Positions 1 to 64,000 of a stretch of 64,000 nt of DNA are shown piece by piece (position 1 is the stretch's first letter; every line of letters starts with the position of its first letter). The position numbers were made by a program, and so were the translations under genes. This stretch comes from Eutreptiella sp. 'Long Island Sound 2002' (Eukaryota > Euglenozoa > Euglenophyceae > Eutreptiales > Eutreptiaceae), in the NCBI GenBank assembly GCA_964036045.1, contig OZ038381.1, positions 125,805,708-125,869,707 on the forward strand, in the 5' to 3' direction. A model generated the notes under the pieces. It ran no database searches and was not told the origin of the DNA. It saw nothing but the letters and a program-made list of their open reading frames with translations.

Positions 1-590
1 CGTTACCCAGCCAGCCACCGCCGCGGGGCGCCACACCAGGCCCTGCCCGGAGGACACCAAACAAACCGGAAGTCGAAGGACGCCAACAGGCACCGCTATG
101 CCCAAAGCCACCGAGGCCAAGCCCGCAACCGTCACAACCGCCTAACCCAGCCAAAGCCCTAACACGAATCCAAACCGAGCCACACCCCAAAAACCGCTAA
201 CCCTTGATTCCTAACCAGGCCCTCGAGGGACCAACGTTGCCACAGCCCACACCCACAGCCAACACGGCCACCTAACCAGCCAGCACCTAAAGCAAAGAGG
301 CACCTTACCAAACCCACCCTGACCCATACCCGTGTACATCAGAACGCGCGAGCCGCACACCTGGGGCGCGGCCGCCACCAAAGCACCGACAACACAAGCC
401 AGAGAACACGACACTACTGCACCACTGCACCAGTTGCCCATGCCTGTGCCTGCAGTGTACGCGCGCCCTCTTCTTTTTCAATTTTTTATTTATTTTTCAA
501 AAAAAAAAACGAGAAGGCACAAAAAAAAATTAGGGGGGTAGCAAGAGAGACAGAACCACCAACGGCACACACGCACTGCACACAGCGCGC
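1..590. other. AC-rich gene-free stretch
   Basis: Strongly A/C-rich on the plus strand (G/T-rich on minus), with a homopolymer-rich patch near 475-535. Short open frames exist on both strands but are compositional. It resembles in composition, in opposite orientation, the G/T-rich satellite at 43740-45514 and 60574-61500, but I could not align a shared unit. No gene supported. Confidence 0.5.
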
Positions 591-596
591 ACGCCG

Positions 597-1048
597 GTGA
601 ACAGGCTCCACCTGGGCCAGGACACCGCACACGCAAAGGTACCGAGGACAACAAAGGGGCGGGACACCACGGCCAGGCACACCGGTGAACAGGAGCCAAA
701 TGGCCCAGGACACCGCACACACAAAGCAACACACCGAGCGGACACACCTGTGAACAGGAGCCAAGTGGCCCAGGACACCCCGCACACAACACAACACATC
801 GAGCGGGCGCACCGGTGAACAGGAGCCAAGTGGCCCAGGACACCGCACACGCAACGCGACAAACCACGCGGGCACACCGGTGAACAGGAGCCAAGTGACC
901 CAGGACACCGCACAAGCAAAGCAACGCACCGAGGGGGCGCACCGGTGAACAGGAGCCAAGTGGCCCAGGACACCGCACACGCACCGGAACGCACCGAGCG
1001 GGCACACCGGTGAACAGGAGCCAAGTGGCCCAGGACACCGCACACACG
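597..1048. repeat. 65-bp minisatellite, about 7 units
   Basis: Units begin with GTGAACAGG at 597, 685, 750, 815, 880, 945 and 1010. From 685 on the spacing is exactly 65 bp; the first unit is longer (88 bp). Each unit contains GTGAACAGGAGCCAAGTGG followed by CCAGGACACCGCACAC and a more variable second half. Because 65 is not a multiple of 3, all three minus-strand frames read the same repeating peptide in rotation (PGPLGSCSPV-like), which creates long false ORFs of about 200-250 codons. Confidence 0.95.
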
Positions 1049-1137
1049 TAGGGCGGCCGAGGGACAGGAAAGAACCAACACCCCATGGGTCGGACACGGT
1101 GGGGCGACCCAGCCGACCCACCGGACCAGTGTCAGGA

Positions 1138-1627
1138 GCGGTACTCCAAGGCCACTGGTCCGAGCTTGACCAGGCTTCATCGGGCACCATGGCAAACGTC
1201 ACCTGGAGCCATGGACGCAACCGGTGACAGGCGAGCCGGTACACGGTCCAGGAGGGGGTCGCCTACGAAGCAGAGCGGCCCCGCAACTCAAGCCAGAAGG
1301 GTGAGGCGGTGGTACCGTAGACAAGCGGGAGCAGAAACCCCTTGTGGTGAGAGATACTCCGAACGGCTGGGCAGCCCCCAGAGCTGCCGCCCAAAGAAGG
1401 GGGCATGTGGCCCTACCCATGGACACACGTGGGGACACCCTCCCACCTGGGACACCTGGACGGGGTGGCCCCAACACTGCCTTCCCAAGCACATGCGGGA
1501 GCGGCTCAAGAGGCACCTGACCTAGGGCAGTGGGAGGGACAGGATGTCCCCTTGCCAAGACCTTCTTCCAGCATTGTCAAAGAAGGCATCCCGAGCTCCC
1601 GAAGATACCTACCTACTCACCTACCTA
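1138..1627 (+). mobile_element. Short dispersed repeat, copy 1 (SINE-like, TACC tail)
   Basis: About 490 bp, closely similar to 13208-13690. Both begin near GAGCGGTACTCCAAGG and run co-linearly to CCCGAAGATACC followed by a (CTAC)n/(TACC)n tail. The tail here is interrupted (ctacctactcacctacc). Its termini and the 11-bp target duplication are clearer in copy 2. No convincing coding capacity and no RNA polymerase III box was recognised, so SINE-like is a description of structure only. Confidence 0.7.
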
Positions 1628-2057
1628 GGGGATGAGGGCTTGGCACACCCGTCGTAAGGTGGCCCTCCTATATGTCCTCGGGGGTTTGTCCAATTGCGGA
1701 CGGAAATTTTCATCCTTCGGAACTGGCCCACCAACAAAACTGCCACCTCATCACTCTCGTCGCAGTCCCCAAACTGCCCCTCTAGCTGCAGAGTGTGATG
1801 CCCTTTAGTGTCCGCGATCTTGGTGGGTTCCCGCAGAATTGCGGTGGCGGCTTTCTCCAGTGGTAGTGAAGCAGGGAATTCCAATCGATGCGCCATGCAG
1901 TCGAATGTCCGCAGCACCGATGCTTGCCGTGATCACAATGCAGGAAGGGTGTATGCCACCGTACTGCACCGGGGGGGGATTGAAGTTTGGTTCCTCTACA
2001 TGCACCGAGAATGAGGGTGATGGGATACCACGACAACACACCGAGATAGCGGTCAGG

Positions 2058-2310
2058 ACCGGGGTACGTCGCAAGACAGGTGGCCAAGACAGGTACTATG
2101 ACAGGGGGGCTGTCCAGTGACAGACCCCCTGTCTTAGCACCCGTCTTGGCAACCTGTCTTGGGACAGACCCCTGTCATGACGCGTGTCTTATTAACCTGT
2201 CTTGAACACATTGCGTGAGACAGTGATGCGTTTCGTTGCCTGGTGCATGGTTTTACATTGTTTGTTGACAGGAAAATGGCCTCTGGCAGCCTGTCTGACA
2301 TTCTTGACAG
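2058..2310. repeat. GACAGG/CCTGTC motif cluster, left
   Basis: Dense occurrences of GACAGG and its complement CCTGTC in both orientations (for example around 2085, 2103, 2128, 2158 and 2200). A similar cluster lies at 3905-4170. Paired motif clusters of this kind can be subterminal transposase-binding arrays of a DNA transposon. No terminal inverted repeat was found, so that reading is inference. Confidence 0.5.
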
Positions 2311-2864
2311 CCTGTGCTCTAGTGTGGCCAAGCTTCATTCGGCACGTAGTCAGACTTTGTCCAACCGATGGCGCCATGCAACTCGAGTTCAATTCATATT
2401 GCTCCTATGGTCTTCGAAAGAAACTGAGCACCGTGGCACAATGAATCCGGCTCTCGGCCGACAGTCAGGCCAGCGCTGCAACAAAGAGAAAAAAATGTAT
2501 ATCAGGCTCAGACAGGGGAGCCACGTGACGGCCAAGTGACACAATTCAAGATGGAAATCAGGGGCACACATTAAAAAGTGTTGCTTGCACACTCGGTGCG
2601 AATCATGTAAACTGCGATTGATGCATTGACGACCCCCCCGCAGTTGCAGGGAGAGGGTTGGTCAACTCCCTGTATCATACAGAGCCTACCAGGACCCCCC
2701 GCCAGGGGGTGACGGCAAAGCGTTCCGGGGGGGAAGGGGGCAGTGCCAATGGTGAAAAACCCGAAAGGGAACAACCATCAGAGTGGATCAGCCTTATCGG
2801 GACTGTGACTGGCTGGAACACCCCTTTGCTTCCGGGGACTGTTACAGTTCCGGCCATTGTGCTG

Positions 2865-3342
2865 TCATCTCTCTCTGTGCATCAAATTGCTCTTGAGGGT
2901 CTCCGCCAGGCTCTGTCCTTGGGCCAGCCGGCCTTCGAGCTCCACCCGGAGAGCCTTCTGCTGGTTGACTTGCACCCTGAGGTCCGAGACTTCCACCTGG
3001 GCTTCTACAGCTTTTTTCTTGGCCTGCTGGAGCGCTTCTTTCAAAGGGACTACAACCTCCTGCTGCTTGTCCTGATGCTTCCGGTGCCCCTCAAAAAGTG
3101 CCTCCTTGAGGGCAGTCTGCTTCTCCTTCTTGAGTGCACGGACCTCCCTGCCGTGTGCGTCCTTGAGCGCCGTGATCTCCGTGGACGCAGCCCCCTTTGT
3201 GGGGCGTGGTGATTGCTCCGCCCTTGGGTCGCTCCTTGTTGACAACACCACCTCCTCCAAGAGGCCCCTGGTGGTTTTTCGCTTCTTTCTCGGGTGTACG
3301 TCCCGGTCCGAATCCCTGTGTCTTGGGCCTCGGACTCCTCAG
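2865..3342 (-). pseudogene. Lys/Glu/Gln-rich coiled-coil fragment
   Basis: An open frame on the minus strand encodes a basic patch (PRKKRKTTRG, nuclear-signal-like) followed by about 100 residues of charged heptad-like sequence (KKEKQTALKEAL, EALQQAKKKAVEAQVEV), typical of a coiled coil. It ends at a stop at 2865. There is no convincing start codon upstream in frame, which suggests an exon or a broken gene. It lies between the two GACAGG clusters with other minus-strand fragments (3650-4000, 4331-4985) and may belong to one decayed element. Family not recognised. Confidence 0.35.
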
Positions 3343-3480
3343 ACTTGACCTGCACCGCCTCTCATCCCCGTGACCGGAACTCATTCCCCAACGACGTGCG
3401 CACGTGGTCCGCGACTAGCTCTCCCCCAATGGTCGTGAACTTTGACAAGCTGGTCCAACGAATGTGGTTCCATGTGTAGT

Positions 3481-4000
3481 TCAAAGGGGCCTGCACCAGG
3501 AATCACCCCTTGATCTGCGTCTTACCCCCTCCGCGAGGCTGAGGTGTGCACCGCACCACTGCACCGAGCATACCACTTCCGTCCCAGGCAGAGCTATTGG
3601 ATGCAATGGGCATCTTCAAGTCGCGCGGCTTGAGATGGCCCTCGCTCTCTCACAAGTTTCTGACGGCTCTCCTGTAGTACACGGATGCTGCCTTCGATTC
3701 CCACGCGGCATCCGACGTTGTCCCGACCACTGCACTGCCACACGGAACCGGGTCCTTGGTCTCCTCCCCTGACGTGAGCCCGAATTGCCGCGAGGGGGCG
3801 GCTTGCGGCGCTCCAAGGTTCTGGCTCACATCCTTTGGCCGCGCGTCTTTATCCCCTTCATCCTTGTTGCTGGCGAACGGCGGGAAACAGTGAACTCTGG
3901 GGGTGACAGGGGTTGACATGTCCATGGCCAGAGAAACATCCACTGAGGCCTGAAGTGAAACAGCAGGTAAGGACAGGGGGGCGCCACTTGGACTGCGACA
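3481..4000 (-). pseudogene. Unassigned minus-strand coding-like fragments
   Basis: A minus-strand frame around 3650-3900 reads a non-repetitive hydrophilic segment (SNKDEGDKDARPKDV, then DAAWESKAASVYYRRAV). A second short segment downstream, near 3480-3360, reads LNYTWNHIRWTSLSKF with hydrophobic spacing suggestive of a folded protein. Stops and frame changes separate them. I cannot assign a family. Position and strand suggest they belong with the coiled-coil piece at 2865-3342. Confidence 0.25.
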
Positions 4001-4170
4001 GGCACCTGTCATACGACAGGGACTTCGGAAAGGGTACCAGACAGGGGGGCCGTCGTGGGACAGGGCATGTGACAGGGCACAGGACAGGTTCTTTCTTCGT
4101 ACAGGGCGGCTGTCGGTAGGGCTGTCGTGGTGGGCTGTCGCAGGACAGGGGGCTGTCTTGATGCCTGTCG
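3905..4170. repeat. GACAGG/CCTGTC motif cluster, right
   Basis: About a dozen GACAGG or CCTGTC motifs, many as GACAGGGG, within 270 bp. It mirrors the cluster at 2058-2310. Between them lie the unassigned minus-strand coding fragments. Confidence 0.5.
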
Positions 4171-4330
4171 CTGGCAGCGGTCGCAACACGCGGATCGCAA
4201 GCGAAATCAGCAAATGCGCGTCGTGAGCAGCACGGGAGTTTTCTAGGTAGTGCACCTGCTGACAGGCACAAGTCCAGTGCACTGCATCCTCCGTGTCGCT
4301 GTCATCGCTACCAGACTGGGCCTTGTTCCC

Positions 4331-4985
4331 TTACTTTGGTGTTGCAACCTTCGAAACCCTTGAGACTTGGTTGTCCAGTGTGGTGATCCAGCCGTAGTAC
4401 CGCGCCATTCGATAATCCAAGAGAGGCGCTTGCGGGGAAACAAGCGTGCACCGCAAAACACGACGGCGTGTGGCTGAGAACTGGGGATCAGGCAAAGACC
4501 GAACAACGAAGCCCCCCAAACTGTACGTTGCGAAGAATGATACCTACACCTCGGGAAGTGAACGGTGGCGAGGACGGTGTCGGAACCCGAGGAAATGATG
4601 GAGTTGCCATGGCATAACTGACGCAACGGACAATGCTCAGGCCTTGGGGCAGCGTCCCCCATGCTCCGCAGTTCAGTGACTGCCTGAGGCATACCAACCA
4701 CCGTGAGGAACAAGTGGGTATTCTCGTCGCACAACATGAAGAAGCTTGCCATACTGGGTAGCACCGACACGTCTTTGCCTTGAATCCCAAGTGCCGACCT
4801 GGGTTGGTGTAGCACGCCCCACAAACTGTACAAGCCTCGAAGCAGCTCCGGCACAGCAGTTCTTCCTGACACAGCATGCACGGGGACCTTTTGCTGGCGC
4901 TTTTCTTCTTGTTCCATCCAGTGCAAGGTCGGACGTTACCAAGATTGTGAGGTGCAGGCGTCCTGGTGCAATCAAGGGGCGGCAA
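4331..4985 (-). pseudogene. Frameshifted Cys-rich protein fragment, family unknown
   Basis: Reading down the minus strand, one frame gives a cysteine-dense segment (CMLCQEELLCRSC, then CTVCGACY) that could bind zinc. The adjacent frame continues with a plausible globular segment (SMASFFMLCDENTHLFLTVV), and a third frame ends with LLDYRMARYYGWITTLDN. The coding-like signal switches frames at least twice within 650 bp, so this is either multi-exon or a pseudogene. The Cys-X2-Cys pairs suggest a zinc finger; no family was assigned. Confidence 0.3.
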
Positions 4986-5019
4986 AACTGGATGTTCCTT
5001 TGTCTACCACGCACAGAAC

Positions 5020-6046
5020 GGAATCAACATTCCTTGTTCATCAAAAATGAATCCATAACGTTTTGTTGTTCCGGGGGGTTTTCGAACGTGCCGGACGTTG
5101 TGGAAGCATCCATTTCGTTCATTCCCACCGTTTTCCATGTGAGAAGCGTATCGTGCCGTTGCCTCTACCAATCCACCTGTGGGAGAAGAGACACTATATG
5201 TTCACCTGGACCATGGAATTGTGGACACCACCAAGTTTGAGTCACACCATGAATGAACCATTCTTGAATGACAAATGCAATGTCAACTCTTAGAATGAAT
5301 GCATGAGACCTCAAAACCAAATATCGTGTGGCACCCCAATGGAATCCAATTGCAAGGCATCAACCAATGTATCCCACGACCAGCGGTGAGCCTACCTCAG
5401 CCACTTCCACTTCCACTCCTCTTGCACTAGGACTCCTGCAGCTTCCAGGTACTCGTGATCCCCCATACACTTAGGTGTGGCAGTGCCGAAGCAGATGCGG
5501 CCATTAGCATGTACCATTCTGCTCTCAAGTGCAGTGATGCACCCAAGGGCGACAGCCGGTGTGGGCGGAGGCACCACAGCAGGGTTTAGCCAGATCGCAT
5601 TTCTGGGCCTTCTATCTTCCACTGGAGCCGCCCTAGCTTCCGATCAGTATCCATTTTGGTAACAGGATAGAGCTAACACTATTAGCACCAAAGTAGAAGG
5701 GTATTCGATTGGCTGGCCTGCATTATGGCGCGACCAAAAACGGGGCGCATGCACACACAGCAACAGCCAATCGACAAATCGGAAAACCAAAAAATGTTAG
5801 AACAAATGCTGACCAACCGCAGAATTGAAAAAACTCAATGCAACATCATAAATGCAAAGACCGAACTAAAATCTGCAGTCGGAATTAATTTCTGGAATCG
5901 AAATCTCAGATTGGAATCAAATGCTGAGATGGCATAATAATTTACACCTGAAATGGCTCACGAGAAGCAACAGGAGTGTGCAAAGGAGAAATGCGCAACG
6001 AACATTGATTCTGACATGGCTATGCCCCATGTTTTGCACCCAACAA
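5020..6046. other. No gene recognised
   Basis: Mixed-composition DNA between the Cys-rich fragment and gypsy copy A. A short minus-strand frame at 5392-5622 and a plus-strand frame at 5725-5937 show no domain. The junction with the element is near 6047, where LTR similarity starts abruptly. Confidence 0.4.
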
Positions 6047-8206
6047 TCCTCACGGCTATGCACACAGAGACACGGGCGTTGGGCATGTACATAGAATTGC
6101 ACCAATAGAATAATGGAAAAAGAAGCCCTGAAATTGGCATATGAACACAAATCAAGCAAATTTTGGGAAAGATGGAAACATACCCAATCACAGCCATAGA
6201 CCCCTACTTCCCTGGACTCAGGACCTTCCCTTGACTCGCCAACATGATGCCCTGAACCAAGTCAAATAAGATTGCTAAATGCCATGTGTCAAAAGTCACT
6301 ACACAAACCCCAAAAATGTGTTCACTCCCAAGCCTCTCAATCCTGGCCCAATAGGGGAGGTGGCGTGTCATGGCCTAGAGTGGCACTCAGGACCATGCCC
6401 TACCTCGACTTAATCTTGGTTGGACTTGGAGTCGATTGACCTTGGCGAATTGCCCCATGAACATGACCTCACAACATAGCAAAATTAGGCAAATCTCACC
6501 ATAGTGCCGAAAATTCAATTATATACCCAAAAATGAATACGGAAAGTATTCAAATGCTCCATGCTTGTGTCAAACCGGAAGGTAATATACAAGGGTGATG
6601 TAGACCAAAGGTCCATGCCAAAGAATATCCCAACATTGGCTCCCAAAGCTGGACATATACATGCCATGCTTCACAAGTCAACTCAAGAACTTGAGACCTA
6701 ATTTTGTGAGGCCTCGTGTGCCACGCCAACGTGACCACGTGATCCGGCATATGGCCAGATGCAAAACCAAGGCATATGCCAACATATAGGCAACATACCA
6801 TAGTTCACAAATCCCTAGGCATTTTACTGTTAGCCGACCAGTTGAGCACATAAAATACAAAAATGAGGATAAAATGAGGTCAAAAACATGCAAATGTTGC
6901 TAAATTCAAAATAATCACAATAGCATATGACTTCGCTCACCCGTATCAACATATGGTTCAAAACACAATTGCTTGGGACCATTTGCGAACAAAGCCCCCA
7001 CTTGGATCCCCACATGGACGCATAGGGACACCTTCGAACCTCCTCACGATACGCACCATGTAATTGGAAAATTGATAGTGGCGCTTGTGGGTCGCTTCGT
7101 AAGATCTCCCGGATGCACTATATGTGCGGTAAACGTAGTCTAGCGCTATGGAGCTCACCATTAAGGGATGGGCGAAGCCCTTGCCACGTTTGACTCCACA
7201 TATCTTCCTACAAAGGGAGATATATAATAGGGGCGTGAGCATAGCGAAGCACATACCATCCATATAACACATACCCTTAAAAAATGGCTCCCACCATAGT
7301 ATGCCATGCCCCTCCATGGACATAACACCACGTTACAAATACGTAGGAACCCAAGAAAGGTTTCTATGCAACACCAACACTCATGCGGTACACTCGAAAG
7401 TCGCATTAAAATGTTCAGTTGCATGGTCCAAGAGTTATAAGTCACTTTCTACCCTCTTGACCATCATCCCTTGCTACACCAGGCATGTGTACACAGAAAA
7501 TGCGTTTGACGCTTTCCAAATTAAGTTGAGACCAAGGCAATATGAGCCCATATCTCAAAATTGATATACCTCGCAGTGAGCCGGAGACATGATCTTTCAA
7601 AGTGGCGTCATGAATCCATTTTGTTTCGCCTATATCTCCAAGAAAAATGAAGGAGACAACAAAAGGAAGGTTGATTTGTGATCGGGGAAAAAGTCAGGAC
7701 CACTTGAAATGCATCATATCAAGTGCGGCGACCTCAAAGTCGAAAATCCGATTCTGAATGCCTGAAAAATTGGATTAATTTTGCGAGTGTATAACATGAA
7801 AATTGCGGAAGCAACGAACCCTTTTCTGATGAGAATTGACCCTTCATCGCGGTTTCCGCTAAAATGTCTGGAAATAACAGTTAACCAATCGGTTACTGCA
7901 AAACCGCGAGCCAACTAACAGTCGCCGATACATTGACAATCAGAACGGATAGCTTAAAAAATTATGGAAACATTATGATAAAAAACCCTGTTGATTCCTG
8001 ATATTTTGGTATATAAGTCTCAGCTGGCGGCGCGTCGGTAATGAATATGGCCGCTCATAGCTGGAATGGCCAAGCCTATCACACTATAACAACAGGTTAG
8101 GTCAGGTGGATGAGAGAGTATGATATCAGCCAATGGCGGCTTGCCGGCACATAGATACACACCCCAAGTGACCCAAAGATGGCCACGGGGGTCCGAACCG
8201 GCTTCA
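6047..8206 (-). repeat. 3' LTR of gypsy copy A, truncated
   Basis: Similar throughout to 17375-20130. The inner edge is exact: the minus strand starts TGAAGCCGGTTCGG at 8206, immediately after the polypurine tract. The outer edge stops near 6047, in the sequence that reads ctcacgg...gcacacagagacacggg in both LTRs. The last ~290 bp of the 5' LTR (17089-17375) has no counterpart upstream of 6047, so this LTR is truncated or replaced. Several sites resembling TATA boxes (for example near 7210 and 8010) are conserved among the four LTRs, but the promoter was not determined. Confidence 0.85.
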
Positions 8207-8221
8207 CCCCCCTCCTCAGAG
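8207..8221 (-). promoter_or_regulatory. Polypurine tract of copy A
   Basis: On the minus strand CTCTGAGGAGGGGGG directly precedes the TG that starts the 3' LTR. This is the expected position and composition for the plus-strand primer of an LTR retrotransposon. Copy B has the equivalent tract at 32842-32856. Confidence 0.85.
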
Positions 8222-8557
8222 CGTTGTATCCGCTCGGAAGCCATTGGAGAGAGGACGGGAGGACCCCAATGGGCTCCAACCCCCCCCCCCCATGTCCCAA
8301 GGACACATGGAGGCCCCACATACGGCGTAGGCGTCCCGCATGCCCCAAGGGAGGGCTGAGAACACTCATAATCGGTGCCCTCCGCCATATCCGGTCTCCT
8401 CTTGATCTACAACATGGACCAAGGGGATCAAAGATAGAGAAACGTCGTCGATCGATCTAAATACGTATACAACAATGATATATATATATATATATTGCGG
8501 GACCGAGTGAAGGGGGTATATGGCCAATCAAGGCCCAAAATTACCAGATGAACGCCC

Positions 8558-9993
8558 TCACCTGTCTCCCAAGCACAGAAGAAAAGAAAAATGCCAATGG
8601 GGATCCATTACGGTGCTGGTGCAGCCACCAAATGGACCAACACGTCCTTGACATCCAAGGAAATGTTCTTTTTCCTTAGATAATCCATCCAGATCGTAGT
8701 ATACCTCGGCACAAAACTGCTCGGAGGCTCCCAAGAATCTCTGGATGCGGCAAATCTCTTCCAACACACTTTATAACGCCTCCCCCCAGGCGTCTCCGGG
8801 TCTGGTTTGTCCGTCAGGATCCTCTCGGCGGTGAAGTCGTCGTCCTCACCCTCGTCATCCGAGTCCTAATTGCCGGCTGTGAACTCGAAGGTGACGGGAC
8901 GTCCGCCGGGGACTCGTGCTCGGGGACGAAGCTGGGTATGGTGGCGGTCCAGGATCTTGTTATCCCCCACACAAACCGCATACACATCCTGCCCGACCTT
9001 CCGAACGATTACCCCCGGCACATACCAAGACGCCTGCCGATGCCTGGACAGGACATCCTTGTGGTGCCGCTCCACCACTACAGTGTCTCTGAGAGCATAT
9101 TTCCGGACTTTTCCCTGCTTGAAGTACTTGCCCCTCTTCTCATGCTCGTCCCGAAGTGCTTTGCACACCTTGGCCGCCGTGTCGTCCGCCTCAGCCATCA
9201 TAGCACTCGCATCCCGGGCCACTTTGCCATGGTTCAACCACGGGAGAGTGTGTGACACTCGATCCTGTAGGAACAGGATACGATGGAGCGACATTCCAGT
9301 GGGCCCCGGAAGGTCGTGGTACGCCTGGAGTACTCTCCACAGCGAATTATACCGATTCCGGCCGGGTTCGTCAATGTGCAGCTGGCGGAACGTTTCGAAC
9401 ATCTGCTGCCCGGCCACCTCAGCCCGGCCATTAGACCGGCTGTGGTACGCCACGGTCTTGGCGTGCGGCATTTCCATCGTCTCGAACCACGTCCCCATAA
9501 ATTGACTGCCCCGATCGCTGCAGATGACAGCTGGGACATCAAAAATTGTCGGCCAAGGCCTGATCCTCACATTAGCGACGGTCTTGGCCTGCACACCCAC
9601 TCCATGCCTGTCCTTCTTGTCCTTCTTCTTGGACTTCTTGCCAGGGACCGCCACGATATATCCGCTGTGCCTATCCACCGCCAGGGTGACACAGTCGTAG
9701 GTCTCTCCTTCCACGGTGACCTCAGGCATGGCGAATACATCCATGGCCACGGACCGCATAGGGGCTTCCGGTATAGCCGTATACACCGGGTTGCCAGCCG
9801 GGGATTGGTTGGGGCTTTTCATGGTCCGACACATGGCGCAGTCGCTGCAGTACTTGTCCAGGATGGCGTAGTACCCCGGTGGGAACTTCAAGCGCCACTC
9901 CAGGTCCTGCTGCATCTTGTCCCAACCAGGATGCCTGAGCTGGGCGTCATGCCAGTGGTCAATGAGCTCCTCCATTCGGTTCTCAGGGACCAA
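8558..9993 (-). pseudogene. Integrase with C-terminal chromodomain remnant, copy A
   Basis: The 375-codon frame at 9993-8866 is a retroviral-type integrase that would insert the cDNA into the host genome. The zinc-binding part has H15, H21, C49 and C52. The catalytic acidic residues are D85 (MDVFAMPE), D160 (VICSDRGSQF) and E192 (NGRAEVAG). The D-E spacing is about four residues short of the usual DX35E, matching a local deletion relative to copy B (ETMEMPHAK against KTMCKHMGIRHAK). The frame stops at 8866. Past that TAG, and one frame change, a chromodomain-like C-terminus is still readable (FAASRDSWEPPSSFVPRY) down to about 8600. In chromoviruses this domain targets insertion to chromatin marks. 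Confidence 0.9.
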
Positions 9994-10020
9994 TAACTTG
10001 TCCTTGAGGAATAATTTATC

Positions 10021-10824
10021 CTAATCCTCGGTCAAGCCCTCAGGCCATTCGTTGTCCGACGGGGCGCTCACGGCATTCCAGTACCTGCTCAAGTGGTCGG
10101 ATGCCGCATAGTCATCCCACCAGTCCTCTGTGAGCACCGACCTGACTAGCTCTACGGGGGCCACCATCCATTGCTCTAGGGTTTCCTCTCGAAAAGCTTG
10201 GACTCGGGCGCCCCGGAACTCGGCCAAGTCTGTACGGTTTGCCATCACCACAAAGCACTTGACCCCCTCTTGCACCATGGCCTTGTCCATCTGGATGATG
10301 CGCTTGGCCTCCTCTGTCTCCTCGGCGTCCCCATGGCTGGATATGTCCATCAATGCCTTGCCCACGGGGTGGGCCCATCCACTGAGGAAATCTGCCACAG
10401 TTTTGTCCTTCCCCGGGACATATACGACGCTGAGGTCGAACTTGGCGAACGTCTCATGGCATCGGGCCCTCCTTGCCCCCGGTTCCGAGGGGGTGTCGAC
10501 GTGCTCCTTGTGCCAGCTCTGCAAGGACTGATGGTCTGTGCAAACCACCACCGGTTGTAATCCGATGTGGCCAGACCACTTCCTGAGCGCACAAACAATG
10601 GCGTACGTCTCCTTCTCCCTCGTGGTCCAGGTTCGGCGTTGGCCCTCGGCCAGGATCCGGCTCCAAAACGCCACGGGTACGTGCGACCCGTTGTCCCGGA
10701 CCTGCCCCTACAGCATAGTCCGAGGCGTCCGTCCGTAGCACGAATCCCCTGTCTGGGCCCACCAGGAATGGCCCCAGCTGCCCCAGGAGTCGCTCCTTCA
10801 GGCGGCTGAACGCATCTTCAGCCT
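10021..10824 (-). pseudogene. RNase H and connection domain, copy A
   Basis: The frame at 10674-10021 carries RNase H motifs (EKETYAIVCALRKWSGHIG, CTDHQSLQSWHKEH, FDLSVVYVPGKDKTVADFLS). The first catalytic Asp region (LRTDASDYAVGAG) lies just upstream in a shifted frame near 10740-10720. RNase H removes the RNA strand during reverse transcription. Compared with copy B, CLSRWA has become FLSGWA. A stop separates it from the integrase frame, so the pol polyprotein is broken here. Confidence 0.88.
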
Positions 10825-12461
10825 CAGGGGTCCAGGCAAGCTTCTTCTTGCTCCCCTTCCGGCCATCGAACTTGCCCACCTGCAGCATTTTGTGCAGCGG
10901 CCCCGATAGTTCTGCATACATCTGGACATAGCCCGAATAGTAATTGCAGAACCCCATGAAGGATCGGAGTTCGTTGATGGTCTGGGACTTCTCCCAGTGG
11001 TTCGGGGACGCCAGCTTCCCAGGCATGGGACGGCGTTGCCTGTGACCAACCACGTGACCCGCGAACTCCACTTCCCTCACGAAGAGTGAGGCTTTGGTGG
11101 GCTTGCACACCATGTTGTGCTTGTCCAGCTCGCTGAGCACTCGGCGCGATCCTTCTCATGCGCCCGAGGAGCTCGTCCTCAGTCATGTCTTCCGTGCCGG
11201 ACCCGATGATGATGTCATCCACAAAGGGGTCGGCACAGTCCCGGACAAGACCGAGTAGGTCCTCCATCATGCACTGGAAAGCGGCGTTGCCAATCCACGC
11301 GCCCATAGGCACCAATTTCCACTGCATGGGCCCCAGGGGCGTCAACATCGCTGTGCAGGGCCTGGAGTCCGGGTGTAGCGGCATCTGGTGATAGCCGTGT
11401 TTCAGGTCTAACACCGTGAAGATCGCTTTTTTTGTTGTTTTTGGAAGATGGCGTTGATCAGCGGAAGCGAGTACGAGTCGTGCTCTGTTTGCTCGTTTAA
11501 AACTCCTGTAATCAACCACCAACATCCACTCCCCCTTCTCCTTCTTAGGCACGATAAAGGCTGGGCTGACCCACTCACTGTCGGAGCGCTCGATCCAGCC
11601 CTGCTTAATAAACTCGGCCAACAACTTCTTCATGGCCTTGGCCCGATCGCCCTGAAGTTGGTACTCCTGATGACGACAGATCTTGGGGTTCAGCTTCAGC
11701 TTGATCCTCGCTGTGCCAAACCTCCCACGATCTGGAGGGTTTTTGTTGGCGACGCCACTAAATAGCCGCGGATAGGCATTTATCAGCCTCTCCTTCAGCT
11801 GGGCGACCTTCGGGTTCTCCTGGGCCTCTTCAGCCGCTTGCTTCGGTATCGATACAACCAACTGCACTGCGGTATAGGCCTCTTCCAGGTCCGAGTCAGA
11901 CTTCTCCTCGTCCGAGATGCCGTCTTCCTCGTCGTGGGGCATGCTTCCCACCGATAATCTTCGGAAATTTGCAGCATCAGCTAAGTTCTTGTCGCTACCG
12001 GCCCCCATTCTTAGAAAATCCCACGTCGGCGGGTCCAACCCAACCGGATAATCATATTGGTCCGCGATGTGATCCATGACCCTCGCCACGAACTCATCCT
12101 TCTGGTACTTGCCGGTGACCAACATCTTGTCATCCCACCAATGCGGAGATGTGACCATGGCCCGCCTCTTCTTGGCTGCCACACGGTCGTGCATCCCCAT
12201 CCGCATGTAGTTGACGATGTGTCTGATCTCGGCGTGAGACAGGACGTCAATGCCATCGATTGGCTGATCCGTCCTCTCTTTGGGCACAAACATGACCCGC
12301 ATGGGCACCGCCTCAACCCTACGGATGAATGCTTCATCACTTGTGGGCTGGACTTGCGCCCCATCCACCAGGAAAGCCTTGGTACCCCACGCTTGACCCG
12401 GGGAGGGCATTGATAAACCCTTGGCATCGATGAACAACTCCTCCTCTGGCCCGAATGACAT
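10824..12461 (-). pseudogene. Reverse transcriptase with N-terminal linker, copy A
   Basis: A 545-codon frame. The first ~250 residues are a conserved linker (SPHWWDDKMLVTGKYQKDEF), also present in copy B. RT motifs follow: ERLINAYPRLFSG, VSPAFIVPKKEKGEWMLVVD, FTVLDLKHGYHQMPLH and the catalytic PFVDDIIIG (FVDD in place of the commoner YVDD). Between VVDYR and FTVLDL the reading differs from copy B (RGLNEQTEHDSYSLP in B), consistent with paired frameshifts. After FVDD the frame drifts, and the true continuation (LSELDKHNMVCKPTKAS) is in the overlapping frame at 11140-10454. Confidence 0.9.
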
Positions 12462-12555
12462 CTCGTTCAGGGTGATGGAATCAAGCGTCGACTTGAGACC
12501 TTCCAGCGGACATTGGGTGGATTATATGCCGGTTATGACCAGGATCCCCTTCGCC

Positions 12556-13195
12556 CTATACGCGACGATCTTCTCCACCGTACGTCTGGTTTTTTCCAGG
12601 GAGCCATGCCAAAACATGGGCCCCCACTCGTTCAAACCAGGCTGAGTCTCCTTGATGCCAATGCCTCCTACACTTCCTCAAAAGTGGGGCATCCCGGGAA
12701 GCGAAGACGTCCGTCTCGGGCGCTTCCGCTCCCAGCGTCTGGATCATCCTGGCATACACCTGCGGCGCCATTCCATACTCCGTGAGCTGAGCAACGCGGT
12801 CTCCTCTGGACTTGGCACCCACCGCTTGCACCGCTTGGACAATCCGATCCTCTTCCTCAGCATTCAATTGGGATGATCCGCATGCATAGTCCATGGACAG
12901 CCATGTAAGGCATTCATTATCCTCCCGGACCAGCGTTGCACGATGGGGAAGGGCTCCAATGGTGTTTCCCACCATGAAGTCATACCCCATGATCATATCC
13001 AAATCTGTAATGTCGGCCACATAGAAGTTCCCGGATAGAGTGCTTCTCTTCGCCAAATCAGGGCGGTTCAAGCGCTCATGCTCCCAGAATTCCATACTGA
13101 TAGTGGCCTCATGGGTGCCGCCACCCATAATCTCTCCATTGGCCACCTTCAGGCGTACCGGTCTACGGCCCGGCTGCAGGGATTCCTCTTTGAAC
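12556..13195 (-). pseudogene. Protease C-terminal half and DAM-like linker, copy A
   Basis: Continuation of the protease/pol frame after the 495-bp insertion: RPVRLKVANGEIMGGGTH, then NFYVADITDLDMIMGYDFMV, which is the second half of a retropepsin. It leads into a linker with ETDVFASRDAPLL that matches the copy B segment discussed in the findings. The frame is lost near 12620 (GDSAWFERVG against GDSAWHRHWG in copy B). Confidence 0.8.
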
Positions 13196-13690
13196 GGTTC
13201 CTCTTTGAGCGGTACTCCAAGGCCACTGGTCCGAGCCCGGCCAGGCTGCATCGGGGACCATGGCAAACGTCACCCGGAGCCATGGAAGCAACGGGTGACA
13301 GGCGAGCCGGTACACAGTCCAGAAGGGGGTCACCTGCCAAGCAGAGCGGCCCCGCAACTCAAGCCACAAGGGTGAGGCGGTCGTACCGTAGACAAGCAGG
13401 AGCAATACCCCTTGTCGTGAGAGATACTCCACATGGCTGGGCAGCCCCCCAGAGCTGCCGCCCAAAGGAGGGGGCATGTGGCCCTACCCATGGACACATG
13501 TGGGGACACCCTCCCACCTCGGACACATGGACCGGGTGGCCTCGACAATGCCTTCCCAAGCACATGCGGGAGCGGCTCAAGAGGCACCTGACATAGGGCA
13601 GTGGGAGGGACAGGACGTCCCCTTGGTAAGACCTTCTTCCTGCAATGTCAAAGGAGGCATCCCGAGCTCCCGAAGATACCTACCTACCTA
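13196..13690 (+). mobile_element. Short dispersed repeat, copy 2, inserted in protease
   Basis: A 495-bp insertion that interrupts the protease coding sequence of copy A. Copy B (around 37850-37870) is the empty site. The target sequence cctcYttgaac appears on both sides (13185-13195 and 13691-13701), an 11-bp duplication. The insert ends in GATACCTACCTACCTAC next to the duplication, like the simple-repeat tail of a retroposed element. It is nearly the same sequence as 1138-1627. The first ~17 bp (ggttcctctttgagcgg) resemble the target itself, as if locally duplicated. No long ORF is supported. Confidence 0.88.
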
Positions 13691-14150
13691 CCTCCTTGAA
13701 CAACCCTCCTCGAACCAGGCTCACCTGGGCACCCGTATCCACCAAAGCATCCACCACCAACTCTTCTTCTCCGCACCGTATACGCACCTTCAAGTGCAAC
13801 TGCCGCTCGTCACCCTGCGGTGTATGGACGTCTCTCACGGCATGCAACTCTAGCACATCCTGGTGCATCAGGACTTCGAGGGTATGGTCACGGATGGTGT
13901 AGATCCTGGGCTGGTCCTGCCCGTCCACGGGGCTCTCCGTGGTCGCTCCTTCTTTCTTGCCACGTCCCTTGCCCACATACAATTTCCTTGGCAGGGCGCT
14001 TCAGGGGTTGGGATTGACGAAACTCAGTGGTTTTGGCTCTTCTGGAGCCTTCTTTGGCACCCGATGTGCCTTCGCTTTCTCTAGAATTCTACTGATTTTC
14101 GGAGGTGAGACCTCCGAGGTCCCACTCCCGTGGGGGCTCTTCTAGACGTG
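13691..14150 (-). pseudogene. Aspartic protease N-terminal half, copy A
   Basis: The frame at 13982-13680 contains the retropepsin active-site motif in VVDALVDTGAQVSLVRGGLF (DTGA). It is cut immediately afterwards by the short-repeat insertion, at the codons for LFKE; the second half resumes below 13195. The protease would process Gag and Pol polyproteins. The insertion alone would inactivate it. Confidence 0.88.
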
Positions 14151-14247
14151 ACCCGCTGCAATCCGCTCAGATTTTGTCCACCACGTTGCTGGGCTTTGAT
14201 TTCCTCCAACGTCCTCAACATGTCGTCAGCAACCTCCTCGATCGACT

Positions 14248-16911
14248 TCACGCGTCTGTCTGGGCCGGGTCCTCCGCCAAAGCCTTTTCTTCCGCCTTTC
14301 CCTTGGCCCTTTCCTTGGCCTTTTCCACCGTCTCCACCCTTTGCCTTCCAATCGGCAATTCGTTGGTCCTTGGGCCTCTTGTCAGATGGGCGGCAAAGTA
14401 GGTCTTCTTGTCTTCCTCATATACCTTGCAATGCCGGTGGTCATGTGCATGGTTGTTCCCCTTGCCGTAGCAGACCCAGCAACCGTCGTGCTGTGATCTG
14501 TACTCGCGGAACGAGAGCGGTGGGTTCCCGGTCCTCCGCGGGTCCTTGAGTCCAGGGGGTTCCACCTGCACCTGTCCTGCCCATGATCCTTCATATTGTG
14601 TGGTACGAACGCGAAGAAGTGGGCTTCTTCCTGATCTTCTGGGGTGGTCGCGATCAAGAGTTTTTGGCCGCTTGCACTCCCTTCCTCCGCGGTGCCGACC
14701 GTGTCCTCCTTGACTTCTCGGTGTTGGCGATCTTCCCGACAGCCTTGATGTCCATGGCCCTGTCGATCCTGCACGTGGGCCTCGTTCTTGGCGTTGAGCT
14801 TCAGCTCCACCGTGATGTACTTCACGATCTCGCCCAGGCTCATGCGGGCGAAGATGACCTGCATCTTCAGCGGCTCTCCGCGCCTCCACTCCGCGTTGTT
14901 GGGGCGCATCAGCCTTTGCCCCATGGTGTCGCCGAATACCTCCACGTAGACGGCGTTCTTCAAGCCCAACATTCAGCTGGGCTCGCCGAGGTTTCGCCGG
15001 TAGAACTCCATTATTCTGGCGTGGGTGTCCTCTGATGCCATGATCCGTACGGCCATCGACGCTTCCTTGCTCTCTTCTTTTCCTCGTCCTCCACTCTCCC
15101 CTTCCAGTGGCCGGGGAGGACGACCTTGAGCAAGTGTCGGATCTCACTGGACTCGTCCCAGTCCTCCACCAGCTTGAGGCTTCTTCGGTACTTGCGGATG
15201 TACCGATTCCACTCCCGGACCCTCAACACCCCGCGCTCCAGCAGCAGCGGAATGGACCATAAATCCTCCAACTTCTGGTTGGGGCCATCCGCTCGCTCCT
15301 CGTCCTCCAGCCACTGGAGGCAGGCCTGCTCCGTCTGGATCAATCCCTCGCGGATCTGATCCCTGAGCTCCTCCTTCAGGTCCTGCGCCAGCCTGTGTGG
15401 GAATGTCCGGCATGCCCACTTGTCCCTTGGCGCTCCTTTCATCTCGCCGACAACCTCTTCGCCGAAGTCCTCCCAATCCAGGATGAAGTCATCCAGGTTG
15501 GAGGGGTTGCCATCGTAGTAGGGGATTTTGATTCCCCTGACGTCTTCAATCCTGATGGCGTCTCCAACGTCCGCAGCCACCACTCCACCGAGACGGATAC
15601 CACCTGTGGCCGGGGGGTGTGAGTACACTCCTCGTACATCCCTCTCCTCCATGGAGTGCGGTCCAGTTGGGCCTGAACCCATGGGGTTTGGGATGCGGGA
15701 AGGACTTGCTCCACCGGCTGTCCATATCCCCGTATTGGGGTCCTTCACCCACAGGTTTCCGCCTGGATGGCCTCGACCATGTCCGTCGGCTCTTCCCATG
15801 GTTCGCCCCTGCATGGTCTGGATCTCCTCTTCCGCATAAGCTGCATGGGCAGTCGTAGCGATTTGTTGATCCTGGGCGGCATGGGACATCTGTACCGTCA
15901 GGCTCCTCAGATCCGTGGTTGCGTGCTCTTCCCGCATGGACCCAGCCGGTGCCGTATGCTCCGTGAGTATTATGGATTCGCTGAACATGGGAACAAACGG
16001 CAGCGTACCCGGGTCAACACGCGGAGGCGCGTAAGGTGCCTCTGCAGGGCCGCCCATGGGGTTCTGCACGGTGCTCCTGGGGGTCTTAACCCGCTCCAAC
16101 AGCTCTGCCGTTGCCCGCATTACCGGGAGCTCCGGACCCGAGGCGAGGGGTTGTAACTCCTCTAGCCTTTTCAGGCGTCCCGACATATCCTCCACCAGGT
16201 GGAGGAGGCTGTCAACCACTCGCTGCTGCTTCTGCAGGGCCATCTCCAGCTTCTCCCGGTACCGGTCCTGCTCCGCTCGCAGCTCCGCCATGTCTCTCTC
16301 CGCTTCCGACTGGTCATCCAGGATCCCTGCGATGTCCTCCTCTAGGCCGTCTTTCTGGTTGTCGAAGCGGTCGAGGTGCTGCACGATGGCGTCCATCCCC
16401 ATCTTTGGGCACTTGCTGATGAGGAAGGATACGTGCTCGCAGTAGCACTCAACGTGCTTTCAACCTGATCCGGCGCATCCGACGGTTCTCGGTGTCTCGG
16501 ACTCCTCTGCCATGGGTGTGTCGCCCATGCTATCCCGATTTGGCTGCGTGTGCGGGGCCACTGGCGCCGTCTGGCTCTGGTAAGCCTCTCTAACGCCTCG
16601 GTGTCATGCTCCAGGCTGGGTTCCGGGGCCATGTGCGCCCTTGTGGGCGGTCTGGCCATCTTCTCTGACTCCGAACAGAAAGTGGTCGAATAGCCATCGG
16701 AATGCCCCTCAGAATCTGCAGCTGACAACAGCCTGACCGGGCTGGGATCCGTCTCCATCGCCCTGGCTTCCGCTGTGGGTTTTGGGGACCCGCGCTTCCG
16801 GTAACGCCGGGCTCTGCCGTTGCTGCCAGTCTCCTCCAACTCCTCCACAGCGGAGCGGAGATTGCAAGCCTTGCGGCATTTCCTTTCACACATGGAGGCC
16901 AGGTCCTCCAT
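14248..16911 (-). pseudogene. Gag, copy A (frameshifted)
   Basis: Starts at MEDLASMCERKCRKACNLRSA (16911), homologous to the copy B start at 41101. The signal then moves to the 16402-15011 frame: a long coiled-coil N-terminus (DGLEEDIAGILDDQSEAERD), a low-complexity middle, and a capsid-like domain (YDGNPSNLDDFILDWEDF, later REWNRYIRKYRRSLKLVEDW). It continues in other frames (MLGLKNAVYVEVFGDTMGQR from 14972) and ends in a zinc knuckle, CWVCYGKGNNHAHDHRHC, with spacing CX2CX8HX4C, longer than the usual CX2CX4HX4C. At least three frame changes show decay. Confidence 0.9.
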
Positions 16912-17076
16912 GTCTAGCCCATGTCCTGCAAGGGCTCTCCGTCCTCAGCATCTTCGCTCTTCTCGGGCTTCCAAGTCCGGCGTCCACTCCACAGACTCCA
17001 TGATCTGCACCCGAGCGTCCTCGGGCAGGGCTCATGAGGGCCCAAGTCCCCGGTGCGGCGTTAGGGGGCAGGTAAT

Positions 17077-17088
17077 CCTCTGCTACCA
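17077..17088 (-). promoter_or_regulatory. Primer-binding site, copy A
   Basis: On the minus strand TGGTAGCAGAGG immediately follows the CA that ends the 5' LTR. It is complementary to a tRNA 3' end CCTCTGCTACCA, the sequence known for animal-type initiator tRNA(Met); land-plant initiator ends in CTCTGATACCA. The same 12 bases occur at the same place in copy B (41253-41264). Confidence 0.85.
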
Positions 17089-20000
17089 TGAAGAAAGTCC
17101 CTACCAGGACCGGTCCCTGCTGTACCCCTTCCACCATTTCCTGTCACTCCTATGGTCTTGCTTCTCACCAAGTTCTGCATGATTTTGCCTTATCCTGCAC
17201 AATTTCCCACAAAAAATAGTAAAATATGGCTCCTTCACACAAATCCTGATCCCTTGCAATAACCAACTCCCAAGTACAATAGCTCCAATCGAATGATCCA
17301 CACTGAGGGCTTCCAAGAGTGTTTGAAGTCCGGCGTTGACACTCAACAGCTCCTTTCAACGCGCCGGTCGTCTCACGGTGCACACGGAGACACGGGCGTT
17401 GGGCATGTACATAGAATTGCACCAATAGAATAATGGAAAAAGAAGCCCTGAAATTGGCTTATGAACACAAATCAAGCAAAATTGGGGAAAGATGGAAACA
17501 TACACAATCACAGCCATAGACCACTCATTCCCTTGACTCAGGACCTTCCCTTGACTCGCCAACATGATGCCCTGAACCAAGTCCAAAAAGATGGCTAAAT
17601 GCATTGTGTCAAAAGTCACTACACAAACCCCAGAAATGTGTTCACTCTCAAGCCTCCAAATCCTAGCCAAAAAGGAGTGGTGTCGTGTCATGGCCTAGAG
17701 TGGCACTCAGGACTATGCCCCCCCCTGACATGACCCTGGTTGGACTTGGAGTTGATTGGCCCTGGAGAATTACCCCATGAAGATGACCTCACAACATAGC
17801 AAACTTAGGCAAATCACCATAGTGCCCAAAGTTCAATTATATACTCAAAAATGCATACAGCAAGTATTCAAATGCTCCATGCATGTGTCAGACCGGAACA
17901 GTAAATACAAGGGTGATATAGATCAAACGTCCACGCCCAAGAACATCCAAACATTGGCTCCCAAACCCCTCCGGACATAAACATGCCATGCTTCAAAAGT
18001 CAACTCACGAACTTCAGACCTAATTTTGTGAGGCCTCGTGTGCCAGGCCAAAGTGACCACGTGATCCGGCATATGGTGAGATGCAACACCAAAGCATCTG
18101 CCAACATATAAGCAACATACCTAAGTTCACGAATCTCTAGGCACTTTACTGTTAGCCGACCAGTTGAGCACATAAAATACAAAAATGAGCATAAAATGAG
18201 GTCAAAAACATGCAAATGTTGCTAAATTCAAAATAATCACAATAGTATATGACTTCGCTCACCCATGGTTTCAACATATGGTTCGAAACACAATTGCTTG
18301 GGACCATTTGCCAACAATCCCCCTACTTGGATCCCCACATGGACGCATAGGGACACCTTCGAACCTCCTCACGATACGCATCATGAAAATGGGAAAATTG
18401 ATAGTGGCGCTTGTGGGTCGCGCTGTAAGCCCTCCCACATGCACTATATGTGCGGTAGACTTACTTCAGCGCTATGGAGCTCCACATTGCGACATGGGCG
18501 AAGTCCTTGCCACGTATGACTCCACATATCTTCCTACAAACAGAGATATATAATATGGGCGTGAGCATAGCGAAGCACATACCATCCATACAACACACAC
18601 CCTTAAAAATGGCTCCCACCATGGTATGCCATGCCCCTCCATGGACAGAACTTCACGTTAAAAATACGTAGGAACCAGAGGAAAGTTTCTATGCAACACC
18701 AACACCCATGCAGTACACTCCGAAGTCGCATTAAAATGTTCAGTTGCATGGTCCAAGAGTTATAAATCTCTTTCTACCCTCTTGACCGTCATCCCTTGCT
18801 ACGTCACAGGCGTTTGACGCTTTACCAATTAAGTTGAGACCAATGCGATTCCAGCCCATATCTCAAAATTGATATACCTCGCAGTGAGCCGGAGACATGA
18901 TCTTTCAAAGTGGCCTCACGAATCAATTTTGTTTCGCCTATATCTCCAAGAAAAATGAAGGAGACAACAAAAAGAAGGTTGATTCGTGATCGGGGAAGGA
19001 TGTAGGACCACTCGAAATGCATCATATCAAGTACGGCGACCTGGAAGTCGAGAATTCCGATTCTGAATGTCTGAAAAAATCAGATTAGTTTTGTGAGTGT
19101 ATAACATGAAAATTGCGGAAGCAACGAACCCTTTTCTGATGAGAATTGACCCTTCATCAGGGTTTCTGCTAAAATATCTGGAAATAAGAGGTAAAATCGC
19201 GAGCCAACTGTAAGGCATTCGGCGGAGGTAACCCAAAACTCTTGCGATTTCTCCAAAACCCGTTCTACTTGTTTTTTCGAACTCTTGTAACCTCTTTTTC
19301 AAACTCTCAAAACCTTTGACGTTTCTTCCCCTTAGTGGTTGCTGCTTTTCCATGCTTGTTCTGCACTCCGTGGATCCTACTTGTTCTGCACTCCTTGTAT
19401 TTTGCGCTTTGCATGCACTGATCTACAAATCCCGCACGCAAACCGTGCACCTTCATAAGCACCAAGCAGTTTTGATCTCCATTGTCGTTGTTCAGCGCGG
19501 AGTCCCTTGCTTGCCTGAGCGGTCACTGCCGGCGCCACGAGCGCGGGCAGTTTGGGGACTTTGGCACCCCTCCATGCAACATATCTACAACAACCAAAAG
19601 AATGCCAAGCACAGAATGAATAATAAATAAACGACCACAAAATAACGTAACACAGAGCTTCTCTCTTTATTTCTCTGTTCTGATTCCACGCTGGCATTTG
19701 CGCGATGCGCAATGCGCGATGCGCAACACGCGATCGCGGTAGGGCTCCCGCAGCCCTGTCCTAGTTGCCCCTGCTGCCCATTACACCAACTGACAGTCGC
19801 TGATACATTGACAATCAGAACGGATAGCTGAAAAATTACGGAAACATTATGATAAAAAAACCCTGTTGATTCCTGATATTTTGGTATATAAATCTCAGCC
19901 GGCGGCGCCTCGGTATTGAATATGGCTGCTCATAGCATAAATCTCAGCCGGCGGCGCCTCGGTATTGAATATAGCTGCTCATAGCTGGAATGGCCAAGCC

Positions 20001-20130
20001 TATCACACTATCACATCAGGTTAGGTCAGGTGGATGAGAGAGCATGATATCAGCCAATGGCGGCTTGCCGGCACACAGATACACACCTTAAGTGACCCAA
20101 AGATGGCCACGGGGGTCCGAACCGGCTTCA
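17089..20130 (-). repeat. 5' LTR of gypsy copy A with nested insertion
   Basis: Begins on the minus strand with TGAAGCCGG at 20130 and ends in ...TTTCTTCA at 17089, next to the primer-binding site. It is 3042 bp long, or 2465 bp without the 577-bp insertion at 19209-19785. A 48-bp tandem duplication (aaatctcagccggcggc...) lies at about 19889-19984. It differs visibly from the copy B LTRs, so A and B are diverged subfamilies. Confidence 0.92.
19209..19785 (+). mobile_element. 577-bp LTR-like insertion (solo LTR or TRIM)
   Basis: Interrupts the 5' LTR of copy A; the 3' LTR near 7910 lacks it and reads gcgagccaac-taacagtcg across the site. The insert starts TGTAAGGC and ends CATTACA, giving TGTAA...TTACA inverted ends, and is flanked by a 5-bp direct repeat CCAAC (19204-19208 and 19786-19790). 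These are the hallmarks of an LTR. Near its right end are T-rich and GCGATGCGCAA repeats. No coding capacity is seen, and no related internal region occurs nearby. Confidence 0.8.
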
Positions 20131-20746
20131 CCACATGCCGGGCACTTCGGGTGCGCAGGTCTCCTCCCTTCTGGGACTATCCTCTGCGCGGGTTCCTTTT
20201 TTGGATCGCACGAACTAGCGCGTCACCTCGCTGCGGCGAAGGACGCCTTCTTGATGATGACGAAGCGCTCCACGTACGGGGTGGACAAGGCAGAAGAACT
20301 TCTAGCAAAAGGGCAAACCGCCACGTGCACTGTGGACGACACCAGGGGGCCATAGTGGTCTTCAAGAACCCAAGGGTGGGTCACAACCCGCCCCGCGTAG
20401 TGCCAATGCTCACGAACGTCCACTTCCCACAAGTGCATCGCCGCAGCGGGAATGGGTGTGGATCCATTGCAACCCAGGCATGACTCACGATGTTTGTTGT
20501 AGGTGCGGCAAGTGGTACCATGTGGGCTGCTTTGTCGTGGCACATGGGCTGACTAAGGTGGTAGAGGCGGATGTGGAGGAGGAGAGCAGAGAGGGCGAGG
20601 AGGATGGAAGCAGGAGGGGGGAGAGTGAGGATGACACGGAGGAGGAGAGTGACAAGGAGGGGGCGGAGGATGAGGAGGAAGATAGTGAGGAGGATGAGGG
20701 AAGTGACGGAGAAGAAGACGAGGACATGGAGGATGACGAAGATTAG
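20131..20746 (+). pseudogene. Cys/His zinc-finger-like and acidic-tail fragment
   Basis: Immediately outside the LTR. One frame (to 20355) reads SFFGSHELARHLAAAKDAF and ends at a stop. Another frame (20430-20746) reads CNPGMTHDVCCRCGKWYHVG followed by CF, a C-X2-C...H-X2-C pattern reminiscent of a PHD-type zinc finger, then about 65 residues almost entirely Glu/Asp/Ser/Gly. The acidic tract ends at a TAG. Fragments in different frames suggest a broken chromatin-type gene or exons. A BAH-PHD ancestry was considered but not demonstrated. Confidence 0.35.
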
Positions 20747-21240
20747 GAAGGAGAGGGTGGTGGAGGGCGGGCGTGGTGGAATCGTGGACTTCATGGCTGC
20801 CAAGCTTCTGCCATCCCTACCCATGGGACCAGTGTGAACCCTGGGGCACAACTGATTAGGCTGGATACCCCAATTTTGAGGACGTGACCACCCAGAAGTG
20901 CGCGTGTGTGCAAAAGTGAAGTGCTCAGCGTGCTACGTGATTCCCGGGTGCTGGAAATCGGCTTCTCAGTCTGCCTCTAGAACGCCGTGCTGCGCGTTTT
21001 GCGCGTTCTGCGCGTTATGCGTGTGTTTTTTGCGTTATGCACGTGCTACGCTTGCTGGTGTAATGAAACAACACGCGCAGCACGTATTGTGCCAGGCAGA
21101 GCGCTTCCGGACATAAGCGTCCCCTCTGTAGGCAATGGGATATGCAGTCACGTTGGCGAGGAACATCTCATCCTCTCGGCGATCCTTGCTGCCAACCTTC
21201 CTGCCGTACACCGAGGCAGTGTACCGGCAGGCTGTGAGGA
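20747..21240. other. No gene recognised
   Basis: Contains a run of GCGTTnTGCGCGTT-like short repeats near 20990-21040. Open frames here have no recognisable domain. It leads into the plus-strand gypsy-type pol region. Confidence 0.35.
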
Positions 21241-21813
21241 AATGTGTGGCACGGCCCCAGAAGCGGAAACAAAAAGGCAAAACAAACGGCATCTACGTGG
21301 GAGGCATCAAAAGGCACAACACCCGCACTCCACAAAATTGAACAATCACATACATGTCTGCCGTTTGATCTGGACCAAGATGAACGCGTTGTGCTTCAGC
21401 CCGGCTGCGTTCCCCCAACTGCCCAAGTGGCCCCCCTTGGCACGCCACTGCTTGTGGCTGTCCGATCTCATGGGTACAAGGGGATGTGTCCGATTGGGAC
21501 CATGAGGTGGACAGGCGTATCCTTTGCCCACAGTTGTTGAAGGGCTACACCTTCAGTGACGATGCAGAAGAGTTTGCGGATAAGAATCTCTTTTCCCCGA
21601 ACGACCGGTGGGCTGTGTGCCTTTCATCAGGTGGTAGAGGTCAGCGACCGATTGCAGGGGGAGGAGATTGATCCGCGGCGGAGGAACATCCACGACCGCT
21701 ATGAAGAGACTTCTTATCGGGGGACAATATGGCCAGAGCAACCAACCAGGGGGCCATTTGGAGAAGTCTGTCTCTCTCTGCGACCGGGGTACTGCGTACG
21801 CCACTGCTAACCT

Positions 21814-22902
21814 GTGCGGTTTGGTGGTGAGGGACCTCGAGCGATGACGGAGCTAGCCAAGAAATGGGTTAGGCAGAACAGGTTTGAGCTGTGTGGGGCA
21901 ACGGATTGGCTTTTGGCAGCCTTTCCAGTGCCAAAGAAAATCCCTGGGGAGTATAGAGGTGTCTTTAATTACCGCGGGGTTAATGAGGAGACTCTTGTTG
22001 ACACATACCCCCTGCCAAATATCAGTGACATCCTGGAGCGTCAAGAGAGACGACACTTGTGGAGTATTATTGATTTGAAAGATGCCTTCAGTCAGATCCC
22101 GTTACACAGGGACAGCCGAGATTTCGCAGCAACATATACACCCCTTGGGGTGCTACGACCCAATTGCGTGCCACAAGGCCTGAAGAACAGCCCAGCTGTC
22201 TGGCAGCGCATGATCGAGTGGGTCCTTGGGAACATGCCGGACATCTGTGACCCGTACATCGATGATCTGATAATTGGGACAGAGCTGAAGGATGGCATGA
22301 CCTCGGAAGAATTGATACAAAAATGTGATGCGGATATCCGTGAGATCCTTACAAGATTGGAGGAATTTAAGCTTGTCGCCGACTGGGACAAGACGAGTCG
22401 GTTTGTAGAGACTGTGGAGTTCTGTGGTCATCGGTTACGGCAGGGAGTACGAGAGCCACAGCCAGGCAAGCTAATGCCATTGGAGAAGTGGCCATTGCCA
22501 AGGACTATCATGGCGCTTCCAGGTTTCCTGGGGTTCTGCAACTATTACAATGAATACGTCAAGTATTTCGCCCAGTATACGGGGCCACTCCAGGACAAAC
22601 TGAAGGTCGGCAAAGATGTGGGCAAGAAGGGGAGCAGGCTGGCCGTGCAATTCACGGTAGAGGAACGGCGTCTCTTCGAACAATTAAAGCTCAAGCTGCT
22701 CTCAGTCACTTCTCAGCAAACCGTCGACCCAGCTAGACCGCTTGTTCTGAGGTGTGACGCCAGCAAGCATGCCATTGGGGCGAGTCTCGAACAGATGCCC
22801 TCCGGAGGTTCCACCCCGACGACAGCTGAGATATCGGGGAAGAAGACCCAGCCTGTTGCCTACATGAGTCCTGAGTTGACGCCAGCCCAGGCGGCAAAGT
22901 GA
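21814..22902 (+). pseudogene. Reverse transcriptase, plus-strand gypsy element
   Basis: 362 codons. Motifs: LLAAFPVPKKIPGEYRGVFN (residues ~33-52), WSIIDLKDAFSQIPLH with catalytic D87, VPQGLKNSPAVWQRMI, and PYIDDLIIG (YIDD at ~148-151), followed by FCGHRLRQG, LGFCNYYNEYVKYF and the beginning of RNase H (LVLRCDASKHAIGASLEQ). The residues before the start codon belong to the same protein in other frames (GPFGEVCLSLRPGYCVRHC). The frame ends at a single in-frame TGA (22900) and continues in the same frame, so this stop is a mutation. Confidence 0.9.
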
Positions 22903-23202
22903 GGAATTCACGAGAAGGAGACCTACGCTATCATTTGTGCCCTGAGGAAGTACGCCGGCTGGATTGGTCGACAGGCTGTTATTGTGATCACTGACGACAG
23001 TAGCCTGGCAAAATGGACCTCGGAGGTATTTGCCACGCCAACGGGACCTACTGGCCGTCAGGCTCGTTGGCATCAACTTTTGGAGCACTTTGACGTGCAT
23101 GTCGAGTATGTCCCGGGCAAACACAATGAGTTTCCGGATGCACTGTCGAGGTATGCATACCCGGCAGGCCTCATGGACGTCAGCGTCCACGCATCACCCT
23201 AG
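22903..23202 (+). pseudogene. RNase H, plus-strand gypsy element
   Basis: In frame with the RT after one TGA: HEKETYAIICALRKYAGWIG, VIVITDDSSLAKW (catalytic Asp region) and VEYVPGKHNEFPDALSRYAY. These match the order of RNase H motifs in copies A and B. It ends at a stop at 23200-23202. A degraded tail (DIIRQEREQERECRW) reads on to about 23460, where the homology to pol disappears. Confidence 0.88.
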
Positions 23203-23459
23203 GACGATGCGGCCATGAGGGATATCATCCGCCAGGAACGGGAGCAAGAACGGGAATGTCGCTGGGTATGGCTGAGAGGAGGTGTACCACCGTTTTTTTT
23301 TGTCCTAGAGGTACCAGCCACCAGGAGGCCCATGTGGAGGAGTCCGCAACAGTATCACATCAAGCGGAGTCGCGCCCGCCCTTTTTTCCTACTGCACTGT
23401 CGTTGCGCATCCTGGAACGTCCACTGCAAGCGGTATCTTCCATCTCTATCCTTGGGTTG

Positions 23460-24560
23460 ATAGCCACAGACCAGTCAATTGGTCATATCACCTACGATTT
23501 AATTGACCCCCGAAAAATCTCTTCTGGAAAAAATGAAAAAATGCCAAAAAAATAACAAAAATGTGCAAAACAATCACAATGTCAGCCAAAAAGCTGTTAG
23601 ATTCTATTTATTTGACATTGGCATACTCAAAATAGGAGGGGGGGGCTCGCCTGACCCAAATCAGGCCAAATATATGACAAGTTTACCCGTTTGGGCCTCT
23701 GTTTCGGGTTTTTGTTCTGTTCTAGAAAAGAAATGAAAAAATGGCAAAAACCACAATTAATGTGTGAATCACTTAGAATGTGATGTGATTGGCTGTTAAC
23801 GCCTGTTTCTTTGCACGGGGTTGGGACCTGAAATCAGCCAAAATAGCCGAATATTTCCCCGTCTGAGGGTCTTTTTGAGCCCGAAAAAACACTGTTTGAG
23901 GCTCATTTTTTGATCATTTTGGGCAAACAGTGTTTTTTTTTTGGTGCTGGAGGCTCTGAAACACCCGAGACGTTGCTCCAATACGATTTCAAACACGTTT
24001 CAGTGGGTCGGACACCCTCAAAAAAGGGTATGGGGCCCTACAACTGACCACCCCGGCCCAAAAAAGATTGTTTTTGGCCGAAAATTAATGCCTTTTTTTG
24101 GCCATTTTTGGGGGAAAACTGTTTTTTCTTTTGGTGTTGGCGGCTCTGCAATACCCGATAGGCTGCTCCAATACGATTCCAAACACGCTTTGGTGGTTCA
24201 GCGGCCCTCAAAAGAGAGTAAGGGGCCCTGAAACTGACCACTCCGGCCAAAAGAAACACTGTTTTCGGCCGAAAATTGGCTTTTTTGGCCATTTTTGGGC
24301 GAAAACTGATTTTTTTTGTGCTGGCGTCCCTGCAACACCAACAGGTTGCTCCAATACAATTCCAAACACATTTCAATGGGTTGGACACCCTCAAACTAGG
24401 GTGTGGGACCCTACAACTCACCACCCCGGCCAAAAAAAACACTGTTCAGAAATTTTGCAAGATGCCTGTGCCACTTCCAGACCCCGGTGATCGGAGAACT
24501 GCCCCGAAAAACAATTTCTGGATTTCCAGGTTGAGATTCTGGCGCGCGTGATTAATTCAT
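23460..24560. repeat. Insertion containing a ~188-bp satellite, about 3 units
   Basis: Splits the pol between RNase H and integrase. The first part is low-complexity and A-rich. From about 23880 to 24450 a tandem array carries landmarks TTGGTGCTGG at ~23940, TTGGTGTTGG at ~24130 and GTGCTGGCG at ~24317, giving a period of about 188 bp. Each unit has GTTGCTCCAATACRATTYCAA, a short T-run near GGCCATTTTTGGG and CCACCCCGGCC. No coding capacity. Confidence 0.8.
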
Positions 24561-24567
24561 AGGTGTT

Positions 24568-25300
24568 ATGAATTGGAATTGGACACCACACTATGAGGCA
24601 TGCCCTAAGTTCTGTGATACATACAACCGTATCCGTGAAGAGCCAGGCGCTTGGGACTGGCCAGAAGGAAGACAGCTCCCTGCAGGTAAACACTATCGGC
24701 AGGGTATACTGTGTGTACCTGCCGATGTGACGCCTTATGTCATCCGAATGGCCCAGGAGGCTTGTGGACGTCTAAAAAGACCACGATTGCGGCGGTAGTT
24801 GAATTCACGTTTTAAGTGGGGGCACTATTTTAAGGCTCAGCGGGAGATCCGTAAGGCTCACAGGTAATGTGTGACGTGTGATAAGTTCAAGGCGGGTCAT
24901 CTTCGGTGAGAATCTATCCGCGGGGCCTTGGTTCCGCGATCTGTTTGCATCAGTGTGGCTGTTGATGTGTTCCAATTGCCACCTACAAAGTTGGAGGGAC
25001 AGACATATGACGCCGTTGTCCTCTCTACTCATCGTCACAGCGGCTGGATGGTGGGCTACCCGACCGGGCTTAAGCGCCTTGGCGGCCAGCAGGTAGCGCA
25101 GAAGATGTTTCATTCCGGTGGTTGGGAGGTGATGGGAATCCCTTCTGAAGTCACTTCTGATAGCGTGCCCCAGTTCATTTCCCTGTGGTGGAGTACCATT
25201 TGTGGGCAAATGGGAGTGCGGCATACAATGGCAGAGTCATACAACCACCAGGCCAACAGCAGTGCAGAACGCGGGGTCAGGCGCTGCAGCGCTGTCTGAA
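24568..25300 (+). pseudogene. Integrase N-terminal and catalytic core, plus-strand element
   Basis: Reads a pre-integrase segment (YRQGILCVPADVTPYVI), a damaged zinc-binding part ending CVTCDKFKAGHLR, then the core: VDVFQLPPTKLEGQTYDAVV (first Asp), HSGWMVGYPTGLK, SEVTSDSVPQFISLWW (second Asp) and NHQANSSAERGVR (Glu). Two or more stops lie between 24800 and 24930. Three catalytic acids are visible but the chain is broken. Confidence 0.87.
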
Positions 25301-26170
25301 GGAACTTCACAGCCAACAAGGTATCAACTGGGTGGAGGCTTTTCGCAAGGCCTTGCGTATCATGATGGATACGCCACGAGCAGATGGGCTCAGCCTGTAC
25401 CGCATAGTGACAGGCCGTGACCGCCCGATGGGGAGCATCCCCTATGCAACGAGTCGCGAGTTTGTTGCAGCCAGCGCTTTTATCGAGCGGCAACAATATG
25501 TGGAGGAGACTGTCCACCAGGTATGGAAACCTGTGCAGTTGCAGTGTCAGTGGGAAGTGAATGCCGGGAGAGTCTCCAGAACGCCTTTCAGGCCAGGAAA
25601 CAAGGTCTGGGTACCTTCACCGACCACGGCACTGGGTCTGGCAGGAGACCGTGAGGAGTTCGATGTTCGCTGGTATGGACCGTGTCTGGTCAAGAGCCAG
25701 AAAAGATGTAACAGGTCCATGTGGGTGAGCGTTCGCGAGGCGGTAAGCATTGCAACTCTTGTCTGCGGCCTTTTGTGCGCCCCTGCGACGATGTCACGCT
25801 CCCTGGAGACTCTCTACCATTGCAGTATGTTCAACCCAAGAGCTGTGGGCCTGACGACCTTGACGAAGACAACCCGTCCTCTGGAATTGTAGAGCATATC
25901 GTGGATGCCCAGCACAACAACGCGCTGAACCGCAAGGAGTTCTTGGTCGATTGGAAGCAGTGCGAGGCGTCGCAGAATTCGTGGAAGCCATTGTCTAGTT
26001 TTCTTACAGAGGACTACTTTCGCTATTTGAGCAAGAACGCTACCAATATCGAATCAGCGGCAGAGTGTCAAAATCAAGATAGATTGTGCGTGATTGCCTT
26101 TCCGTGCCGTGTTTTGTTTAGGTCAGAGAGGGAGTGCACATATATTTGTCAATGCATATGCATTTGTTTC
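25185..26170 (+). pseudogene. Integrase C-terminus and chromodomain, plus-strand element
   Basis: After a frame change the chain continues QGINWVEAFRKALRIMMDTP, LYRIVTGRDRPMGSIPYAT, FRPGNKVWVPSPTTALG. A further change near 25730 leads to a chromodomain (SSGIVEHIVDAQHNNAL, then RKEFLVDWKQCEASQNSWKP, ending FLTEDYFRYLS) at about 25880-26040. An A/T-rich run follows that contains an intron-like acceptor (TTTCTTGCAG near 26170). Confidence 0.85.
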
Positions 26171-26410
26171 TTGCAGGCGCACTAGGGACGTTATCTCACC
26201 GGGCACAATTTCTTCGGCTACACATGTGTCGTATGTTCATGAAGTCACATCTTACAACCCAGGATCATCCGGGTAACGTGACAGTAATAACCGTGAGAGA
26301 TCTTCATATTGAGTCAATGAGGCAAGGCAGTAACACAGAGACCATCTCTGTGTTACTATGCCCCCCATGCACCATTTTACTAATGCATGTTACTGCCTTT
26401 TGGTTTCTAG

Positions 26411-27075
26411 GCTTTAGGATGACTTGATTCAACCACAAGCTGGATATCAAGGAGCGGGTAAGGCAGCTGGAACAGCAAGCCTTATCGCAACAAGGAAAAG
26501 GACCCCCAGACAGCAGATGTCCAACCCTAATGGACAGAGGAGACGTGAGACGTTCAGACGAAGATCGATGGCCAGATCCGAAACGCAGAGAAGGCAACCT
26601 ATGGAGAGATTTGAGCAGCAGCCGAAGCCTAGATGATTACTACGGAACACAAGGCAAAGGCTATGGAAACGGAAAAGACCCATACAAGGGATTGGATCAA
26701 GATGATCCAGATTATTACAGGCTGCAAGGCAGAGGTCAAGAAACAGGCTTGTACATAGCATCTCATGGAGACACTCCAGATGATCGTGGTAGTTACTACG
26801 ATGAGCGACGGAGGTATTTTGAAGGCTACAATGGCGAGCCGTTAAACCTACATGACGATTTCCGAGGCAAAGCAGGCAGGATGATTTTCCTGGACCTGAA
26901 CATCAGGGTTAAAAATCACGCCCTGGACCACGAGATGTACCACGTCAAGAACCGGGTCGAGAACAACGTGAACTACAGCAGTTCCAGAAGGATGGCGAAG
27001 GGTTTCAAACAGTCACTCGTCGAGACCCGTGGAGATATCGAGATCCACCTTGGCAATCCAAGGATGACCAAGTGA
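26411..27075 (+). CDS. Hypothetical charged protein segment, possible exon
   Basis: Open from about 26428 to a TGA at 27073. It reads FNHKLDIKERVRQLEQQALS (short helix), then a Gly/Tyr/Asp/Arg-rich segment (DYYGTQGKGYGNGKDPYKGL, DQDDPDYYRLQGRG). A possible 3' splice site (TTTTGGTTTCTAG) lies just upstream at ~26410, so this may be an exon. No domain recognised. It directly follows the chromodomain and could be host sequence flanking the element or a third coding region of it. Confidence 0.35.
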
Positions 27076-27917
27076 AAGAACAACAGGAACAACAACAGCA
27101 AGAACAGGCGAAGGTGTCACCACGACGAGAGGCCCAGCCCTCGTCTGGTGAACCTTCCCGTCAAACACTGTGTGTGGCTCAGCGACCACAGACGACGGCA
27201 CGATCCTGGATATACATGACGACACCGTCTTGGGGTGAAGGTGGAACACCGGCATGGTGTAAGGTGAGGAACCTACAGCCACATGACATGAAGAGCATCA
27301 TGGAGAAGTACAGGGAGGAAGAAGATGGTGGAGCGGTCTACGCCAGTGAGACCCTCGAGGACAAAATGTGTCCGGACGAGTCAAACGCAGGGAAAAAGCC
27401 TCTTTTGGAGTGGGATCAGTACGGGAGGTCGGAGGACGGAATGAACAGTTTTGAGAGGAGCCTTTCGACAAAGGTTATGGTCATCCTCGATGAAGAAGAG
27501 GTAGCACATGATGGTGAACAATATCACGGAGAGTGCTACGCATCCTCTTGTACAGGAATAGAAAGTTGGTGGCATGTGAAGCCCCCAGTTCCATGGCATC
27601 ACCTCAGCCAACAGAAGCAATAAACCTTTCAAGTACGAGGATTCAAGATGACCGGCATCACTCGGGAAACATTCGATACCGCACCAGGCAGACCAGAAGA
27701 GAATGCCAGAGAATCAGATGAAGCACTGGTGAACTTCCTGCTGTCTGTTCGGAAAGATTGGAACCATTCCTGCAAAGATTCATTGATTGTAGGACACAAA
27801 GGGAGACATGAAGATGAAGAGCTTTTCCGGTTGAATGCACAGCATCCTGAACTGAATGCCCGAGCCTTGAATTTGGACAACATCAGCGGGTGCAATCCCT
27901 GGTACCTCGCAGAGTAG
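27072..27917 (+). CDS. Hypothetical coding-like frame, one internal stop
   Basis: Two open segments in the same frame (27072-27623 and 27648-27917), separated by one TAA. The first begins with a Glu/Gln run (KEQQEQQQQEQ) and is mixed hydrophilic afterwards; the second reads ENARESDEALVNFLLSVRKD and ends at a TAG. An overlapping frame is also open around the stop, so a frameshift or intron is possible. No family recognised. Confidence 0.3.
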
Positions 27918-27929
27918 AGCACGCTTTGA

Positions 27930-28410
27930 TGGAGTTACCACAATACCAGTGCCAAACTGCAGCAAATACTGAAATTGAAGAGGAACTGGTTGCCAACACA
28001 CAAGGAATTCAGGCAGAAATACCAATATTACCAGTACCTAGGGATTGGAGATGAGGAACATTCTAATAAGCTCAGGTCGTCCGAGAATAACAAGAAGGAT
28101 ACCGAGCGGAAAGTGAAGCAGGCAGTCATCGACACCATCAATAACAGGGAGACGTTCACAAAGTCGACAGCAGTCAGGTCAAGCACTGATGCGATTTGTT
28201 CGAATATGGGCCTGGTTGTTCAATGGAGTGAAGCCAAAGGTGGACAAGATCGCCCAGGGGGCATGCCAGAAAGTCCGCCTCAAGGAAGCTACACTCAGGC
28301 GGTGGCTCAGGTGGTGAAGTCACGGAGACACGAAGGGTGATCACGGATGAAGGAAGGAGTGCCGACGAAGATGCGCCCGCGACACAACAGTCGCGTCTGG
28401 GACCACCGTA
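27930..28410 (+). CDS. Hypothetical coding-like segment
   Basis: Two overlapping frames look partly coding: one reads ANTEIEEELVANTQGIQAEI before a stop near 28055; the other (27975-28340) reads SENNKKDTERKVKQAVIDTI. A donor-like GTAAGC sits at ~28409. No domain is assigned and the true frame is not resolved. Confidence 0.22.
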
Positions 28411-29500
28411 AGCACCACCGACACGGTATACTCGATTCCATTGGCAGTAAAATGTTTTGAGAAGGCATCCCTGTGTTAAAAGTCCATGAATGAGCAACGA
28501 TTTGTCAAAACATTGGTTTCATATGGAGCAATGGTATTAATCTTTATTGGAGTTTGGTTGGGACATTAAGGGAAATTTTATCCATGGAGCTTGATCACTT
28601 CCAATAAGGTTGAAAGGCGCTTAATGGCTTACCTTTATTTCAAATGAGGGTTTATCTATTGCATTTTATGTTGTTTGATATTCCATTCTTTCTTCTTTGA
28701 ACACTATTTGTAACATAGCTCAACACCGGTGTTGGCCTTTGCTTTATCTATTTTTTTTGGCTAGGCTGATTGGCATTGAGCTGTTCAGTAATCTGCAGTT
28801 TTCTCCAACATATGGTTTTTCACAGCAGATGAATGCACTTTTCAGATTCAGCATAAAATTCCGCATCTATAGAGTCGTCATATGACTACTTCAAACTTTT
28901 GACCTATTTTGGCCCGTGAGCGCGCCGCCTCCACTATGGGCTGTTCCTACTGAGTTCTGAGGTCATCAGGGCAGTTCCTACTGAGTTCTGCAGACATGAA
29001 TTCATTGTTTCCTGAGCAACAGGAAATTCCTGGAAGACATTTAAAGTGTTTTTCTATCATTCCTTTATAAAGAAGAATCCATTTTTGTTCCGTGTGTTTG
29101 GCTATCCTTGCAGGAGGCCTGATTTCTGAGGTTTACCATTTTTGCCCTGATCTGAAGTCACTATTCACTGTTGCAGTCATTTCCAGAGTGCAGACTGAAG
29201 TCTTTCTAAACTTTCTGAGTAGTTCTGAAGCATACATGCATGCATACACGCAGGTGCAAGGCCAAACATCACCCATTGTTTGTCTGTTTATTGTGCAGCC
29301 CCATCAACTTCTTTATTGGTTTTATTGATCCCATTTCTGCTCGTCTTGGATTCTTGGTCTGGTTTTATTTTCCATCGCAATCTTTTTGTACCTGAATTGG
29401 AGCAGGAACAAACACCAAAGCAAGTTCATCCAGAGGATACTGAAACTATTCAAACAGAGGAACAAGATGCAAAGCGGTAATTTAACAGTTGTGGCAGAGG
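28411..29500. other. A/T-rich gene-free stretch, intron-like
   Basis: T-rich with only short frames. It contains a short direct repeat GGCAGTTCCTACTGAGTTCTG-like at ~28945-28995. The composition differs sharply from the flanking gypsy elements and would fit an intron or intergenic DNA of a host gene spanning 26411-30203. Confidence 0.35.
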
Positions 29501-29501
29501 T

Positions 29502-30203
29502 GTGGATGCGACTGTGCACGATATCGATTCCACACGTCTAATCGTCGACATCGCTAGTTCTAGCAACGTCGACGATCATCCAGCGTCACTGGGGTCTTTT
29601 GTTCACGGCGCACAAGAAGACAATGGGGTGAATCAAGAGACACAACCAATATTTCAATCATGTGAAAGTTATCAACCCATGGGAAAACAAGAATTGGATT
29701 CTATTGGTGACCCTTATGCTTTGTTACCGGCTTGTTTGGAAGAACACGAGCGTGTTTTACGCGTCGAACAAGAGAACATGCAGAATTTCTTTTATCTTCA
29801 AGATACGCTGGTTTTCAACCAGACGGCAGCTTCAATTCAAGAGCGCGAACCGCGCGGATGCTTGACCAGTTCATTTCCAGATATGCCTTCATCGAGTTTC
29901 ACATCAGGATCTATTATGACACCTGTTCCTTTCAGTCCACCGACCATTATACTGGAACCTATGTCGTCACCAAAGGGTCACTGTTCAGGAGACGATCACA
30001 GAGTACCTGTTTCGACGTCGAGTTCCGAAGTTGGTCACGATGTCTCCGAAGGGTCTTATGAATTACCTGAGACAAATTTTGCAAAGGAGCTTCAAGATGA
30101 AATTGGCGAGTTGACGGAAGAAGAGCACGAAGAGATGAGCGGTTGGCTGGAAGACTATTTATTGACGGATCTCAAGGTGAAGGTGAAGCACAAGGGTAGG
30201 TAG
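29502..30203 (+). CDS. Hypothetical acidic Ser/Thr/Pro-rich protein, 233 codons
   Basis: The longest intact non-transposon-like frame on this strand. Composition is balanced (TRLIVDIASSSNVDDH, a middle rich in Pro/Ser, and an acidic C-terminus LQDEIGELTEEEHEEMSG followed by WLEDYLLTDLKVKVK). It resembles an acidic regulatory region but has no recognised domain. The last codons run directly into the GGTAGGTAGG start of a short dispersed repeat at 30199, so the original C-terminus is probably lost. Confidence 0.4.
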   Translation: MDATVHDIDSTRLIVDIASSSNVDDHPASLGSFVHGAQEDNGVNQETQPIFQSCESYQPMGKQELDSIGDPYALLPACLEEHERVLRVEQENMQNFFYLQDTLVFNQTAASIQEREPRGCLTSSFPDMPSSSFTSGSIMTPVPFSPPTIILEPMSSPKGHCSGDDHRVPVSTSSSEVGHDVSEGSYELPETNFAKELQDEIGELTEEEHEEMSGWLEDYLLTDLKVKVKHKGR

Positions 30204-30500
30204 GTAGGTAGGTCATCTCGGGACTGGGGTTGCCCCGCAGGGGGGTCTTACCAAGGGGCTTCTGCTCACCCACCCACGGCCCTACTGCACGTGCCCCCAC
30301 AAAGCAGCTTCCCCACATGGGGTAAGGGCGCGGTCGCCGCGAGTAGTACCCTACGGCGGGTTCTGCCCGGAGAGGTAACCCATGTTCGACCGAAGTCTCA
30401 GATTCCTCTCCTTTGGGCGGAGGATACGTGGGAGAGGGTCCCATCGCACATCCTCATCAACCTCCGGATTCCGGGGCCCAGGGGCCCGGAGCCAGGCCAT
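30196..30500 (-). mobile_element. Short dispersed repeat, copy 3
   Basis: Starts on the plus strand with GGTAGGTAGGTAGGTAGG and shares, in the same order, CTCGGGA, GGTCTTACCAAGGGG, CCCTACTGCACGTGCC and CTCCTTTGGGCGG with the reverse complement of 13196-13690. It therefore lies in minus orientation with its (CCTA)n tail at the left. The right edge abuts the LTR of copy B at about 30501. Confidence 0.7.
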
Positions 30501-32841
30501 AGGACCGGCCCCCGCTGTGCCCCTTCCACCTGTTACCCCTGCTGACTTGCTCCTGATCAACGATTGCATCCCTCAAAGTCCAGGGTCCAAAATCCAAAAA
30601 TATAGAAAATGTAATCCTCCTTCAACCCTGAACAGCAACCAGATCCCACAAATACAGCAATAACCCGATTCACAATCCAATCCACACTGCGGGCTTCCCT
30701 TCAGCACACCGGTCGTCTCACGGTGGCGGGCATGTACAAGAATTGCACCAAAGAGGAAAGCCCTGAAATTGGCATATGAACACAAATAAAGCAAAGTTGG
30801 GGAAAGAGGTAACCATACACATTCACAGCCATGAACCCCTCATTCCCTGGACTCAAGACCTTCCCTTGACTCACCAACATATTGCCCTGACCCAAGTCAA
30901 ATGAGATGGCTGAATGCCATGTGTCACAGGTCACTAGACAAACCCCAAAAATGTGTCCACTCCCAAGACTCTAAATCCTAGCCCAAAAAAGGGGGGTGCC
31001 GTGTCATGGCCTAGAGTGGCACTCAGGACCATGCCCTACCCTCACATAAACTTGGTTGGACTTGGAGTCGAATTGGCTTAGAGATATGCCCCATGCGTTT
31101 GAACTCATAACATGCCAAAAAACTGCCAATTCACACCATATTGGCCATATATCAAATATACGCTCAAAACTGAAGTTACCACTTATCCGAAGGCTCAGAG
31201 TATGCATGGTATCGGAGTCTAGTCTTCATGGAGGATAGAAATCAAAGGTCAATGCCCATGTACATCCCCACTCTAACCTCGAAACCCCTTCGGATATGGG
31301 CGCCACGCACTGCCCAAGTCAACCCATGATCTTGAAACCAAATCTTGTAATCCTTCGTGCGCCAAGCCAAATGGAGTACGCGATCCGGCATATGGTGGTG
31401 TTCAACTCCAAAGCATATGCCAACAGATGAACAACATACCATGATTCGAATCCCGAAAGGCTTCTTGCTGTTTGCCGACCAGATAAGTACACAAAACGCA
31501 AAAATGAGCAAAAATTGAGCTCAAAAACATGAAAATATGTCCAAATACAAAGTTGTCATGATAGTATATCTCTGTGCTCACCCATGATATCCGCTCACGG
31601 TTCCATACACAAATGATTGAAAACATTTGCGAAAAATTCTTCCACTCAGATCCCCAATCAGGCACATGGAGATGCCTTCGCCACTCATATCTACATGACC
31701 CATGAAAATTCGGAGTGCACTCATGGATCTCTTTGCCAAACATACCATGAGCAATACATACGCGGTAGACTTAGTCTAGCGATTTGAATTCCACAATAGG
31801 GACATGGGCAAGGCCCTTGTCACGTGTGGCTCCCCATCTATTCGGCCACACGAAGATATATAACATGGGCGTGAGCATATCAAGACATATACTACCAATA
31901 TCACACATAGCCCTTAAAATTGGCTCCCACCATGGTACGCCATGCCCCCCCATGGTCATAACTTTGGGTTAAATGGACGTGGGAACCTAACGGAAGATGC
32001 TATGCAACCGCAAGACTCATGCGCCACACTCGAAGTCATAATATCAAGTCCAGATAGATGGTCAACAAGTTATAAACAAGTTTCTACCATGTTGACCATG
32101 ATCTTATGATACAAGGAGTGTGTATGACAATCTAAGGTGTGGGACCCTACATAAAATAAGTTGAGACTAAGGCGCTTGCAACAGAACCTTCATTATTCTC
32201 TTTCCTCACACTCGCGCGTAGATATGGCCCTTCAAAGTGGTCCCACGATTCACTTTTGTTTCCCTTATATCTCCAAGTCAAATGGGTGGCAAGTATGAGG
32301 GAAACCTGATTTGGGCATAGGGAAAGGAGTATGACCACTCGAAGAAGACCAAATCAAGTGCGGCAATGTCGAAGTCGAAAATCCGATTTCGACATCGCGC
32401 AAAATTCAGATTAAAATTTCGAGTGCATATTTAGAAAATTGCGGAAGCAACGAACCCTTTAATGATGAAATCTGACCCTTCGTCAGGGTTTCTGCCAAAA
32501 TATCTGGAAATAACAGTTAACCAATCGGTTACCGCAACATCGCGAGCCAAGTGACAGTCGCCGATACATTGACCATCAGAACGGAAGGCGGAAAAGTTAC
32601 GGAAACATTATGATAAAAAAACCCTGTTGATTCCTGATATTCTGATATATAAATCTCCGCTGGCGGTGCCTCGGTACTGAATATCGCCGCTCATAGCCGG
32701 AATGGCCAACCTATCACACTATCACATCGGGTTAGGTGAGGTGGATGGGGGAGTATGATATCAGCAAATGGCGGCTTGCCGGCACATAGATACACACCCC
32801 AAGTGACCCAAAAATGGCCACGGGGGTCCGAACCGGCTTCA
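30501..32841 (-). repeat. 3' LTR of gypsy copy B
   Basis: The minus strand begins TGAAGCCGGTTCGG at 32841, directly after the polypurine tract. Similarity to the 5' LTR runs to aggaccggcccc at 30501. Compared with 41265-41283, the terminal sequence is missing at the outer edge. Two sites resembling TATA boxes are shared with the other LTRs (near 31855 and 32645). Confidence 0.92.
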
Positions 32842-32856
32842 CCCCCCTTCTCAGAG
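32842..32856 (-). promoter_or_regulatory. Polypurine tract of copy B
   Basis: The minus strand reads ...CTCTGAGAAGGGGGG immediately before the 3' LTR. Same position and composition as in copy A. Confidence 0.85.
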
Positions 32857-33236
32857 CGTTGTTACCGCCCGGAAGTCATTGAAGAGAGGACGGGAGGACC
32901 CCAATGGGCTCCAAACCCCCTCCCCCATGTCCCAAGGACACATGGAGGCCCCACACACGTCGTAAGCGTCCCCCATGCCCCAAGAGAGGGGTGAGGACAC
33001 TGATAATCGGTGCCCTACGCCATATCCGGTCTCCTCTTGATCTACAACATGGACCAAGGGGATCAAAGATAGAAAAACGTCGTCGGTCGACCTAAATAAG
33101 TATACCACAATGAAATATATATGTGGAGATCGAGTGAAGGGGGTAGATGGCCAATCAAGGCCCAAAAATCCCCGGATGAACGCCCTCACCCGTCTCCCCA
33201 AGCACAAAAACAAACAAAAATGCCAAGGGGGATCCA

Positions 33237-35394
33237 TTACGGTGCTACAGCAGCAACCAAATGGACCAACACGTCCTTGACATGCAAGAGAATATTCTTT
33301 TTCTTCACATAGTCCATCCAGACCGTGGTATACCTCGGCACGAAACTGCTCGGAGGCTCCCACGAATCCCTGGATGCGGCGAATCCCTTCCAACGGACTT
33401 TATAAAGCCTACCCCCAGGCGTCCCCGGGTCCGGCTTGTCTGCCAGGATCTTCTCAGCGGTGAAGTCGTCGTCCTCACCCTTGTCGTCCGAGTCCACATC
33501 GCCGGCCGTGAACTCGAAGGTGACGGGACGTCCGCTGGGGTCCGGTGCTCGGAGACGAAGCTGGGTATGGTCGCGGTCCAGGATCCTGTTATCCCCCACA
33601 CGAACCGCAAACACATCCTGCCCGACCTTCCGCACGACTACCCCCGGCACATACCGAGATGCCTGCCGATGCCTGGACAGGACATCCTTGTGGTGCCGCT
33701 CCACCCCCACGGTGTCTTGGAGAGCATACTTCTGGACCTTTCCCTGTTTGAAATACTTGGCCCTCTTGTCATGCTCGTCCTGAAGTGCCTTGCACACTTT
33801 GGCTGCCGTGTCGTCCGCCTCAGCCATCATAGCGTTCGCATCCCGGGCCACTTTGCCACGGTTCAACCACGGGAGAGTGCGTGACACTCGATCCGTAGGA
33901 ACAGGATACGATGGGGCGACAGTCCAGTGGGTCCCGGAAGGTCGTGATACGCTTGGAGTACTCTCCACAGCGAATTATACCTATTCCGGCCCGGTTCGTC
34001 GATGTGCAGCTGGCGGAACTTCTCGAACATCTCCCGCCCGGCCACCTCAGCCCGGCCATCCGATTGGCTGTGGTACGCCACGGTCTTGGCGTGCCGAATA
34101 CCCATGTGCTTGCACATGGTCTTGAACCACGTCCCCACAAACTGACTGCCCCGATCGCTGCAGATGACAGCCGGGGCACATCAAAAATCGTCAGCCAATG
34201 CCTGATCATGGCATTAGCGACGGTCTTGGCCTGCAGCGGCACTCCATGCTTGTCCTTCTTGTCCTTCTTCTTGAACTTCTTGCCAGGGACCGCCACGATA
34301 TACCCACTGTGCCTATCCACCGCCAGGATGACACAGTCGTAGGTCTCTCCTTCCGAAGTGACCTCAGGCATGGCGAATACATCCATGGCCACGGACCGCA
34401 TAGGGGCCTCCGGTATAGCCGTGTACACCGGGTTGCCCGCTGTGGAGTGGTTGGGGCTCTTCGTGGCCCGACACACGGCGCAGTCGCTGCAGTACTTGTC
34501 CAGGATGGCGTAGTACCCCGGTGGGAACTTGAAGCGCCACTCCAGGTCCTGCTGCATCTTGTCCCGACCAGGATGCAAGAGCTGGGCGTTGTGCCAGTGG
34601 TCAATGAGCTCCTCCACTCGGTTCTCAGGGACCAATAGCTTGTCCTTGAGGAACAGCTTGTCCCCATCCTCGGTCAAGCCCTCGGGCCATTCGTCGTCTG
34701 ACGGGGCGCTCAAGGCATTCCAGTACTTGCTCCAGTGCTCGGATGCCGCATAGTCATCCGACCAGTCCTCTGTGAGCACCGACCTGACTAGCTCTACAGG
34801 GGCCAACATCCATTGCTCGAGGGTTTCCTCTCGAATAGCTTGGACGCGGGCGCCCTGGAACTTGGCCAGGTCCGTACGGTTTGCCATCACCACAAAGCAC
34901 TTGACCCCCTCTTGCTCCATGGCCTTCTCCATCTCGATGATGCGCTTGGCCTCCTCGGTCTCCTCGGCGTCCCCATGGCTGGATATGTCCATCCACGCCT
35001 TGCCCGCGGGGTAGGCCCATCGACTGAGGCAATCTGCCACAGTGTTGTCCTTCCCCGGGACGTATACGACGCTGAGGTCAAACTTGGCGAACGTCTCATG
35101 CCATCGGGCCCTCCTTGCCGCCGGTCCCGAGGGGGTGTCGACGTGCTCCTTGTGCCAGCTCTGCAAGGACTGATGGTCCGTGCAAACCGCCACCCGTTGC
35201 AATCCGATGTGGCCGGACCACTTCCTGAGCGCACAAACAATGGCGTACGTCTCCTTCTCCCTCGCGGTCCAGGTGCGGCGTTGGCCCTCGGCCAGGATTC
35301 GACTCCAAAACGCCACGGGTACGTGTGACCTGTCGTCCCGGATCTGCTCGATGACTGCCCGTACAGCATAGTCCGAGGCATCCGTCCGTAGCAC
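33237..35394 (-). pseudogene. RNase H, integrase and chromodomain, copy B
   Basis: The frame 35394-33820 begins at the first RNase H Asp (LRTDASDYAV, D5), then E48 (KETYAIV), D73 (CTDHQSLQSW) and D121 (VADCLSRWA). The integrase zinc site is H268/H274/C302/C305, and the first catalytic Asp is D338 (MDVFAMPE). A frameshift near residue 407 removes the second Asp from this frame. The frame at 34138-33863 continues with SDGRAEVAG (Glu), and 33968-33237 carries the C-terminal domain and an intact chromodomain (LYKVRWKGFAASRDSWEPPS, residues ~185-205 of that frame). Order and motifs match chromoviruses. Confidence 0.92.
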
Positions 35395-35397
35395 GAA

Positions 35398-36603
35398 TCA
35401 CTTGTCCGGGTCCACCAAGAAAGGTCCCAGCTGCCCCAGGAGTCGCTCCTTCAGGCGGCTGAACGCATCTTCGGCCTCAGGGGTCCAGGCAAGCTTCTTC
35501 TTGCTCCCCTTCCGGCCATCGAACTTGCCCACTTGCAGCATCTTGTGCAGCGGCCCCGACAGTTCTGCGTACATTCGGACATAGCCTGAATAGTAGTTGC
35601 AGAACCCCATGAAGGAGTTCGCAGATGGTCTGGGGCTTTTCCCAGTGGTACAGGGACGCCAGGTTCCCAGGCATGGGACGGCGTTGCCCGTGACCAACCA
35701 CGTGACCCGCGAACTCCACTTCCTTCACGAAGAGTGAGGCTTTGGTGGGCTTGCACACCATGTTGTGCTTGTCCAACTCGCTGAGCCCTCGGCGCAGATC
35801 CTTCTCATGCCAGTCGATGAGCTTGTCCCCAGTCATGTTCTCCGTGCGGGACCCGATGATGATGTCATCCACGAAGGGATCGGCACAGTCCCGGACAGAA
35901 CCGAGTAGGTCCTCCGTCATGCGCTGGAAAGCAGCGTTGCCATTCTTGGCGCCCATAGGCACCACTTTCCACTGCATGGGCCCCAGCGGCGTCCACATCG
36001 CTGTGCAAGGCCTGGAGTCCGGGTGTAGCGGCATCTGGTGATAACCGTATTTCAGGTCCAACACCGTGAAGATCCGCTTTTTCTGTTGTTTTCGGAGGAT
36101 GGAGTCGATCAGGGGAAGCGAGTACGAGTCGTGCTCGGTCTGCTCGTTCAAACCCCTGTAATCCACCACCAACCTCCACTCGCCCTTCTCTCTTTCTTGG
36201 GCACGATGGGGGCTGGGCTGGCCCACTCACTGTCAGAGGGTTCGATCCATCCTCGCTCAATGAACTCGGCCAACAACTTCTTCATGGCCTCGGCCCGATC
36301 GCCCTGAAGTTGGCACTCCCGATGACGATAGATCTTGGGGTTCGGCTTCAGCTTGATCCTCGCTGTGCCAAACCTCCCACGATCTGGAGGGTTCTCGTTG
36401 GCGACGCCACTGAATAGTTGCGGATAGGCATTGATCAGCCTCTCCTTCAGCTCGGCGACCTTCGGGTTCTCCTCGGCCTCTTCAGCCGCTTGCTTCGGTA
36501 TCCATACAACCGACCGCACTGCGGTGTAGGCCTCTTCTGGGTCCGAATCCGACTTCTCCTCGTCTGAATTGCCGTCGTCATCGTCGTGGGGCATGCTTCC
36601 CAC
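35398..36603 (-). pseudogene. Reverse transcriptase, copy B
   Basis: Three frames cover it: 36603-36148 (ERLINAYPQLFSGVANEN, then GWIEPSDSEWASPAPIVPKK), 36226-35477 (EWRLVVDYRGLNEQTEHDSY, FTVLDLKYGYHQMPLHP, MTEDLLGSVRD, catalytic PFVDDIIIGS) and 35697-35398 (FMGFCNYYSGYVRMYAELSG and the thumb, into the RNase H). Single-base shifts near 36200 and 35620 separate them. The active-site residues are present. RT copies element RNA into cDNA in virus-like particles. Confidence 0.9.
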
Positions 36604-37500
36604 CGATCATCTTCGAAAATTTGCGGCATCGGGCTGGTTCTTGTCGCTCTCGGCACCCATTCTTGGAAAATCCCATGTCGGCGGGTCGACCGAACCGGAC
36701 CATCGTATTGGTCCGCGATGTGATCCATGACCCTCGCCACGAACTCATCCTTCTCGTACTTGCCGGTGACCAACATCTTGTCATCCCACCAATGCGGAGA
36801 TGTGACCATGGCCCGCCTCTTCTTGGCTGCCACACGGTCGTGCATCCCCATTTGCATGTAGTTGACGACGTTGTCGATCTCGGCGTGGGACAGGACGTCA
36901 ATGCCATCGATTGGCTGATCCGTCCCCTCCTTGGGCTCAAACATAACCTTCATGGGCACCCCCTCCACCCTACGGATGAATGCTTCATCACCCGTGGGCT
37001 GGGCTTGCGCCCCATCCACCGGGAAAGCCTTGGTACCCCACGCTTGACCCGGGGAGGGCATTGATACACCCTTGGCGTCGATGAACAACTCCTCCTCTGG
37101 CCCGAATGACATCTCGTTCAGGGTGACGGAGTCCAGCGCCGACTTGAGACCCTCCAGCGGACATGGGGTGGATCCTCTGCCGTTTATGACCAGGATCCCC
37201 TTCGCCCTATCCGCGACGATCTTTTCCACCGTACGTCTGGTATTGTCCAGGGAGCCATGCGAATACATTGGCCCCCACTCCTTCAGACCCCAATGCCTGT
37301 GCCAGGCTGAGTCTCCTCGATGCCAATGCCTCCTACACTTCCGCAAAAGTGGGGCATCCCGGGAAGCGAAGACGTCCGTCTCGGGCGCTTCGGCTCCCAG
37401 CGTCTGGATCATCCTGGCATACACCTGCGGCGCCATTCCATACTCCGTGAGCTGAACTCCACGGTCTCCTCTGGACTTGGCACCCACAGCTTGCACCGCT
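36604..37500 (-). pseudogene. Protease-RT linker with DAM-like domain, copy B
   Basis: The 349-codon frame 37496-36447. Residues ~21-143 (about 37436-37068) read MAPQVYARMIQTLGAEAPET, DVFASRDAPLLRKCRRHWH, WGPMYSHGSLDNTRRTVEKI and VADRAKGILVING. This resembles the adenine-methyltransferase-like domain found after RT/RNase H in DIRS elements, where a fold of the form DxFAS...NPPWS...LVVP is seen. The NPPW catalytic motif is replaced by GPMY, so activity is not expected. The rest (SPHWWDDKMLVTGKYEKDEF) is conserved in copy A but unassigned. Confidence 0.55.
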
Positions 37501-38300
37501 TGGAATCATCTGATCCTCTTCCTCAGCATTCCATTGGGATGATCCGCATGCATAGTCCGTGGACAGCCATGTGAGGCAATCATCATCCTCCCGGACCAGC
37601 GTTGCACGATGGGGAAGGGCTGCAATGGCGTTTGCCACCATGAAGTCATAACCCATGATCATATCCAAATCTGTAATGTCGGCCACATAGAAGTTCCCGG
37701 ATAGAGTGATTCTCTTCACCTGATCAGGGCGGTTCAATTGCTCATGTTCCCAGAACTCCATACTGATGGTGGCCTCATGGGTGCCCCCACCCATGATCTC
37801 TCCGTTGGCGACCTTCAGGCGGACCGGTCTCCAGCTGGGCTGCAGGAGTGCCTCCTTGAACAACCCTCTCCGGACCAGGCTCACCTGGGCACCCGTATCC
37901 ACCAACACATCCACCACCTTCTCCTCTCGTCCGCACCGTACTCGCACTTTCAAGTGCAACTGCCGCTCGTCACCATCAGGCGTATGGACGACTCTCACGG
38001 CATGCAACTCTAGCACGTCCGGGTGCATCAGGACTTCAAGGGTATGGTCATGGATGGTGTAGATCTTTGGCTGGTCCTGCCCATCCACGGGGCTCTCCGT
38101 GGTCGCTCCTTCCTTCTTGCCATGCCCCGTACCAACATGTACTTCCCTTGGCAGGGCGCTCCAGGGGTTGGGAGTGGCGAGGATCAGTGGTTTTGGCTCT
38201 TCCAGAGCCTTCGTTGGCACCCGATGTGCCTCTGATTCCTCAGGGATTCCACTGATTTTCGGAGGAGAGACCTCCGAGGTCCCACTCCCGTGAGGGCTCT
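37333..38300 (-). pseudogene. Aspartic protease, copy B (uninterrupted)
   Basis: The frame 38220-37333 contains the retropepsin core: VVDVLVDTGAQVSLVRRGLF (DTGA active site), RPVRLKVANGEIMGGGTHEA, and NFYVADITDLDMIMGYDFMV, the second-strand motif. It is the intact counterpart of the copy A protease and shows the empty site for the 495-bp insertion, at the codons for LFKE near 37860. A frame change near 37500 breaks its link with the downstream linker. Confidence 0.9.
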
Positions 38301-38301
38301 T

Positions 38302-41101
38302 CTAGACTTGACCTCTCGCAGCCCCTTCCGGCTGCCATCCGCCAGGACTTTGTCCACCACGTTGCTGGGCTTTGAGTTCCTCCAACGTCCTCAACATGTC
38401 CTCAGCAACCTCCTCGATCGACCTCACTCGTCGGTCTTGGCCAGGTCCACCACCTAGGTCCACCGCCTTTCCCTTGGCCTTTGCCTTGGCCTTTTCCCCC
38501 GTCTCCGCCCTTCGCCTTCCATTCGGCAATCCGCTGCTCCTTGGGCTTCTTCTCGGGGTGGGCGGCGAAGTAGGCCTTCTTGTCCGCCTCATACACCTTG
38601 CACTGACGGTGGTCGTGTGCATGGTTGTTTCCCTTGCCATAACAGACCCAGCACCCGTCGTGCTGAGACCTGTACTCCCGGAACGAGAGCGGTGGGTTCC
38701 CGATCCTCCTTGGCTCATTGCCCTTCTTGGGTCCCACCCAGCCCCATCTGAACTGATCCTGCCCATGGTCCCTCACGTTGTGCGCCACAAACGCGAAGAA
38801 ATGGGCCTCCTCGTGATCCTCCCGGGACCAGGTCCAGTGGTCTTGGCCACTTCCACTACCATTCTCCGCGGGGTTGGCCGTGTCCTCCTGGATCTCCCGA
38901 TGATGGCGGTCTTCTCCGTGGCCTCGTTGTCCATGACCATGTTGATCCTGCACGTGGGCCTCGTTCTTCGCATTGAGCTTCAACTCCACCGTGATGTACT
39001 TCACGATCTCGTCCAGGCTCATGCGGGCGAAGATGACCTGCATCCTCAGCGGCTCCCCGCGCCTCCACTCCACGTTGTTGAGGCGCAGCAACCTTTGCCC
39101 CATGGTGTCTCCAAATACCTCCACGTACACGGCATTCTTCAGTCCCAACATCCGGTTGGGCTCGCCCAGGTTCCTCCTGAAGAACTTCATGATACCCGCA
39201 TGGGTATCCTCGGCCGCCATGATCCTCACCGCCACCCGCTTCTTGGCTCCTTTCTTCTCCTCGTCCTCCACTCGCCTCTTCCATTGGCCGGGGAGGACGT
39301 CCTTCAGCAGGTGGCGGATCTCACTGGACTTGTTCCAGTCCTCAACCAGCTTGAGCCTCCGTCGGTACTTCCGCAGGTACCGGTTCCACTCCCGGACCCG
39401 CAACTCATCGCGGTCCAGCTGCAGCAGGATGGATCACAGGTCCTCCAGCTTCTGGTTCGGAGCGTCCACCCGCTCCTCATCCCCGAACCACTGGAGGCAG
39501 GCCTGCTTTGTATGGATCAATCCTTCCCGGATCTGATCCCGCAGCTCCTCCTTCAGGTCCTGCGCCAGCCGGTGAGGGAATGTCCGGCATAGCCACTTGT
39601 CCCGCGGCGCTCCCCGCATCTCGCCGACCACCTCCTCGGCGAAGTCCTCCCAATCCAGGATGAAGTCGTCCAGGTTGGAGGGGTTGCCATCATAGTAGGG
39701 GATTTTGATTCCCCTGAGGTCGTCGATCCTGATGGCGTCTCCAACGTCACCAGCCACCACTCCACCGAGACGGATACCACCTGTGGCCGGGGGGTGTGAG
39801 TACACTCCCCGTACATCCCTACCCTCCATGGAGTGCGGTCCAGTTGGGCCTGAACCCATGGGGTTTGGAATGCGGGAAGGACTTGCTCCACCGGCCGTCC
39901 ATATCCCCGTATTGGGGTCCTTCGCCCACAGGTTTCCGCCTGGATGACCTGGACCATGTCCGTCCGCGCTTCCCATGGTTCGCCCCTGCATGGTCTGGCT
40001 CTGGATCTCCTCCTCCGCATAAACTGCATGGGCAGTCGTAGTGATCGGTAGATCCTGGGCGGCATGGGACATCTGTACCTTCAGGCTCCTGAGGTCCGTT
40101 GTTACGTGCCCTTCCCGCATGGACCCAGCCGGTGCCGTATTTTCCCCGAGCATTGTGGATTCGCTGAACATGGTAACAAACGGCAGCGCACCCGGGTCAA
40201 CACGCGGAGGCGCGTAGGGTGCCTCTGCAGGGCCGCCAATGGGTTTTTCCATGGCGCCGCTGAGAGTCTTAACCCGCTCTACGAGCTCTGCCGCGGCCGG
40301 CTTTGCCGGGAGCTCCGGACCCGAGGCGAGGGGCTGTAGCTCCTCTAGCCTTTTCAGGCGCCCCGACATGTCCTCCACCAGGTGGAGGAGGCTGTCCACC
40401 ACTCGCTGCTGCTTCTGCAGGGCCAGCTCCAGATTCTCCCGCTACCGGGCCTGATCCGCTCTCAGCTCCGCCATGTCTCTCTCCACGGCCGACTGGTCAT
40501 CCAGGATCCCGGCGACGTCCTCCTCTAGGCCGTCCTTCGCGTTGTCCAGGCTGTCGAGGCGATGCACGATGGCGTCCATCCCCATCATTGGGTACTTGCC
40601 CATGAGGAAGGACACGTGCTCGCGGTGGCACTCAGCGTGCTTTCCACCTGATCCAGCGCATCCCGCGGTTCCCGGCGCCTCAGACTCATCGCCCATGGGC
40701 GTATCGCCTATGGCGTCCATCTCTGGTCCCGTGTGCCGGGGCACAGGTGCCGTCCTGGCCCTGGCTGGCCTCTCCAAGCCCTCGGCATCGTGCTTCAGGG
40801 CGGGCTCGGGGGCCGTATGCGCCCTGGCGGTCGGCGCGGGTATCTCCTCCGACTCCGAGGGGAAGCAAGTCCGATAGCCATCGGAGTGCCCCTCGGATTT
40901 CCACAGCCTGACCGGGCTGGGGTCCTCGTCAATAGCCCCAGCGTCCCCTGCCGCGGGCTTGGGTGACCCGCGTTTCAGGTAGCGCCGGGCCCGTCCTCCA
41001 CTGCTGCCTGAATGGCAGACCTCCTCAGAGTCCTCCGCGGCGGAGCGGAGGTTGCATGCCTTTTGGCAGCGACGCTCACACATGGAGACCAGGTCCTGCA
41101 T
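38302..41101 (-). pseudogene. Gag, copy B
   Basis: Start chosen at 41101 (MQDLVSMCERRCQKACNLRS), because the upstream part of the open frame runs into the LTR and the same start is seen in copy A. The N-terminus is Cys/Arg-rich, then a coiled coil (DGLEEDVAGILDDQSAVERD) in the 41350-40442 frame. The 40402-39434 frame carries the low-complexity middle and capsid-like domain (YDGNPSNLDDFILDWEDF). The 39403-38402 frame has REWNRYLRKYRRRLKLVEDW and the zinc knuckle CWVCYGKGNNHAHDHRQC (CX2CX8HX4C). The C-terminus (EEVAEDMLRTLEELKAQQRG) is in a third frame, ending at 38302. Confidence 0.9.
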
Positions 41102-41252
41102 GTGAAGTCCTCCTCTTCCCGAACGTCGTACTTCTCTTCGGGCTTCCACTTCCGGCGTGGTCTCCACCGAGTCCACAATACGGGGCGTACTTGGGCAGGG
41201 CTCATAGGGGCCCAAGTCCCCGGGTCGGGGGTTGGTAGGGGCAGCAAGTACG

Positions 41253-41264
41253 CCTCTGCTACCA
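41253..41264 (-). promoter_or_regulatory. Primer-binding site, copy B
   Basis: Minus-strand TGGTAGCAGAGG, identical to copy A and directly after the end of the 5' LTR, whose terminal CA has mutated to TA here. Initiator tRNA(Met)-type primer. Confidence 0.85.
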
Positions 41265-43620
41265 TAAAGAAGGTCCCTACCAGGACCGGCCCCCGCTGTG
41301 CCCCTTCCACTTGTTACCCCTGCTGACTTGCTCCTGATCAACGAAACCATCCCTCATAGTCCAGAGTCCAAAATCCAAAAATATAGAAAACGTAATCCTC
41401 CTTCAACCCTGAACAGCAACCAGATCCCACAAATTCAGCAATAACCCGATTCACAATCCAATCCACACTGCGGGCTTCCGTTCAGCACACCGGTCGTCTC
41501 ACGGTGGCGGGCATGTAGAAGAATTGCACTAAAGAGGAAAGCCCTGAAATTGGCATATGAACACAAATAAAGCAAAGTTGGGAAAAGAGGTAAACATACA
41601 CATTCACAGCCAGTAACCCCTCATTCCCTGGACTCAGGACCTTCCCTTGACTCACCAACATATTGCCCTGAACCAAGTCAAATGAGATTGCTGAATGCCA
41701 TGTGTCACAAGTCACTACACAAACCCCAAATATGTGTCCACTCCCAAGCCTCTAAATCCTAGCCCAATAAGGGAGGTGGCGTGTCATGGCATAGGGTGGC
41801 ACTCAGGACCATGCCCTACCCTGACAAAACCTTGGTTGGACTTGGAGTCGAATGGGCTTAGAGATATGCCCCATGCGTTTGAACTCATAACATGCCAAAA
41901 AACTGCCAATTCACACCATATTAGCCGTATATCAAACATACGCTCAAAACTGAAGTTACCACTTATCCGAAGGCTCAAAGTATGCATGGAATCGAAGTCT
42001 AGTATTCATGGAGGATAGAGACCAAGGGTCAATGCCCATGTACATTCCCACCTTACCCTCAAAATCCCTTCGGATATGGGCGCCACGCACTGCCCAAGTC
42101 AACCCATGATCTTGAGACCAAATCTTGTAATCCTTCGTGCGCCAAGCCAAATGGAGTACGCGATCCGGCTATGGTGGTGTTCAACTCCAAGGCATATGCC
42201 AACATATGAACAACATACCATGGCTCGACTCTCAATAGGCTTCTTGCTGTTTGCCGACCAGGTAAGTACACAAAACGCAAAAATGAGCAACAATTGAGGT
42301 CAAAAAAATGAAAATATGTCCAAATACAAAGTTGTCATGATAGTATATCTCTATGCTCACCCATGATATCCGCTCATATTTCAATACACAAATGATTGGA
42401 ACCATTTGCCAACAATTCCCCCACTTGGATCCCCAATCAGGCGCATGAAGATGCCTTCGCCACTCATATCTACATGCCCCATGAAAATGGGAGTGCACTC
42501 ATGGATCTCTTTGCCAAACATACCATGAGCAATACATACGCGGTAGACTTAGTCTAGCGCTTTGAATTCCACAACCCGGACATGGGCAAGACCCCCGTCA
42601 CGTGTGGCTCCCCATCTCTTCGGCCACACGAAGATATATAACATTGGCGTGAGCATATCAAGACATATACTACCAATATCATATATAGCCCTTAAAATTG
42701 GCTCCCACCATGGTATGCCATGCCCCTCCATGGTCATAACTTTGGATTAAATGGACGTGGGAACCTAAGAAAAGATGCTATGCAACCGGGAGACTTATGC
42801 GCTACACTCTAAAGTCATAATATCGAGTCCAGACACATGGTCAAAAAGTTTGGGACAAGTTTCTACCATGTTGATCATGATCCTATGATACAACGGGTGT
42901 GTATGACGACCTAAGGTGTTGGACCCTACCAAGGATATGTGGAGACTAAGGCGCTTGCAACACAACCTTTCTTATTCTCTTTCCTCACACTCGCGCGTAG
43001 ATATGGCCCTTCAAAGTGGTCCCACGATTCACTTTTGTTTCCCTTATATTTCCAAGTCAAATGGGTGGCAAGTATGAGGGAAACCTGATTTGGGCATAGG
43101 GAAAGGAGTATGACCACTCGAAGAAGACCAAATCAAGTGCGGCGATGTCGAAGTCGAAAATCAGATTTCGACATCGCGGAAAATTCAGATTAAAATTTCG
43201 AGTGCATATTTAGAAAATTGCGGAAGCAACGAACCCTTTACTGATGAAATCTGACCCTTCATCGGGGTTTCCGCCAAAATATCTGGAAATAACAGTTAAC
43301 CAATCGGTTACCGCAACATCGCGAGCCAACTGACAGTCGCCGATACATTGACCATCAGAACGGAAGGCGGAAAAATTACGGAAACATTATGATAAAAAAC
43401 CCCTGTTGATTCCTGATATTCTGATATATAAATCTCAGCTGGCGGCGCCTCGGTACTGAATATGGCCGCTCATAGCCGGAATGGCCAACCCATCACACTA
43501 TCACATCGGGTTAGGTCAGGTGGATGGGAGAGTATGATATCAGCCAATGGCGGCTTGCCGGCACATAGATACACACCCCAAGTGACCCAACGTCTGCCAC
43601 GGGGGTCCGAACCGGCTTCA
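41265..43620 (-). repeat. 5' LTR of gypsy copy B
   Basis: 2356 bp, starting TGAAGCCGG at 43620 on the minus strand. No ORF inside it is supported. A conserved TTATATATC box on the minus strand lies near 42636 and another (TTTATATATC) near 43425; which one drives the element is not decided by sequence. Confidence 0.92.
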
Positions 43621-43739
43621 GCAGGCACCCCCACCTGGGTTGGTTTTCAGTAGGCGTGAGGCGACTTGAAGAAGCATGTGCTACGGGACTCGCATGCCGT
43701 GGCGCAAACTCACGCCTCCTGACTCGGTCGAGCTTGCGC
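43621..43739. other. Flank between gypsy copy B and the satellite
   Basis: No gene seen. Begins gcaggcacccccacc directly outside the LTR. Confidence 0.4.
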
Positions 43740-44881
43740 TCTCCCGGGGGGCCGGGGGTTTGGAGTAGTCCGTTGCCGTAGGTTCTTCAGTTTTGTAACC
43801 GTAGAGTTGCGATGTGCTGTGGTGTCCGTGGGTATGGTCGTCGGCGGGCCTGGCGCCCCGTGGTGTCGCCAGCCCGTGGGAAGCCGTTTCTGTATTGACC
43901 CTTGCATGTCTGGCTGGTTCGATGTTGGCCGGCTTGCGTGTGGTCTGTTAATGGTCGCGTCGTTGTTGCCGCATATGTTTGGTTGGTGCTTGGGTGTGTC
44001 AGCCGCCTTATGGTTAGCTTGTTCATCCTTGGGTTTTTTCTGCTGCTGCCGGCGCTGTCGCGTCCTAGACTGTCGTGTAGCCGACGTGTGCACAGTGGGC
44101 TCTTTCGTGCGAAGGTCCGCGTGTGCGTAGCACGTTATGATGAATCTTTTTGGCCTTGGGGTCAGGGGTTCGAAGTAGGTCATTTTGGTTGGTTGGTTGG
44201 TTGTCGAATGGTGGAATCTCGGCGTTGTGCTGCGTTCGTGGGTATGGTCGCCGGCAGGCGTGGCCCAGCATGTTGTCGCCAACCCATGGGACGGCGTTCC
44301 CGTTTCGACCCTTGCATGCCTGGCATGTTGGGTGTTGGCTGGTTTGCGTGCAGTCTGTTCACCGTCCGGTCGTTTTTCTGCAGCAGTTTGGTCGGTACCC
44401 GGTTGTGTCATCCGCCTTATGGTCGGCCTGTGCGTCGTGGGGTTGATTGCGCTGCAGCCCGCGCCAGTGTAGCCGGATGTTGTCTTTGTTGTCTTCTCGG
44501 TTTGTTCTGAGGTTTGCGGTGGCCGGCCTGTCTGGTGTGGTGGATGTGTTGCAACCAGGGCGCGCCCGGTGCGTGGTGTTGGTTCGCTGGTGTCGTGGCC
44601 ACCAGTGGTTGGCCCGTCTGGGATTGTGTGGTGGTCCGTATGGGCCCGGCTGGCCGTGTATAGTCGCTGTAGCTGTCCCCTACGTCATGTGTTCCCCGTC
44701 GGGTGTGTCTTTTTTTTCGTGGTTTGCCCGGTTTCGGAACGTCCGCGCGTGTGGTTGTTGTGTTGTTGCCAGTACTTTGGTTGGTACGCCGTCGTCTTTG
44801 CCGCCCAATGGTCGGCTTGTCCTGCCGTCGGATGCGTTGGGCAGAGGTGGCCTTCTAGGGTCGATTCCAGTTGTCCCAGTA
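43740..44881. repeat. G/T-rich satellite, about 400-bp units, left block
   Basis: Three units align by eye. The landmark TTGGTYGGT...CGCC(T/C)(T/A)ATGGTYRGC occurs at ~43980, ~44389 and ~44774, a spacing of about 409 and 385 bp. GTGGGTATGGTCG(T/C)CGGC recurs at ~43828 and ~44239, and GACCCTTGCATG(T/C)CTGGC in both. A fourth match lies 16.6 kb away at ~61364. G/T richness creates false ORFs rich in Cys, Val and Leu. Confidence 0.8.
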
Positions 44882-45180
44882 GGTAGTTAGGTAGGTGCAC
44901 TCGGTCGTGGAGAGGCGCCCCATGGTTCCCGCTGGCGTTACCGCTGTGACGAACAGAAGAGGCTCCGCGCTTGAAGAGGGGAGGCGGCTTACTTCCCGCT
45001 AGACCTGACTGTTGGTCCCCAACAAAGCGGCCTCGGGCAACACCGGGAGAGCTGATCGCCGCCAGCATGCCGTGCTTGTCTCGCCGGGAGGGTGTGCCCG
45101 CGTGCTTGCGCACGTCCCCTCCTTTCGGCGGAACCCTAGAGGTTCACCGGACTTCCTGGTGTATCCTGTTCCCAATGCAT
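44882..45180 (-). mobile_element. Short dispersed repeat, copy 4
   Basis: The satellite unit at 61351-61475 continues past gtcccagt, but here the sequence switches to AGGTAGTTAGGTAGGTGCACTC, a GGTAGG-type start like copy 3. It also contains CTCCTTTCGGCGG, near the conserved CTCCTTTGGGCGG. The right end is not defined; I place it near 45180. Confidence 0.5.
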
Positions 45181-45514
45181 GCATGCACGTTCTTGGTACT
45201 AGGGTTCAGATGCGCTTGGCCGTCGCACACTCCGCCCCGAGTCCCACAGCAGCGCAGGCCTTAGGATGCAGCCTTATAGCCGGTCTCTGGATCTCGTTTG
45301 GCCGGGTCAGCTGCATGGCACGGGCTGCCTGGATGCCCGGGCTGTGGACACTGGTTTTCCTACTGTTGTGCGGCGTTTGTGTTTGGGTCCGGGTTGCGGT
45401 TGGCTGTCGGTTTAGTTGACCCCGCCAGGCCTGGTTGGGGTCTTGGGCGGATGTGTTTGGGTACGGTTTGTGGTGTTGTCTCTCTTTTGCCGGGTGTTTG
45501 TGGTGTTCGTAGTT
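45181..45514. repeat. G/T-rich satellite continuation, left of the LINE
   Basis: G/T-rich sequence ending in the first copy of the LINE target-site duplication (TGTGGTGTTCGTAGTT, 45499-45514). Confidence 0.6.
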
Positions 45515-46497
45515 TTTTGTTTTTGAATTGTACAGCCACTTTAATGTCCGGACAGGGACACAGCCCTCAATCTAAGTGATGTGTATAGACAAAAGTGCTT
45601 GGCTCTCCCTAGCACTATGTGAGGGTTGTAGCCATGGAGGAACCTTGGAACTCGCTCTGTCATGGATGGGTAGGAATGTAGAGAACTAGGTTGCCCTGGC
45701 ATGCGCCTGTGTGGGTGCCTGGTTGGTTGCACATAGAGCTGGCGGCTTGACAGAATGAAATGAGGATCAAGGGGGGATGGAGGAGTTATGGTGTGAAACG
45801 TGGTGAGACGTGAAACGTGGACGAAATCAGCCGAGGCTTACTCAAGTGTTGGAACAAATCGGAAGTGCTGAGAGGTGTGCAGGAAGAGGGGGGACGGGGG
45901 GGGGGTCTGGATGTGGCTCTGAGAACTGAGTGATGCCTGTGGTGGCCTTACCGTAGCAATGGAGCGGTCGCCGCCTCCATGATTGACCGGCGGGAGACGT
46001 GTGTAATTCGCAGAAGGCAGGAGCCTGCAGAGATGACCAAGTGCCCGGCGGTGGGGACTACTTGATGGGTTAGGGACTGGCAAGCCAACTTCAGCATTCA
46101 AGGGACTGGAACGAGGCCCTCAGGGTACATGATCAATCTGTCGGCATGCAGCGTTAGGACAAACGCTGTTTGTGAGTGGGCTCGGTGCACCTGAGTGCTG
46201 CATACGTTTGGTCTAGGTACCACAGGATTTCCAGGGACGGCTCGCGGGGTTCCGGTATCCAGCACCAGAAATAGTAGTAACCAAAACCTTCAAGTTCATA
46301 CCAACAGTGAATGCCGAGGTACCACATGACAGCAATGGACGGGGAGAAAGGCTGTGAATTGGATGATTGACTGGAAGGGGCAGGGGCCTCGCTATTTTGG
46401 ACGGGATTCACTGTGTGTTTGGCCGAGAATAAACCGAATGCTGTGGGGGGATGGGGCAAGCGATGGCGGGGGGGCGAAATAGACTCTGGCGTTGAAC
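45515..46497 (-). other. LINE 3' untranslated region
   Basis: About 980 bp between the end of the RNase H ORF and the A-rich 3' tail. It contains no supported coding region. A poly-C run on the minus strand lies near 45890-45905. Confidence 0.6.
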
Positions 46498-48099
46498 TCA
46501 CGGATAGGGGCGGCTCGCCCAGAGGCAGGGGGGGGGCTGGAGCTCGGAAGAAATCAGTAATCGTCGGTTGGAGCTGTCAGCACCGGGGGGTTGGGGGGGT
46601 GCCACCGGTTTAGGGGCGTAGGTGTCACTACGAGTTTTGCGTGCTGGAGGGTCTTCGGTGTCCCGGCTGCTTTTTGTGGGTGGTTGTTTGGGACGCATAG
46701 GCGTTTTGCTTTTGTGGGTGCGTGGTTTTTTTGAGGGGGGGAGTTGGACTGAGTCTGGCAGGCGGTCTGATGGCAGGAGATAGGTGTACTCGCCGTGAGC
46801 CTGTGGGGTGTGTGACGTGCTGTAGGTGCTGTGTGGTTTGCCCCAGGTGTTGGCACCTTGGGGGGGGGGGGGCGGAAGGGGGGGGGGATCTTCGGCTAGG
46901 CAAGTGAGTGCTTTGGACAGAGCGTCTTTCAGCTGTCGCTGGCGCTGGGGGAGTGCATTTTTGAAAGCCAAAACGCGTTGGGGTTTTGTTTCGCCATTGG
47001 TGGGTGTAACCATGGCTTCGTACAGGATTGAGGGCACCAACAATTTGACGAAATTTCGTTTGTCCCCTTGGTGGGAGCACTGGGCCCACCAGATGCTGCC
47101 TACCTGGTTGAAGGGGGGAGGCCACGCATGTATCAGGCTTTGCACAATGTGGTCAGCGCTGGGGCAATGAGACACCAAGAAGGCTGCATCGAGGGGGTGT
47201 GACTGTGAGCATTTGTGGCAAATTCGGGGAGTCAGATCGTTGTGGAATGCATATGTAAGAAAATTCATGTTGCCTGATGACCATTTGAAGCAGAGTCCGG
47301 AGAACCACGATGAGTGATTGTAGAAGAAGAAACTGGACGGCACGTGGATGTTGTAGTGGTGGTGACGGGGGATGAGGGCCCTCGATACTGAGGTGGTCAG
47401 GCGATGGCAGACGGGCAACCTACCGAAGCATACAGTTCCCAGGGGGGGTGGAGGTAGAAACTCAGGAGAGGATGATGAGCTGTATGCAATCCACTTGGAG
47501 AAGAGATCCGAACATTCATTCCCCTCAAATCCTGCATGTCCTTTGATCCATGCAAATTGCGTTGTTAGAAATATGGGCATTTGAGCTTGGAGAGAGGAGT
47601 AAGCCTTAACCCATTTTTGAATGTTCTTAACTGCATCAACTTGTAAAGCCTTAACCCATGTGCCATGCGATGAGCTTGATGCCATCATGTATGTGCAAAT
47701 CACTTGTTCGTTATCTCCAAGAATAATGCACTGCATGGGTTGGTTTAGGGAGGATACCCATCGAAGAAACATAATGCCGGCCCAGTACTCAGATCCCTCA
47801 GAGGAATGATAGGGAGATGGGAGGCACAGAACTAGGATTGTACCGTTGGGTTTGTAGATGGTGGCAGCAGAGCCGAAACCCCCTTGCCCTGCTGAACCAT
47901 CCAGGTACACCAAGATTGTTTCGGAGGAGGCCTCTTGCAGAAGTTGGGATGCTCTGTTGCAGTTCCACGCTTTGAGGTCTTCACATCGTAGGAAGTGGGG
48001 GGGTAAACTGTGGACTTGGTACATGTATCCCATTGGCGAAGCTTGGAGCAGAACCCCGTTCAAGGGGGGGGGGGTTGTCACGTAAGGGAGGGCATACAT
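46498..48099 (-). CDS. LINE ORF2 C-terminal part: RNase H, Cys/His motif, Pro-rich tail
   Basis: 533-codon open frame. An RNase H domain at residues ~62-200 keeps the catalytic set: D67 (LVYLDGSAGQGGFG), E104 (SSEGSEYWAG), D129 (IILGDNEQV), H188 (WIKGHAGFEGNE) and D198. A Cys/His cluster follows (RICHKCSQSHPLDAAFLVSH then C), common in LINE C-termini. The last ~150 residues are Pro/Thr/Lys-rich. The start shown is only where this frame opens; the domain is the C-terminus of the RT polyprotein, with a frame change near 48100. It is the best-preserved part of the LINE. Confidence 0.88.
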   Translation of the reverse strand: MYALPYVTTPPPLNGVLLQASPMGYMYQVHSLPPHFLRCEDLKAWNCNRASQLLQEASSETILVYLDGSAGQGGFGSAATIYKPNGTILVLCLPSPYHSSEGSEYWAGIMFLRWVSSLNQPMQCIILGDNEQVICTYMMASSSSHGTWVKALQVDAVKNIQKWVKAYSSLQAQMPIFLTTQFAWIKGHAGFEGNECSDLFSKWIAYSSSSSPEFLPPPPLGTVCFGRLPVCHRLTTSVSRALIPRHHHYNIHVPSSFFFYNHSSWFSGLCFKWSSGNMNFLTYAFHNDLTPRICHKCSQSHPLDAAFLVSHCPSADHIVQSLIHAWPPPFNQVGSIWWAQCSHQGDKRNFVKLLVPSILYEAMVTPTNGETKPQRVLAFKNALPQRQRQLKDALSKALTCLAEDPPPLPPPPPQGANTWGKPHSTYSTSHTPQAHGEYTYLLPSDRLPDSVQLPPSKKPRTHKSKTPMRPKQPPTKSSRDTEDPPARKTRSDTYAPKPVAPPQPPGADSSNRRLLISSELQPPPCLWASRPYP

Positions 48100-49406
48100 T
48101 GTAGGGCGGGATTAAGAGAAAGTGGTTCCCGAGAATGTTGGTGGGTGCAGCTATGACCGGGGGGTGGATGGTGTAGACTTTTTCGGAACCCCCGAGGTTG
48201 AAGGTTGTGTCATCCCCTGGGAAGTAGATGGATGCTTGGTCGCAGGAGGTATCAGTCACGATGCCTCTGTGGATGCCAAGGTCTGTGTTTTGGTGGCGTT
48301 GTTTGTTCCCCCACTTAGTAACTCTGTTGTTGGAGTAAGTGGTGACACAAACATAGGCCTGTTCGCGTTTTCTCGAGTGGGTGGGGTGGGGTGTTGATTT
48401 CAGAACTTGTGGCGTTGAATCTTAGGTGGAGACTGTGACAGGCGTCGCTGATCAGCTTAAGGACCATCGAACTTTCCTCGTTGAGTGCTTCTTGCCGAAA
48501 AAGTTGGTTGGTTTCGTCCGGGCCCTCGTTGTTCAAGTAACGGATGGCCGCATTGACGGTAGAGATGTTTAGGCAGTGTTGGAAGTGGCGCAAGTCCAGT
48601 CCTCCGTGGGGTCTGGAAGTGTATTTGTCTTTGTTAGACACCAGCCTGGAGATGCGGTTGCGCTTCTCTGGATCACGGTCAATGGTAACGTTTTTTCAAA
48701 TGATGTTTTGCAGGGAGCGAAGCTGTGATTGATCGAGTGGGTGTGCCATGAGGCGATGTTGCAGGGTGGGGATGAGCTGGAGGTTCACCAGTCGGATATA
48801 TTCAGAACGGTTGAAGTTGAGTGGATGTAAGAAAGTGAAAAAAGACGTGATTTCGGATTTAGCCAGTTCATATGTGAGGGTGGGGTCGCGATCCGTAAAC
48901 AGATAGACACCGAGGTATTTGTATACCTTCCGGGGGGCGAGGGTTTTTGGGTCGATGGTTGACAACCTTTTTCCAGAGGGTGCTGTGATCGTCGTTTGAG
49001 GGGCCTTTCCCATGCTGTGGAGTTCTGTTTTGCTTAGGTTGATGTCTAGGCCCCATGCTCGACCCTTGGAGTCGTAGAAAGACAGCATCTCTTTGAATTT
49101 CACGGCTCGGGAGTCCGGCTTGATGCGGGAGGCTGTGGTGTTGTGGTATTGAGCGCTTAGGTTTATTTTTTGACCGTACCAAGGGGGGTATTTTTGATGA
49201 GGGGGGTAAATGAGTGGCACCAATCGGACGATTTCTTGCAGTGCATCGTTGAACGTGCTGATCTCAGACTTGTTGAGCTTTCTGAAAACACGTTTGGTAA
49301 TTGTAGATGAGTGGAAGGGGGTGGGGGGGACAGAAAGGGTGCACGAGGAGGGATGGTGATCAGTAGCTCGGTTCTCTGAGTGAATACTTGCATCCAAAAG
49401 GGACAT
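48100..49406 (-). pseudogene. LINE endonuclease end and internally deleted RT
   Basis: The frame 49406-48696 starts with the endonuclease C-terminus (SENRATDHHPSS, the SDHHP-type motif), then an RT N-terminal stretch (FNDALQEIVRLVPLIYP). It jumps directly to a segment normally located after the catalytic motif (WGLDINLSKTELHSMGK, then YKYLGVYLF). No FxDD motif is present, so several hundred bases of RT palm appear deleted near 49150. The thumb/connection continues at 48641-48315 (GGLDLRHFQHCLNISTVNAA). Confidence 0.82.
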
Positions 49407-50335
49407 CTTCTCTAGTGAGGCCGGGGAAATGAAAATGTAGTCTAGTCTGGACGAACTGGTGCGGTGTCCTTGTGGATACCTGGTGAACTCGCGTGTTGTA
49501 GGGTTAGCCAGGCGGTAAGTGTCGCCTAGTAGGGGTGGGGTGGCAGTGGCTGAGTTGTCTGATCCATGGCCAATGATTGTCAGACAGGAGCCCCTGGCTG
49601 TCCAGAGCGGGATGAATCAGACAGTTGAAGTCACCTCCCAACAGGAAGCTTGGGAATTGCTTGAGGAAAGGGCGTAAGCTGGTTTCCACTTTCCTTCTCC
49701 ATACCTCGCCTGCAGGCGCGTACACAGAGGCAACTAGGAGAGGTGGTGCACGAGGCAGGGTGAGGAGGGCAGCTGTAATGAGTCCATCTTTGTCTGGATT
49801 ATCGCAAGCAGTGACGAACTGACTAAACTGGACCCGTGTTCGTGGTGGGGGGATAAGTTTGAGAAAATCACAGCTCTGTGACCTTTTTGGTTGTAGATGT
49901 GGGGCAGGAGGACTTTTTTGCTGAGTTCTTGAAGGAAACAAATGTCGACGCCTTGCTTGAAGTGTTGCAAAAGAAGGGGGGTCGGAGGCTTCTTTTCTGT
50001 AGTGTGGATGACGGCACGGATGGTGTGGATTAGGCTTTTTGGTGATTACTTTGCCGAGGCATAGCCTTTTTCTCATTTTGGTTGTCACAGGGGGGGGGGG
50101 TTCTTGGGTTTGAGGGTGGCTCGATTCGAGAAGTGTTTGAAGTATGTGTTGGACGTGCGGCAACCCTCGAGGGGGTGGTAGGTTCAAGGTCGGTCGCCGT
50201 GGGGTGTGTGAGATCTGGGGGTGAGGGAGGAGAAGGGAAAACAGGCACGGTGTTCATGTGGGACTCGACAAGGGTCGAGGCAGACGGGGCTGCTATGCCA
50301 GCCCTAATGAGCACGTCCTTCAGACTTTGAACCAT
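49407..50335 (-). pseudogene. LINE ORF2 N-terminus: apurinic-type endonuclease
   Basis: An ATG at 50335 overlaps the end of the AlkB ORF by about 32 nt and starts a Pro/Thr-rich leader (MVQSLKDVLIRAGIAAPSAS). After a frame change the endonuclease appears: GVDICFLQELSKK (catalytic Glu region) near 49940, VASVYAPAGEVWRRK, SFLLGGDFNCLIHP (Asp/Asn pair) near 49630, and SRLDYIFIS near 49440. The fold is the EEP/APE type that nicks target DNA for target-primed reverse transcription. At least two frameshifts break it. Confidence 0.85.
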
Positions 50336-51172
50336 GGCATTCGCAATGGCGCAATATCATGGCGTATTGGAGAACTTGTTGCGTGTATTGGCCATTTCTT
50401 TCATCCATCGTAGTTTTGGGAATTGCATGCAAGTATGACCAGCGGGCTTCCCCTCGCAAACATGTAAGCGAACCGGAGTCCATCCAGTGGACGTAGTGAT
50501 GTCCCCCTTTCACATGGCGAAGGTGCATGGGGACAGGACATCTGAGGTTCAAGTCTAGCACATATTTGCCCAACGCTTCGGCATCCACATGATCTCCTAT
50601 GCCTGAGCCAGGCTCGTAACGGGCTACAGTCAGTTGGTTGGGGCATTGATAGGAATGCCGTGGGAGGACAGTTGAAGCAGAATTTTTTCAATGTAAGGTT
50701 CGAACTCGGGTGGTAGGTCTTCCAACTGTGTGACATCGGTGCCATTAGCTCCCATTCCATAGCCAAAGTGCTTCAGATGTTGATGCATAGAGGGGTCCCA
50801 ATTCGGTTGGAGGTGATCAAATATATTAATGAGGCTGTCTTCCTCCTCAGCGCTGAGGAGTTCTGGAAAGTAGTCGAGGCCGTCGGGGGCTTTGCTAGAG
50901 GCGAAATGTGCAGGGGGCATTTTGTAGGGAGCTTGGGGTTTCACTTCAGGGGGTGGGTTGTGGTCGACTTGGATGGTGTCAATTTTCTCGGCTTTCTCTT
51001 CTGGCGGGGGGTCTTGATCTATATTGATAGCTTCGGAGACGGGGTTCACCTCGGGCGCAGGATCATGGTCGACCACGATGGTGTCGGTTTACTCGGTTTT
51101 CTCTTCCGGTGAGGGGTCTTGATCTATATTGATAACTTCGGCGAAATTGCGGTCTTTTTGGGAGTCTGACAT
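50304..51172 (-). pseudogene. AlkB-like 2OG-Fe(II) dioxygenase ORF inside the LINE
   Basis: The ATG at 51172 (MSDSQKDRNFAEV) opens about 290 codons. Two 35-residue repeats come first (VINIDQDPSPEEK and AINIDQDPPPEEK), with one TAA in the first copy. The domain follows: YFPELLSAEEEDSLINIFDH, HLKHFGYGM, then after a one-base frameshift near 50640 RYEPGSGIGDHVDAEA, which holds the HxD iron site (H at 50591-50589, D at 50585-50583). Next come CLRGEARWSYLHAI with the distal His (50429-50427), and QYAMILRH. The usual RxSxTxR motif has Gln in place of its first Arg, as CGA to CAA decay would give. AlkB proteins oxidatively demethylate DNA or RNA bases. Cellular ALKBH-like, by motif only. Confidence 0.82.
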
Positions 51173-51416
51173 CGCTTTGTTCCGAATTTCTTATTTTGTG
51201 TTTGGGCTCTATGGGTTGTGGGTGTGTGCTTAGAGTATGGGAGTGAGGAGTTGTTGGCCATCCCTGTCCCCTTGGGTCTGAGGATGTAATCCCTGGAGAA
51301 GGCCATGGGTGGTCGTTGCTTGGCGGTGGCGGACCGGATGTGGTTGGACGGAGAGTGCTTGATGTTGACTCGGAGTTGTCGGGTGCCTTAGCTCCTGAAG
51401 GAGGGAAGAGGGGTGG

Positions 51417-53429
51417 TTAGGGAGGGGAGGCCACGGAGGTGTCAGCGAATGTTGGTGTCTCAGGCGTGTTGTCTTCCGTGTTCCATTGGGATATTTTGTC
51501 ACGCGGGGTCGGAGGTGGTGCGTCGAGTTTGTCTTGGAGTTCCATCAGTTGGGTGACAAAGGCTCCGGCTCCAAGGGTTCCTCCACATTGGAAAATGGTG
51601 ATGAGGTCGTTGGGGTGTTTTTCGTCGGTGTGCGGTTTGAGGATTGTTTCCCGAGAGACATGGTCCGGTTCGAGGCAACGTGCGGATATTCCCCGGTAGC
51701 TGAAGCCATGTGCCAATAGAGCCGAGTCCCTCTTTTGGGGTTTGAGTTGGTATAGAGTGGCACGTTAGATGACGTGATCACCTTGTCAATTGAGTGAAAG
51801 GGACCTAGCAAGCTGATAACAATTTTGACAAAATGAAGAGATTCCGTCATTGGTGCTGCAAGTTCAACTAAACATGGGTCACTTGGCGTGCGGACTGGGT
51901 CTTTTGGAAGAGGCCATTTGTCTTGAGGAAGAGCCGTAGACGCAAGGGAGGCTGCTTGATGTTTTTCATTCCAAGAGGGAACCATGGCGCCCGCCAGTCC
52001 TTTGAATAACAAGAATTCATCGTCACGGAACAATCTCGTTGCCAGAGTTTGAAGCAGGGTTTTTTGAGGTTCGCATGGCACCGCGGAGTAGTCTAGAGTA
52101 ACTAGCAGACTCGTTGGGTCTTTTATGAGAGCTCCTTCGTACATGCAGTAGCGTGGGTGGGCCGCATAATTCCGCCTTGTGATGGACCAAATATCGCCCG
52201 CTTTGTCATCGGGGTTGCAAGATTTGCAATCACGAGAGGGTACAACCTGGATTGTTCGTAGGCTCTGGAGATCTTCGATGCGCATGATGAAAAAGTCTCC
52301 TTTGGCAAACGCCGGGGAGTCGACCACCGCGTTGCGAAGGTAGGTGTCGTAGGGTGGTGGGAGATCCCAATCATACCTCACAAAACCTTCAAGAGGAGAG
52401 CGGAAGTTGCTGATTCCTCCTAGTGGGTAGAAAGCGTTGGACGAGTTGATGCTAGCCGCGTCACCCAAACCGCCGAAGGCTCGATTGAAACCCGTTTGCA
52501 TGATTCTATTGTCCGTGGGCGAGAAGTTTCCCCCGGATCTTTTGGTTGAGCAGCTTGGATTCTTCATAGAAAGCGCGTAGGGTCTTGATGGAAACGTCAA
52601 TCCGAACCTTGGAGTTGACCGTGTTTGGTGGTTTGTTGATGCGGGCGTGTTGGAAGGCTTCAGAGAGGAATGGTTCGTAGAGGTTGACATGAAAGAACTG
52701 AACTTCATCCGTTTTGCTTTTTCGGCTATCAAGCCATAAGGCCACAACGGGGAGAGATTGTCCGTTTGTTTCGACCAAATTGCGTGTGTTGTTCCTTACC
52801 AAAGGAAATATGTTTTTGGTCTCCTTGAAAACTTGAATCTCGCCAATGGAATCTTTTATTTGAACGACAGAACCATTCATTGTGGGGAGGTAGGACTTGG
52901 ATGTGACCTCCCTATCGTAGCTCGTAGTAATGAACAATCCCCGGGTTGGAGTGCTTGGCGAAGCAAAGCGGCTTTTCAAAAATTCTACGTAGTGTTTGGA
53001 AGTTTTCACCATCGGTGGCAACCCCGCTTTGTCCATGGGAGGTGCAAGGTAGAACGCAACCTTAGGCATGTGCTCATCTTTGTGCATGAACAAGTCATGG
53101 GCGAGCGATAGGTAGGTGTGTTCGGTTTGTTTGTTGATGTCGATGTTGATGAAGGCGTTGGCGAAGTCGATGCCTCTTAGATCTCGGTGAGACGGATGTC
53201 TATTGTAGAGGAATTGGCGTATGTTGGAGTGTGTAATGAAGAGTTTTGAGTCAAACATGCGAGTACCTTCTTCGTAAGTGCCGAATCTGACGTAGTCATT
53301 TTCCCAGGATGTTTTTTGCGTAGCAAAGTGTTGAGCGGCACCATAAGTGAGGCCTTTTGGGATTGGAAAAGGAGACGGCGGAGGGATGTTTGGCACTTTG
53401 TTTTTTGAACCGAGACCAAGGAACGACAT
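51417..53429 (-). pseudogene. LINE ORF1 (no recognised domain)
   Basis: Start set at 53429 (MSFLGLGSKNKVPNIPP), because the open frame above it is LINE leader and transposon end. The protein reads through 52506 (LTYGAAQHFATQKTSWENDY, IDFANAFINIDINK, SYDREVTSKSYLPTMNG), changes frame near 52520 into FNRAFGGLGDAASINSSNAF and WSITRRNYAAHPRYCMYEGA, and changes again near 51720 to ITIFQCGGTLGAGAFVTQLM, ending with a TAA at 51417. Roughly 650 residues in total. I see no RRM or zinc knuckle of known ORF1 types. ORF1 proteins normally bind element RNA. Beyond the stop the same frame stays open and Pro-rich until the AlkB start. Confidence 0.65.
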
Positions 53430-53636
53430 CTTGTGCGGTGAACGGTGAATGCTCAAAGTTCGGGAATGGGATGCCAAAGCGTAGGAAATGACGGTAAACA
53501 CGGAGTTTGTCCAATATAAAGATGGCGGAGATGACGGTAACCTCAAAGGAAATGACAGTAGATTCGAAGAGATTTGAAAAGCAGCCCAGAACTTGAACAG
53601 CCCGGGATTTTTGCAAATCACCGAATAGCCTGGACT

Positions 53637-53660
53637 CCCTAGTGACCCCTTTTGCACACC
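53637..53660 (+). repeat. Left terminal inverted repeat
   Basis: 24 bp, CCCTAGTGACC... to ...GCACACC, exactly complementary to 60485-60508. Confidence 0.92.
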
Positions 53661-53677
53661 ATGGTGCCATGTCCTAT

Positions 53678-53740
53678 GTTCAACCGGTGTTCAACTGACT
53701 TCACCTGGGCCCTTGAACCACCCCTGAACAGCGGTTGAAC
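53678..53740. repeat. GTTGAAC cluster, left subterminal
   Basis: GTTCAAC at 53678 and 53689, GTTGAAC at 53734, plus CTTGAAC and CTGAAC variants between. Lies 18-80 bp inside the left TIR, where transposase-binding repeats are expected. Confidence 0.8.
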
Positions 53741-54134
53741 ACCCCCACTGCGCGTAGTGCATTTTTACCAAAAATTAAACTTTTGACGTATCACCATGCC
53801 ATTCCAAAACATCCATGACGATGTACCATGCTTTTAACAACATACTAATGCCCAATGCACTATTCCATGCCATACCCCTCACATTGCCACTCCCTTTCTA
53901 TCATGTCCAAGAGTAGCGTCAACGCCGCCTTGGTGTTCTACCATGCGCTTGAACACCCCACTTGACACATTCCCCTAAGCTTTGACCTTCATTGTGGTCC
54001 TTTGACTTCCATTCTATCGTGGATGGTGTTCAGAGGTTTTTGCAGTGTGCACCTGCCTTATCCAAATCAACTATAACCACAAAACCATGGATTTTCTGCT
54101 ACTTTCATATTGCCGCCCATACGCGTTCGGCCAT

Positions 54135-54196
54135 GTTCAACTGCGTGTTCAACCGCGCGGTTGAACACGGTTGAACACGGTTGAACACGGTTGAAC
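54135..54196. repeat. GTTGAAC cluster, tandem 10-mers
   Basis: GTTCAAC at 54135 and 54147, then four GTTGAACAC(G/A) units at 54160, 54170, 54180 and 54190, an exact 10-bp tandem. Confidence 0.85.
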
Positions 54197-54297
54197 ACAC
54201 ACTGGAGCGCGTTAGGAGAAATGCCGCACGTAATCGCAATCACACAACAATGGCACCAACAATTCACGTCAAATTGGATGAACAATCCCAGTGCCTG

Positions 54298-55089
54298 TCA
54301 CCATGGGAACCCCAGGTCCAGGAGTTCAGTGCGCATCGGAGCGGGAAGGCGGTGCCACGCGATAGATGTATACGCCACGATGGCATACCTTTCACCCTCC
54401 CATCGCTCCGGCCCATGCGTACGCCACGCATTGAAAATCACCCCCTTTCGTGCATCCACAACAACCCCTTGCACAATTTGACGCCCACATTGCATCCATG
54501 CTTGACGCTGCGCCCCCCCCTCCCCCCCACCACCCATCCACGCCGTAGTAAAGAAACCACCACCACGGAAATCACCCACCGCCACCACCCCACTCAACGC
54601 GGAGTCATCCCTTGGATGTTTGTGTACATCCATGGGTGCACATCCGTTGCCCCACACGATGGAAATTGCGGTGTAACTGAAGGACGGTAAACAAACCGTG
54701 AGGAAATTATTTACAAGGCGCACAACATGTGCATCATCATGTGTCCTCTTAGACATGCCTACGTGTGTAAAAGTCGGAAACTTCCTTGTTGCTCCCCATA
54801 GGATCCGGCGGTACTCTCCTATATGTTTCTTCTTGTGGAGCTTCCCCCTTGGATGTTTGTGTACATCCATGGGTGCACATCCGTTGCCCCACACGATGGA
54901 AATTGCGGTGTAACTGAGGGACGGTAAACAAACCGTGAGGAAATTATTCACAAGGCGCACAACATGTGCATCATCATGTGTCCTCTTAGACATGCCCACG
55001 TGTGTAAACGTCGGAAACTTCCTTGTTGCTCCCCATAGGATCCGGCGGTACTCTCCTATATGTTTCTTCTTGTGGAGCCATCCCTTCAA
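54298..55089 (-). CDS. Transposon ORF with in-frame 79-residue duplication
   Basis: 263-codon frame. It contains two nearly identical 79-residue units (KKKHIGEYRRILWGATRKFP to PMDVHKHPR) encoded by a 237-bp tandem duplication, 54610-54846 and 54847-55083. Because 237 is a multiple of 3 the frame survives. The C-terminal part (VVDARKGVIFNAWRTHGPER) is unique. It lies inside the transposon, downstream of the other minus-strand exons. No family recognised; it could be a terminal exon or non-coding DNA that happens to be open. Confidence 0.4.
   Translation of the reverse strand: MKGWLHKKKHIGEYRRILWGATRKFPTFTHVGMSKRTHDDAHVVRLVNNFLTVCLPSLSYTAISIVWGNGCAPMDVHKHPRGKLHKKKHIGEYRRILWGATRKFPTFTHVGMSKRTHDDAHVVRLVNNFLTVCLPSFSYTAISIVWGNGCAPMDVHKHPRDDSALSGVVAVGDFRGGGFFTTAWMGGGGEGGAQRQAWMQCGRQIVQGVVVDARKGVIFNAWRTHGPERWEGERYAIVAYTSIAWHRLPAPMRTELLDLGFPW
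54610..55083. repeat. 237-bp tandem duplication
   Basis: Two units in direct orientation, starting CCTTGGATGTTTGTG at ~54610 and ~54847, differing at only a few positions. Recent compared with the rest of the element. Confidence 0.92.
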
Positions 55090-55180
55090 GCCTTGTAAGG
55101 CTTCATGGACCTTGTCGGCTAGTCACTTTGAGTCCACGGCCCATAGCGCTTGCGTCTCGGGTCCGACCTCCTCCTTCCCA

Positions 55181-55660
55181 TCATCGGCACACTCCTTCTC
55201 CCTTGTCATTTGAAGTGCTCTCCTTCATGGGATCCTCGGAGTCCTCCTTGGTGCCATTGTCCGACGCATTGGTGGTACTTCCCGCGATTGCTTCCGTGCT
55301 TGTGATTGCTTCCGTGCTTGCCCCATCTTGACCTCCATCTTTTGTATCTCCGCTCTCGGTTGCCGCGTCTTGGCCTCCATGTTTTGCATCTCCGCTCTCG
55401 GTTTCCTTGTCGTGGCCTCCATGTCTTGCATCTCCGCTCTCGGTTTCCTTGGTCGCTTTCTCCATGTTCTCCTCCCACTTCGCCAACATGGCCTTTGCCT
55501 CATCCTCGCTCGTGAACGCTGTGTGGCGGAGGCGCACAATGACTGGCCACGTGACGTTGGCCTCACTCTGCTCTCCGGGCCATTGGGGGGGGAGTTTCAC
55601 CATCTCCTCCCCCTTCCGTGGCTTGGGGTCGTCCTTCGTTGGCTTTGCCACGGCGCCCAA
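55181..55660 (-). CDS. Transposon exon with ETESGD repeats
   Basis: 160-codon frame starting just after a GTTGAAC array. The N-terminus is basic (KPTKDDPKPRKGEEM), followed by LRHTAFTSEDEAKAMLAKWE, which may be helical, then three tandem 13-residue repeats (ETESGDARHGGHD, ETESGDAKHGGQD and a third) and an acidic Ser/Thr-rich end. Likely a disordered part of a transposon-encoded accessory protein. Confidence 0.45.
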   Translation of the reverse strand: MGAVAKPTKDDPKPRKGEEMVKLPPQWPGEQSEANVTWPVIVRLRHTAFTSEDEAKAMLAKWEENMEKATKETESGDARHGGHDKETESGDAKHGGQDAATESGDTKDGGQDGASTEAITSTEAIAGSTTNASDNGTKEDSEDPMKESTSNDKGEGVCR

Positions 55661-55664
55661 CCGA

Positions 55665-55722
55665 GTTCAACCGCGTTCAACCGTGTTCAACCGACCGGTT
55701 GAAGTGTTCAACCGTGTTCAAC
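55665..55722. repeat. GTTGAAC cluster between predicted exons
   Basis: At least five GTTCAAC/GTTGAAC motifs (55665, 55675, 55685, 55704, 55714) plus a GGTTGAAG variant; spacing is mostly 10 bp. It sits directly upstream of the exon at 55660. Confidence 0.85.
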
Positions 55723-55739
55723 CGTGTTTCACGACGTAC

Positions 55740-56564
55740 CGCCACACACTATAGCACTGGCATGCTTCGACGTTGTAAAGGCGCATTGCAACCAAATGTA
55801 GAGGCATATGCATACGCAGGAACATGGGGACATCACCTCTTCCGCTGGTGCGCTTGCTTGCACCGTGGTACTGGTGCTTGCACTTGTCTCCATTGCGCCA
55901 CTTGCCTCCATCGCGCCACTTGCCTCTGTCGCGGCACTTGCCTCCGTCGCGCCACTTGCCTTCATCGCGCTACTTGCCTTCGTCGCGCCACTTGCCTTCG
56001 CTGTGCCACTTGCCTCCGTCACGTTCGGTGTTGACCGTTGTCCTTCCTTTGCTCCCACATTTGCGTTGTTGGCGTCTTTGGGCCGCAGCGATGCCTTCTC
56101 CTTCTTGTCCTTGTCCTTTTTGTCCTTCTTTGGTTTTGCTTAGATCTTCTTCTTCTTGTTTGCCTTGGGAGCCTCCTTTTTCTTGGGAGGTGTCCACCCC
56201 TCATCATTGTCCGACAATTGGCTTGCACTTGACCCTTTTGAGTACTTGCCTTCACGCCAAACATTGGTTGGGGGAATTGCTTCGCCTTGCCCGACTGACT
56301 CCGATGCTTTGGGGTGGACTCCATGGGTGTGCCAATCGCATGTGTGTCAATCGCATGTGGGGACCCGCCATGTGCAAGCTCTTGGAGTGCGCGATGGAGT
56401 CCTCGGGTCCATTTCTTCACGAGGGCGTCGCGATCGGAAACCCGTGCACCTGGCCCATGCAACCATTCATCGATGGGTAATGGCGGCCATGCTCCATGGA
56501 GCATGACCGCCGGTCCGCGTTTGTCAATGACGAACATGTGGGGTGGGACGTCTGCGGCCGACAA
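55740..56564 (-). CDS. Transposon exon, Lys-rich, with KASGAT repeats
   Basis: Begins at a predicted acceptor (TCTCTTAG then TTGTCGGCC, exon start 56564). It reads LSAADVPPHMFVIDKRG and LHGAWPPLPIDEWLHGPG, changes frame into a Lys-rich run (KPKKDKKDKDKKEKA) with one stop, and ends in a 6-residue repeat (KASGATEASAATEASGAMEA). The upstream exon ends at 56867 (GAG AAG then GTGTGT) and joins in phase to give VEK-LSAAD. Function unknown; possibly a DNA-binding accessory protein. Confidence 0.5.
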
Positions 56565-56866
56565 CTAAGAGAGATGAGCAGTTGAATGGGGTTGAGGTGC
56601 GAAACCGACCGGTTGAACACCGGTTGAACACATGTGGCCAGCACTTCATATGCACGGCACCCTCAGCGCACTAACACAGGGTATTCAATTATTGAACCAT
56701 GTATGCATCCCAGACATGCAGGTCTCAATGTCCTAGCCACCAATTGCCCAAAACATCCACTCCGAACGTGTCACACACGGACTGTATCCATACTCTCTCC
56801 GTTCGCTTTGCTTCAACTGCCCTGTTGAACACGGTTGAACACCAGTTGAACACTTGTTGCACACAC
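56565..56866 (-). other. Predicted intron with GTTGAAC at both ends
   Basis: Donor AAG then GTGTGTGC at 56866, acceptor CTCTTAG at 56565-56566, length 302 nt. GTTGAAC motifs occur at 56824, 56834 and 56845, 15-42 nt inside the donor, and at 56612 and 56623, about 50-60 nt before the acceptor. The phase is preserved across the splice. Confidence 0.5.
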
Positions 56867-57786
56867 CTTCTCCACGCCTCGCATCATTGACGAAGTGCTT
56901 GTGGCCGCATTGGGTAGTGTGGTTGGTGGTGCAACTGCTGCAGGTGCCTCCTCCATGCTGGACTTCTTGCTGCGCCCGCCACTTGATATGGTTCCCCCGA
57001 CCTCGACCATGGATGGCGGTGACGCGTTGTAGTTGGTGGCGTCGGAGGCGTCATACCAATTGTGCGGCACGTCTCCACGTTTTTGAAAAAGAATTGCGGC
57101 CCATGGCCCTTGCCATGGCCGCCACTTCGGCCAGCACACCCAGGGCCGGTCCATTGGGGTGCCACTGCAGTCCCCAGCCCGTAGGATTCCCATACCCTAA
57201 AGAGGGCATGGAGGGCGGTCTCCGACAACGTCATGGCAATTCCGGGGCGCGTGCTCAAACCAATCCTCAAAAGTTTCCACTCGGCCCAATTCTGGGCTGT
57301 GAGTGCTTTCGTTGTCCACGGGTGGCTCCGGTGACCATGGAGGTCATACTGGGCGTTTTTTTTCATCCACACCCCGACACTCCTCCGGTACATGAACCGG
57401 GGTGTGATGTCCCGGAGCCATCTCCATTGAGGGGAGTCATCCGCCAGCGACGATGAGTCGTGGCACACCCCAAATTGGGTCAACTCCTCCTTCGCTGGGA
57501 ACAAAGCATCCAACGCTGGGACCACTTGTGGCAAAGGCAAGCATGCTCCTCCTGTTGTACCCCCGCCTATCAGCCCCGTTGATCCCGTAGGCCCACTTTG
57601 GGTCGGCGCAATTACATTTGGGTGTGGCAATTGCGGCGCGGCCGATTGCGGTGGTCCCAATTGCGGCACTTGGGCACCTTGTGGTGCTTGCGGTCCTTGT
57701 ACCCCTTGTGCGGCTTGTAAGAACTGCATGAGTGCGAGCCCAATCGCTTGTTGCGCCGACGCTTGTTGTCCTTCCATGACGCCCCC
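56867..57786 (-). CDS. Transposon accessory gene, first recognised exon
   Basis: The ATG at 57777 (MEGQQASAQQAIGLALMQFL) lies just after a predicted acceptor (TTTCTTTGTCTTTAG, exon start 57786). A Gln/Pro/Gly-rich N-terminus (~90 residues) is followed by a plausible folded segment (PQWRWLRDITPRFMYRRSVG, KALTAQNWAEWKLLRIGLST, LHALFRVWESYGLG). The signal changes frame near 57110 (NWYDASDATNYNASPPSMVE) and runs to the donor at 56866. It may be the DNA-binding partner of the transposase; no family recognised. Confidence 0.5.
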
Positions 57787-57817
57787 CTAAAGACAAAGAA
57801 AAATGGACACTCGCGCG

Positions 57818-57855
57818 GTTGAACATGCTTGCACACCTCAACCGACCGGTTGAAC
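57818..57855. repeat. GTTGAAC cluster upstream of exon 57786
   Basis: GTTGAAC at 57818 and 57849, with related TTGAAG and TGAACAC copies up to 57890. It lies 30-70 nt upstream of the predicted acceptor at 57787. Confidence 0.75.
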
Positions 57856-57951
57856 AACTTGAAGTGCCGCTGAACACGGTTGCACACGGAACACGGAGCA
57901 TAAAGTATGAAGCACCAACGACAAACCACATAGCCCACACCTAGAGTTTGA

Positions 57952-59344
57952 TCATTCTCCACCCGCACTCATACGTTCCCACCGTGGTAGCTCTTTTGCC
58001 AGAAAGATCCTTTCGTGCGCTTGTTTTAGCATGCGCTTATCACGAGCTACACGCCCACCGGGGCCACCGCCACGCCCACCTGAGCATAAGAAGTGGTCTT
58101 TTAATATATAGTTTAGTGATTCTACTATATCCCCACTAAACATTCCCGCCCCCCATGGGTAAATATTTTTCAGAACCTCCGTAGCCTCTCTTCTAAGCCA
58201 CAAAAGGTAAGGTGACCGCTTATGCGGACAAATTAATTTCTGAAATCGACGTGCCACACGTTTACACTTTGAAAGGGCCGCGGCCTCGTAGCACCATGAT
58301 TGCATGGCCGTCAAAAGGTTTGCCATTTCTTGTACAACAGATATATACTTTGGAGGCAACTTCATGGTCTTACCTATTATTGTCCAGTTAGCGAGGAGAC
58401 GCCATGTCTCCTCACCGTCCGGGCTTGCCTTACCTTTGAGACTAATATTAGTCTTAGATTCATTCAACACGGTTTGCACGCGTGCACGGACAAGAGGCGG
58501 CAAACGTTTGCAAAACGCGCGAATGAAGTGTGTAAGGTAGTCGCCAAGTCGGATCACCAAGTGCAAAATGCACATCACAATGAACCGTGTGCGGTCATCC
58601 ACGCGGAGCATTGGTTTTGAAGTGCACCCTTTGGCCGTAGTGCAATCCAAACCTTTATCGTACAAAGCGCGGAATTTTCCATCAAGGTGCGTTGTGCGCC
58701 GCACCTTAGTGTTCATCCATCGTTCACGCCTACTACACCATGTGGAAAAAGAGTAGATGCTTCCAATGGCATAGTAAGGCGACAATCCTAAAAGTAGACG
58801 CAACCATGGAGAGTCTCCACCCAACATGATTCGTGCACGATAATAAACATTATTCATTTGGATGTATCCACTATCAATGATAGTTTGGATGTGTTGCAAC
58901 GTGGCACAAAATAAGACACGCATTGCTTCGTCGTCATGTTCAGATGTCAATGCGACATCCAATATCCAATTATATTGAAGAGTGCGGGCCTTTTCCATGT
59001 GATTGGCAAAGCCAATCGCAATTTGCACCCATGGGCGTGAGCCACATGGGAACCCGTCGCCTCTAATTATGATGACGAATAATTGCTCGCCATCGATCAT
59101 TGGAAAGTCCATGGACTCCATGAGCTCCCTTTGTGTTGCGACATAATTAAAGAAATGCGGTAAGTCCCATCGTACACCAACTTTGCCATTGTGAAGAGTG
59201 GTTTCCAATTTTTGCGCCTTACCCAATCGTTGCCATTCACGGTGCATACACTTGAAAGATGGAAATGGGTGCACCCAATGAACATCCAACTTTTCTTGGG
59301 CAGCTTTTGTTCGCCGGTTGGCCCAAGATATTAGATTCTTGTAC
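57952..59344 (-). CDS. Transposase candidate (DDE/RNase H-like), exon 2
   Basis: The open frame extends to 59457, but a consensus acceptor (CTCAAATTTAG) places the exon start at 59344 (residue ~39 of the open frame). Candidate catalytic acids, numbered in the open frame: D134 in IIRGDGFPCGSRPWVQIAIG, D215 in IMLGGDSPWLRLLLGL and E446 in GDIVESLNYILKDH. Between the second D and E is a long helical region (CILHLVIRLGDYLTHFIRAF), as in insertion-domain transposases. The C-terminus is Gly/Arg-rich (GGRGGGPGG). The frame is uninterrupted over more than 450 residues, unlike most others here. No named superfamily could be assigned. Confidence 0.65.
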
Positions 59345-59718
59345 CTAAATTTGAGGCATGTTAATTCGAACAAAGTGACGCGCACAACGTGAACGTTGGT
59401 GCACAACGTGAGCTTTGGTTGAAATCGTTCAACTTGTTCAACCGGGCAGTTGAACATGACTTTAACAAATGTTCAATTTGTTGTTTTCATGCAAAAACAC
59501 TTGATGGTAGCATGTAAATGGGGCCACAATTGCATGTGGAAGAAGACATATACATGATAGTTCTATGAAACCTGGGTAGGCACTCTATGTTGCACAAACA
59601 TGAGTCGCATTTGTTTCATATGTGTTCAACCGCACACTTGAACGCATCTCGCATACGGTTGAACACTCCTTGCATACATGCAACGCACCATGGTATGCAT
59701 GTAGGACATGTAGAGCAC
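59345..59718 (-). other. Predicted transposase intron with GTTGAAC at both ends
   Basis: Donor AATAG then GTGCTC at 59718 and acceptor AAATTTAG at 59345, 374 nt. Joining restores the codon AGG and gives MPKNR-YKNLIS in one frame. GTTGAAC/GTTCAAC occur at 59625 and 59657 near the donor side, and at 59427, 59436 and 59450 near the acceptor side. Confidence 0.55.
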
Positions 59719-59966
59719 CTATTTTTCGGCATTTCCAAGTCAAGGATCAACCGGACGGCATCCTTGGGTGTAAACACCCTTTCCATGACCTTCCAGTCAT
59801 TGCGTCGACTACGCCGCCCACTACCCATTCTAGTCTTGAGGCGTTCCCATAGTGTACGACCACCCTTGGATGCGGTGAACAAGTTGACCAAATCACTCAT
59901 CAATTCATCCGATTGTAATCCAGTGTAGTGATCTGCAATACATTGCTTCAAGTTTGACGTTGGCAT
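59719..59966 (-). CDS. Transposase candidate, exon 1
   Basis: Start chosen at 59966 (MPTSNLKQCIADHYTGLQSD). About 82 codons: helical acidic stretch (DELMSDLVNLFTASKGGRT), basic segment (KTRMGSGRRSRRND), then FTPKDAVRLILDLEMPKN, followed by the donor. It joins in phase to the exon at 59344. The GTTGAAC arrays beyond the donor are outside the coding part. The N-terminal region might bind the arrays, which is inference. Confidence 0.55.
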
Positions 59967-60327
59967 TTTTGATTGTAAAATGAGAGGGATCCTTGCATAC
60001 AACCACAATGGGGAATCTCTTGGTGCTCTAATTTGTTCTTATTGTTACTTTATTTTTGGTGACACTACCATATTGCACAAAGGTGAAATTAAATATTCTT
60101 CAATTCAATGCGTCATGTATATAGTAAAAAGCGAGCAGGTGGCAACTACTACACACCATGTGCATTCCCTTTACCGCCACGTGTTGGCCACCACGTGCCG
60201 GCTCCAGTTTTCATGTATGTGGTCACCACACCGCCACCTGCCCATTGGTAGTAGGTTCCAGGTTTTAACTGGGTTTTAGGGAACAGCTCAAAACCAAAAT
60301 TGTGGGACAGGCTACATTTACCAATTA

Positions 60328-60478
60328 ACCACTGTTGAACGCGTGATCGCGCGAGCACGCCCCACCGATTGGCGCGATAGGCCAGTTGAACTGTTCAACC
60401 GCGTTCAACCGAGCTCGACTGGGGGGTTGAACAGCAACATGCTGTTCAACTGGGTTCAACCGCTGTTCAACCGCTACG
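60328..60478. repeat. GTTGAAC cluster, right subterminal
   Basis: Eight or more motifs in both orientations (for example near 60334, 60384, 60391, 60401, 60426, 60444, 60454 and 60465), ending about 7 bp from the right TIR. The densest array in the element. Confidence 0.88.
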
Positions 60479-60484
60479 CCCAAA

Positions 60485-60508
60485 GGTGTGCAAAAGGGGT
60501 CACTAGGG
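60485..60508 (-). repeat. Right terminal inverted repeat
   Basis: GGTGTGCAAAAGG...CACTAGGG, the exact complement of 53637-53660. Confidence 0.92.
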
Positions 60509-60573
60509 CTATTGGGGGATCCATCAAAAGGATTCTGAGGGTCAATCGAAAAAAAATAGACACTCAGAAAGTG

Positions 60574-61500
60574 TGTGGTGTTCGTAGTTGGGCTTAGGTT
60601 TCGGCCTGCTTATGGGACGTGTGTGGTTGCGTGCGTGCTCCGCCTGCCCCCCGCCGCTTCCGGTTCTGGTGTGCGGTGTGGGCGTGCGTGCTGGGGTTTG
60701 GGTTTCGGCTGCGCCCCGCCTCTCGTTGGGGGGGTGTTGGGGTGTGTATGTGCTCGTGCGCCCGTCCCGCGTGGTCCCCTGCACCTCCTGGTTGGGGGTG
60801 CTGTGCGGGGGTGCGTGTTTGTGCGCGTGCCCCGCTTGTTCCCTGCCTTTCCTGGCTGGGGTGCGCTGTGTGTGCGTGCGTGTTGGGCCCGGGTCTGGGC
60901 GGTGCCCCGTCCTTTTTTGTTGGGTTGTCGGGGTGTGTTTTTTGAGCTTTTTCTTAAGGGGGGTGTGTCTTTGTTTGGCTTTGTGGTGTCAGTTGCTGGC
61001 TGTCCCTGTCTCCCCATCCCCTTTCTTTCGGGCTCGGTTGCTGGCTCTTTTCTTTTCCAGCGTGGTGTATGTCTGCATGTTACGGTGTCCCTTTTCCTGC
61101 TGGGCCGCTGTTCCTGGTTTGGTGTTGCCGGTTTTGGCTGGGTGGTCTCCCTGTGCCTCTTCCGGGGTTCTGTCTTCGGTGCCTTCTTGGTGGGGGGTTT
61201 GGCCGCCTCTTGTGGTGTTGGCGGGCGGTTTGGTGGCTGTGGGCTGTTCCCTCGCCCCCCCCCCCTCCCCCCCCTGTTTTCTCTTTCTGGGGGGGGGTCT
61301 GCCTGTTCCTCCCTCTGCCTTCCCTGGGCTGGCGCACGGACTGGCCCGTTGTTGTGTTGTTGCCAGTACTTTGGTTGGTACGCCGTTGTCTTCGCCGCTC
61401 AATGGTCGGCTTGTCCTGCCGTCGGATGCGTTGGGCCGAAGTGGCCGTTTAGGGTCGATTCCAGTTGTCCCAGTTGCGTTGGGCCAGTATGGTACGTTTT
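60574..61500. repeat. G/T-rich satellite, right block
   Basis: Begins with the second copy of the LINE target-site duplication (60574-60589). Contains a ~125-bp stretch (61351-61475) nearly identical to 44757-44881. The high G/T content keeps a 444-codon plus-strand frame open (60575-61909), but its Cys/Val/Gly/Leu-rich translation has no domain and is not called as a gene. Confidence 0.75.
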
Positions 61501-63640
61501 GACGGCGCGTTGCCCCCTCAGGGGGGGGCGTGTCCTCAGGGGGAGAAAAGTAGCGACAATTGGTACAACCGCTGAGAAACGTTTTGAAATTCGGTACCAC
61601 ATGCCCTGTCTCGCCCTGGAGGCATCGTTACACGCACAACTCATCATCTGGTATTTTGCAGTGCCCTTCCGCTGTCCTTTAAAAAGTTTTATAGTGTTTT
61701 CAGCACTGTGTTTTTGTTGTGCCTCGCCTGCTGCTTGCTGCTGGTGTAGGGTTCTGCTGCTTGTTTTTGATGGAGAAAATGTTTCATTGTTGAAATACAA
61801 CCAATCGAGGATAACTCAAGCCAGAGATAAGCAAGTAGAAGATAAACAGGATCAAACCATGAAGGGCTGCAGTCACAAAGAGTTAGATAAAGGCAACCTT
61901 CAACAATAGAGTACAGCAATCAACATACATTGCAACTCAGGATGAAATATTTTACATGTTTGAGAAACAATTGATTGAAGAAATGCCCCATGGGCTCACA
62001 TTCTTCCCTAGTGCCATCTTGAGATGTGCAGTCTTTGTTTTTGGGTCCCATGGGTGCTGAGGTGGCATTGCTTGTGGCGCTGAGGTCACTGCCATGTCAC
62101 ATGGTATATTCCTACTTAGCTAGGCTGATTGGGTATTGAACCCAGGACCTCTCAAAAAGAGGTGCCCCAGCCCCCTAGGGTGCATACCATCAGGATAGCT
62201 AAGAATTCATGAGAAAACATACATAAATTCATAAGCTCTGCCTTCAGTATATCAGTGCCTCAGTCACCCAGGAAAAGATGTTTTGGTGCATATAGCTTGG
62301 GGATTAAGGGGTCCAGACAACATCCTGATTTAGTGTTTGGTTCCATAGGTCAACATGTGTTATCACCCCTTTTGGTTACCCCAATACTAAGATCAAAATG
62401 CAAGAGTGCTTAGAGCACCTCTAATACAACTAATGTACACCCTAAAGCATTGGAAAAGCACTTTCTTTTACTCCTGCCTTGTGCTGTGGTGGCCACCACT
62501 GTCACATTTTCAGGAAAAAGGGATTTCTTCTTGGCTTTTCCCTGGTTTCCACACCTACTTTGAAATACCTAGAGCTTCCCTAACACTAGAAAAGAGCGCT
62601 TTACCATGGCCAGCGTCTCTTGCTGCAATGTTCATGACAATTTCCAACAGAAAACTGAGCGCTCTCTGTTCTGCAGGGGTTCCTGTGGCTTGGTGGGGTT
62701 AGCATAGGGCATGCAAAGACCATATGGATATGCATCCCTCCCTCCAAGCTGCAGCGTAACACAACCGAACGCCAGACGCTCAAAGAACGCTCAATCTAAG
62801 TCTCATGGAACCTCATAGAGACACCTGTCCTGGTACATGGGCGAGGACTCAATGATGAAATTAGAATGGCCCCTTGGAGGGGTCTTGGTTCTTGTTCAGT
62901 CTCCTGCTGCTGCTTTTCGGCCCGAACAGCGGCCTACTCAGCGAGACTTTGCGAGGATATCTGTACAACAGAGGAATGAAAGGATGAGGGGCGAATCCAC
63001 GCAAACGAGAAGCGACAACACCTAAATCCGTCAAATGACAGCCTAGAGTTTTTCTGAAAGCACATACCTGAACAGAATCCAATTGTGCATCAGATGCACA
63101 TTTTTATAAAAGTTGTAGTCATCTCTTGGTTATTTAAATCAAGAAATTCCCACGCAGAAAAAGGCGGCGCGCAGGAGCGGGTCTTAGCGAAGCGCCGGAG
63201 AATAAGGAATTAATAAGATTATAAACGTATGTTACGTATAATGACGACAATGACGAGACGTACATTAAAAACCAAACAGAAAGATCTCACCCACACTGAC
63301 AGAAAGAATCAGAATTGAATGAATTCGAAAATCAAAGAAAAGACTTCAATCAATCAGGTATAAACCACAGGTGTGCTCGTCTCGTATGCAGCATGCACAT
63401 TGCTCGCCTCGTGTCTCCGTGAACGTGCCTTTTTGCAGCGCTAACAAACGATAGAGGGCTAGATTAGAAAGCTTGCAGGTGATTAGAGGTGAGATTAGGG
63501 AAAAAACAGATGGCCTTCTGCCAGGGAGTGGTTGTCACGAGGGGCTAACGGTCCTGCCCTGCGGTGCAATGCGGGGCAACCGTGACAACTGCTCTTACAG
63601 CACAACCACCCTTTTTGTTGCACTGATTAGAACATACTCA
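61501..63640. other. No gene recognised
   Basis: Mixed composition with short frames on both strands and no recognisable domain. The tRNA-like segment noted separately is the only structured element found. Confidence 0.4.
62132..62185 (-). other. tRNA-like segment (degenerate or SINE-derived)
   Basis: On the minus strand, a perfect 5-bp stem with a 7-base loop (ACCTC, TTTTTGA, GAGGT; plus coordinates 62147-62163) is followed by CTGGGTTCAATACCC, a B-box/T-arm-like motif (GGTTCAAnnCC). An A-box-like CTAGGGGGCTGGGGC precedes it. The variable region is too short and no acceptor stem pairs, so this is not a functional tRNA. It may be the head of a tRNA-derived repeat. Confidence 0.35.
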
Positions 63641-63659
63641 CTTATGCATCTCACTCTCC

Positions 63660-63720
63660 AGGGGTAGGTAAGGTAGGTAAGCCCAGGTGAGGCCATCCCC
63701 TGGTGGAGTTCGTGATTGTG
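63660..63720 (-). mobile_element. Possible short dispersed repeat, copy 5 (edge only)
   Basis: GGGTAGGTAAGGTAGGTAAGCC resembles the GGTAGG starts at 30196 and 44882. Downstream similarity was not established. Confidence 0.3.
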
Positions 63721-63881
63721 GGTAAGATTAGGAGGAAAGATTGATCAAGGTTGTCAGGTTGGAAAACTGGTGCATGCTCGTGCATTCACACACGCATTAA
63801 AGGGTAGGCCACACGTGGTGCGCTCTGTACAACCCTTGTTTAGGTTACCGCGGGGCTCCACCAGGGTTGGAAAAGACGGTG

Positions 63882-63926
63882 TATATATACGCGTACTGTA
63901 TCACGAGAATACAATACAGTACGCGT
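63882..63926 (+). promoter_or_regulatory. TATA-like site followed by a perfect hairpin
   Basis: TATATATA at 63882-63889 is followed at once by a 13-bp perfect inverted repeat, ACGCGTACTGTAT (63889-63901) and ATACAGTACGCGT (63914-63926), with a 12-nt spacer. No gene follows within the window. It could be a core promoter with a structured transcript start or the end of another element. Confidence 0.5.
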
Positions 63927-64000
63927 CTGCTGGGGGGGCCACCGACTGGCGCCAGACGCGCGTGCAGCCGCAGAAAATGAGGTTAAAAACTAACAAAACG

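Follow-up and report, generated by a model that had tools for sequence, protein, structure and literature searches.

The window, i.e., the whole stretch of 64,000 nucleotides of Eutreptiella DNA that was analysed, contains on its minus strand a damaged copy of a LINE retrotransposon, in which a dioxygenase domain of the AlkB family is predicted at the end of ORF1. The features of this copy are distributed as follows:

45521-53636, minus strand: LINE copy, 5'-truncated and with broken frames; its 3' end reads CAATTCAAAA and is followed by an A-rich tail (blastn and reading of the ends)
50328-53429, minus strand: ORF1 region, with several frameshifts and stops in the window copy, co-linear with ORF1 (945-4046) of copy L034
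51089-51091, minus strand: in-frame TAA stop of the window copy, upstream of the AlkB domain
50331-50917, minus strand: AlkB / 2OG-Fe(II) dioxygenase domain, equal to ORF1 residues 838-1033 (PF13532 and ALKBH8 matches)
50625-50645, minus strand: 1-nt frameshift of the window copy, near 50632, dividing the AlkB domain
50583-50591, minus strand: HxD iron-binding motif (H-V-D)
50427-50429, minus strand: codon of the distal iron-binding His (WSYLHAI)
50349-50369, minus strand: R(YAMIL)R motif, the first Arg being Gln in the window copy
50328-50335, minus strand: ORF2 start overlapping the end of ORF1, ATGGTTCA in the window copy and ATGGTTAA in other copies
49370-50042, minus strand: endonuclease region of ORF2, APE type (PF03372 in L034)
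49093-49094, minus strand: junction of a 1149-nt deletion that removed most of the reverse transcriptase, active site included
47497-47919, minus strand: RNase H domain of ORF2 (PF00075, E 3e-6, 27.9 bits for a cut-off of 25.8)

Elsewhere in the window, a 233-bp tandem duplication (54609-54841 and 54846-55078, 98% identical) occurs about 1 kb from the 5' end of the LINE copy. Long repeats located at 6081-13195, 30728-37861, 41282-43620 and 17372-19199, which are 72-94% alike and contain frames that look Gypsy-like by eye, are probably LTR retrotransposons, and an open frame of 506 residues (57955-59472, minus strand) perhaps corresponds to another mobile-element protein.

The AlkB assignment was proposed by a first-pass annotation of the sequence, on the basis of the ordered signatures HLKHFGYGM, RYEPGSGIGDHVD and WSYLHAI. 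All three were found in place, the His residue of WSYLHAI lying 52 residues after the Asp of the HxD motif, and they are completed by the R(YAMIL)R motif, which we take to be the equivalent of the 2OG-binding R..R of AlkB. The profile search suggested by the same annotation gave, for the second piece of the divided domain (50307-50642, minus strand), a match to PF13532 (E 4e-9, 37.4 bits, cut-off 31.2), the first piece of the window copy giving no AlkB match by itself in this search. Among solved proteins, those matched when the two pieces are read through as one are ALKBH8 (3thp, E 4.4e-11) and ALKBH6 (7vjs, E 3.2e-7), and the predicted AlkB relationship of the window LINE goes beyond chance. 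With respect to other members of the family, both the protein P0001 (43.5 bits) and ORF1 of L034 (38.7 bits) exceed the PF13532 cut-off and the protein P0021 (29.3 bits) falls just under it; a match at E<=1 was obtained for 11 members out of 21, several of the others being fragments. A search of five proteins against NCBIfam gave no match. Since the two AlphaFold models reached a pLDDT of only 37.4 and 36.7, respectively, the fold assignment relies exclusively on sequence profiles. The best match among solved proteins, the dioxygenase domain of ALKBH8 (PDB code 3thp), extends over the dioxygenase core (query residues 30-192), and the low similarity is confined to this core. Cellular ALKBH8 combines an RRM, an AlkB domain and a methyltransferase domain. 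Neither an RRM nor a methyltransferase was matched in ORF1 of L034, which gave only PF13532 and a weak PRIMA1 match (E 0.08), and the LINE domain was accordingly rejected as an ALKBH8 orthologue.

The first-pass annotation regarded the AlkB segment as a separate ORF carried by the LINE between ORF1 and the endonuclease, starting with its own ATG at 51172. The LINE does carry it, though as the C-terminal domain of ORF1, and the ATG at 51172 is internal to a frame that is read without interruption from ORF1 into AlkB in better preserved copies. Thus, in L031 and L034, ORF1 is uninterrupted between 945 and 4046 (1033 codons and the stop), and AlkB corresponds to residues 838-1033, i.e., approximately the last 196 residues. 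The same unbroken fusion occurs in P0021, a protein of 605 amino acids from a cluster of 106 members, which was recovered together with P0022 and P0023, covering only earlier parts of ORF1, as the three proteins found by a search with whole ORF1 (7998 scored candidates). In a database of 5.8 billion proteins, 20 matches were obtained from 192 candidates, on contigs of 0.35-4.4 Mb and including P0008 from the window itself; five of these proteins (P0007, P0012 and P0018-P0020) extend upstream in frame into ORF1 sequence. In addition, seven loci possess open frames of 1111-1289 amino acids, devoid of any internal stop and matched to the end of the AlkB domain. This upstream extension of the frame in other proteins and loci rules out that AlkB forms a separate ORF with a start codon of its own. 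The overlap of about 32 nucleotides previously noticed between the AlkB frame and ORF2 is real in the window copy and peculiar to it, because the stop of ORF1 is mutated there; in seven out of eight other copies compared at this junction the overlap is of 8 nucleotides, ATGGTTAA, and the eighth has an altered ORF2 ATG.

Downstream of this junction, ORF2 of L034 contains an APE-type endonuclease (PF03372, E 1.2e-8) and a reverse transcriptase (PF00078, E 4.7e-33), and ORF2 of L032 a reverse transcriptase (E 1.1e-24), with an endonuclease under its cut-off. A protein search with ORF2 gave 615 matches, the best of which, among the 120 listed, are unnamed, and those named by species (Xenopus, carp) are much weaker. 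Outside AlkB, no convincing Pfam match was found for ORF1 in profile searches of the window pieces, P0021 and L034. Upstream of AlkB, ORF1 of L034 displays an HTD motif (KPHTDEKHPND), within a stretch kept in several copies, which recalls a second HxD and has no Pfam match. As predicted from these domains, the element is a high-copy euglenid LINE with an APE-type endonuclease, a reverse transcriptase and an RNase H, and its ORF1 protein has an AlkB-family Fe(II)/2-oxoglutarate dioxygenase at the C-terminus.

The window copy shares 88-92% identity with the four longer copies L031-L034 (blastn). It is dead owing to the in-frame stop, the 1-nt frameshift, the loss of about 1.15 kb of the reverse transcriptase and, within the R(5)R motif, the replacement of Arg by Gln, and is unable to make an AlkB enzyme. 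Taken alone, such a broken copy would pass for an assembly artefact, or for a single dead LINE that had captured a host AlkB gene in a one-off event. The genome as a whole (2.28 Gb in 2205 contigs) speaks against this reading. A DNA probe made of the AlkB segment gave 124 candidates, 40 of which were scored, so that the counts are lower bounds; these 40 matches are 90-100% identical and 38 of them cover at least bases 1-866 of the 869. A protein probe from a diverged member yielded at least 132 matches, some of them pieces of one copy, from 131 scored out of 7303 candidates, distributed on many chromosomes. The copies were assigned to the subfamilies A (that of the window copy), A2 (L045-L048) and B (L035-L044), and the predicted ORF1-AlkB fusion is present in all three. 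ORF1 sequence upstream and ORF2 downstream accompany AlkB in the four A2 loci; in subfamily B, ORF2 follows in all ten loci, with only a short match in L039, and ORF1 sequence precedes in nine, L043 having none within its locus.

Since the B and A2 loci had been picked for having AlkB, ORF1 DNA located outside the AlkB segment was also used as a probe (123 candidates, 40 scored). According to the first-pass annotation, other copies lacking AlkB would point to a one-off capture. AlkB was listed downstream on the same strand in 39 of the 40 matches (38 of 39 without the window copy), at a distance of 0.58-1.01 kb in 38 cases and of 3.8 kb in one, and the remaining match had no AlkB listed nearby. 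When cut out as loci, 12 out of 12 of these matches carried AlkB where it was expected, in three cases with its first part only. The domain thus keeps its position across other copies and across subfamilies, and the predicted AlkB domain is a fixed part of the LINE family. The genome-wide matches and the result of the ORF1 probe refute the one-off capture, which is also opposed by the purifying selection on AlkB between subfamilies described below and retains a practically negligible likelihood. The distances between copies measured on AlkB and on the endonuclease are correlated (r 0.79; 42 copies, 820 pairs), as expected under common descent.

Selection was estimated from pairwise Nei-Gojobori comparisons between copies of the subfamilies A (4 of the 30 retrieved), A2 (4) and B (10), which represent few and non-independent lineages. 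A dN/dS ratio well below 1, for which the first-pass annotation had proposed to test, was observed for AlkB between A and A2, with a median omega of 0.26 and a maximum of 0.39 (16 pairs). The A-A2 values were 0.22 for the endonuclease, 0.19 for the reverse transcriptase (8 pairs), 0.23 for the middle of ORF1 and 0.56 for the linker. Within subfamilies, the AlkB omega amounts to 0.57 for A (6 pairs), 0.86 for A2 (6 pairs) and 0.40 for B (45 pairs), and the mutations at this level are mostly posterior to insertion. Synonymous sites are saturated between A and B (pS 0.77, pN 0.215). These comparisons indicate that the AlkB part is under purifying selection between the subfamilies A and A2. Among the 30 A copies, the variants common to at least three copies comprise 13 non-synonymous for 15 synonymous changes, versus 158 for 76 among singletons (p 0.035); those common to exactly two copies (38 for 14) show no non-synonymous deficit.

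The catalytic residues were followed in 44 distinct copies (48 loci, four of which were duplicates). All five, i.e., the HxD...H triad and the R(5)R pair, occur in 32 copies; the AlkB domain is unbroken in 21 copies, and both unbroken and equipped with the five residues in 19. Each iron- or co-substrate-binding residue is retained in 39-43 of the 44 copies. In the other 12 copies one catalytic residue is lost (the first Arg five times, the second Arg three times, the first His twice, the Asp and the distal His once each), which could suggest that the AlkB fold has been kept to bind nucleic acids or to play a structural role in the ORF1 protein, catalysis being irrelevant. This reading seems quite improbable, taking into account that the losses look like the scattered decay of dead copies, and that, when A+A2 are compared with B, the majority residue changes at 49 of 196 columns and at none of the five catalytic positions, an agreement which is weak evidence alone, since no change at five positions is a fairly frequent outcome of chance when 75% of the columns agree. 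The majority fraction is 0.945 for the catalytic columns versus 0.879 for the others, 67% of which are kept as well as the worst catalytic column, and such a slightly better keeping proves little by itself in a decaying set.

Most copies of the family that were read at their 5' start begin with a spliced leader. The 26-nt leader known from E. gracilis (PMC6242988) forms the 5' start of all four long copies L031-L034, two of them with one change each. It was also found at the 5' start of 15 out of 20 further copies, several with changes, and was absent from five, so that 19 out of 24 copies carry it; these 24 came from 29 non-window loci, five being left out for want of a match reaching the upstream end. 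Two of the 19, L049 and L055, share the same flank and are probably one insertion that has been duplicated. When the leader alone was shuffled as a control, the score never exceeded 13. That copies start with a spliced leader indicates that a trans-spliced mRNA served as the template. Target-site duplications of 13-19 bp were identified in seven of the nine copies, out of 18 examined, whose 3' end was captured; of the other two, one has an imperfect duplication and one has none.

A C directly precedes the leader in 18 of 19 copies; one position further upstream, T is found in 13 copies, A in 4 and C in 1. Among the eight copies whose duplication is clean or imperfect, the bases left outside this duplication are GTC in two, TC in two, AAGTC in one and C in one; one copy has none and one is ambiguous. 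Such extra bases ([G]TC or C) recur in L031-L034 and L049-L068, mostly outside the target-site duplication, and are possibly a trace of the copying of cap-proximal bases. The Eutreptiella leader has been reported as ACACUUUCUG... (PMC3621762), so that the C preceding the leader may be templated. A spliced-leader RNA gene starting with ACACTTTC would make the first-position T of most insertions a misreading footprint; a gene starting with TCACTTTC would mean that these bases are templated. It is conceivable, though decidedly doubtful, that AlkB clears methyl groups blocking reverse transcription from the spliced-leader-capped mRNA, so that the cDNA would reach the cap and the leader be re-inserted, the pre-leader bases representing the footprint of the copying or miscopying of modified cap-proximal bases. 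The cap 4 of trypanosomes bears base methyls, and cap methylation has been proposed to be reversible there (PMC11417388). The spliced leaders of Euglena bring a trimethylguanosine cap, according to a review (PMC3388326), which makes a cap-4-type substrate (m6,6A, m3U) or a cap-specific role only speculative.

The best explanation for these features, to which we attribute a probability of about 60%, is an AlkB demethylase tethered to the ORF1 protein and acting on the RNA or cDNA of the element itself. The element RNA would be a spliced-leader-capped bicistronic mRNA, from which the ORF1 protein would be translated first and ORF2 by termination-reinitiation at ATGGTTAA. Assuming that it binds RNA, the ORF1 protein would then coat its own RNA, and the AlkB domain would remove N-methyl groups, either damage-type m1A/m3C/m3U or marks placed by the host, from this RNA or from the nascent cDNA. 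This would let reverse transcription proceed as far as the 5' end, allow the RNP to escape methylation-dependent control, or both. An activity directed towards host molecules, erasing the m6A of mRNA, tRNA marks or the 6mA of DNA and thereby weakening silencing or translation control, looks unlikely. It finds some basis in ALKBH8 as the closest solved relative, the human enzyme modifying the wobble uridine of tRNA, but the fusion to ORF1 favours a tethered role, LINE ORF1 proteins usually working in cis on the RNA of the element. Cellular RNA is also raised as a possible target in a paper on orchid Gypsy elements (PMC9289625). The same paper reports that Ty3/Gypsy elements of Phalaenopsis harbour an ALKBH5-like 2-ODD ORF with an in vitro RNA demethylation activity, which renders the tethered, self-directed role of the LINE domain plausible without proving it.

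The orchid elements resemble the LINE family as retrotransposons with a fixed AlkB-family domain kept through subfamily divergence, but differ from it as plant LTR elements with an ALKBH5-like domain in a separate ORF, whereas the euglenid non-LTR family has an ORF1-fused domain whose nearest solved relative is ALKBH8. The AlkB domains of plant viruses sit in replicase polyproteins, and the trypanosomatid L1Tc/ingi elements show a similar order of reverse transcriptase, RNase H and zinc-binding regions. Plant RNA viruses with AlkB domains (Alphaflexi-, Betaflexi- and Closteroviridae, as cited in PMC9289625) are, like the LINE, RNA-copying genetic elements. L1Tc/ingi are also euglenozoan APE-type LINEs, and luciferase mRNAs from mutated constructs of Pr77, the L1Tc promoter, were devoid of the spliced leader (PMC4748587); the present family has the leader within the inserted DNA and possesses AlkB. 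A dozen AlkB homologues are mentioned in a Diplonema genome paper (PMC10161547). No earlier AlkB-bearing LINE was found in the literature searched, a non-exhaustive set that does not prove prior absence, and the only AlkB-bearing retrotransposon encountered in it was the orchid LTR element (PMC9289625). A LINE with a selected AlkB domain in its ORF1 protein would thus represent, besides the orchid LTR elements, a further class of retroelements bringing their own demethylase, and would provide a natural setting for testing if retrotransposons are restrained by RNA methylation. The leader at the 5' ends also shows the way in which a LINE moves in a trans-splicing organism, and marks complete insertions.

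Apart from the LINE family, genes for chlorophyll-binding proteins were observed in the same genome as tandem polyprotein units, at G000:C9:43682069-43694992 and similar loci, with frames of up to 6122 residues (C23). By their sequence, the spliced leader and these genes point to Euglena, probably E. gracilis, rather than to a fungal or another algal host; long polyprotein frames of this type are typical of Euglena.
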